A stretch of 41,075 nucleotides of DNA from Betaproteobacteria bacterium (GTDB lineage: Bacteria > Pseudomonadota > Gammaproteobacteria > Burkholderiales > Rhodocyclaceae). Below, piece after piece: positions 1-41,075 of the stretch (position 1 is the stretch's first letter; each line of letters begins with the position of its first letter). The notes under the pieces were generated by a model. The model saw only the letters and a list, made by a program, of their open reading frames with translations. It did no database searches and was not told where the DNA came from. The position numbers were made by a program, and so were the translations under genes. The stretch covers positions 1 through 41,075 of the forward strand of contig SHNC01000067.1 in assembly GCA_004295105.1 (NCBI GenBank), written 5' to 3'.

Positions 1-126
1 CGGCGTGGAAGCCAGGGGCTGATCGCCCCTGGCGCCGCGGTCACCGATCGACATGACCCGCCGACGGTGTCCGCATCGGGTCGGGTGAAGACCCCCTTGC
101 AGCCGCGCACCGCGCGGCTTTTTTTT
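1..126 (+). other. Left-edge non-coding stretch with hairpins
   Basis: No gene can be assigned here. Two short reading frames end in it (stops near 20-22 and 54-56), so the tail of an upstream plus-strand gene may be cut off by the window edge. Bases 11-33 form a perfect 9-bp inverted repeat (GCCAGGGGC / GCCCCTGGC) with a 5-nt loop and no T tract. The terminator at 101-126 follows. Confidence 0.4.
101..126 (+). terminator. Rho-independent terminator
   Basis: A perfect 8-bp stem (AGCCGCGC at 101-108, GCGCGGCT at 112-119) with a 3-nt loop is followed directly by a run of T (120-126). It would end a transcript entering from the left, outside the window, and insulate the sigma54-type unit that follows. 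Confidence 0.85.
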
Positions 127-440
127 GCTCGGCCGTGCTCGCCCCGGAGCCTCCGGCCACCACCCCGTCATTGATCGGGACGAACCGTGCCCCGGAAGCC
201 CATATTGAGGCTAGGACTTTCGGGTGTTTCCCCGCTGATACACCTGCCGCGACACCGCGATTCACGCTCAACTGATTGTTTTGGTGGATTTTGTGCAATG
301 CAAACCGGCGCCCCGCGACTGCCACACGGCGGCGTATTGTGTATCGACTCTGGAACAGTCCGCCCCGCCTTCGCACCTCGGGTCTGCCTACAAGGCTCCG
401 TATCGCGCCGAATCCGGCTTGCCGAGCGGGATCTAGCCAC
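127..440. other. Non-coding region upstream of the fibre-locus promoter
   Basis: There is no convincing gene. Short open frames exist, but they lack ribosome binding sites and recognisable products. The stretch is less GC-rich around 265-305. By position it is where the activator of the sigma54-type promoter at 441-456 would bind. I could not find an exact IHF consensus or a clear palindrome in it. Confidence 0.5.
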
Positions 441-456
441 TGGCATGAGAGTTGCG
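441..456 (+). promoter_or_regulatory. Sigma54-type (-24/-12) promoter of the secreted-protein operon
   Basis: TGGCATGAGAGTTGCG carries the invariant GG (442-443) and GC (454-455) separated by exactly 10 nt, and it fits the family consensus TGGCAYR-N4-TTGCW closely. Transcription would start near 467, about 50 nt before the start codon at 519. The same locus encodes a sigma54 activator with an intact GAFTGA motif, which makes a chance match less likely. The promoter is inferred from sequence only. Confidence 0.75.
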
Positions 457-518
457 TTCTCTTGTCGCTGAGGCAGGGCGCGTCGCCATGTCTTGACACC
501 AAATCAGCGGAGGAAGCC

Positions 519-2396
519 ATGAAACCAAGTCTGCTCGCGAGTGCAATCGCGCTCGCGTTCGGTTTTGCCACGCAGGCGTCGGCAAACCCCACCAACACCC
601 TCGATTCCGCAGAAACCGCAACGCAAACTGCGACGGCGAACTCGACCCAGGGCGGCACCGGACCGCAGGCCAACGAGTACTCCGTTGCCAAATGGTCGCA
701 GGACCAGAACAGCAGCAACACCTCCGACAACAGCGTGCACACGCACGAGCGTAACGACAACAGCCAGGGCAGCAACCGCGACAACGAAGGCAAGGCCTAC
801 GCACGCGACTACGCCACCGCCGCGAACAACGGTGGCACGGCGACGTCGAGCATCGACAACGCCTTCAACACCAGCAAGGCAGTCGCGTTGTCCAAGCTCG
901 AGGGCTCGGTGACGCACATCAAGGTTCATGGCCTGGGCAATAACGCCGCCAACTTCGGCAGCGCCAATGGCGGCGATGGCGGCAAGGCCTGGGGTGGCGA
1001 CGGCGGCAAGGCGGTCGGCGGCGATGCCAAGGGCGGCAACGGCGGCGACGGCGGCAAGGCCTGGGGTGGCGACGGCGGTAACGGCGCCAAGGGCGGCAGC
1101 GCCTGGGGTGGCAGCGCCGACAGCGGCAGCGCGAAAGCGGCAGCCATGGGCGGCAAGGCGAGCGGCGGTGACGCCGACTCCGGCTACGTGAAGGCGTATG
1201 GCGGCGGCGACGCCAACGGCGGCGGCGCAGACTCCGGCAGCGCCTGGGGCGCAAGCGGCGGCGACGGCGGCAATGCCCGCAACGCCAAGGCCGGCGGCGG
1301 CGGTGATGCCACGGCCAAGGTCGGCTCGTCGGCAGATACCGGCAGGGCCAGCGGCGGCGACGCCAAGAGCATGGTCGGCAGCACCAAGGCGGGCGCGGGC
1401 GACGCAACGTCCGCAAGCAACGCATCGGGTGGCAGCGCCAAGGGCTACGGCGGCGACGCCTGGTCGTCGGCGAAAACCTATGTCGGTGGCGCGGACGCTG
1501 GCAGCAAGGCCGGCGGCAGCGGTGCGGATGGCGGCAGCGCAGGAGGCGGCAGCGCCGGTGCGAAGTCGATCGACGCCACGGCGAACGCACGCGGCTCGGG
1601 TAACGACACCGCGACGGCCTCCAACACCTCGACCTCCAACGGCGGCGCCGGCGGCGGTGGTGGTGCGGCGCAATCCGCCGGTGGCACGACGGGCGCGGCG
1701 ACTGCGACTGGCGGCAGCAACACCCAGACTGCCAGCGCGACCGGTGGTGCCGGTTCGGGCGTCGGTGGCGCCGGCAGTGCGACCGACACCGCAGCAGGCG
1801 GCGCCGCAACCGCGAATGGCGGTACGGGCAGCGCAACGGGTGGCGCCGGCGCATCCGGCGCGGCGACGGCGAACTCCGGCGCAGGTTCGGCAACCGGCGG
1901 CAATGGCGGCATGGCAGCCAACACCGGTGGCGCGGCCGGAGCCGGCGGGACGGCGACGAGCGGCTCGGCCAGTGGCGGCGCAGCCACCGCGGGCAACGGC
2001 GGAACCGCCTCCAGCGGCGCGTCGACCGGCGGTGCAGCCAACGGCGGCGCGGCCACGACCACGGCCTCGAGCGGTGACTCGACCGGCGGCGCGGCCAACG
2101 GCGGCGCCGGCGGCGGCGGCGGTGCCGGCAATGGCGGCACCGGTGGCGCCGGCGGTGGCGGCGGCACGGTGACCGCAGGCGCGGCCACCGGCGGCGCCGG
2201 CAACGGCGGCACCGGTGGTGCGGGCGGTGCCGGCGGCGCGGTCAGTGTCGCGGCGGGAACGTTCGACATGTCGAACTCCATCGGCGGCAGCTTCACCAAC
2301 GGCGCCGGCATCATCATCAATGCCATGAACAGCGGCATCGGTGCCCTGGTGCAGCAAAGCGCCAACGTGCAGGCCAACCTGAACTTCAACAGGTAA
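519..2396 (+). CDS. Secreted Gly/Ala-rich low-complexity protein, candidate fibre or matrix subunit
   Basis: This 625-residue protein starts at ATG 519 behind a GGAGG at 509-513. Residues 1-22 are a clear signal peptide ending in QASA. Residues 23 to about 145 are rich in Asn, Thr, Ser and Gln. From about 146 to 350 come irregular repeats built on GGDGGKAWGG and GGSAWGG units, with Lys, Asp and occasional Trp. From about 355 to 575 the sequence is almost uncharged Gly/Ala/Thr/Ser. The last 45 residues look ordered and end with NSGIGALVQQSANVQ. I see no cysteine anywhere. It is the first gene behind the sigma54-type promoter and precedes two more secreted proteins and a C39 peptidase. By context it is the main structural subunit of a surface fibre or matrix. 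By sequence alone it could be any glycine-rich exported protein. The family is not recognised. A long open frame on the other strand is a by-product of composition. Confidence 0.8.
   Translation: MKPSLLASAIALAFGFATQASANPTNTLDSAETATQTATANSTQGGTGPQANEYSVAKWSQDQNSSNTSDNSVHTHERNDNSQGSNRDNEGKAYARDYATAANNGGTATSSIDNAFNTSKAVALSKLEGSVTHIKVHGLGNNAANFGSANGGDGGKAWGGDGGKAVGGDAKGGNGGDGGKAWGGDGGNGAKGGSAWGGSADSGSAKAAAMGGKASGGDADSGYVKAYGGGDANGGGADSGSAWGASGGDGGNARNAKAGGGGDATAKVGSSADTGRASGGDAKSMVGSTKAGAGDATSASNASGGSAKGYGGDAWSSAKTYVGGADAGSKAGGSGADGGSAGGGSAGAKSIDATANARGSGNDTATASNTSTSNGGAGGGGGAAQSAGGTTGAATATGGSNTQTASATGGAGSGVGGAGSATDTAAGGAATANGGTGSATGGAGASGAATANSGAGSATGGNGGMAANTGGAAGAGGTATSGSASGGAATAGNGGTASSGASTGGAANGGAATTTASSGDSTGGAANGGAGGGGGAGNGGTGGAGGGGGTVTAGAATGGAGNGGTGGAGGAGGAVSVAAGTFDMSNSIGGSFTNGAGIIINAMNSGIGALVQQSANVQANLNFNR
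969..1078 (+). repeat. In-gene direct repeat coding GGDGGKAWGGDGG
   Basis: A unit of about 38 bp beginning GGCGGCGAYGGCGGCAAGGC occurs at 969 and again at 1041. That is 72 bp, or 24 codons, apart and in frame, with only silent differences in the first part. Looser relatives continue to about 1450. The repeats mark the Lys/Asp/Trp-containing half of the glycine-rich protein and are a likely site of length variation by slippage or recombination. Confidence 0.7.
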
Positions 2397-2406
2397 GCCT
2401 CTCGCG

Positions 2407-2440
2407 GACGCCGGCCGGCCCTCAACGGCTGACCGGCGTC
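2407..2440 (+). other. Intercistronic stem-loop
   Basis: GACGCCGG (2407-2414) pairs perfectly with CCGGCGTC (2433-2440) across an 18-nt loop, in the 76-nt gap between the glycine-rich protein gene and the next gene. No T tract follows, so it is more likely an mRNA-stabilising or partly attenuating structure than a full terminator. Such a structure would allow more of the first product than of the downstream ones. That role is inferred. Confidence 0.45.
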
Positions 2441-2472
2441 TGGCGCGAGCATCCAGAGAGAGGAGGCAAACC

Positions 2473-2838
2473 ATGAGATCTGCTGCATCGATGATCGCAT
2501 TGGGGATTGGATTGGCCGTGACGTGCGCGACTCCTGCGCCCGTGCATGCCGAAGAGGCGGAAACGCTGACCTCGGCCACTGCTCCTCTGTTCCAGGGACG
2601 CAAGGTGATCGACATGGAGACGCTCGCCGAGCAACGCGGCGGGGCCGACGTGCATCTCAGCGAGATCCGCGCGGTCGGCTCGGTCGAGGACGTGAAAGCC
2701 TACGACCTGACGACCGGCCAGAACGTGATTTCCGAAGGTTCGTTCGCCGGCACGGCGGGCATGCCGCTTGTGGTGCAGAACTCCGGCAACGGCGTGCTGA
2801 TCCAGAACGCGGTCATCCTCAACGTCGAGGTGCGTTAG
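2473..2838 (+). CDS. Small secreted protein with NSGxG...QN C-terminal motif
   Basis: The 121-residue product starts at ATG 2473 behind AGGAGG at 2461-2466. Residues 1-26 form a signal peptide ending in PVHA, and the mature protein is acidic. The C-terminus (residues about 96-121) contains two hydrophobic-hydrophobic-Gln-Asn strands, PLVVQNSGNG and VLIQNAVILN. They align with the end of the glycine-rich protein encoded just upstream (NSGIGALVQQ) and with a segment of the 312-residue protein encoded downstream. I do not recognise a named family. Position, export and shared motif suggest a minor or nucleating subunit of the same structure. The gene is 11 bp upstream of the C39 peptidase gene and surely co-transcribed with it. 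Confidence 0.8.
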   Translation: MRSAASMIALGIGLAVTCATPAPVHAEEAETLTSATAPLFQGRKVIDMETLAEQRGGADVHLSEIRAVGSVEDVKAYDLTTGQNVISEGSFAGTAGMPLVVQNSGNGVLIQNAVILNVEVR

Positions 2839-2849
2839 CGGAGATGAGC

Positions 2850-3554
2850 ATGAGAACGCTCGATCTGCGGAACCTTCTTGTTTGCGCCGTGGCCGCTGCC
2901 TTGGGCGGCGTCGCCACGGCGTCCTTTGCCGACAATCTCAACCTGGTGGCGCCTCTGGGCGGCAGCATGAGCGTGCCGACGGTGAGCATGAAGGAGGCGC
3001 GCTTCATCTCCACCCTGCGCCAGCAATACGATTTCAGTTGCGGCTCGGCGGCCGTCGCGACGCTGCTGAGCCATCATTACGGCTACAAGGTCGATGAAGC
3101 CGCGGTGTTCCAGTCCATGTTCGAGCGCGGCAACCAGGACAAGATCCGCCACGAGGGCTTCTCGATGGCCGACATGAAGCATTACCTCGACAGCAAGGGC
3201 TTCATCGCCACCGGCATCGAAGCGTCGCTGGATGAACTGGGCAAGGCCAAGGTGCCCGCCATCGCCCTGATCAACGAGAGTGGTTACGCTCACTTCGTCG
3301 TCATAAAAGGGATGCGGCCGGGCGAAGTCCTGATCGGCGACCCTGCCGCCGGCACCCGCGTGCTAGCACGCAAGGATTTCGAACGTTACTGGATGAACAA
3401 CATCCTGCTGGTCGTCAGCAACCGCATCGAACTGGCGCGCTTCAACCACGAGACCGACTGGCGCGTGCGCCCCAAGGCGCCCCTGCGCCGTGGGGTCGAC
3501 GGCGGCGGCGCCGACCTGCAGTTGCTGCAACGACGCAGCTTGGTGGATTTCTGA
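2850..3554 (+). CDS. Exported C39-family cysteine peptidase (FapD-like)
   Basis: This 234-residue protein has an N-terminal signal or anchor segment (residues 8-28) followed by a single peptidase C39 domain. The catalytic set is visible: the Gln before the nucleophile (Q58/Q59), Cys64 in YDFSCGSAA, His148 in AHFVVIKG and Asp164 in IGDPAAG. C39 domains usually sit on bacteriocin ABC exporters and cut double-glycine leaders. Here there is no ABC part, as in FapD of the Pseudomonas Fap amyloid system. It probably acts in the periplasm on the neighbouring secreted proteins or on the barrel pore. ATG 2850 is chosen because GGAG at 2840-2843 is well spaced for it. An in-frame ATG at 2844 is the alternative and is too close to that site. 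The basic, Arg-rich tail after residue 200 is not part of the core fold. Confidence 0.88.
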   Translation: MRTLDLRNLLVCAVAAALGGVATASFADNLNLVAPLGGSMSVPTVSMKEARFISTLRQQYDFSCGSAAVATLLSHHYGYKVDEAAVFQSMFERGNQDKIRHEGFSMADMKHYLDSKGFIATGIEASLDELGKAKVPAIALINESGYAHFVVIKGMRPGEVLIGDPAAGTRVLARKDFERYWMNNILLVVSNRIELARFNHETDWRVRPKAPLRRGVDGGGADLQLLQRRSLVDF

Positions 3555-3568
3555 AGAGGAAGGCATCC

Positions 3569-4507
3569 ATGGAAATCCGCAAGCCCCTGCTCTGTCTGCT
3601 TCCCTTCATCGTTGCCGGCCTGTTCGCGACCGACGACGCCACGTCCAATGGACGCAGAAGCGGCAGCCTGGCGGGCAATGGCTTCGCGCCGGGCGTGTGC
3701 GAGATCGAGCCGCCCGCTGAACTTCTTGCCCTGGCCGATTGGCCCGCTGACAGCACGGAGCCCTGCCTCGGCGGCAGCAGCGCGTCCGCTGCCAGCGCAT
3801 CGAGCGCCACCCTCGCCGAGGTCGTGGAAGCGCGTGTTCGCCCAGTGCGCGAAGTTCTGCTCGCCGGCCTCGAAGAACCTTCGGGACGAGGCGGGCAGAG
3901 AATGAACCATGCCTCGTCGAACGATGGCAAGGACCAGGTTGCCAACGTGGACGGCATCCCACCGCTACCGCCACAGCAGTTGTCCAGTGCCGACGCAGAC
4001 GCGGACGGCGAGCCCGCTGTGTCACACCAGGAGAATGCTGCGGCCACACAACAGAAACCCCGAGCGCAGCTAGCCGCACTGCTTGCGCGCGCCCCGGTAG
4101 GCGACGATGAGCTCGACGAACTGCGAGGCGGATTTCAGACGCCCGACGGCCTCAGCGTGAGCTTCGGCATCGAGCGTGTGGTTTACGTAAACGGCGTGCT
4201 GCAAAGCACCACCGCCTTGCGCGTGGAAGACCTCGGGCAACTGCACGGCGGCGCTGCGGGACCGGCGGTCGTGCTGCCCCCGGGTGCGACCGTTGCGCTG
4301 ATTCAGAACGGCGGCGGCAATAGCGTTGCGGGCAACGTGCTGAACGGCGCTGCGCTGGGCACGATCATCCAGAACTCGCTCGACAACCAGAAGATCCAGA
4401 CGGTGACAACGATCAATGCGACCGTCAACAGCGTGCAGGCCTTGCAGGGGCTGCGCATGCAGAACTCGCTGCAGGAAGCACTGAATCGCGCCACCCTGAT
4501 GCGCTGA
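3569..4507 (+). CDS. Secreted protein with QN-motif C-terminal region (FapE-like by position)
   Basis: The 312-residue product starts at ATG 3569 behind GAGGAAGG at 3556-3563, 14 bp after the peptidase gene. Residues 1-20 are a signal peptide. The middle (about 25-170) is low-complexity Ala/Ser/Glu/Pro sequence that is probably disordered. From about 175 the protein looks ordered, with a segment reading VSFGIERVVYVNGVLQ. It continues with VALIQNGGGNSVAGN and LGTIIQNSLDNQ. These Val/Ile-Gln-Asn strands resemble the C-termini of the other two secreted proteins of the locus. It is the last gene before the operon terminator. I do not recognise a family. A minor subunit or adaptor of the fibre is the best guess from context. 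Confidence 0.78.
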   Translation: MEIRKPLLCLLPFIVAGLFATDDATSNGRRSGSLAGNGFAPGVCEIEPPAELLALADWPADSTEPCLGGSSASAASASSATLAEVVEARVRPVREVLLAGLEEPSGRGGQRMNHASSNDGKDQVANVDGIPPLPPQQLSSADADADGEPAVSHQENAAATQQKPRAQLAALLARAPVGDDELDELRGGFQTPDGLSVSFGIERVVYVNGVLQSTTALRVEDLGQLHGGAAGPAVVLPPGATVALIQNGGGNSVAGNVLNGAALGTIIQNSLDNQKIQTVTTINATVNSVQALQGLRMQNSLQEALNRATLMR

Positions 4508-4530
4508 ACGCCCAACACTCCACGGAATTG

Positions 4531-4567
4531 AGCCTCGGAGCCGCTGAAACGCGATCCGAGGCTTTTT
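4531..4567 (+). terminator. Rho-independent terminator of the secreted-protein operon
   Basis: AGCCTCGG (4531-4538) pairs with CCGAGGCT (4556-4563), followed by TTTTT and CTT. It closes the plus-strand operon before the convergent barrel-protein gene, whose stop is at 4587. The reverse direction lacks a comparable T tract. Confidence 0.85.
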
Positions 4568-4586
4568 CTTATCTACCAGCGGAACA

Positions 4587-5888
4587 TCAGAAGGACAGGG
4601 GTGTTCTGAGAGTGAGCTGAACGTCGGGGGTGTCACGCGTGACGCCGACACCCAGCGAGAGGTTGAGCGTCCGTTGCGAATTCAGCTTGTACGAGTACCC
4701 AAGCAGCAGCGAACCGAGTTGCACCCGCACACCTTCGGCTTTCGATCCATTGACAAAAGTGGCGTCGGTCTTGCCCACGGAGAGGTGATCATAGCCAATG
4801 CTGAATGAGGATCGGTCGTTCAACGCCAGGCCCATGCCGAAGTTGAACCCGAGAACGCCACCGGGCTGAATTTCCTCATAACTGGCCCGCGAGGTCGTCG
4901 GAACGACATTGGGTGTCACGTTGCTGCGCCTGATACTGTACTGGTAGCTGATGCCACCAAAGAACACGGCCGGGTCCGAAGGGATCAAGACAGTCAAACC
5001 GGGCGTCAGCGAATAGAAACCCGACCCGGTCGGCAGTTCTTCCTGAACGCCCGAGGTTCTCGCGCCATCAGCCTCGAAGCTCGTCCTCACCTCGAAGGGA
5101 TCCTTGCCAGTTCGGGTCTTGAGCCGCAACGACGCAATGTAATAGGGAGAGTCCCCACCGCCATCATTCAGTTGATAGCGGCCAATCAGTTCGACGTCAC
5201 CCAACCCGCGACCGGTACTGTCCACGAAGAACTGGTCAGTCGGCTGGCCTGAAAAAACCTCGCGCCCGCGCGTGTTGTCGAAGCGATAGACATAAGGCAC
5301 GCGCGCCTCGAGTTCGAAGCGGTTGGTGATGCCGCGCCGCATGGCGAGCGTCGCCGTGAAGCTGTTCGATTTGACGTTGCGGACGTCGATCAGGCCGATC
5401 AGGATCGCCGGGATCACCGTGTAGCCGACCAGGGCGATCCGGTCGGATGACGAATACGAGTATTGCAGCGACGGTTCGACGATCCACTTGCCCGGCGGCG
5501 TCAGCACGCCGGGCTGCTCGAAGATCGGTGCCACCTCCGGCGGCCGGTCGCGCGCCGCCGGAGCCTGTCCGACAGGCTTCGCCGACTGGCCCGCGGCGGC
5601 TTGGGCAACCACGGCCGGGGCACCGCCAGCAGCAGGCGGCGGGGTATCGCCGCGGCCCCGACGATTCAGATCCAGTTCGCGGCGCAGTTCGGCCAGCGCA
5701 GCCTCCTGCCGCGCCAGTTCGCGCTTCATCAGCTCGATCTGGCGCGTCTGGATGTCGAGTTGCTGCTGCACATGGTCGACACCCGACGCTGCATCTTCTG
5801 CCGCCAGCGCACCATGGCCGGATGCAGCCAGCAGCAGACCGGCGACGGGTGGCCCCAGCCTGCGCGTCGAACGAAACAAGGACACCAT
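4587..5888 (-). CDS. Outer-membrane beta-barrel protein with coiled-coil N-terminus (FapF-like transporter)
   Basis: The 433-residue product starts at ATG 5888, with GGGGAGG six bases upstream. A TTG start 15 bases further out is possible but lies within the ribosome-binding region. Residues 1-30 are a signal peptide (GALAA). Residues about 36-76 form a heptad-like coiled coil (VQQQLDIQTRQIELMKRE), then a Pro/Ala linker to about 125. The rest has alternating amphipathic strands typical of an outer-membrane barrel and ends in Phe. The order coiled coil, linker, barrel is that of FapF, the trimeric pore that secretes Fap amyloid subunits. Other members of this broad 'transporter' or phenol-degradation MetA class have been linked to small hydrophobic compounds, so transport of something else remains possible. 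The gene follows the bEBP gene by 42 bp on the same strand and converges on the operon it probably serves. Confidence 0.82.
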   Translation of the reverse strand: MVSLFRSTRRLGPPVAGLLLAASGHGALAAEDAASGVDHVQQQLDIQTRQIELMKRELARQEAALAELRRELDLNRRGRGDTPPPAAGGAPAVVAQAAAGQSAKPVGQAPAARDRPPEVAPIFEQPGVLTPPGKWIVEPSLQYSYSSSDRIALVGYTVIPAILIGLIDVRNVKSNSFTATLAMRRGITNRFELEARVPYVYRFDNTRGREVFSGQPTDQFFVDSTGRGLGDVELIGRYQLNDGGGDSPYYIASLRLKTRTGKDPFEVRTSFEADGARTSGVQEELPTGSGFYSLTPGLTVLIPSDPAVFFGGISYQYSIRRSNVTPNVVPTTSRASYEEIQPGGVLGFNFGMGLALNDRSSFSIGYDHLSVGKTDATFVNGSKAEGVRVQLGSLLLGYSYKLNSQRTLNLSLGVGVTRDTPDVQLTLRTPLSF

Positions 5889-5930
5889 GACAATCCTCCC
5901 CAATGGATGGTCGGGCCGCCTTCAGCGCGG

Positions 5931-7262
5931 CTAGAGAATGATCTTCAAGCGATCGATCATGCGGTACAGCGTGACGCGGGAGATGCCGAGCTGCCTGGCC
6001 GTCTCCGACACATTGTTGCGATACTTGCGCAGGCTCGTCTCGATGACTTCGCGCTCCACCGAGGAGCGAAGCTCATCCAGCGTTGGCGCGGCGACATTGC
6101 CCTCGGAGGACGACAATCCGAGGTCGGAGGCAGCGATGAATTTATGCTCGGTCATTATCATCGCCTGCTGAACGCGGTTCATCAACTCGCGGACGTTGCC
6201 AGGCCACGGGTGATCGACCATCGCCTGCACCGCCTCGGAGCTGAACCCTCTTACCTGCGGGCTTTTCTGATGCTGGTTGTCGGCAAAGATCGCCTCCGCC
6301 AGCAAAGGGATGTCTTCCCGCCGCTCGCGAAGCGGCGGGACGTTAAGGTGCAGCACGTTCAGGCGATAGTAAAGATCCTGGCGGAAACGGCCCTCGGCGA
6401 CGGCACGCGCGAGGTCGACGTGGGTAGCCGCGATCACGCGCACATTCACCTTGATGCGCTCGGTCGAGCCCACTCGCGTGATCACCTTTTCCTGCAGGAA
6501 GCGCAGCAGGCTAGCCTGCAGGTCGAGTGGCAGGTCGCCGATCTCATCAAGGAACAGCACGCCGCCACTGGCCGCCTCGATGCTCCCCACCTTGCGCTGT
6601 GCCGCGCCGGTGAACGCTCCGCGCTCATAGCCGAAAAGCTCGGAGTGGATGAGGCTGGGGGCGATGGCACCGCAGTTCATGGCGATGAAGGGGCCGCTCG
6701 CGCGCACCGAGTGCTGGTGGATTGCGCGCGCGACCAGTTCCTTGCCCGATCCGGATTCACCGCCGATCAGCACCGGCGCATCGACACCGACGACCTTGTC
6801 CAGTTGCCGGTAAAGCTGCAGCATTCGCGGGCTGGCGCCGGTCATGCCATAGCGCCCGCCCACATGCGGTGGCTCGCTGTCCCGATTACAGAACTGCACC
6901 TTGCCGTAAGCATGGCCAAGGGAAAACTGCAGTCTCTCCCGCTCCAGCGGCATCGAATGGAAATCGTGAAACAGTCGCAGCGTCGCTGCGGGAATGGTGC
7001 CACTGTGCAACAGGCCCGGGCCAAGCAACGCAATCCACTCGAGGTCATGGTGCGAGATGAGTGCTTCAATCTCGCGCTCCAGCCACGACGACACCGAATC
7101 GAGAACCACCAACCCGACCGAAACGGAACCGCCGCTGAGCGCACGGCGCGCCGCATCGAGCGAGGATACGATCTGGAAGTCCCAATCCTGGAGCTCGAGC
7201 GCGCGCAGCACACCACAGATCGCCCCGCCCCGATCCACGACCAACGCCTTACGACTAGACAT
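5931..7262 (-). CDS. Sigma54-dependent activator (bEBP) with degenerate receiver-like N-terminus
   Basis: The 443-residue protein begins with a receiver-like domain (1 to about 125; KALVVD, LVVLD with Asp55). This domain lacks the usual acidic pair and shows no obvious conserved Lys, as in FleQ/VpsR-type regulators. An AAA+ domain follows, with Walker A GESGSGKE (168-175), the sigma54 contact loop GAFTGA (215-220), Walker B VLFLDE (235-240) and a PWPGNVREL element. A Fis-type helix-turn-helix is at the end (VSETARQLGISRVTLYRMI). It should activate the sigma54-type promoters at 441-456 and 7533-7547. FleQ controls fap and biofilm genes in Pseudomonas, which is a parallel and not proof. ATG 7262 has no good ribosome site of its own and is overlapped by a short upstream ORF. 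A TTG at 7295 is the only in-frame alternative upstream. Confidence 0.9.
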   Translation of the reverse strand: MSSRKALVVDRGGAICGVLRALELQDWDFQIVSSLDAARRALSGGSVSVGLVVLDSVSSWLEREIEALISHHDLEWIALLGPGLLHSGTIPAATLRLFHDFHSMPLERERLQFSLGHAYGKVQFCNRDSEPPHVGGRYGMTGASPRMLQLYRQLDKVVGVDAPVLIGGESGSGKELVARAIHQHSVRASGPFIAMNCGAIAPSLIHSELFGYERGAFTGAAQRKVGSIEAASGGVLFLDEIGDLPLDLQASLLRFLQEKVITRVGSTERIKVNVRVIAATHVDLARAVAEGRFRQDLYYRLNVLHLNVPPLRERREDIPLLAEAIFADNQHQKSPQVRGFSSEAVQAMVDHPWPGNVRELMNRVQQAMIMTEHKFIAASDLGLSSSEGNVAAPTLDELRSSVEREVIETSLRKYRNNVSETARQLGISRVTLYRMIDRLKIIL

Positions 7263-7332
7263 GGGCAAGACCAGTCCGGCAAATGAATGCTGCAAAGGGG
7301 CGCAAGCGAGATGCCCCAGGAACGTCCCTCAT
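7255..7332 (-). CDS. Possible 25-residue leader ORF overlapping the bEBP start
   Basis: ATG 7332 is preceded by a very strong ribosome binding site (AGGAGGAGT). It opens a frame of 25 codons (MRDVPGASRLRPFAAFICRT and five more) ending at a TAG that overlaps the ATG of the activator gene by 8 bp. The activator start itself has no Shine-Dalgarno sequence. This arrangement fits translational coupling, in which ribosomes finishing the leader re-initiate on the activator. The peptide resembles nothing I know. A sequencing frameshift joining the two frames is the main alternative. Confidence 0.45.
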   Translation of the reverse strand: MRDVPGASRLRPFAAFICRTGLAHV

Positions 7333-7532
7333 GACTCCTCCTGTTCTCCAGTCGCAGTCGCATGCTCACCACGAGACGACGGGGCGAGATCGAGGCGGAC
7401 GGTGACGACTCTCCCTGCCCGCATTCCATCTCGCCCCGCTGCGACCTGCTTCCACCGACTCGTCTGCGACGAATCTGCAAGGAACCGTCCGATGGCCCTC
7501 TACGAAGCCTGTCGATCCGACCTTGGTTACAA

Positions 7533-7547
7533 GCAGCGAGCGTGCCA
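7533..7547 (-). promoter_or_regulatory. Sigma54-type (-24/-12) promoter of the bEBP-barrel operon
   Basis: Read on the minus strand, TGGCACGCTCGCTGC has a perfect -24 block (TGGCACG) and the -12 GC exactly 10 nt after the GG. The only departure from TTGC is C for the first T. Transcription would start near 7521. This suggests the activator gene is itself sigma54-dependent, hence autoregulated. Inferred from sequence only. Confidence 0.7.
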
Positions 7548-7566
7548 GTCAGTCTTTTGTTATTTT

Positions 7567-7579
7567 TATCAAAGGCTTA
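7567..7579 (+). promoter_or_regulatory. IHF binding consensus upstream of the sigma54-type promoter
   Basis: TATCAAAGGCTTA matches the IHF consensus WATCAA-N4-TTR at every position. It lies about 20-32 bp upstream of the -24 element of the minus-strand promoter, in an A/T-rich patch. That is the usual place for an IHF bend that brings a bound activator to sigma54 polymerase. Confidence 0.55.
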
Positions 7580-7656
7580 GGAAAATCGTTCCAACCCAGC
7601 AGAGAAATGCGTGTAAGAATTTTCGACAATGGGTGCCTGAACTTCTGCTCACAGTC

Positions 7657-7697
7657 AAAAAAAGCGTACCCGAGCAGCCGACGGCTGTCCGTGACGC
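7657..7697 (-). terminator. Possible imperfect terminator after secA
   Basis: On the minus strand an inner stem CAGCC-GTC-GGCTG is enclosed by a short outer stem GCGT/ACGC, with mismatched bases between, and is followed at once by seven T. The hairpin is imperfect, so termination efficiency is uncertain. It lies 76 bp beyond the secA stop and before the bEBP promoter. Confidence 0.35.
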
Positions 7698-7772
7698 ATT
7701 TGACAGGTCGCTGCACGAATCGAGATCAGGGAGCCCGTCGCGCTGCCTCGGACGGATCTGGCGAAAGGTGCA

Positions 7773-10511
<2,739 letters not shown>

Positions 10512-10545
10512 GTTTATGGGGCGATGTCGATTCGGCAAAACGCGG

Positions 10546-10554
10546 AGTTTATCA
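10546..10554 (-). promoter_or_regulatory. Possible secA -10 element (extended)
   Basis: On the minus strand TGATAAACT fits an extended -10 (TGn-TAAACT) about 35 bp before the secA start codon. No good -35 is seen at 17-18 bp spacing, which is tolerable for an extended -10 promoter. Confidence 0.35.
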
Positions 10555-10610
10555 TGTCGGGCTTGACCGCCTCATGACCGCCCCCGGCGACATCCAGGTA
10601 CGCGCCCAAC

Positions 10611-11042
10611 ATGTCACAGCTTCTGAACCGTTTCCTCGGCAGCGGCGATGCGCTCGCCCGCCTGCAGGATCATGCCGCGCGGCTGCGCAGGCTGCAGGTC
10701 GTGCTCGAGCGCGGCCTGCCTCCCCTGCTCGCCGGGCTGTGCCGGGTCGCGAATCTCAAGGATGGAACCCTCGTCCTGAGCGCCAGCGGCGGTGCGGCGG
10801 CCGCCCGGCTGCGACAGCTCACACCCAGCCTGGTCGAGCATTTCGTGGCGGCCGGCCATGCCGTACAGACGATCAAGGTCAAGGTCGCCACGCCGGAAAC
10901 AGCGACCTGGCGCCGACCGCCGCCCGAGCGCCACATCTCGGCCAGCGCGCGTGCCAGCCTGACGCAGTTCGCCGCCACCCTGCCGGCGGATTCGCCGTTG
11001 CGCGCGTCGCTGGAGCGGCTGGCTCAGCGCAGCCGCGAGTGA
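10611..11042 (+). CDS. DciA-like (DUF721) protein
   Basis: The 143-residue product fits the DUF721/DciA family: a basic N-terminal helix region (residues 10-40, LARLQDHAARLRRLQVVLER) and a core reading LKDGTLVLSASGGAAAARLRQL. DciA proteins assist loading of the replicative helicase DnaB in bacteria lacking DnaC. The position divergent from secA is familiar in proteobacteria. Assignment rests on the DUF721-like core and context. The start codon at 10611 has no strong ribosome site. Confidence 0.7.
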   Translation: MSQLLNRFLGSGDALARLQDHAARLRRLQVVLERGLPPLLAGLCRVANLKDGTLVLSASGGAAAARLRQLTPSLVEHFVAAGHAVQTIKVKVATPETATWRRPPPERHISASARASLTQFAATLPADSPLRASLERLAQRSRE

Positions 11043-11091
11043 GACTGCAAGGTGCCTGGCACCGACGGACAGCGGGGTCGCGCGATCGCCG

Positions 11092-11280
11092 TCAGGCCAC
11101 GGGCACCAGCACACGCTCGAGCGCAAACAGCGCAAGCAACACGAAAAGCACCACCGCGGTAATCCGGAACGCCTTCCACGCCCAGGCGCGATAGCGCGGA
11201 TTGCCGGTCAGCAGCCACAGCAGCACCGAGCCGCCGATGGCGAGCACCGCGAGCAGCACCAGCAGGCGCATGATCAGCAT
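11092..11280 (-). CDS. Small membrane protein with two predicted helices
   Basis: The 62-residue product consists almost entirely of two hydrophobic segments (residues about 4-24 and 38-60). They are joined by a short basic loop (TGNPRYRAWAWKAFR). It lies 64 bp downstream of lpxC on the same strand and may be the last gene of that transcript. It converges on the dciA-like gene. No family is recognised, and function is unknown. An in-frame ATG at 11271 is an alternative start. Confidence 0.65.
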   Translation of the reverse strand: MLIMRLLVLLAVLAIGGSVLLWLLTGNPRYRAWAWKAFRITAVVLFVLLALFALERVLVPVA

Positions 11281-11344
11281 GCGGAGGCTCGCGCACGAAG
11301 ACCGACGCAGGGCACGCTCGATGCGTCGCCGGACGAGCGCATGC

Positions 11345-12268
11345 TCAGACCCCGGACAGCACCGGCGCGAACTGGTGCGCCACCGCGGCCGGCGTGCTGG
11401 ATTCCTGCTCGAAGGTGACGATTTCCCAGGCCTCGCTGTCTTCCAGCAGCACGCGCAGGATCTGGTTGTTCAGCGCGTGGCCGGCCTTGTGCGCCGAGTA
11501 CGCCGCCAGCAGCGGATGACCGCACAGGTAGAGGTCGCCGATGGCGTCGAGCACCTTGTGCTTGACGAACTCGTCCGCGTAGCGCAGGCCATCGGCATTG
11601 AGCACGCGGTATTCGTCCATCACGATCGCGTTGTCCAGGCTGCCGCCGAGCGCCAGCCCCACCGCCCGCATCGATTCGACGTCCTGCATGAAGCCGAAGG
11701 TGCGCGCGCGCGCGACGTCGCGCACATAGGACTGCTCGGCGAAATCGACGGTCACCGAGGTCGACGTGCTTTCGATCGCCGGATGGTTGAAGACGATGGA
11801 AAAGGTCAGGCGGAAGCCGTCATGGGGCTCGAGGCGGACCCATTTGTCGCCCTCGCGATACTCGACCGGCTTCTTGACGCGCATGAACTTCTTCAGCGCG
11901 GTCTGCTCCTCGATGCCGGCCGACTGCAGCAGGAAGACGAAAGGCCCGGAACTGCCGTCGAGAATGGGGATCTCGGGGGCATCCACGTCGACATGCAGGT
12001 TGTCGATGCCCAGCCCGGCCAGCGCCGACATCAGGTGTTCCACCGTGCCGACCTTCTCGCCGCCCTTCTCGAGGCCGGAACACATGCGGGTGTCGCACAC
12101 CGCGTAAGGGTCGGCGGGCAGTTCCAGCGGCGGATCGAGATCGACACGATGGAAGACGATGCCGGTGTCGGGCGCCGCCGGACGCAGCACGAGCGTGACC
12201 TTGCGGCCGCCGTGCAGGCCGACGCCTGTCGCCTTGACGATGGACTTGAGGGTACGCTGCCTGATCAT
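11345..12268 (-). CDS. lpxC: UDP-3-O-acyl-N-acetylglucosamine deacetylase LpxC
   Basis: The 307-residue zinc amidase performs the first committed step of lipid A synthesis in the cytoplasm. The zinc ligands are visible as His78 ([10 protein letters not shown]), His237 ([11 protein letters not shown]) and Asp241; His264 (KAGHALNN) is the catalytic His. The start at 12268 follows AGAGGAT. It is separated from ftsZ by a 201-bp gap containing a strong hairpin, so it is probably transcribed at least partly from its own promoter in that gap. Confidence 0.98.
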
Positions 12269-12396
12269 CTGGAAAATCCTCTTTCAGGCCAGCAGTTTAT
12301 CACGCGGTGTTCGGCGGCCCGGGCTATGGCGCAGTTGAACCCGGGCTGTTGAGCAAGCAGATGTTGCAATGCGGCAACGGTGCTGCAACGAAATGC

Positions 12397-12447
12397 GAAA
12401 AGGGCACCTGACCGGGACCGGAGGCAGCGATCCCGATGAGGTGCCCT
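12397..12447 (-). terminator. Long hairpin terminator after ftsZ
   Basis: On the minus strand AGGGCACCT (12447-12439) pairs perfectly with AGGTGCCCT (12409-12401). An inner CGGGA/TCCCG stem extends the hairpin, and TTTT follows at once. It sits 23 bp beyond the ftsZ stop and would end or reduce the dcw transcript before lpxC. Confidence 0.7.
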
Positions 12448-12469
12448 GAGGCCGCGCAGGCCTGCGCCG

Positions 12470-13612
12470 TCAGTCGGCCTGGCGGCGCAGGAAGGCCGGA
12501 ATGTCGTAGGTGCCGACACCGTTGGTGCTCATCGCCTCTACGGTGGTGCGGCGGCCGCTGCGGATGACCGCCGGCACGTCGAGGTTGTTCATGTCGACCG
12601 CCCCGCCGCTCATCGGACCATAGGTGCCGGTGCCGGCGACAACCTGCATCACCGGCTGCCGCACCGCGCGCGGCGTTCCAAGGCCGGTGGCGACCACGGT
12701 GATGCGGATGCGGTCTTCCATGTTCTCGTCGAACACGGTGCCGTACTTGACGAAGGCTTCCGGCGCGGCGAAGGCCTGCACGGTCTTCACCGCATCACGC
12801 ACCTCCGCCATCTTCAGCGACTTGCTGGCGGTGATGTTCACCAGCACGCAGCGCGCGCCCGACAGTTCAGTGCCTTCGAGCAGCGGCGACACGGCGGCCT
12901 GCTCGGCAGCGATGCGTGCACGATCCATGCCGGCGGCTTCGGCGGAGCCCATCATGGCGCGGCCCATCTCGGCCATCGCGGTGCGCACGTCCTGGAAGTC
13001 GACGTTCACCAGGCCGGGCACGTTGATGATCTCGGCGATGCCGCCCACCGCGGAGCGCAGCACGTTGTCGGCCGAGCGGAAGCATTCCTCGAAGCCGGCG
13101 TCGTCGCCGAACACGTCGAGCAGCTTGTCGTTGAGCACGACGATCAGCGAATCGACGTGGCGCGTCAGTTCCTCGATGCCGCTCTCGGCGACGCGGATGC
13201 GGTTCTCGAAGTCGAACGGCTTGGTGACCACGGCGACGGTCAGGATGCCCATTTCCTTGGCGATCTCGGCCACCACCGGCGCGGCGCCGGTGCCGGTGCC
13301 GCCACCCATGCCAGCGGTGATGAACACCATGTGCGACCCCTCGAGCGCAGCGGAGATCGCCTCGCGCGATTCCTGCGCCGCCGCGCGGCCGGCCTCCGGC
13401 TTGGAACCGGCGCCCAGGCCCGACGTGCCGAGCTGCACCTTGTACGACGCGAGGCAGCGATTGAGTGCCTGCGCATCGGTATTGGCGGTGATGAACTGCA
13501 CGCCCTGCACGCCCTCGCGGATCATGTGATCCACGGCGTTGCCGCCCGCGCCGCCCACGCCGACCACCTTGATGATCGTCCCGGTCGGTTCCTTCTCAAT
13601 GATTTCAAACAT
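12470..13612 (-). CDS. ftsZ: Cell division GTPase FtsZ
   Basis: The 380-residue tubulin homologue forms the Z-ring. The start MFEIIEKEPTG is preceded by GGAGG. The nucleotide loop GVGGAGGNAVDHM and the tubulin signature GGGTGTG (103-109) are intact. After the GTPase and T7-loop domains comes a short linker. The C-terminal peptide YDIPAFLRRQAD binds FtsA/ZipA. It lies 141 bp after ftsA, the first real gap in the dcw cluster, which allows separate control of FtsZ level. Confidence 0.99.
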   Translation of the reverse strand: MFEIIEKEPTGTIIKVVGVGGAGGNAVDHMIREGVQGVQFITANTDAQALNRCLASYKVQLGTSGLGAGSKPEAGRAAAQESREAISAALEGSHMVFITAGMGGGTGTGAAPVVAEIAKEMGILTVAVVTKPFDFENRIRVAESGIEELTRHVDSLIVVLNDKLLDVFGDDAGFEECFRSADNVLRSAVGGIAEIINVPGLVNVDFQDVRTAMAEMGRAMMGSAEAAGMDRARIAAEQAAVSPLLEGTELSGARCVLVNITASKSLKMAEVRDAVKTVQAFAAPEAFVKYGTVFDENMEDRIRITVVATGLGTPRAVRQPVMQVVAGTGTYGPMSGGAVDMNNLDVPAVIRSGRRTTVEAMSTNGVGTYDIPAFLRRQAD

Positions 13613-13668
13613 TTGCCTCGCCTCCAAGAATAACGATGCTGCTATCCACCGAACGCCGACCGGGCTAT

Positions 13669-13701
13669 ATTTAGTATTGTTCGCAGAGTTTACTACTAAA
13701 T
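13669..13701. promoter_or_regulatory. AT-rich inverted repeat in the ftsA-ftsZ spacer
   Basis: ATTTAGTA (13669-13676) and TACTAAAT (13694-13701) are perfect 8-bp inverted halves, 17 bp apart. They lie in a conspicuously AT-rich island within otherwise GC-rich DNA, about 60-90 bp upstream of ftsZ. It may be an operator or part of an ftsZ promoter. No clear consensus -35/-10 pair is seen. Confidence 0.4.
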
Positions 13702-13753
13702 CTAGACCCGGAAGCAAGCCCACATTCAAAACAGCCGGAACCGTCCGGCACGT

Positions 13754-14983
13754 TCAGAAATTCTTCTCGAACCATGACTTCATGCGGCCGAAAACCTGCC
13801 GCACGCTCCGCGTTTCCCGCGCCTGCATGCCGCGCCGGCGCTGGGCCGCGCCTTCCATCACCAGTCCCATCGCCGTGGCGTAGCGCGGCTGGCACACGAC
13901 GTCGGCCAGCCCGCCGTCGTACTGCGGCGCCCCCACCCGCACCGGCATGTGGAACACGTCCTCGCCGAGTTCCACCATGCCGCGCATCACCGACGAACCG
14001 CCGGTCAGCACGATGCCCGACGACAACAGCTCTTCGTAGCCGCTGCGCCGCAGTTCCGCCTGTACCAGCTCGAACAGTTCCGACACCCGTGGCTCGATCA
14101 CGTCGGCCAACGCCTGGCGCGACAGCTTGCGCGGCGGACGGTCGCCTACGCCCGGCACCTCGATCATGTCGTCGGGCTCGGCAAGCTGGTGCATGGCCAC
14201 GCCCTGGTGGATCTTGATTTCCTCGGCTTCGGCCGTCGGCGTGCGCAGCGCCATCGCGATGTCGTTGGTGATCTGGTCGCCGGCGACCGGGATCACCGCC
14301 GTGTGGCGGATCGCACCCTGCGTGAACACGGCGATGTCGGTCGTGCCGCCACCGATGTCCACCAGGCACACGCCGAGTTCCTTCTCGTCCTCGGTGAGCA
14401 CCGCATAGCTGGAGGCGAGCGGCTGCAGGATCAGGTCCATGACCTCGAGGCCGCAGCGGCGCACGCACTTGATGACGTTCTGCGCCGCGGAAACCGCGCC
14501 GGTGACGATGTGCACCTTGACTTCCAGACGCACGCCGCTCATGCCGATCGGCTCGCGCACGCCGCCCTGGCCGTCGATGATGAATTCCTGGGTCAGGATG
14601 TGCAGGATCTGCTGCTCGGCCGGGATGGGCATCGCACGCGCGACCTCGATCACGCGCTCGACGTCCATCGGCGACACTTCCTTCTCCTTGATCGCGACCG
14701 TGCCGCTGGAGTTGAAGCTCTTGATGTGGCTGCCGGCAATGCCGGTATAGACGTCGTGGATCTTGCAGTCGGCCATCAGCTCGACTTCCTGGATCACGCG
14801 CGAGATCGCATCGACGGTGGCCTCGATGTTCACCACCACGCCGCGCTTCAGACCGCTGGTCGGCTGCGTGCCGAGGCCGATCACGTTGAGCCGCCCGTCG
14901 GGCCGCGCCTCGGCCACCATGCAGGTGACCTTGGATGTGCCGATGTCCAGCCCGACGATCAGATCCTTGTATTCCTTGCTCAT
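13754..14983 (-). CDS. ftsA: Cell division protein FtsA
   Basis: The 409-residue actin-like ATPase tethers FtsZ to the inner membrane. The phosphate-1 motif LDIGTSKVTCMV is at residues about 12-23, the phosphate-2 segment reads VDIGGGTTD, and the adenosine motif is TGGSS. The C-terminus (RSVRQVFGRMKSWFEKNF) is the amphipathic membrane-targeting helix. The start ATG overlaps the ftsQ stop (ATGA), so longer upstream readings are shadows. Confidence 0.98.
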   Translation of the reverse strand: MSKEYKDLIVGLDIGTSKVTCMVAEARPDGRLNVIGLGTQPTSGLKRGVVVNIEATVDAISRVIQEVELMADCKIHDVYTGIAGSHIKSFNSSGTVAIKEKEVSPMDVERVIEVARAMPIPAEQQILHILTQEFIIDGQGGVREPIGMSGVRLEVKVHIVTGAVSAAQNVIKCVRRCGLEVMDLILQPLASSYAVLTEDEKELGVCLVDIGGGTTDIAVFTQGAIRHTAVIPVAGDQITNDIAMALRTPTAEAEEIKIHQGVAMHQLAEPDDMIEVPGVGDRPPRKLSRQALADVIEPRVSELFELVQAELRRSGYEELLSSGIVLTGGSSVMRGMVELGEDVFHMPVRVGAPQYDGGLADVVCQPRYATAMGLVMEGAAQRRRGMQARETRSVRQVFGRMKSWFEKNF

Positions 14984-15834
14984 TTCTTGCCCTTGACTGA
15001 CACACTCGCCGCCGGCGTCGCTCCAGCGACCGGCGTCAACGCGAAACCGCTCGGATAGCGGAGATCCGCCACCGCAACCTGTACTCCAACCTGTTCCTGC
15101 ACCTTCGGCCATACGGCGATGAAGCGTGCCATGCGCTCTTTCAGCGGCGCCCGCTCCTGCTCGCGCCCGAGCAGGATCACCAATCCGTTGTCGAGCGTGA
15201 GTCGCCACGCCTCGCGTGCCGACAACGCCAGCCCGACCAGTTGCAGTCCCAGCGGCTGCAGCATGGTCGAGAATTCCTTGTGCCGCGCCAGCAGCCAGCC
15301 CGACGAGCCCTGCGGGCCGTCGAACTGCGGCATCGTCGCGTTGCTCGCCGCGGTGAAGACTTCGCCGAATCGATTCACCAGACGCGCATCGCCGCTTTCG
15401 GAAACGGTCCAGTAGGCCACCGCCTGGTGTTCCTCCAGCCGCAGCTCGACGGCGTCTGGCCAGCGCCGGCGCACCTCGGCGCGCCGCACCCAGGGCAGCT
15501 TCTCGAAGGCGGTGCGTACCTCCTCCAGATCCATCGTGAAGAAATTGCCGCGGATCGCGGTGCGCGCGACATATTCGAGTTGGGCCTGGGTGACCTGTGC
15601 CGGCGGCGTCTGCACGATGAGTTCGCGCACCGGGAACAATGGACGCGATACGAACCAGATCACCAGCGCCCAGCCCAAGCCGATCGCCGCGAACAGCATC
15701 AGCAGGTCCGAGATCAGGTTGAGCAGCGCCGGCCGGTGCCACAGCCCGGTTTCCACCGCCGGTGCGCGCCCGCCCGCCCGCGCCCGGCTGCGGGCGACGG
15801 CGGGTGCAGCGGCACGGGCGCGGAGCTCAGCCAA
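14980..15834 (-). CDS. ftsQ: Cell division protein FtsQ
   Basis: The 284-residue bitopic protein has an Arg/Ala-rich cytoplasmic tail, one transmembrane helix (about 40-62) and a POTRA domain beginning near FPVRELIV. A beta domain follows, and together these recruit FtsB/FtsL to the septum. The start is a TTG at 15834 that overlaps the ddl stop by 8 bp and has GGAGGGG upstream. A GTG at 15756 would shorten the tail but lacks such a site. The C-terminus is coupled to ftsA by ATGA. Confidence 0.95.
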
Positions 15835-16734
15835 GGCGGGCCCCCTCCAGGATCTTCAGGCACAGCGCCTCGAAGCTCAGGCCGGCGACCCGGGCCGACA
15901 TCGGCACCAGCGAGTGCGCCGTCATGCCCGGCGAAGTGTTCATCTCGAGCAGATAGGGACGGCCGTCCTCGGTCAGGATCAGGTCGGCGCGCCCCCAGCC
16001 ACGACAGCCCAGCATGCGCGCGCACTTCATGACCAGCGCCTGGAGCACGGCTTCCTGTTCGGCCGGCAGGCCGCAGGGGCAGTCGTAGCGCGTGTCGTCG
16101 GTGAAATACTTGTTCTGGTAATCGTAGTTGCCGCCCGGCGCCACGATGCGCACCAGCGGCAGCGGCTGATCCTCGAGGAAGGGCGCGGTCAGCTCGGCAC
16201 CGGCAATGAATTCCTCGGCGATCACCAGGTCGTCGTAGCGCGCCGCGAGCTCCCAGGCGGCGGCGAGCTGGCCGGCCTCGGTGACCTTGGTCGCGCCCAT
16301 GCTGGAACCCTCGTGCACCGGCTTGACGAAGATCGGCAGGCCGAGGTCGCGCACCACCGCGCCCCAGTCGCTGTCGGCGTCGAGGATGGCGTAGCGCGGC
16401 GTGGGCAGGCCGGCGGCCAGCCACACCATCTTGGTGCGCCACTTGTCCATGCTCAGCGCCGACGCCATCACGCCGCTGCCGGTATAGGGAATGCCCATCA
16501 GCTCGAGCGCGCCCTGCACCGTGCCGTCCTCTCCGCCGCGGCCGTGCAGCGCGATGAACACGCGGTCGTAGCCTTCTTCCTTGAGGCAGTGCAGATCACG
16601 CTCGGCCGGGTCGAAGGCATGCGCATCGACCCCCGCGCCCTGCAGCGCGGCCAGCACCGCACGCCCGGACATCAGCGAAACCTCGCGTTCGGCGGACGCG
16701 CCGCCGAACAGAACTGCCACCTTGCCGAACCGCT

Positions 16735-16738
<4 letters not shown>
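15827..16738 (-). CDS. ddl: D-alanine--D-alanine ligase
   Basis: The 303-residue ATP-grasp enzyme makes D-Ala-D-Ala for the peptidoglycan stem peptide. N-terminal [19 protein letters not shown] and [12 protein letters not shown] are the DdlB signatures, and [13 protein letters not shown] lies in the metal/ATP site. The start is GTG 16738, overlapping the murC stop (GTGA) with GAGGAG upstream. Confidence 0.97.
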
Positions 16739-18146
<1,408 letters not shown>

Positions 18147-18150
<4 letters not shown>

Positions 18151-19217
18151 GGATTGCCTCCGCCGGCAAGCTCCTCGCAGATGCGCGCGACCGCCTCGGT
18201 GGCGCGCGGCCTGGCCTGAGCGCGGGCGTTCTCGGCCATCTGCAGCAGGCGCTGACGGTCCGTGCTGGCGAGAATGCCGGCCAGTCGTTCGGCAGTGAGT
18301 TCGTTCTGCGGCAACAGCCAGGCAGCGTCCCTGTCGGCGAGGAAGCGCGCGTTGCCGGTCTGGTGATCGTCCACCGCGTGCGGAAAGGGCACCAGCAGGC
18401 TGGCTGCGCCGACCGCTGCCAGTTCCGCCACCGTGAGGGCGCCGGCACGGCAGATCACCAGGTCGGCCTCGGCATAGGCGCGTGCCATGTCGTCGATGAA
18501 GGGGCGCAGATCGCCGTCCACGCCGGCCGCGGCGTAGGCGGTACGCAAGGCCTCGAGCTGCTTCTCGCCCGCCTGATGCACCACCTGCGGGCGCGTGTCC
18601 GCCGGCAGCCGTGCGAGCGCCTGCGGCACCGTCTCGTTCAGCACCGCCGCGCCCAGGCTCCCCCCCACCACCAGCAGGCGCAGCGGACCACGTCGAGCGG
18701 AAAAGCGCTCCGCCGGCGGCGCAACCGCGGTGATCTCTTCGCGCACCGGGTTGCCGACCCAGTTCGCCCCCTTCAGCACGGAAGGGAAGCCGGACAGCAC
18801 CCGGTCGGCCACGCCGGCCAGCACGCGATTGGCGAGACCGGCCACCGAGTTCTGCTCGTGCAGCACCAGCGGGCGCCCTAGCAGGGCCGCCATCATGCCG
18901 CCGGGAAAGGTGATGTAGCCGCCCATGCCGAGCACGACGTCGGGCCGGGCGCGGCGCAGTTCGCGCAGCGCCTGGGCGAAGCCCGACAGCAGGTTGAGCG
19001 GCAGCAACAGCTTGCGCAGCAAGCCCTTGCCGCGCAGCGCACCGAAGCGCACCCAGGCGGTGTCGTAACCGCGCTGCGGGACGATGCGCGCTTCCATGCC
19101 CTCGGGGTTGCCCATCCAGACGATGCGCCAGCCCTTCGCGCGCAGCGTCTCGGCGACCGCGACGCCGGGAAAGATGTGGCCGCCGGTACCGCCGGCCATC
19201 ACCATCAGCGTCCTCAT
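18147..19217 (-). CDS. murG: Lipid II-forming GlcNAc transferase MurG
   Basis: The 356-residue GT28 enzyme adds GlcNAc to lipid I at the inner face of the membrane. The N-terminal loop [16 protein letters not shown] and the donor-site region with [10 protein letters not shown] and HQAGEK are present. ATG 19217 overlaps the ftsW stop by ATGA. Open sequence further upstream belongs to another frame of ftsW. Confidence 0.98.
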
Positions 19218-20476
19218 GGTGTCGCCCCACGCTTGAGCTGGCGCACTTCCCAGTCGATGCGCAGCAGGATGGCGAGCGCCACGCAGTTGGCGACGATGCC
19301 CGACCCGCCAAAGCTCATCAGCGGCAGGGTGAGGCCCTTGGTCGGCAGCAGACCCATGTTGACGCCCATGTTGATGAAGGACTGCACGCCGATCCACAAG
19401 CCTATCCCCTGCGCGACCAGGCCGGAGAAATAGCGCTCGAGCTTGATCGCCTCGCGGCCGATGACGAAAGCCCGCTGCACCAGCAGCGCGAACAGGGCGA
19501 CGATGACCAGCACGCCGGCCAGGCCCAGTTCCTCGGCGATCACCGCGAGCAGGAAGTCGGTGTGCGCCTCGGGCAGGTAGAAGAGCTTCTCGACGCTCGC
19601 GCCCAGGCCGACGCCGAACCACTCGCCGCGGCCGAAGGCGATCAGCGCGTGCGACAACTGATAGCCCTTGCCGAAGGCGTCCTGCCACGGGTCCATGAAG
19701 CCGAACAGGCGGTCGCGACGGTAGGGCGAAGTCCAGATCAGGATCACGAAGCCGATCACCGCCACCACCGCCAGCAGCGCGAAGACGCGCACGTTGACGC
19801 CACCGAGGAACAGCACGCCGAAGGCGATCGTCGTGATGACGACGAAGGCGCCGAAGTCCGGCTCGCGCAGCAGCAGAAAGCCGACGAAAAGGATGACCGA
19901 CATCATCGGCAGGAAGCCTCGGCGGAAGCTGCCCATCACGTCGAGCTTGCGCACCGTGTAGTCGGCCGCGTAGAGCGCGGCGAAGATCTTCATCAGCTCG
20001 GACGGCTGCAGGTTGATCGGGCCGAAACCCAGCCAGCGCTGGGCGCCATTCACCTCGCGCCCGAGGCCGGGAATCAGCACCACGATCAGCAGCACCACGC
20101 CGAACACGAACAGGGCCGGCGCGAGCCGCTGCCACTGCGTCATCGACAACTGGAAGGAGGCAAGCCCGGTGGCGATGCCGATGGCGAGGAAGACAGCGTG
20201 CCGCAGCAGGAAATAGTGCTGCTGGTAGCCGGTGAAGCGACTGCCCTCGGCGATCGCGATCGACGCCGAATACACCATGACCAGGCCGATCAGCAGCAGA
20301 CCGACCGCCGACCAGATCAGCACCAGATCGAGTTCATGCGCCGGCCCCCCCGGCCTCGCGAGCCGTCCGGCCACGGATGCCGCCTCGCTGCCTGGCGCGC
20401 GGCGGCGGAACGGGAAAAGCCTGGCGAGCGCAGAGCCCAGGCGGGCGGACGAACGGATCGACGCGTGCGTGCTCAT
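19214..20476 (-). CDS. ftsW: SEDS peptidoglycan polymerase FtsW
   Basis: The 420-residue multispanning protein polymerises septal glycan strands together with FtsI. An Arg-rich cytoplasmic N-terminus of about 45 residues precedes the first helix. SEDS hallmarks are visible, including QPSELMKIF, the loop after [21 protein letters not shown], and [10 protein letters not shown] near the end. ATG 20476 overlaps the murD stop (ATGA). Confidence 0.97.
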
Positions 20477-21873
20477 CGCGGGCTCACTCCCGGCAGACGA
20501 CGCACCGCGCTGACGAACACCTCGGCGCGATGCGCATAGTTTCGGAACATGTCGAGACTGGCGCAGGCCGGCGACAGCAGCACTACGTCGCCCGGCTGCG
20601 CCAGCGCATCGGCACGCTCGACGGCGCGATCGAGATCGACGGCGTGCTCGAGCGCCACGCCGCACCCGGCGACCGCGCCTTCGATGCGCGCGGCGTCACG
20701 GCCGATCAGCACCACCGCGCGCGCGTGCCGTGCCAGCGCGTCGGCCAGCGGCGAGAAATCCTGGCCCTTGCCGTCGCCGCCGGCGATCAGCACGACCGGG
20801 CTGGGCAGGCCGTCCAGCGCAGCGACGGTCGCGCCCACGTTGGTGCCCTTCGAGTCGTCGTAGTAGCGCACGCCGTCGGCACGTTCGGCGACCAGCTCGA
20901 CGCGGTGCGGCAGCCCGCGGAACGCTCGCAGACCGTCGAGCAGCGATCGCGGTTCGATGCCGAGCCCGCCCTCGCACAATGCCAGCGCCGCGAGCGCGTT
21001 GGCGGCATTGTGGCGGCCCGCCAGCGGCAGCTCGTCGAGCGCCAGCAGGCGATCCTGGCCACGCACGAGCCAGCCGCGGCCGTCGGCCTCGACCAGCCCG
21101 TAGTCGCTGTCGGTGCCCGGCGCGCCGGTCCCGAAGCGGATCGCACGCCGTCCGGCCAGTGCCATCGCGGCAACACGGACATCGTCGCGGTTCAGGACCT
21201 GCACGCCCTGCCCCTGGAAGATTGCCGCCTTGGTCATCGCATACGCGTCAAGGCCGGCATAGCGGTCGAGGTGATCGTCGGTGACGTTGAGCACCGTGGC
21301 GGCATCGGCGTCGAGGCCGGTCATCGTCTCGATCTGGAAACTCGACAGCTCCAGCACCCAGCATTGCGGCAGGTGCAGGCCCAGCTCGAGGCGTTCCATC
21401 AGCACGTCGAGCGCTGCCGGGCTGATGTTGCCGGCAGCGACGGCATCCAGCCCGGCCGCCTGCGCCAGCGCGGCGGTGAGCGCGGTGGTGGTGGTCTTGC
21501 CGTTGGTGCCGGTGATGGCGAGGATGCGCGTCCGTGCGCGCACGCCCAGTTCGTCCAGCGCCTGCGCCAGCAGGCTCATTTCCCCGGTCACCGTCAGGCC
21601 GCGGCGACGCGCCTCGGCGATGACGCCCACGCGCGGATCGAGGCCCGGGCTGACGGCGACGAGATCGATGCCGTCGAGCACCTCGACGCCGAAGACCCCG
21701 GCGATGATCTCGGCCAGCGGCGCATCCGCGCGCAGCGCGTCGACGCCCGGAGGCTGGCCGCGACTGTCGGCCACACGCACGCGCGCACCGCGCAGCGCGC
21801 ACCAGCGCGCCATCGCCAGGCCCGATTCACCGAGCCCTAGCACCAGGACATGTTTTCCGGTGAGTGCGCTCAT
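20473..21873 (-). CDS. murD: UDP-MurNAc-L-Ala--D-glutamate ligase MurD
   Basis: The 466-residue Mur ligase adds D-Glu in the cytoplasm. The N-terminus [17 protein letters not shown] and the P-loop [13 protein letters not shown] (about residue 115) are typical, as are the central [12 protein letters not shown] and late [13 protein letters not shown] motifs. It is joined to mraY and ftsW by ATGA overlaps. Confidence 0.98.
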
Positions 21874-22958
21874 CTGAGTTTCAGCGTCGACAGGCCGAAC
21901 AGCACCAGCATGATGGTGATGATCCAGAAGCGGACCACCACCTGCGTTTCCTTCCAGCCGCCCAGCTCGTAATGGTGGTGCAGCGGCGCCATGCGGAAGA
22001 TGCGCTTGCCGCCGGTGGCCTTGAAGTACAGCACCTGGACCATCACCGACAGGGTCTCGGCGACGAACAGGCCGCCCATGATGAAGAGGACGATCTCCTG
22101 CCGCACGACGACCGCGATCGTGCCCAGCGCCGCGCCCAGCGCCAGCGCGCCGACGTCGCCCATGAAGACCTCGGCCGGATAGGCGTTGAACCACAGGAAG
22201 CCGAGACCGGCGCCGCAGATCGCGCCGCAGAACACCGCCAGCTCGCCGGCGCCGGCGACATAGGGCACGCCCAGATACTTCGAGAATCCGATGTGCCCGG
22301 CGACGTAGGCGAAGATGGCGAGCGCGCCGGCGACCATCACCGTCGGCATGATCGCCAGGCCGTCGAGCCCGTCGGTGAGGTTCACCGCATGGCTGGTGCC
22401 GTTGATGACGAAATAGGTCAGCGCGATGAAGCCGAACACCCCCAGCGGATAGGCGACCGCCTTGAAGAAGGGCACGATCAGTTGGGTCTGGGCCGGCGTG
22501 TCGGCGTTGAGGCCGAGGAAGATCGCCGCAGCCAGCGCGATCGCCGAGGTCCACAAATACTTCCAGCGGCTGGCAAGGCCCTTGGGGTCGCGATGGACGA
22601 CCTTGCGCCAGTCGTCCACCCAGCCGACGGCACCGAAACCCAGGGTCACGAGCAGCGTGACCCACACGTAGCCGTTCTTCAGATCGCCCCACAGCAGCAC
22701 GGTGATGCCGATCGCGATCAGGATCAGCGCGCCGCCCATCGTCGGCGTGCCGGCCTTGGTGAGGTGCGACTTGGGGCCGTCGTCGCGCACCGCCTGGCCG
22801 ATCTTCTTTGCGGTGAGCCAGCGGATCACGCCGGGCCCGGCGACGAGCGAGATCGCCAGCGCAGTGAGCGCGGCCAGCACGGTGCGCAGCGTGATGTAGC
22901 CGATTACGTTGAAACCGCGGATGTCCTGGCCGAGCCAGAGAGCGAGTTCGAGGAGCAT
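21870..22958 (-). CDS. mraY: Phospho-MurNAc-pentapeptide transferase MraY
   Basis: The 362-residue, ten-helix enzyme transfers phospho-MurNAc-pentapeptide to undecaprenyl phosphate, forming lipid I. Catalytic motifs are intact: the Asp pair at 115-116 ([10 protein letters not shown]), [21 protein letters not shown] and the HHH motif ([11 protein letters not shown]). Only one base separates its ATG from the murF stop. Confidence 0.98.
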
Positions 22959-22959
22959 T

Positions 22960-24384
22960 TCAAGAGTCGGTAGTCTTCACGGGGGGCGAATTGTGCACTG
23001 CCGCAAGCGCATCCGCCACCCTCTCCATCCGCATGAAGCGGGACCCCTTCACCAGCACTACGCTATCCATGTCCAGACGCCCGGCCAACGCTGCCACGAG
23101 CGCCTCGACCGACGAAAAATGCTGCCCGCCTTCGCCGAAATTGCGCGCCGCCACCGCGCTCATCTCGCCCAGAGCATAGAGGCCGTCGATGCCCTTGCTC
23201 TTGGCGTAGCCGCCGATCTCGTCGTGCAGTTGCGCGCTGGCATCGCCGATCTCGCCCATGTCTCCAAGCACCAGGTAGGTGTGGCCCGGCATGGCGGCGA
23301 GGACGTCGATGCCGGCACGCACGGAATCGGGGTTGGCGTTGTAGCTGTCGTCCAGCACCACTGCGCCCTGCGGACCCTCACGACGCTGCAGGCGACCGCG
23401 CGTGCCGGTGAAACCGGCCAGGCCGTCGGCCACCGCGTCGATGGACACGCCCGCGGCCAGGCAGACCGCCGCGGCACCGACCGCATTGCGTGCGTTGTGC
23501 AAGCCCGGCACCTGCAGATCGAACGCGATCGTGCCCTGCGGCGCGTCGACTTCGATGCGGGTACCAAAGGCGCGCAGCGTACACCTGCCGCGCACGTCGG
23601 CCGCGTGGTCGATACCGAATGTCACAATCGCGCGGCCCGCGTTCATCGCCCGCCAGTAGTCGGCATAGGCTTCATCGGCGTTCACGACGGCGACGCCGCC
23701 GCTACCCAGCCCTTCGTAGATGGAGCCCTTCTCGCGCGCCACCTCGTCGAGAGAGCCCAACCCCTGCAGGTGGGCACGCTGGGCGTTATTGACGATCGCC
23801 ACGGTGGGCCGCGCCAGCCCCGTCAGGTAGGCGATCTCGCCAGGGTGATTCATGCCCATCTCGATCACTGCGGCGCGATGGAAGTCGCGCAGCTTGAGCA
23901 AGGTCAGCGGCAGACCGATGTCGTTGTTCAGGTTGCCCTGCGTCGCCAGCACCGCCTCCTCGCCGAAGCCGTCGCGACGTGCCTGCGCACGCAGGATGGC
24001 GGCGCACATTTCCTTGACCGTGGTCTTGCCGTTGCTGCCGGTGACGCCGATCAGCGGCAGCGCGAAACGGGCGCGCCAGGCCGCGGCCAGCGTGCCGAGC
24101 GCCAGGCGCGTGTCGTCGACGACGACGAGCGGCAGCGGCGCAGCGCTCGGCAGGCTGGAATGCGCATCGGCCCAGCGCGCATCGACCATCGCTGCCGCTG
24201 CGCCGGCCGAGGCGGCAGCGGTGACGAAGTCGTGACCGTCGAAGCGCTCGCCGCGCAAGGCGACGAAGAGCTGCCCGGGCGCCAGCGACCGGCTGTCCGT
24301 GCCGACCGCGTCGAAGCGTGCCGACCCGATCCCGCGCGCACCATGCGCGCCCAGCACCCGCAGCGCGTCGTCGAGCATCATCAT
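22960..24384 (-). CDS. murF: UDP-MurNAc-tripeptide--D-Ala-D-Ala ligase MurF
   Basis: The 474-residue Mur ligase completes the pentapeptide. The N-terminal domain has the typical [26 protein letters not shown]-like region, the P-loop [13 protein letters not shown], then LEQ-equivalent [10 protein letters not shown] and [11 protein letters not shown]. Three consecutive ATG codons occur at the start. The outermost (24384) is chosen because it makes the ATGA overlap with murE and is well spaced from GGAGGGG. Confidence 0.97.
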
Positions 24385-25883
24385 CGTTCGCCCCTCCGTT
24401 CGTGCCACAGCTTCAGCGCCTCGCGTGCCTGTTCCAGGTCCGAGAACGGCAGGCGGACGCCGAGCACCTCCTGGTAGGGTTCGTGGCCCTTGCCGGCGAT
24501 GACGACCACGTCGTCGCGTCCGGCATCGACGACGCTGCGGCGGATGGCCTCCGCACGGTCGATGATGTGCTCGGCAGAGGGACCGGCGCCGGCGGCCACC
24601 GCCTCGATGATGCGCAGCGGATCTTCGCTGCGCGGATTGTCGCTGGTGATCAGCACCCGGTCAGCGAGCTGGCGCACGACCTCGCCCATGATCGGACGCT
24701 TGCCCGGATCGCGATCGCCGCCGCAACCGAACACGCACACCAGCCGCCCGCCGCGGGAGTGCGCGGTGTCGCGCACCGCCTCCAGCACCTTCGCCAGTGC
24801 ATCGGGCGTATGCGCATAGTCGATGACGATCAGCGGCTCACCCTCGCCGCCGACGAGCTGCATGCGGCCCTCGGGGGGCGTGAGCTGGGACACCACCGGC
24901 AGGATGTCCGCGAGCGCGATGCCGCGCGCCAGCAACGCGCCAATCACCGCCAGCAGGTTGGACACGTTGAACGGCGCCACCATGCGCACCGCGACCTCAC
25001 TGCGGCGCCCGTCCCACGACAGGTCGAACTGCAGGCCGGTGGGGGTCATGCGCAGATGCTCGGCAACCAGCACGCGGATGCCGCGGGCCGCTGTAGCGTT
25101 GCCGGCGGCGAGCGTGTACCCGATCAGTTCCGCGCCACCGGCCGCCAGCGCACGCGCCTGCAGCAGGCCGAAGGCGTCGTCGAGGTTGATCACGCTGCAG
25201 CACACACCGGGCAGCGAGAACAGCCTGGCCTTGGCCGCCGCGTAGGCATCCATCGTGCCGTGGTAGTCGAGGTGATCGCGGCTGAGGTTGGTGAAGATCG
25301 CCACATCCACCAGCGCCCCATTGACGCGTCCCTGGTCGAGGCCGATGGATGAGACTTCCATCGTCGCCGCAGCGGCGCCGGCGGCCAGGAAGGATGCCAG
25401 CATGCCGTGCAGTTCGAGCGCGTCGGGAGTGGTGTTCAGGCTCGCCGCCAGATTGCCCGGGAAGCCGCAGCCCAGGGTGCCGATCACGCCGCAGCGCGTG
25501 CCGAGCCGCTCCAGCACCCGTGCCAGCCACTGGCTGACGGTGGTCTTGCCGTTGGTGCCGGTGATGCCGGCGAGCCAGAGCTGCTCCGACGGACGACCAT
25601 AGATCTCATGGGCGAGGAAGCCGGCAGCGTCGCGCAGACCCTCGACCGCAACGGACGGGACCGGCAAGGCCCCGGCCTGGAAGCCGTCGCCGCTCTCCCA
25701 CAGCACCGCGGCCGCACCGCGTTCGACGGCCGCGTCGATGTAACGCCGGCCGTCGGTCCGATAGCCCGGCCACGCGGCAAAGACCTCACCGGCACCGAGC
25801 TTGCGCGAATCGGCGGTAATTCCGCGCGCATGAACCCCGGCGGCGGCGAGCCGCTCGAGGATGGAGGCGATCGAAGGGCTCAC
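24381..25883 (-). CDS. murE: UDP-MurNAc-dipeptide--meso-diaminopimelate ligase MurE
   Basis: The 500-residue Mur ligase adds the third stem residue. The P-loop reads [14 protein letters not shown]. The motif TSDNPRSEDP carries the DNPR signature of enzymes using meso-diaminopimelate, so the organism has ordinary Gram-negative peptidoglycan. The start is GTG 25883, overlapping the ftsI stop (GTGA). Confidence 0.98.
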   Translation of the reverse strand: MSPSIASILERLAAAGVHARGITADSRKLGAGEVFAAWPGYRTDGRRYIDAAVERGAAAVLWESGDGFQAGALPVPSVAVEGLRDAAGFLAHEIYGRPSEQLWLAGITGTNGKTTVSQWLARVLERLGTRCGVIGTLGCGFPGNLAASLNTTPDALELHGMLASFLAAGAAAATMEVSSIGLDQGRVNGALVDVAIFTNLSRDHLDYHGTMDAYAAAKARLFSLPGVCCSVINLDDAFGLLQARALAAGGAELIGYTLAAGNATAARGIRVLVAEHLRMTPTGLQFDLSWDGRRSEVAVRMVAPFNVSNLLAVIGALLARGIALADILPVVSQLTPPEGRMQLVGGEGEPLIVIDYAHTPDALAKVLEAVRDTAHSRGGRLVCVFGCGGDRDPGKRPIMGEVVRQLADRVLITSDNPRSEDPLRIIEAVAAGAGPSAEHIIDRAEAIRRSVVDAGRDDVVVIAGKGHEPYQEVLGVRLPFSDLEQAREALKLWHERRGER

Positions 25884-27640
25884 ATGCTCTCCCGCACGAT
25901 GGCCGGCGGCGCATCACCCGGCTTGCGCGCAAGCTGCAGCGGGGTCAGTGGCGCATCGGGCGCCACGCCCATGGTGCGCAGGGACCCCTCGACGATGCGC
26001 GCAAAGACCGGCGCCGCCACGGTGCCGCCGAAATACTGGCCCGCCGAGGGCTCGTCGATCATCACGGCAACCACCAGGCGCGGATTCGACGCCGGCGCGA
26101 AGCCGACGTAGGAGGAGACGTACCGGTTCGTGTAGCGACCGCCGTCCAGCTTGTGGGCCGTCCCCGTCTTGCCCGCGACGCGATAGCCGGCGACCTGGGC
26201 CTTGGGCGCGGTACCGCCGGGGGCGGAGGCCATCTCCAGCATCGCACGCATGTCGCGCGCCGTCTGGGGCGAGTAGATGCGACGCCCCATCGTGGGCGGC
26301 GTTCCGAGCTTGGTGAGCGAAAGCGGCACGAGTTCGCCGTCGCGCGCGAAGGCCAGGTAGCCACGGGCCATCTGGATCAGGCTCACGGAGATGCCGTGGC
26401 CGTAGGACATGGTCGCCTGTTCGATGGGCTTCCATGTCTTGGGCGGCCGCACGCGGCCACTCGCCTCGCCCGGGAAGCCCATGTTCAGCGGCGCGCCGAA
26501 GCCGATCTGTTCGAACAGGTGTGCCATCTCGTCGGGGCTGAACTGCAGCGCCATCTTGACCGTGCCGATGTTGGACGACTTCTGGATGACTTCCGCCACC
26601 GTCAGCACGCCGTGCCGGTGCGAGTCCGAGATCGTCGCCGAGCCGATGGTCATGCGCCCCGGGCTCGTGTCGATGGCGGTGTTGGGCTTGACCTTGCCAC
26701 GATCGAGGGCGAGCCCGACGATGAAGGGTTTCATCACCGAGCCGGGCTCGTAGGTGTCGGTGAAGACGCGGTTGCGCAACTGAGCGCCGGTCAGGTTGGC
26801 GCGGTTGTTCGGGTTGTAGGTCGGCGCATTGACTAGGGCGAGCACCTCGCCGGTGCGCACGTCGAGCACGACCGCGGCACCGGCCTTGGCCTTGTGCGTG
26901 GTCATCGCATCGCGCAGGGCGGTCCATGCGATGTACTGGATCTTGCCGTCCATCGCCAGCGTGACGTCCTCGCCGTCGCGCGGGGCACGGATCGCCTCGA
27001 CGTCCTCGACCACCTGGCCGCGCCTGTCCTTGATCACGCGGCGCGCACCGGGCCGGCCGGCAAGCTGCTTCTCGAAGGTGAGCTCGATCCCCTCCTGCCC
27101 CTTGTCCTCGACGTTGGTGAAACCCAGCATGTGGGCCATGACCTCGCCGCCGGGGTAGTAGCGGCGAAACTCCTGCTGCTGATGGATGCCCGGCAGCTTG
27201 AGGTCGACGATGCGCTGCGCCACTTCGGGCGCGAGCTGGCGCTTCAGGTAGACGAAATCGCGCGCGCCGGCGAGCTTGTCGTTGAGCTCGCGCACGTTCA
27301 TCTCGAGCAGTGCCGCCAGCCTGCGCGCATCGGCCGGCTCCAGCTTCACGTCGGAAGGGATGGCCCAGATCGAACGCACCGGCGTGCTCACCGCGAGGAT
27401 GTCGCCGTTGCGATCGGTGATGCGGCCCCGGGTGGCGGGCACCTCGAGGATGCGCGCATAGCGCGATTCGCCCTTGGCCTGCAGGAACTCGTCATTCACG
27501 CCCTGCAGATAGAACGCCCGACCGGCCAGCGTGACCGAGCCGGCAAGCAGCGCGAGCAGCACGAAGCGCGGACGCCAGACCGGCAGATCGCGCTTGAGCA
27601 GGGGGTTGTGATTGAAAGTGACGGTACGCTGGTTCTTCAT
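25880..27640 (-). CDS. ftsI: Septal peptidoglycan transpeptidase FtsI (PBP3)
   Basis: The 586-residue class B penicillin-binding protein has a short cytoplasmic tail and a membrane helix (about residues 22-42). A dimerisation/pedestal domain follows (RGRITDRNGDILAVST), then the transpeptidase domain. Its three active-site motifs are visible: the nucleophile SVMK in EPGSVMKPF, SSN in QKSSNIGTVKMA, and KTG in VAGKTGTAHK. It pairs with FtsW at the septum. ATG 27640 makes an ATGA overlap with ftsL. Confidence 0.98.
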   Translation of the reverse strand: MKNQRTVTFNHNPLLKRDLPVWRPRFVLLALLAGSVTLAGRAFYLQGVNDEFLQAKGESRYARILEVPATRGRITDRNGDILAVSTPVRSIWAIPSDVKLEPADARRLAALLEMNVRELNDKLAGARDFVYLKRQLAPEVAQRIVDLKLPGIHQQQEFRRYYPGGEVMAHMLGFTNVEDKGQEGIELTFEKQLAGRPGARRVIKDRRGQVVEDVEAIRAPRDGEDVTLAMDGKIQYIAWTALRDAMTTHKAKAGAAVVLDVRTGEVLALVNAPTYNPNNRANLTGAQLRNRVFTDTYEPGSVMKPFIVGLALDRGKVKPNTAIDTSPGRMTIGSATISDSHRHGVLTVAEVIQKSSNIGTVKMALQFSPDEMAHLFEQIGFGAPLNMGFPGEASGRVRPPKTWKPIEQATMSYGHGISVSLIQMARGYLAFARDGELVPLSLTKLGTPPTMGRRIYSPQTARDMRAMLEMASAPGGTAPKAQVAGYRVAGKTGTAHKLDGGRYTNRYVSSYVGFAPASNPRLVVAVMIDEPSAGQYFGGTVAAPVFARIVEGSLRTMGVAPDAPLTPLQLARKPGDAPPAIVRESM

Positions 27641-27903
27641 GATTGCGGCTCCACCACGACCACCTGCGCAGGGATCGGCGGACGCATGCCCAGTTTGTCG
27701 CGCGCGAGCTTCTCGACTCGCGCGTGGGACGCCCAGGTGCTCTGCTCGAGTTGAAGCTGCCCCCACTCCACTTCCAGTCCGTGTGCGCGGGTCTGCTCGC
27801 GCTCGAGCTGGACGAAGAGCTTGCGCGCCTGATGCTGGGATGCGACCACGCCCAGCGCACTGGCGACCACGAGGGCGACGAGAATGGCGTCGACGCGGAT
27901 CAT
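27637..27903 (-). CDS. ftsL: Cell division protein FtsL
   Basis: The 88-residue bitopic protein has a transmembrane helix (about 6-22) followed by a periplasmic coiled coil ([16 protein letters not shown]) that joins FtsB and FtsQ. FtsL sequences diverge strongly, and the call rests on length, topology and the invariant place between rsmH and ftsI. Both ends are coupled by ATGA. Confidence 0.93.
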
Positions 27904-28838
27904 GCGGCCACCCCGCTACGTTCGGCGACGCGCATCACGGCGCTGCGGGCCCGCGGATTGGCCGCGATTTCGTCCGCGGCGGGTCGCAACGCCTTGCCCA
28001 CCAGCGCGAGACGCGGCGACGGCAACTCGGCGGCGCGCACCGGCAGGCGCGCGGGCAGCACCGGGGGACGCGACTCGTCACGCATGAAGCGCTTCACGAT
28101 ACGGTCTTCGAGCGAATGGAAACTGATCACCACCAGCCGGCCGCCCGCGCGCAGGCGGGTCACGCAGGCCGGCAGCACGCGCTTCAGCTCTTCAAGCTCC
28201 TGATTGATGAAAATCCGTAGAGCCTGGAAGGAGCGTGTCGCCGGGTGCTGCCCCGGCTCGCGTGTACGGACCGCCTTTTCCACGATCGCGGCAAGTTGTC
28301 CAGTGGTTGCAACAGCCCCCCCTGTCCGAGCAGTTGCAATCGCCTTTGCAATCGCATGAGCAAACCGTTCTTCCCCATAGTCCCTGAGCACCTCCGTGAT
28401 CTGGCCGACGGATGCCTCCGCCAGCCACTCCGCCACGGTCTGCCCGCGGCTCGTATCCATGCGCATGTCCAAAGGCGCGTCGAATCGAAAACTCATGCCG
28501 CGAGCGGCATCGTCAAGCTGGGGGGATGACACCCCCAGGTCCAGCAATACCCCATCCACCTGAGCCACGCCGAGGCGATCGAGCTCTTCGTCCAGCGCGC
28601 TGAACGGCTGATGCACCAGCGTCAGGCGCGGATCGGCGATCGCCTGTCCCGCCGCGATCGCCGATGGATCGCGATCGAACGCAATCAGCCGACCTCCGCT
28701 GCCGAGCCTCGACAGCACGGCCCGGCTGTGACCGCCGCGCCCGAAGGTGCCGTCGACATAGATGCCGTCCGGCTGCACCGCCAGCGCCGCGACCGCTTCC
28801 GCGAGCAGCACGCTGACGTGTTCATGCGCGGCGCTCAC
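27900..28838 (-). CDS. rsmH: 16S rRNA (cytosine-1402-N4) methyltransferase RsmH (MraW)
   Basis: The 312-residue SAM-dependent methyltransferase modifies C1402 in the ribosomal decoding centre, the same nucleotide that RsmI (31869-32750) methylates on the ribose. The SAM loop [16 protein letters not shown] is near residue 27, and [18 protein letters not shown] is family-specific. The start is GTG 28838, overlapping the mraZ stop (GTGA). Confidence 0.98.
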
Positions 28839-29278
28839 AGTGCGAGGCTCTCGAAACCGGCCGGCAGGCCATCGGTGGCCAGCGCCAGCATCTTTTCCTG
28901 CTGCTCCTGCCAGCGCGCATCCGACCACAGCTCGAAGTGACTGCCCTGCCCCACCAGCCACACCTGCTTTTCGAGTTGCGCGAACTGTCGCAAGGACTGC
29001 GCGATCAGCACACGTCCGGCAGCATCCAGCGCCTCGTCCTGCGCATAGCCGATCAGCAGGCGCTTCAGCATCGCTGCCTGGTGATCGAAGCTGGGCGCGG
29101 CAAGCACCTGATCGCGAATGGGAATCCAGGCCGGAACGGGATAGACCAGCAGGCAGCGATGCGGATGCGCAGTGATCACCACCTGACCGTCCTGAACCGC
29201 GAGCGCCTCCCGATGCCGCGAGGGAATCGCAAGGCGACCCTTGGCATCGAGACTGAGCGCGACGGCTCCCTGGAACAT
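28835..29278 (-). CDS. mraZ: Transcriptional regulator MraZ
   Basis: The 147-residue protein has two AbrB/SpoVT-like halves ([15 protein letters not shown] near 12-26 and [15 protein letters not shown] near 88-102). MraZ proteins form rings and repress the dcw operon by binding direct repeats before their own gene. Such repeats are present here at 29316-29350. ATG 29278 follows GGGGGAG; a longer reading frame adds only the ribosome-binding region. Confidence 0.97.
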
Positions 29279-29315
29279 TGCTCCCCCTGGCGGCACTGGC
29301 GAAGCGTCGAAACGA

Positions 29316-29350
29316 CACTTTCACCCACTTTTTTCCACTTAGCTCCACTT
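29316..29350 (-). promoter_or_regulatory. MraZ operator: four 10-bp-spaced AAGTGG/AAGTGT boxes
   Basis: CACTT recurs at 29316, 29326, 29336 and 29346, exactly 10 bp apart. On the minus strand these read GTGTC, GTGGG, GTGGA and GTGGA after AA. They match the direct-repeat boxes with 5-nt spacers known for MraZ. The outermost box overlaps the promoter -10, so binding would block polymerase. Confidence 0.85.
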
Positions 29351-29375
29351 TAGTGCATCACCCCCTGCCGGTCAA
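29347..29375 (-). promoter_or_regulatory. Promoter of the mraZ/dcw operon
   Basis: On the minus strand TTGACC (29375-29370) and TAAAGT (29352-29347) are separated by exactly 17 bp, a good sigma70-type promoter. Transcription would start near 29340, giving a leader of about 60 nt before mraZ. Confidence 0.8.
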
Positions 29376-29680
29376 GCGCATCACGGTGCGTTTTTCTTTG
29401 CTACACAATGACTTATGAGCATCTGCGCAATCTGGGGAAACCCTGAAAAATCAAGGGTGATAACGCCGGATGATGAAAAATCGCGCGAAGTGGAGGCCGC
29501 CCGCAGCGAAAGTGGGGCGAAGTGGTGAACGCGGGTCGCAGAGGGGCCGATCGGCCACCCCAAGGGCAGCGGAACAGGCAGGAAGAATCGACGACGACGA
29601 TCGCCGAACGATGCGCAACGCCGCCGCCGGGCCGGAGGCTGTCGATGCGGACATGCGCATCGTGAATCGACAATGGAAGA
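29376..29680. other. Gene-free spacer between mraZ promoter and rnpB
   Basis: I see no gene here. It holds three plus-strand AAGTGG boxes (29488, 29510 and 29520, the last two 10 bp apart) resembling MraZ boxes in the opposite orientation. It also holds a small ACCCT/AGGGT hairpin near 29440-29457. An inverted repeat (TGTCGAT 29640-29646 / ATCGACA 29666-29672) lies just beyond the rnpB 3' end and might take part in its termination, although no T tract follows. Confidence 0.45.
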
Positions 29681-30222
29681 GGGAAGTTCGCCGATAAGCC
29701 GGGTTCTGTCGAACGCCGCCGGCTCAGGCCGACGTCATCGGGCAGTCATTCCTCTGGGCGACACGTTGCCGTGACGCTCTAGCAGCCTACCCGGGAGCGA
29801 CGCGAGCCACGCCATTACTCCCCTATTTGGCCTTGCCCCGGATGGGGTTTACCGTGCCAGTCCTGTTGCCAGTCCTGCGGTGGGCTCTTACCCGACGGCG
29901 CTGTCGCGCCGACCGGCACCGCGCTTGCGCACGGCACCGCACCGTTTCACCCTTGCCTGATCCGTCGGCAGCGGCATTCGCCGCTCCCGCCACTGCCGCT
30001 TGCGCGGCAGCGCCCTTTGCGCAATGCACAAAGCCCTCCTCTTCAGGAGAGGGGCCTTGCCGCCTTGCGGCGGCGAAGCCCGGACAGCCATCGGCGGTCT
30101 GCTCTCTGTTGCACTTTCCGTCGCCTCGCGGCGCCCGGCCGTTAGCCGGCATCCTGCTCTATGGGGCCCGGACTTTCCTCCACGCACGACGAGGTGCGCA
30201 GCGACTGCCTGGCGAACTTCCC
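29681..30222 (-). ncRNA. rnpB: RNase P RNA (M1 RNA, class A), expanded
   Basis: Read on the minus strand, all conserved landmarks appear in order. These are GGAGGAAAGTCCGGGC near the 5' end, GAGAGCAGACCGCCGATGG, GGATCAGGCAAGGGTGAAA, GGTAAGAGCCCACCGC, GGCAAGGCCAAATAGGGG, GGGTAGGCTGCT, and ACAGAACCCGGCTTATCG near the 3' end. The ends form stem P1 (GGGAAGTTCGCC with GGCGAACTTCCC). The RNA is the catalytic subunit that trims tRNA 5' leaders. At about 540 nt it is much longer than the roughly 380 nt of E. coli. The P12 region (about 29961-30092) and the P13/P14 region carry extra GC-rich hairpins. Ends are set by P1 and by the promoter -10. Confidence 0.97.
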
Positions 30223-30229
30223 GACGCAC

Positions 30230-30235
30230 ATTATA
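30230..30235 (-). promoter_or_regulatory. rnpB promoter -10
   Basis: A perfect TATAAT on the minus strand lies 7 bp before the inferred 5' end of RNase P RNA (30222). The -35 region 16-17 bp further upstream is only a weak match. Confidence 0.65.
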
Positions 30236-30293
30236 CGGCGGCGCGGGCGAAAGTCGTCCGACGGCGACGATCAGGCCGGCACAGCGGCGCCGG

Positions 30294-30722
30294 TCAGCTC
30301 GCCGGCTCGGCCTTCACGAACGCCGCCACGCCGTCCTTCAGGCGGAAGCTGCCGACCAGCGGGCCGGGCGGGCGGCCGCCCGGTGGATTCCAGTCCTGCA
30401 CCAGGCAGCGTTCGGTGCCGGCCAGGTACCAGCGATTGCCTTGATGCAACGCCCACAGGCGATCGCCCGCCTCGTAGACCTCCATCGCGACCAGTGTCGT
30501 GGGACCGGGATGGATCGCCACCCGGCGCTGGCAATGCGGCAGGCGCGAGACGACGACGTATTGCGCCAGTTCGCCGTCCCAGACCCAGGCCTGCTCTCGC
30601 ACGAGGATCAGCGCATGGTCCTTGCCCTCGATCGAATACGCGGTGGCACTGTTCTCGCAGGCCGCCAGCAGCGGCAGGCATGCCGCCACGAGCGCGACCC
30701 GCGGCGCGTTGCCCAGCCACAT
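30294..30722 (-). CDS. Predicted lipoprotein of unknown function
   Basis: The 142-residue product has a lipoprotein signal (residues 1-22) with lipobox LLAAC. Cleavage before that Cys would leave a mature domain of about 120 residues with two more cysteines (SRLPHCQRR and TERCLVQDW) that might pair. No named family is recognised. ATG 30722 is chosen because GGGAGG lies 8 bases upstream and the lipobox then sits at a normal depth. The gene follows pyrC by 34 bp on the same strand and is probably co-transcribed. Confidence 0.75.
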   Translation of the reverse strand: MWLGNAPRVALVAACLPLLAACENSATAYSIEGKDHALILVREQAWVWDGELAQYVVVSRLPHCQRRVAIHPGPTTLVAMEVYEAGDRLWALHQGNRWYLAGTERCLVQDWNPPGGRPPGPLVGSFRLKDGVAAFVKAEPAS

Positions 30723-30756
30723 CGTCACTGCCTCCCGCATGGCCATGGATGCCGGC

Positions 30757-31791
30757 TCAGGCGACCAGCTTCCAGGCCACCGGTTCGCCGGCGCGCAGGG
30801 GCACGAGGGGGTCGCCGCCCAGGTAAGCGTAGGATTGCGGGACGATCCAGCTCTCGCGCTGCAGCGTGATGGTGCCGGTATTGGGCGGCAGGCCATAGAA
30901 AGCCGCGCCGTTGATGCTGGCGAATGCCTCGAGCTTTTCCAGCGCACCCGCCGCCTCGAAGACTTCGGCATACAGCTCGATGCCCGCATGCGCGGTGTAG
31001 CAGCCGGCGCAGCCACAGGCCGCTTCCTTGGTGCTGCGCGCGTGCGGCGCCGAATCGGTCCCGAGGAAGAAACGGCCGTTGCCGGAGGTCACGGCCTCGA
31101 CCAGCGCACGACGGTGGGTTTCGCGCTTGAGCACGGGCAGACAGTAGTGATGGGGCCGGATGCCACCGGCGAAGATGGCGTTGCGGTTGAGCAGCAGGTG
31201 GTGCGCAGTCACCGTCGCCGCCACGTTGGCGCCCGCCGCACGGACGAACTGTGCCGCCTCGGCAGTGGTGATGTGCTCGAACACGATCCGCAGCTTGGGA
31301 AAGCGTCGCACCAGCGGCGACAGCACGCGCTCGATGAAGACGTGCTCGCGGTCGAACACGTCAACATCGTTGCCGGTCGCCTCGCCGTGCACGCACAGCA
31401 CCATGCCGAGCGCCTCCATGCGCTCGAGCACCGGATAGACCTTGTCGATCGCCGTCACGCCGGCGTCCGAGTTGGTCGTCGCGCCGGCCGGGTACAGCTT
31501 CACGGCAATGATCCGGCCACTGGCCTTGGCACGATCGATCTCGTCGGGCGGCAGGTTGTCCGTGAGGTACAGGCTCATCAGCGGCTCGAAGCGGCTGCCC
31601 GGCACCGCGGCGAGAATGCGCTCGCGGTAGGCCAGCGCCTGCTCGGTGGTGGTCACCGGCGGCTTCAGGTTGGGCATGATGAGCGCACGGCCGAAACGTG
31701 CGGCGGTGTGCGGAACGACCGCGCCCAGGGCGTCGCCGTCGCGCACGTGGAGATGCCAGTCGTCGGGGCGGATGAGGGTGATCGATTGCAT
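30757..31791 (-). CDS. pyrC: Dihydroorotase PyrC
   Basis: The 344-residue zinc amidohydrolase closes carbamoyl-aspartate to dihydroorotate in pyrimidine synthesis. The metal motif WHLHVRDGD is at residues about 12-20, the bridging-lysine region reads [16 protein letters not shown], and later His ligands occur in VLCVHGEA and FEHITT. The length and start [15 protein letters not shown] fit the short class II type. Confidence 0.98.
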
Positions 31792-31819
31792 GGAGCCTTT
31801 CCCGGTTCGGATTGGCGCA

Positions 31820-31825
31820 ATTATA
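31820..31825 (-). promoter_or_regulatory. pyrC promoter -10
   Basis: TATAAT on the minus strand lies about 30 bp before the pyrC start codon. The -35 at 17-bp spacing (GCTGAG) is a weak match. Confidence 0.5.
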
Positions 31826-31868
31826 CGACCCGCGGCCACTGCCTCAGCGCGCCATTTTCCGCAGCCGT

Positions 31869-32750
31869 TCACTCGCCGCCGGCAGCCTTGAGTGCCAGCG
31901 CACGTGCGTAGAGGGCATTCTTCGCCGCGCCCGAAATGTCTGCGGCGAGGCGGGCAGCGGTCTTGACCGGCAACTCCGCCAGCAGCAGGGACAGCACCCG
32001 CTCCGCTTCCACATCGAGGCCTTCCGGCGGGGGCGCCCCGCGCAGCACGAGCACGAACTCGCCGCGACTGCGGTGCGGATCGGCGGCAAACCAGGCGGCC
32101 GTGTCCGCCAGCATCAGGCAGGCGACTTCCTCGTGGAGCTTGGTCAGCTCGCGCGCGATGACGATCTCGCGTGCGCCCCCCATCACCGCCTCCATGTCGG
32201 CCACGCATTCGGCCACCCGGTGCGGCGCCTCGTAGAACACCAGCACATCGGGATCGCCGGCCAGCTTCTGCAGGGCAGCACGCCGTGCCGCGCTCTTCGC
32301 CGGCAGGAAGCCGACGAATCGAAAGCCCGCATCGGCGAAACCCGAAACCGACAGCGCGGCGACCGCCGCACAGGCGCCGGGCACGGGCACCACCGGATGG
32401 CCGGCGGCACGTACGCGCGCCACGGCCCGGGCACCCGGGTCGGACACCGCCGGCGTACCGGCATCGGTGATGAGGGCGACATGGCGCCCTGCCGCCAGCA
32501 ACTCGATCAACTGGCCGGCGGCCGCCTGCTCGTTGTGCTCGTGCACCGCGAGCAGGCGCGTGCGAATGCCGCAGGCATCGAGCAGGCGCTGGCTGTGGCG
32601 CGTGTCTTCCGCCGCGACGACGTCGACCGCGCGCAGCACGGCGAGCGCGCGCAAGGTGATGTCCTGCAGGTTCCCGAGCGGGGTGGCCACCACATACAAT
32701 GACGGCGTCCTGGAAAGCGGCGCGCCCGCAGGGGTCGGGAGATCGTTCAT
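31869..32750 (-). CDS. rsmI: 16S rRNA (cytidine-1402-2'-O) methyltransferase RsmI
   Basis: The 293-residue tetrapyrrole-methylase-fold enzyme methylates the ribose of C1402. Family motifs are visible: [15 protein letters not shown] near the N-terminus, [22 protein letters not shown], and VFYEAPHR. The start MNDLPTPAG at 32750 gives the normal length. It is divergent from yraN, with 39 bp between, the usual yraL/yraN arrangement. Confidence 0.97.
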
Positions 32751-32789
32751 GGGACGAGACGCATCAGGTGCGAACAGGAAGACAGGAAA

Positions 32790-33263
32790 GTGACGACGTC
32801 CAAACGCGACACCCGTACGCGGCATGAATCGGTTTCGGCGCGCATCGGTGCGCCCGCGAAGACGACCGCCGCCGCATCGCCCATTGTCGACGCCCGGCCG
32901 ACACCGGCGCAAGCGCGCGGCCAATTGGCGGAAGAACTCGCCGCCCGGCACCTCTCCCGCCACGGCCTGCGCGTCATCGAGCGCAATGTGCGCTGCCGCG
33001 GCGGCGAGGTCGATCTCGTCTGCCTCGACCGCGGCACCGTGGTCTTCGTCGAGGTGAGGCTGCGCACCAGCGCGCGCTTCGGCGGTGCAGCCGAAAGCAT
33101 CACCGCTGCCAAGCGCCAGCGCGTCCTGCTCGCCGCGCAATGGTGGCTGGGCGCCGGCGGCCGCCGTCACCGCGCTGCGCCCTGCCGCTTCGACGCGGTC
33201 CTGCTCGACGGCCTCGACGAAAACCGCATCAACTGGTTACCCGGTGCCTTCGATGCCGGTTAG
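32790..33263 (+). CDS. yraN: YraN (UPF0102) nuclease-fold protein
   Basis: The 157-residue protein has the YraN core from about residue 42: GQLAEELAARHLSRHG, then RCRGGEVDLVCLDRG and VVFVEVRLR. These carry the Glu-Asp-Glu-x-Arg pattern of Holliday-resolvase-like folds, with R in place of the more common K in EVK. The Ser/Ala-rich 40-residue N-terminus is longer than usual. The start is a GTG at 32790, so a later start cannot be excluded. Cellular role is unknown for the family. Confidence 0.9.
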   Translation: MTTSKRDTRTRHESVSARIGAPAKTTAAASPIVDARPTPAQARGQLAEELAARHLSRHGLRVIERNVRCRGGEVDLVCLDRGTVVFVEVRLRTSARFGGAAESITAAKRQRVLLAAQWWLGAGGRRHRAAPCRFDAVLLDGLDENRINWLPGAFDAG

Positions 33264-33901
<638 letters not shown>

Positions 33902-33902
<1 letters not shown>

Positions 33903-34555
33903 TGACGAAGCAACTGCCCCCCCTCCCCACCGGCACGGCCCGCCGCAAGCTGCTGCTGGGCATCGTCGCGGCTGCCGCGCTGCCCATGCTGCAGGCCTGC
34001 TTCCCGGTCGTGGCCACCGGCGTCGGCGCCGGCGCCGCAATGGTGTCCGACCGCCGCACCAGCGGCACCTACGTCGAGGACGAAGCCATAGAATGGAAGT
34101 CCGGTAGCCGCATCAGCGAGCATTTCGGCAGCAACACGCACGTCAACGTCACCTCCTTTAACCGCAACGCCCTGCTCACCGGCGAAGTACCGAATGACAA
34201 CACCCGCGCCGAGGTCGAGCGTCTCGTCGCCGGTGTGGCCAACGTCAAGGGTATCGTCAATGAGCTGGTCGTGGGCCCGACCTCGTCACTGACGGCGCGC
34301 GGCAACGACACGCTGATCACTTCCAACGTGAAGGCGCGCATGGTCGACTCGCAGAACGTCCCCGCGCACAACGTGAAGGTGGTGACCGAGGTCAACGTCG
34401 TCTATCTGATGGGGCTGGTCACGCGCGCCGAGGCCGATGCCGCCGCCGAAGTGGCGCGCACCAGCCAGGGCGTCCGCAAGGTCGTGCGGGTGTTCGAATA
34501 CATCAGCGACGAGGAAGCGCGCAGACTGGACAACCCCACTGGCGCCAATCGCTGA
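33902..34555 (+). CDS. dolP: BON-domain lipoprotein DolP (YraP)
   Basis: The 217-residue outer-membrane lipoprotein has a signal with lipobox LQAC (Cys about residue 33). Two BON domains follow (about 70-135 and 145-215), as shown by VNVTSFNRNALLTGEVPN and VKVVTEVNVVYLMGLVTR. DolP supports outer-membrane integrity and the BAM complex. Its ATG overlaps the diaA stop by one base (TGATG). An Arg pair near the N-terminus is part of the signal. Confidence 0.95.
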
Positions 34556-34641
34556 GCACGTCGCGAGGCGGAATCGGGGCGTGAACTTCCCGTCGTGAAA
34601 CGGGCCCGTCTTCCATCCGCGCCGCGCGATCGCGGCCGGGT

Positions 34642-34670
34642 CCGCTGCGGTGAGACCGGCACCGCAGCGG
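34642..34670. terminator. Strong hairpin between convergent dolP and mpl
   Basis: CCGCTGCGGTG (34642-34652) and CACCGCAGCGG (34660-34670) form a perfect 11-bp stem with a 7-nt loop, midway in the 186-bp gap between two convergent genes. No T tract follows on either strand, so it may assist Rho-dependent or bidirectional termination or protect 3' ends. Confidence 0.45.
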
Positions 34671-34741
34671 CCTCCTTCTGCAGGAGTGGCTGAAGCTGCC
34701 GCAGGTGCGGCCGCGGCCGCGCCTCCGTCCGCGCGAAGGGC

Positions 34742-36097
34742 TCAGCCTGCGCCGGTTTCCAGCGCATCGAGCAGTTTCTGGTGCACGCCGCCGAAACCGC
34801 CGTTGCTCATGACCAGAATGTGGTCGCCCGCCCGCGCCATGGCAACCACGTCGGCAACCAGCGGTTCGAGCACGTCGTACGCCCGGGCCCTGGCGCCGAG
34901 CGGCGACAGCGCTGCGGCGGCATCCCACCCCAGCCCGCCCGCATAGCAGAACACCGCATCGGCCTGCTCCAGGCTGCCCGGCAGCAGCGCCTTCATCACG
35001 CCGAGTTTCATCGTGTTCGAGCGCGGCTCCAGCACGGCGAGAAGGCGTCCCGACGGCTGCCTGCGGCGCAGGCCCTCGATGGTCAGCGCGATCGCCGTCG
35101 GATGGTGCGCGAAGTCGTCGTAGACGGTGACGCCGCGTACCGTGCCGCGCACTTCCAGCCTGCGCTTGATCCCCTCGAAGCGTGCCAGGCTCGCGATCGC
35201 CTGCGCCGGCGTCACGCCGACGTGACGCGCCGCCGCGATCGCCGCCAGCGCGTTCTCGCGGTTGTGGCTGCCGGCCAGCGGCATGGGAACACGCCCCAGC
35301 TCGCCGTCACCCAGCCGGAACACCGCCTCTGCGTCGGTCGCGCCGGCGGCGGCGGACCATTGCGCATCGTCGTTGAACCACTCGAGTTCGGACCAGCATC
35401 CGCGCCCGATGACCCGCTTCAGGCTGTCTTCACGCGCATTGGCGACGATGCGGCCGGTACCGGGAATGGTGCGCACGAGGTGGTGAAACTGCGTCTCGAT
35501 GGATGCCAGATCAGCGAAAATGTCCGCATGATCGAATTCGAGATTGTTCAGGATCGCGGTCCGCGGCCGGTAATGCACGAACTTCGAGCGCTTGTCGCAG
35601 AAGGCGGTGTCGTACTCGTCCGCCTCGATGACGAAGAACGGCGAATCCGTCAGCCGCGCCGACACGCCGAAGTTCTGTGGCACACCTCCCACGAGGAAGC
35701 CCGGGTTCAGGCCGGCATCCTCCAGCATCCACGCCAGCAGCGACGTCGTCGTGGTCTTGCCGTGCGTACCCGCCACCGCCAGCACCCAACGTCCGGCGAG
35801 CACGTGGTCCGCCAGCCACTGCGGCCCCGACACATAGGGCAGGCCGCGGTCCAGAATGGCTTCGAGCAGCGGGTTGCCGCGCGACACCGCATTGCCGACG
35901 ACGAACACGTCGGGCGCGAGGTCGAGCTGCGATGCGTCGTAGCCCTCGGTCAGCGCGATCCCCTGCTCCTCGAGCTGGGTGCTCATCGGCGGATAGACGT
36001 TGGCATCGCAGCCGGTGACCTTGTGCCCCGCCGCACGGGCAAGCAGCGCGACGCCTCCCATGAAGGTGCCGCAGATGCCCAGAATGTGGATATGCAT
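34742..36097 (-). CDS. mpl: Murein-tripeptide ligase Mpl
   Basis: The 451-residue Mur-ligase relative joins recycled L-Ala-D-Glu-mDAP to UDP-MurNAc. It starts MHIHILGICGTFMGGVALLA, which replaces the MurC GGSGMSG turn with the Mpl-type GTFMGG. The P-loop [13 protein letters not shown] and the VYDDFAHHPTAI segment are also present. It is outside the dcw cluster, as expected for a recycling gene. Confidence 0.97.
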   Translation of the reverse strand: MHIHILGICGTFMGGVALLARAAGHKVTGCDANVYPPMSTQLEEQGIALTEGYDASQLDLAPDVFVVGNAVSRGNPLLEAILDRGLPYVSGPQWLADHVLAGRWVLAVAGTHGKTTTTSLLAWMLEDAGLNPGFLVGGVPQNFGVSARLTDSPFFVIEADEYDTAFCDKRSKFVHYRPRTAILNNLEFDHADIFADLASIETQFHHLVRTIPGTGRIVANAREDSLKRVIGRGCWSELEWFNDDAQWSAAAGATDAEAVFRLGDGELGRVPMPLAGSHNRENALAAIAAARHVGVTPAQAIASLARFEGIKRRLEVRGTVRGVTVYDDFAHHPTAIALTIEGLRRRQPSGRLLAVLEPRSNTMKLGVMKALLPGSLEQADAVFCYAGGLGWDAAAALSPLGARARAYDVLEPLVADVVAMARAGDHILVMSNGGFGGVHQKLLDALETGAG

Positions 36098-36255
36098 GAA
36101 CGATGTGCTCCGCGGGGCCGTCATCCCATTGCAACCGGCCCGTGTAAAATGGGTCGCATTCTAACCGACGGTGATCGAGGCGCCGGCCTGTTCGCAGCGC
36201 TCCGGCCGCGGACAGACCGACCTCCCGTCGCCCGCTTCCACACGAGACCGCAGCC

Positions 36256-36876
36256 ATGCCTTCACATGCCCACGCCTCCCGAAGCGGCAACCTGCGGCGC
36301 GAGATCGCCGCGCTCGCGGCACGCATGATGGCCGAGGACGGCATCAGCGATTTCGGCTTCGCCAAGCGCAAGGCCGCACGCCAGCTCGGCGCGGTCGACT
36401 CCGAGGTGCTGCCCAACAACGCCGAGATCGAAGTCGAGCTGCGCGCCTGGCAGGCGCTGTATCAGGACGAGGAGCAGCCTCAGCGGCTGTTCGAGATGCG
36501 CAGCGCCGCAGTCGAGATCATGCGTCTGCTCGAGGATTTCCGCCCCTACCTGACCGGTGGCGCGCTCGACGGCACGGCCGGCCGCTATTCCGAGCTGGAG
36601 ATCGAGCTCTATCCCGAAAGCGCGAAGGAAGTGGAAATATTCTTCCTGAACCAGGACGTGGCCTACGAACACCGCGAGCCACGGCGCCCCGCGCCCGACG
36701 CGCCGGAAGCGATCCTCAGCTTCGACTGGGACGATCTGCCGGTCCGCCTGTCGATCTACCCGGCCAGCGCCGAGCGCAGGGGCCGTCGGGGACAGGAGCG
36801 CGCCCGGCTCGCCCAGGTGGAAGCCTTGCTGCAGAACCCGCCGGCCGCCGGCCACGAGCAGGGGACGCGCGGATGA
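36256..36876 (+). CDS. Conserved-looking hypothetical protein
   Basis: The 206-residue soluble, charged protein has no signal peptide. The N-terminal third is helical and basic (IAALAARMMAEDGISDFGFAKRKAARQLG), resembling a small DNA- or RNA-contacting region, followed by an acidic middle (VDSEVLPNNAEIEVELRAW). I cannot name a family or function. The stop overlaps the tlpA-like start by ATGA, so the two are translated together. It is divergent from mpl across 158 bp. A weak -10 (TAAAAT near 36145) is visible. Confidence 0.8.
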   Translation: MPSHAHASRSGNLRREIAALAARMMAEDGISDFGFAKRKAARQLGAVDSEVLPNNAEIEVELRAWQALYQDEEQPQRLFEMRSAAVEIMRLLEDFRPYLTGGALDGTAGRYSELEIELYPESAKEVEIFFLNQDVAYEHREPRRPAPDAPEAILSFDWDDLPVRLSIYPASAERRGRRGQERARLAQVEALLQNPPAAGHEQGTRG

Positions 36877-37421
36877 TCCGGAGTGCACGCATCGGTCTGG
36901 TGATCGCCATCGCCGCGGCGGCCGGAGTCGCCGGCTTTCTCGCCAACCGCCACCTGACGCCCGGCGACGCCACCACGCAGGCCGTGACCCAGGAGACGAT
37001 CGACGCCCTGTTCGGCCTGCGCCTGCCCGACACCGACGGCGCCGAGCAGGCGATGGCGCAGTGGCGCGGCAAGGTCGTCGTGGTGAACTTCTGGGCAACC
37101 TGGTGCCCGCCCTGCCGCCGGGAAATTCCCGACTTCTCGGCCGCCAGCCGCGCGCTGGCCGGGCAACCGGTCCAGTTCGTCGGCCTCAGCATCGACGACG
37201 CCGACAAGGTGCGTGCCTTCGACAAGGAGCTCGACGTCCCCTATCCCCTCCTCGTCGCCTCGCCGCAGGTGCTCGCACTGGCCGCCGGATTCGGCAACAA
37301 GGCGCAGGCGCTGCCCTTCACGGTGATTTTCGATCGCGACGGCCAAGTCCGCCATGTGAAGCTCGGTACCTTGAACCGGGCCGATCTGGAAGGCAGAATC
37401 CGCGCACTGCTCCCCTCCTGA
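36873..37421 (+). CDS. TlpA-like thiol-disulfide oxidoreductase
   Basis: The 182-residue protein has an N-terminal membrane anchor (residues 7-24) and a periplasmic thioredoxin fold with active site WCPPC (about 73-77) within VVVNFWATWCPPCRREIPDF. TlpA/ResA proteins keep cytochrome-maturation or other periplasmic cysteines reduced. The precise partner cannot be told. The cis-Pro loop (ALPFTVIFDRDG) is present. It is coupled to the upstream hypothetical gene. Confidence 0.93.
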   Translation: MIRSARIGLVIAIAAAAGVAGFLANRHLTPGDATTQAVTQETIDALFGLRLPDTDGAEQAMAQWRGKVVVVNFWATWCPPCRREIPDFSAASRALAGQPVQFVGLSIDDADKVRAFDKELDVPYPLLVASPQVLALAAGFGNKAQALPFTVIFDRDGQVRHVKLGTLNRADLEGRIRALLPS

Positions 37422-37754
37422 CGACGCCGCAATGACCTTGCGAGCGTAGACAAATTGTCGAGAATTGCGGCAAACTTGATCGCATGATGCATTCAAGTTG
37501 CTGCCTGCAGCCCAAAGCCGCCCCGCCCGAAGCCGGTTCGCCAGCGATGGTCGAGACGGTGTTGCAGCCCGTTCAGGCGTCCGCGCGCTGCCCCGACGCA
37601 AGCGAATGGAAGCCCCGCGAGCCCGCCCACCGCGCATGCGCTCGCCGCCCCCTTTCCGCAACCGCATTCCGCCCTGCGCACAGGCAGGCATAGAACAACC
37701 TTTCATCCCGGGCGAACATCGACGGCTCGTCGGCCACCCGGCACGGAGAAAAGC
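37422..37754 (+). other. Long gene-free leader region before accB
   Basis: No convincing gene is visible; a 69-codon open frame at 37484-37693 lacks a ribosome site and recognisable content. The stretch starts AT-richer and contains two inverted repeats: GACAA-A-TTGTC (37449-37459) and AACTTGA (37473-37479) / TCAAGTT (37493-37499). They are likely operator or promoter DNA for accBC. The remainder to 37754 would be an untranslated leader. In many relatives aroQ occupies this place. Confidence 0.5.
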
Positions 37755-38225
37755 ATGGATCTGCGCAAGCTCAAGAAACTGATCGACCTCGTCCAGGAGT
37801 CGGGCATTTCCGAACTGGAAGTCACCGAAGGCGAGGAGAAGGTCCGCATCGCCAAGCATGCCGGCGGCGCCCCGGCCGCCTATGTCGCCCCCATGGCGGC
37901 CGCCATGCCGGCGCCGCTGCCGGCCGCGGCTCCGGCTGCGGCCGCGCCCACCGCTGCGGCCGCGGCACCGGCGGAAGATGCCCTGCCTGCCGGCAACGTC
38001 GTCAAGTCGCCGATGGTCGGGACCTTCTACCGTGCCTCGGCCCCCGGCGCCAAGCCACTGGTCGAGCTCAATCAGACCGTGGCCGAAGGCGACCGCCTGT
38101 GCATCATCGAAGCGATGAAGTTGATGAACGAGATCGAGTCGGAATTCAGCGGCACGGTGAAGGCCATCCTGGTCGAGAACGGCCAGCCGGTGGAATACGG
38201 CCAGCCGCTGTTCGTGATCGGCTGA
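37755..38225 (+). CDS. accB: Acetyl-CoA carboxylase biotin carboxyl carrier protein AccB
   Basis: The 156-residue BCCP carries the biotin moved between AccC and the carboxyltransferase in fatty acid synthesis. The N-terminal dimer helix ([16 protein letters not shown]), an Ala/Pro linker (about 38-75) and the biotinyl domain are present. Biotinylated Lys122 lies in [11 protein letters not shown]. accC follows after 7 bp. Confidence 0.98.
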
Positions 38226-38232
38226 TCGCACC

Positions 38233-39591
38233 ATGTTCGAGAAGATTCTCATCGCCAACCGCGGCGAAATCGCCCTGCGCATCCTGCGCGCCTGCCGCGA
38301 ATTGGGCATCAGGACCGTCGCGGTGCACTCCGAGGCCGATACCGAAGCGAAGTACGTGCGCCTCGCGGACGAGTCGGTCTGCATCGGCCCCGCGCCGTCG
38401 GGCGCAAGCTACCTCAACGTGCCGGCCATCATCTCGGCCGCGGAGGTCACCGACTCCGAGGCGATCCATCCGGGCTACGGCTTCCTGTCCGAGAACGCCG
38501 ACTTTGCCGAACGCGTCGAGCAATCCGGCTTCGTCTTCATCGGCCCCCGTGCGGAGACCATCCGCCTGATGGGCGACAAGGTGTCGGCCAAGGATTCGAT
38601 GAAGGCTGCCGGCGTGCCCTGCGTACCCGGTTCGGAGGGCGCGCTGCCGGACGACCCGAAGGAGATCGTGAAGATCGCACGCGCCGTCGGCTACCCGGTG
38701 ATCATCAAGGCGGCCGGCGGCGGCGGCGGCCGCGGCATGCGCGTGGTGCACACCGAGGCCGCGCTGCTCAACGCGGTCACCACCACCAAGGCCGAAGCCC
38801 AGGCCGCGTTCAGCAACCCCACCGTTTACATGGAGAAGTTCCTCGAGAACCCGCGCCATGTGGAAATCCAGGTGCTGGCCGACCAGCATGGCAACGCGGT
38901 GTATCTGGGCGAGCGCGACTGCTCGATGCAGCGCCGCCACCAGAAGGTGATCGAGGAAGCCCCGGCCCCCGGCATCGACCGCAAGCTGATCGCCAAGATC
39001 GGCGAACGCTGCGCCGAGGCCTGCCGTACGATCGGCTATCGCGGCGCCGGCACCTTCGAGTTCCTGTACGAGAACGGTGAGTTCTACTTCATCGAGATGA
39101 ACACCCGCGTGCAGGTCGAGCATCCGGTAACCGAGATGATCACCGGCATCGACATCGTGCAGGCCCAGGTGCGGATTGCCGCCGGCGAGAAGCTGTGGTT
39201 CCGCCAGCGCAACATCGAGTTCCGCGGCCATGCCATCGAATGCCGGGTGAACGCCGAAGATCCCTTCAAGTTCACGCCCTCGCCCGGGCGCATCACCAAC
39301 TGGCACACCCCGGGCGGTCCGGGCGTGCGCGTCGATTCCCACGTCTATAACGGCTACATGGTGCCGCCGCACTACGACTCGATGATCGGCAAGGTCATCA
39401 CGTACGGCGATACGCGCGAGCAGGCGATCCGCCGCATGCGCATCGCCCTGTCCGAGATGATGGTCGAGGGCATCAAGACCAACATCCCGCTGCACCAGAC
39501 GCTGATGCTGGACCCCGGCTTCAACAAGGGCGGCACCAGCATCCATTACCTGGAACACAAGCTGGCGAACCGCAACGAAGTGAAGACCTGA
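38233..39591 (+). CDS. accC: Biotin carboxylase AccC
   Basis: The 452-residue ATP-grasp enzyme carboxylates the biotin on AccB. Typical segments are [16 protein letters not shown] at the start, the glycine-rich ATP loop [12 protein letters not shown], and [17 protein letters not shown] second carboxylation-site segment near [17 protein letters not shown] is also present. Full length, in operon with accB and prmA. Confidence 0.99.
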
Positions 39592-39601
39592 GCACGCCGC
39601 G

Positions 39602-40495
39602 ATGTGGATCTCCGTGACGCTGCAGGCCGACGCCGACAAGGCCGAGGCCCTTTCGGACGCCCTCATGGAGGCGGGCGCGCTGTCGGTCTCCATCGAGGAC
39701 GCGGACGCGGGTACCGAAGCGGAGAAGCCGCAGTTCGGCGAGCCCGGCCATCTGCCCACCTCGCTGTGGGACCACAGCCGCGTCATCGCACTGTTCGACG
39801 GCGCCACCGCCGGCGGCGAACTGGCTGCGATGCTGGCCGCAGCGGCCGGGAGCGCCGGGCTGCCGGCCGTGCCGCCCTTCACCACCGAAGAAATCGCCGA
39901 GCAGAACTGGGTGCAGCTCACGCAGAGCCAGTTCGACCCGATCCGCATCACCGACCGCCTGTGGATCGTGCCTTCGTGGCACGAAGCGCCCGATCCACAG
40001 GCGATCAACATCGAGCTCGACCCCGGCATGGCCTTCGGCACCGGCTCCCACCCCACCACCCGGCTGTGCCTGGAATGGCTCTGCGATGCGGTCACGCCCG
40101 GCTGCAGCGTGCTCGACTACGGCTGCGGCTCCGGCATCCTCGCCATCGCGGCCAAGCGGCTTGGTGCCGGTGAGGTGCTGGGCATCGACATCGACGAAAA
40201 GGCGGTCGAGGCGGCTCGCGACAACGCCGCCCGCAACCACGTGACGCTCCGCGTGCAGCACTCCGGCGTGCCGCTCGGCGATACTTTCGATGTGGTAGTG
40301 GCCAACATCCTGACGAATCCGCTTTGCGTGCTGGCACCGGCAATCGCGGCGCGCGTGGCGGCCGGCGGACGCGTCGCATTGTCCGGCGTGCTCGAGACAC
40401 AGTCGCAGCAGGTCATCGACGCCTGGGCACCCTATCTGGCGCTCGAGGTCGGAGCGACCTTCGACGGCTGGGTTCGCCTGGAGGGCCGCCGCTGA
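39602..40495 (+). CDS. prmA: Ribosomal protein L11 methyltransferase PrmA
   Basis: The 297-residue SAM-dependent enzyme methylates L11. An N-terminal substrate-recognition domain (1 to about 100) is followed by the methyltransferase domain with DPGMAFGTGSHPTTRLCLEW, VLDYGCGSGILAIAAKRLGA and VVANILTNPL. It lies 10 bp after accC, a common betaproteobacterial arrangement. Confidence 0.98.
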   Translation: MWISVTLQADADKAEALSDALMEAGALSVSIEDADAGTEAEKPQFGEPGHLPTSLWDHSRVIALFDGATAGGELAAMLAAAAGSAGLPAVPPFTTEEIAEQNWVQLTQSQFDPIRITDRLWIVPSWHEAPDPQAINIELDPGMAFGTGSHPTTRLCLEWLCDAVTPGCSVLDYGCGSGILAIAAKRLGAGEVLGIDIDEKAVEAARDNAARNHVTLRVQHSGVPLGDTFDVVVANILTNPLCVLAPAIAARVAAGGRVALSGVLETQSQQVIDAWAPYLALEVGATFDGWVRLEGRR

Positions 40496-40506
40496 GCGTC
40501 ACGGTC

Positions 40507-41075
40507 ATGATGCTGACGCGCTGCCCCGCCTGCCAGACGGTCTTCCGGCTGCATCCGGAGCAGCTCCGTGCCCGCAATGGCGAGGTCCGTTGCGGACATT
40601 GCTTCAACCCCTTCAACGCTCTTCAGCATCGGATCGCCACGCCCGATCAGCCGGCCGACGCGATGCCCGGCCCGGCAGGCGAGGCTCGCCCCCCGTCCCC
40701 GCGCAGCAGGGAACCCACACCGGCGGCTGCGGCAAGTGCGGCCGATACCCTCGACTTCGAGCTGCCGGAATTCCCGCCATTCGACGATGCGCGCCCCGCC
40801 GCCGGCCCGCCCGCGCTCGAACATCGGCCCGGCACGACTCTGCCAGGGGCCGCATCGAGCGCTGCCGAGGCCCCCGCGCCCGACCAGGCCGACCTGGAGG
40901 AACCCACCACGGCTGCCGACGCCCTGCCGGAGGTCATCCGCAGTGCCCGGCGCAGTCCGGCCGAATTCGACGAACGCCCCCCCCGTACGACGAGCAGCAC
41001 GTCCCCGAGCGGATGGACCGAGGACATCTCACGGTCTGCGCCGCCGCCCGCGTACGAGCCCGCGTACGAGCCTAC
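40507..41075 (+). CDS. Zinc-ribbon (MJ0042/DUF3426-type) protein, 3' end cut by window
   Basis: The reading frame is open from ATG 40507 (or 40510) to the window end, at least 189 codons. It starts with a four-cysteine zinc ribbon (LTRCPACQTVF and VRCGHCFNPFNA, residues about 4-39), followed by a long Pro/Ala/Glu-rich disordered stretch. DUF3426 proteins have this plan, with a membrane helix and a C-terminal domain that would lie beyond the window. The position directly after prmA supports the call. The last visible codons form a tandem repeat coding AYEP twice. Function is unknown. Confidence 0.8.
   Translation, partial: MMLTRCPACQTVFRLHPEQLRARNGEVRCGHCFNPFNALQHRIATPDQPADAMPGPAGEARPPSPRSREPTPAAAASAADTLDFELPEFPPFDDARPAAGPPALEHRPGTTLPGAASSAAEAPAPDQADLEEPTTAADALPEVIRSARRSPAEFDERPPRTTSSTSPSGWTEDISRSAPPPAYEPAYEP
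41050..41073 (+). repeat. Tandem 12-bp repeat (AYEP codons) at window edge
   Basis: GCGTACGAGCC plus one base occurs twice in direct succession (41050-41061 and 41062-41073), in frame, coding Ala-Tyr-Glu-Pro each time. More copies may continue past the window end. Confidence 0.6.

Follow-up and report, generated by a model that had tools for sequence, protein, structure and literature searches.

What does a six-gene locus at the start of a contig from a Thauera-like betaproteobacterium (Rhodocyclaceae) make: an ordinary Fap amyloid, a different fibre exported in the same way, or no fibre at all? A preliminary description of the window (the whole stretch analysed, 41,075 nt) had read positions 441..7550 as a Fap-related secretion and fibre locus under sigma54 control. 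All six ORFs are present, with sigma54-like sites at both ends of that span (441-456, plus strand; 7532-7547, minus strand). As set out below, the likely reading in our view is a divergent locus for Fap-type export and assembly, because of the FapF and FapD matches, gene order, co-occurrence, sigma54 sites, leaders and repeats.

Genes and sites of the locus

441..456, plus: sigma54 (-24/-12) site TGGCATGAGAGTTGCG, 9/11 consensus positions, 78 nt before the Gly-rich gene
519..2396, plus: Gly/Ala-rich secreted protein of 625 aa with 28% Gly and 21% Ala, free of Cys
2253..2390, plus: its single C-terminal Fap-type repeat, residues 579-624
2473..2838, plus: 121-aa secreted protein
2608..2643, plus: double-glycine leader motif IDMETLAEQRGG in the 121-aa protein, residues 46-57, predicted cut after G57
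2716..2823, plus: Fap-type repeat of the 121-aa protein
2844..3554, plus: exported C39 cysteine peptidase, FapD-like, 236 aa
3569..4507, plus: 312-aa secreted protein at the FapE position
4097..4132, plus: double-glycine leader motif VGDDELDELRGG in the 312-aa protein, residues 177-188, predicted cut after G188
4587..5888, minus: FapF-like outer-membrane barrel with N-terminal coiled coil, 433 aa from the ATG at 5888
5931..7262, minus: sigma54-dependent activator with VpsR-type N-terminal domain, 443 aa
7532..7547, minus: sigma54-like site TGGCACGCTCGCTGCT upstream of the activator, 10/11 positions

Gene order is like that of fapBCDEF (subunits–C39–E–barrel), except that the barrel and activator genes are reversed in the window locus; fapA is frequently absent from true fap loci (PMC3792158). 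The Gly/Ala-rich protein, which has homologues at the matching place in relatives, occupies the FapC position and is a candidate major subunit, and the 121-aa protein is a candidate minor subunit or nucleator. Signal peptides of the secreted proteins were assigned by eye, and none of the three gave a credible family match in an NCBIfam set searched without the FapA model. Both the FapE position of the 312-aa protein and the double-glycine leaders had been overlooked in the preliminary description.

Window positions 1..137 overlap the end of contig C42, which holds a second Gly-rich paralogue. The two ends match by eye over ∼137 nt except for the length of one T run, and because of that difference an exact-overlap test gave 0.

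The barrel and the peptidase are related to FapF and FapD

By sequence, the barrel matched FapF in the PDB at E=1.2e-31, and in a structural search with its predicted fold the 18 best matches were all FapF chains. A predicted helix at residues 32-78 supports the N-terminal coiled coil claimed previously. The next structural match was the COG4313 channel 4rl8 (E=1.9e-10), which is what speaks for the barrel being a small-molecule uptake channel of the COG4313/Phenol_MetA_deg type with unrelated neighbours; given that 18 FapF chains outrank 4rl8, that Pfam returned no PF13557 match at E≤1, and that the genes co-occur strictly, we regard this as extremely improbable. The preliminary description had named clustering with small-molecule transporters as evidence against its reading; instead, FapF outranks the uptake channel, and the comparison with FapF and FapD profiles that it had proposed supports the Fap relation.

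The barrel scored 152 bits with the NCBIfam FapF model, below its equivalog cut-off of 700, which was reached by none of 274 class genomes; the canonical relatives tested were also below it. The product of 2844-3554 matched Pfam Peptidase_C39 (E=6.3e-23) and gave 134.6 bits with NCBIfam FapD (cut-off 330), a model for which six further C39 peptidases tested were all below 330, the three canonical ones at 239-285 bits. Its C66, H150 and D166 are conserved: at least 90% of the window-type peptidases (n = 54) and of the canonical ones (n = 20) retain the residue at each of the three positions. On family match and conserved triad, the peptidase is FapD-like. Positions that differ between window-type and canonical peptidases exist, and we found no tie between them and the preference for G versus R/K described below.

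In a tree of 73 barrels without outgroup, comprising all usable rows and leaving out only the cut barrels of L079 and L080, a single branch separated each of three types from the rest: the window type with 54 rows (99/95), canonical Fap with 13 (99/96) and Fil with 6 (100/100). The position of the root is unsure, and with it the choice of which two are sisters. An earlier tree with a long-branched outgroup, lacking eight usable rows (seven window-type, one Fil), did not recover the window type as a clade, which appeared in 30% of bootstrap trees, and joined Fap and Fil at 96/98. By sequence, then, window-type barrels form a group of their own, separate from both canonical Fap and Fil.

The Acinetobacter Fil system (FilA-FilF; 'putative pilus system' in NCBIfam) likewise has a C39 peptidase and a barrel, and the window proteins scored 105.7 bits with FilB and 60.7 bits with FilC. 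In contrast to the window barrel, which lies outside the FilC-type branch, the six Fil-type barrels group together at 100/100. Genes for FilA, FilE and FilF are annotated in L133; our comparison with Fil concerns the peptidase and barrel only.

The locus genes co-occur and share a conserved sigma54 site

Among 199 genomes drawn from the family, 19 have a window-type barrel (≥ 53% identity), and the identical 19 have the FapE-position protein. The Gly-rich N-terminus occurs in 18 of these 19 and in none of the other genomes. The genome-wide survey covered these three features. Of the window-type loci fetched, 54 have a C39 gene, and among these 42 include an activator and 49 the E-position protein. 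These counts establish conserved co-occurrence; the failure of the six genes to co-occur, the second finding named beforehand as contrary evidence, was thus not seen.

A sigma54 site matching at least nine positions lies within 400 nt upstream of 35 of 49 Gly-rich gene homologues (the window's own included), at 73-101 nt in 33 of those 35, compared with 239 of 3000 random 400-nt windows. Pfam assigned Sigma54_activat, VpsR and HTH_8 domains to the activator, an architecture also seen in the activators tested in the neighbourhood of canonical fap loci (six) and of window-type loci (three). The conserved -24/-12 site and the linked activator support the proposed sigma54 control at sequence level. 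For activator genes such a site within 400 nt is rare (6 of 51), and the activator-upstream site is therefore weak.

Double-glycine leaders mark probable cleavage sites

The published C39 leader consensus is L(-12)xxxE(-8)L(-7)xxxxGG (PMC6959990), and the 312-aa protein fits it with V177, E181, L182, L185, G187 and G188. Across 44 E-position proteins, position -12 is hydrophobic, -7 is Leu or Met and RGG is present in every one, and -4 is hydrophobic in 42; the consensus E(-8) is retained in only eight. This finding is not circular, because a seed without the motif recovered 49 E-position homologues, all 49 of which carry the leader. The motif is preceded by 19 to 457 residues (43 of 44 proteins measured) and followed by 117-125 in 35 of 44. 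One E-position ORF of 12, that of L101, which fills the gap between C39 and barrel genes, was chosen after the motif scan and hence not blind.

In homologues of the 121-aa protein the strict L...RGG form occurs in 27 of 37, or in 32 of the 51 hits of a motif-free seed (L109 and L111 are misassigned in both sets); the remainder have RGA, RGR, RGK, RGQ, SGG and similar, and a hydrophobic residue stands at -4 in only 11 of 34. At 20 of 21 canonical loci, FapE has the aligned motif in the form RG[RK]. Comparison of the 312-aa protein with canonical FapE by hhalign gave a weak match for the mature part only (P=0.014) and P=2.3e-5 with the leader block, which anchors both alignments; an E-position profile from stricter separate sets reached canonical FapE at E=0.1 at best. 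Judged from sequence, the leader motifs of the E-position and 121-aa proteins probably mark FapD-type cleavage sites.

Double-glycine leaders and a C39 domain are also features of exporters such as PCAT1 and the bacteriocin ABC transporters, and peptides exported by C39 ABC transporters typically have such leaders (PMC6959990). Could the small proteins be microcin-like toxins or signals, with the barrel as their exit? The 64-residue mature form predicted for the 121-aa protein and an HlyD-family adaptor gene adjoining the E-position gene in the Vibrio plasmid L134 would suit this idea. Unlike those exporters, however, the window peptidase is stand-alone with a signal peptide, its predicted substrates have signal peptides too (judged by eye), and the six genes include neither an ABC exporter nor an immunity gene. 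The mature small proteins moreover contain a Fap-type repeat, and 18 of the 19 family genomes with an E-position gene have the Gly-rich gene as well. We consider toxins or signals very unlikely.

The candidate subunits have Fap-type repeats in a different plan

The secreted proteins had been described as lacking cysteine or CxxC-bearing Fap repeats. This needs correction: the Gly-rich and 121-aa proteins have one Fap-type repeat each, and relatives have more. Residues 579-624 of the Gly-rich protein were detected by its own repeat profile (i-E 5.5e-27, the profile including this protein) and by a separate profile of the 121-aa protein repeat (i-E 8.3e-15); profile search found no second significant copy. 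Four copies occur in the relatives L109 and L111 and ∼21 in L137. On iteration, the profiles built from the three secreted proteins drifted towards one another and towards canonical Fap proteins, and for this reason we rebuilt the profiles from separate sets and leader-free seeds. The repeats of the four-copy relatives matched canonical FapB/C repeats with an hhalign score of 27.8 (maximum of 30 column shuffles, 14.5), whereas direct comparison of the Gly-rich repeat gave 15.0 against the same shuffle maximum, i.e. no match, and a stricter profile of this repeat alone found no canonical protein. The Gly-rich repeat thus appears tied to Fap repeats through the four-copy relatives. AlphaFold gave no usable model of a four-repeat subunit (pLDDT 33).

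The middle part of the Gly-rich protein varies. In L110, L112 and L113 it is replaced by Asp/Ser/Asn-rich sequence with 2-4% Gly, so that 'glycine-rich polymer' holds for most of the lineage and not for these three; a glycine spacing of three is no more frequent in the middle part than expected (0.132 versus 0.129). This exchange, and the low complexity of most of the protein, would agree with a surface coat or adhesin that is not amyloid and that leaves the cell by the exporter without polymerising through its repeat. The terminal repeat, however, is conserved, and is multiplied in relatives as amyloid repeats are, which makes a coat or adhesin unlikely in our view.

A sequence-diverged but otherwise plain fap operon making ordinary FapC-type amyloid has about the same low probability. 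The window locus shares with Fap (fapABCDEF; Pseudomonas and others) the coiled-coil FapF-type barrel and periplasmic-type C39 peptidase, the subunits–D–E order, a leader-like motif in the E-position protein, subunits with Asn/Gln repeats and a VpsR-type sigma54 activator, also present at the six canonical loci tested. Yet FapB and FapC have three imperfect repeats each (20 of 21 ORFs of canonical loci; ∼94% with three in one published account, PMC12392863), whereas the Gly-rich and 121-aa proteins have one each. The E protein has RGG rather than RG[RK], the small subunit has a double-glycine leader as well, the major protein is Gly/Ala-rich, and the barrel belongs to a separate group (99/95 versus 99/96) and is encoded on the opposite strand. 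Both products score below the NCBIfam equivalog cut-offs, although this is also true of the canonical relatives tested. Finally, genome G210 contains one canonical and one window-type locus. CxxC is reportedly not universal among Fap proteins (PMC3684753). The Fap-related fibre reading stands on its barrel, peptidase, co-occurrence and sigma54 control, and loses the absence of repeats and universal Gly-richness.

A model for export and assembly

For the divergent Fap-type locus that we favour, the conserved -24/-12 site suggests that the linked VpsR-type activator would switch on sigma54 RNA polymerase and so transcription of the subunit operon. All products except the activator would be exported by Sec. 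In the periplasm, cleavage by the FapD-like peptidase may follow RGG57 in the 121-aa protein and RGG188 in the FapE-position protein, giving predicted mature products of 64 and 124 residues. Unfolded subunits would cross the outer membrane through the FapF-like barrel, which like FapF is presumably trimeric; outside the cell, the small mature proteins may nucleate a fibre that Gly-rich subunits join via their single conserved C-terminal repeat, the long middle part coating the fibre or cell surface. Both amyloid fibre formation and peptidase cleavage at this locus are what we infer.

More tentatively, and with slightly less than even confidence, we propose a third FapD/FapF-type fibre lineage, in which the C39 peptidase matures two subunits at true double-glycine leaders, a single conserved C-terminal amyloid layer bears an interchangeable display region, which is Gly/Ala-rich in the window locus and Asp/Ser/Asn-rich elsewhere, and the leader, as RG[RK], marks the FapD site in FapE Fap-wide.

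Fap secretion is reported to require FapD activity, and its target was called unclear in 2017 (PMC5557850) and undetermined in 2018 (PMC6173800); according to a 2025 review, FapD is thought to process FapE and FapF (PMC12822426), and a double-glycine motif has been noted in FapF itself (PMC5135000). Titles, abstract starts and passages, a set covering few subscription papers and preprints, yielded no published description of the window locus or of a FapD cleavage site. Canonical C39 sequences were stated in the 2017 paper to be absent from Fap proteins (PMC5557850); window-type proteins have them, and canonical FapE keeps the aligned motif with R/K last. The single-repeat subunit plan may be of use in protein materials. 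Homologues of fapD and fapF have been reported as co-located in five more phyla (PMC6173800), and the present set of loci extends to beta-, gamma- and alphaproteobacteria with a different subunit plan, for which, as for canonical Fap, the leader motif would provide a common and precise prediction of cleavage.

Six genes of a FapD/FapF-related locus

All six open reading frames that the preliminary description had placed at 441..7550 were found at their positions:

519-2396, + strand: Gly-rich protein
2473-2838, + strand: 121-aa protein, small subunit candidate (s121)
2844-3554, + strand: C39 peptidase
3569-4507, + strand: 312-aa protein in the FapE position (E protein)
4587-5888, - strand: barrel
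5931-7262, - strand: activator

The same account had likened the peptidase and barrel to FapD and FapF, and this held as to kinship: FapD was the best NCBIfam match of the peptidase (a Peptidase_C39 domain in Pfam; FilB second) and FapF that of the barrel (FilC next), but at 134.6 and 152 bits both fell below the cut-offs of 330 and 700 respectively. Because of these scores we regard the two, from their sequences, as relatives rather than confident equivalogs. The FapF cut-off was reached in none of 274 genomes of the class, and the FapD cut-off by none of six further C39 proteins tested. The three other secreted proteins had no credible family in Pfam or NCBIfam (best DUF6396, E=0.0089, below its cut-off). 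The regulator carries Sigma54_activat, AAA lid, HTH_8 and VpsR N-terminal domains (Pfam/NCBIfam).

The nearest named relatives of the source genome are Thauera, its barrel sharing 87% identity with that of Thauera sp. 2A1 (L053). The window is one entire contig (C13), and an ordinary cell-division/wall cluster (secA, lpxC, ftsZ, murC; 7773-19311, - strand) adjoins the locus. Contig C42 of the same genome (21538-23418; L118) encodes a second Gly-rich paralogue of 626 aa with its own σ54 site 76 nt upstream. Since the end of C42 overlaps window positions 1-137, the gene order here is probably gly2-gly1-s121-C39-E, as in L053 and L054; the Gly-rich pair is probably a tandem split by assembly.

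Occurrence of the gene set

Among 199 genomes drawn from the family, 21 had a barrel match; identity was 53-100% in 19 of them and 27% in the other two, whose loci (L114, L115) turned out to be canonical fap. The description of the genes as one locus was borne out by their co-occurrence, as the FapE-position protein was present in exactly the 19 genomes with a 53-100% barrel, and the Gly-rich N-terminus in 18 of these and in none of the others. Four sampled genomes of the same genus had neither. Further loci resembling that of the window (window type) occurred in Azoarcus, Rhizobacter, Massilia, Janthinobacterium, Undibacterium and Rhodoferax, in the gammaproteobacterium Fulvimonas, and in C. 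metallidurans CH34 (L131), Vibrio (L134) and Photobacterium (L138). PMC3792158 had earlier confined Fap to the beta, gamma and delta classes; alphaproteobacterial loci were found here in Croceicoccus and Polymorphobacter (L135, L136), Sphingomonadales plasmids on which the C39/E/barrel set lies beside large low-complexity ORFs.

Gene content was counted for 54 window-type loci with a C39 gene, within the stretch analysed for each. A repeat-bearing or Gly-rich subunit lay upstream of C39 on the same strand in 51 (exceptions L057, L136 and L151) and an E protein, sought with a leader-free seed, downstream in 49; the barrel was present in all 54 and the activator in 42, both at varying strand and distance. 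In L063, the small-subunit and C39 genes are separated by an extra Gly-rich stretch. Of the first 50 window-type loci, four gave no C39 match, and no member of the set was found in a Pseudomonas locus picked on a weak match (L081). One locus is duplicated (L152, genome G607), with a single barrel gene but two copies each of the C39, E-position and small-subunit genes, and contig C11 of genome G210 carries a canonical and a window-type locus (L102, L103) ∼89 kb apart. On the Vibrio plasmid, an HlyD-family secretion adaptor gene (L134:12811-14196, - strand) adjoins the E-position gene.

Three groups of barrels

Barrel residues 119-432 matched the solved FapF (phmmer, E=1.2e-31). An AlphaFold model based on 27 barrels of the window type, with a mean pLDDT of 73, has a helix at 32-78 and strands at 135-431; its first fold matches were 18 FapF chains (E 3e-21 to 5e-16), followed by the COG4313 uptake channel 4rl8 (E 1.9e-10). 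In our main tree of 73 barrels, built without outgroup, window type (54 rows, 99/95), canonical FapF (13 rows, 99/96) and the Fil type (six rows, 100/100, on long branches, two of them odd in residue make-up) each formed one side of a branch. In an earlier tree, which included small-molecule barrels as an outgroup and lacked eight usable rows, the window type did not group together (30% of bootstrap trees), and Fap and Fil were united at 96/98. The 73-barrel tree strengthens the claim of a third lineage; the sequences support three groups and no sister pair among them.

One-repeat subunits and a putative σ54 promoter

The 49 Gly-rich homologues (L072 incomplete) have a median length of 625 and a median Gly content of 28%, compared with 7-17% in ten canonical FapC proteins; three contain Cys. 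Gly is 2-9% in five, and in L110, L112 and L113 Asp/Ser/Asn-rich repeats or tracts replace the middle region. A common pattern, NxI..xAF....G(I/V)..V.QN.G.N...QQ, occurs in the last 45 residues of the Gly-rich protein, at the end of the 121-aa protein and in related stretches; a profile of the 121-aa proteins matched the Gly-rich terminus (i-E 8.3e-15) and detected no second significant copy in the Gly-rich protein. Canonical FapB/FapC ORFs had three repeats in 20 of 21 cases and six in the remaining one; three are reported in about 94% in a GTDB survey (PMC12392863). In the relatives L109 and L111, each subunit contains four copies, and L137:1736-6676 (- strand), on an Indioceanicola profundi plasmid, is a 1647-aa ORF with about 21 Fap-like repeats beside a related barrel, with no C39 or E protein within the 17 kb of this locus.

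Searched against 2832 canonical-locus ORFs, the four-copy set matched five FapB-position proteins (hmmsearch, E 1.3e-5 to 4e-2). By hhalign it scored 27.8 against canonical FapB repeats (shuffle maximum 14.5), and the 121-aa set 18.7 against canonical repeats (11.5). As the direct score of the Gly-rich set was not significant (15.0 versus 14.5), its repeat is tied to Fap indirectly, through the four-copy relatives.

A -24/-12 site lies 78 nt upstream of the Gly-rich gene start. Requiring GG and GC, at least 9/11 positions and a distance of ≤ 400 nt, we found σ54 sites at 35/49 Gly-rich genes (own included; many are close relatives or tandem copies and hence not independent) versus 239/3000 random windows, and at 3/58 peptidase genes, 4/62 barrels and 6/51 activators. 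VpsR-type activators of the same architecture lie near all six canonical fap loci tested; the activator is thus not special to the window-type lineage.

A putative leader motif in the E proteins

Predicted double-glycine leaders are VGDDELDELRGG (312-aa protein, residues 177-188), with the cut before F, and IDMETLAEQRGG (121-aa protein, residues 46-57), with the cut before A. For C39, a consensus of L(-12)xxxE(-8)L(-7)xxxxG(-2)G(-1) has been published, specificity being set by -4 (PMC6959990). In 44 window-type E-position proteins, a hydrophobic -12, Leu/Met at -7, Arg at -3, GG and Phe/Tyr at +1 were invariant, -4 was hydrophobic in 42, and E(-8) was kept in just eight. All 49 E proteins found by a leader-excluding seed in the 54 loci with C39 carry L...RGG[FYI]. 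Five loci gave no seed match: L062 and L063 are truncated at the end of the locus, and direct reading of the E-position ORF revealed the motif in L108, L151 and L135. Strict L...RGG occurred in 27/37 or 32/51 of the 121-aa proteins, depending on the set, both counts including two misassigned four-repeat subunits.

Canonical E proteins carry L...RG[RK][FY] in 12/12 loci (11 picked by position alone, L101 reassigned afterwards), as do Aeromonas caviae and seven of eight further canonical loci, the eighth having HGK. FapD is reported to be active in the periplasm and its Cys to be required for FapC secretion; the same source calls the FapD target unclear, considers that FapF is perhaps processed too, and saw no peptides covering the N-terminal ∼70 residues of FapE (PMC5557850). 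Eight canonical E proteins were measured: in seven, of 215-256 residues, the predicted cut falls at residue 39-50, and in the other, of 286 residues, at 66. These sites are compatible with this gap but do not explain it.

Collectively, the locus is likely to function like Fap, from which it differs in lacking three-repeat subunits and in its barrel tree group; cleavage, secretion and fibre are predictions from sequence. Its apparent novelty lies in the lineage, in subunits with one repeat and most of all in the putative leader motif.
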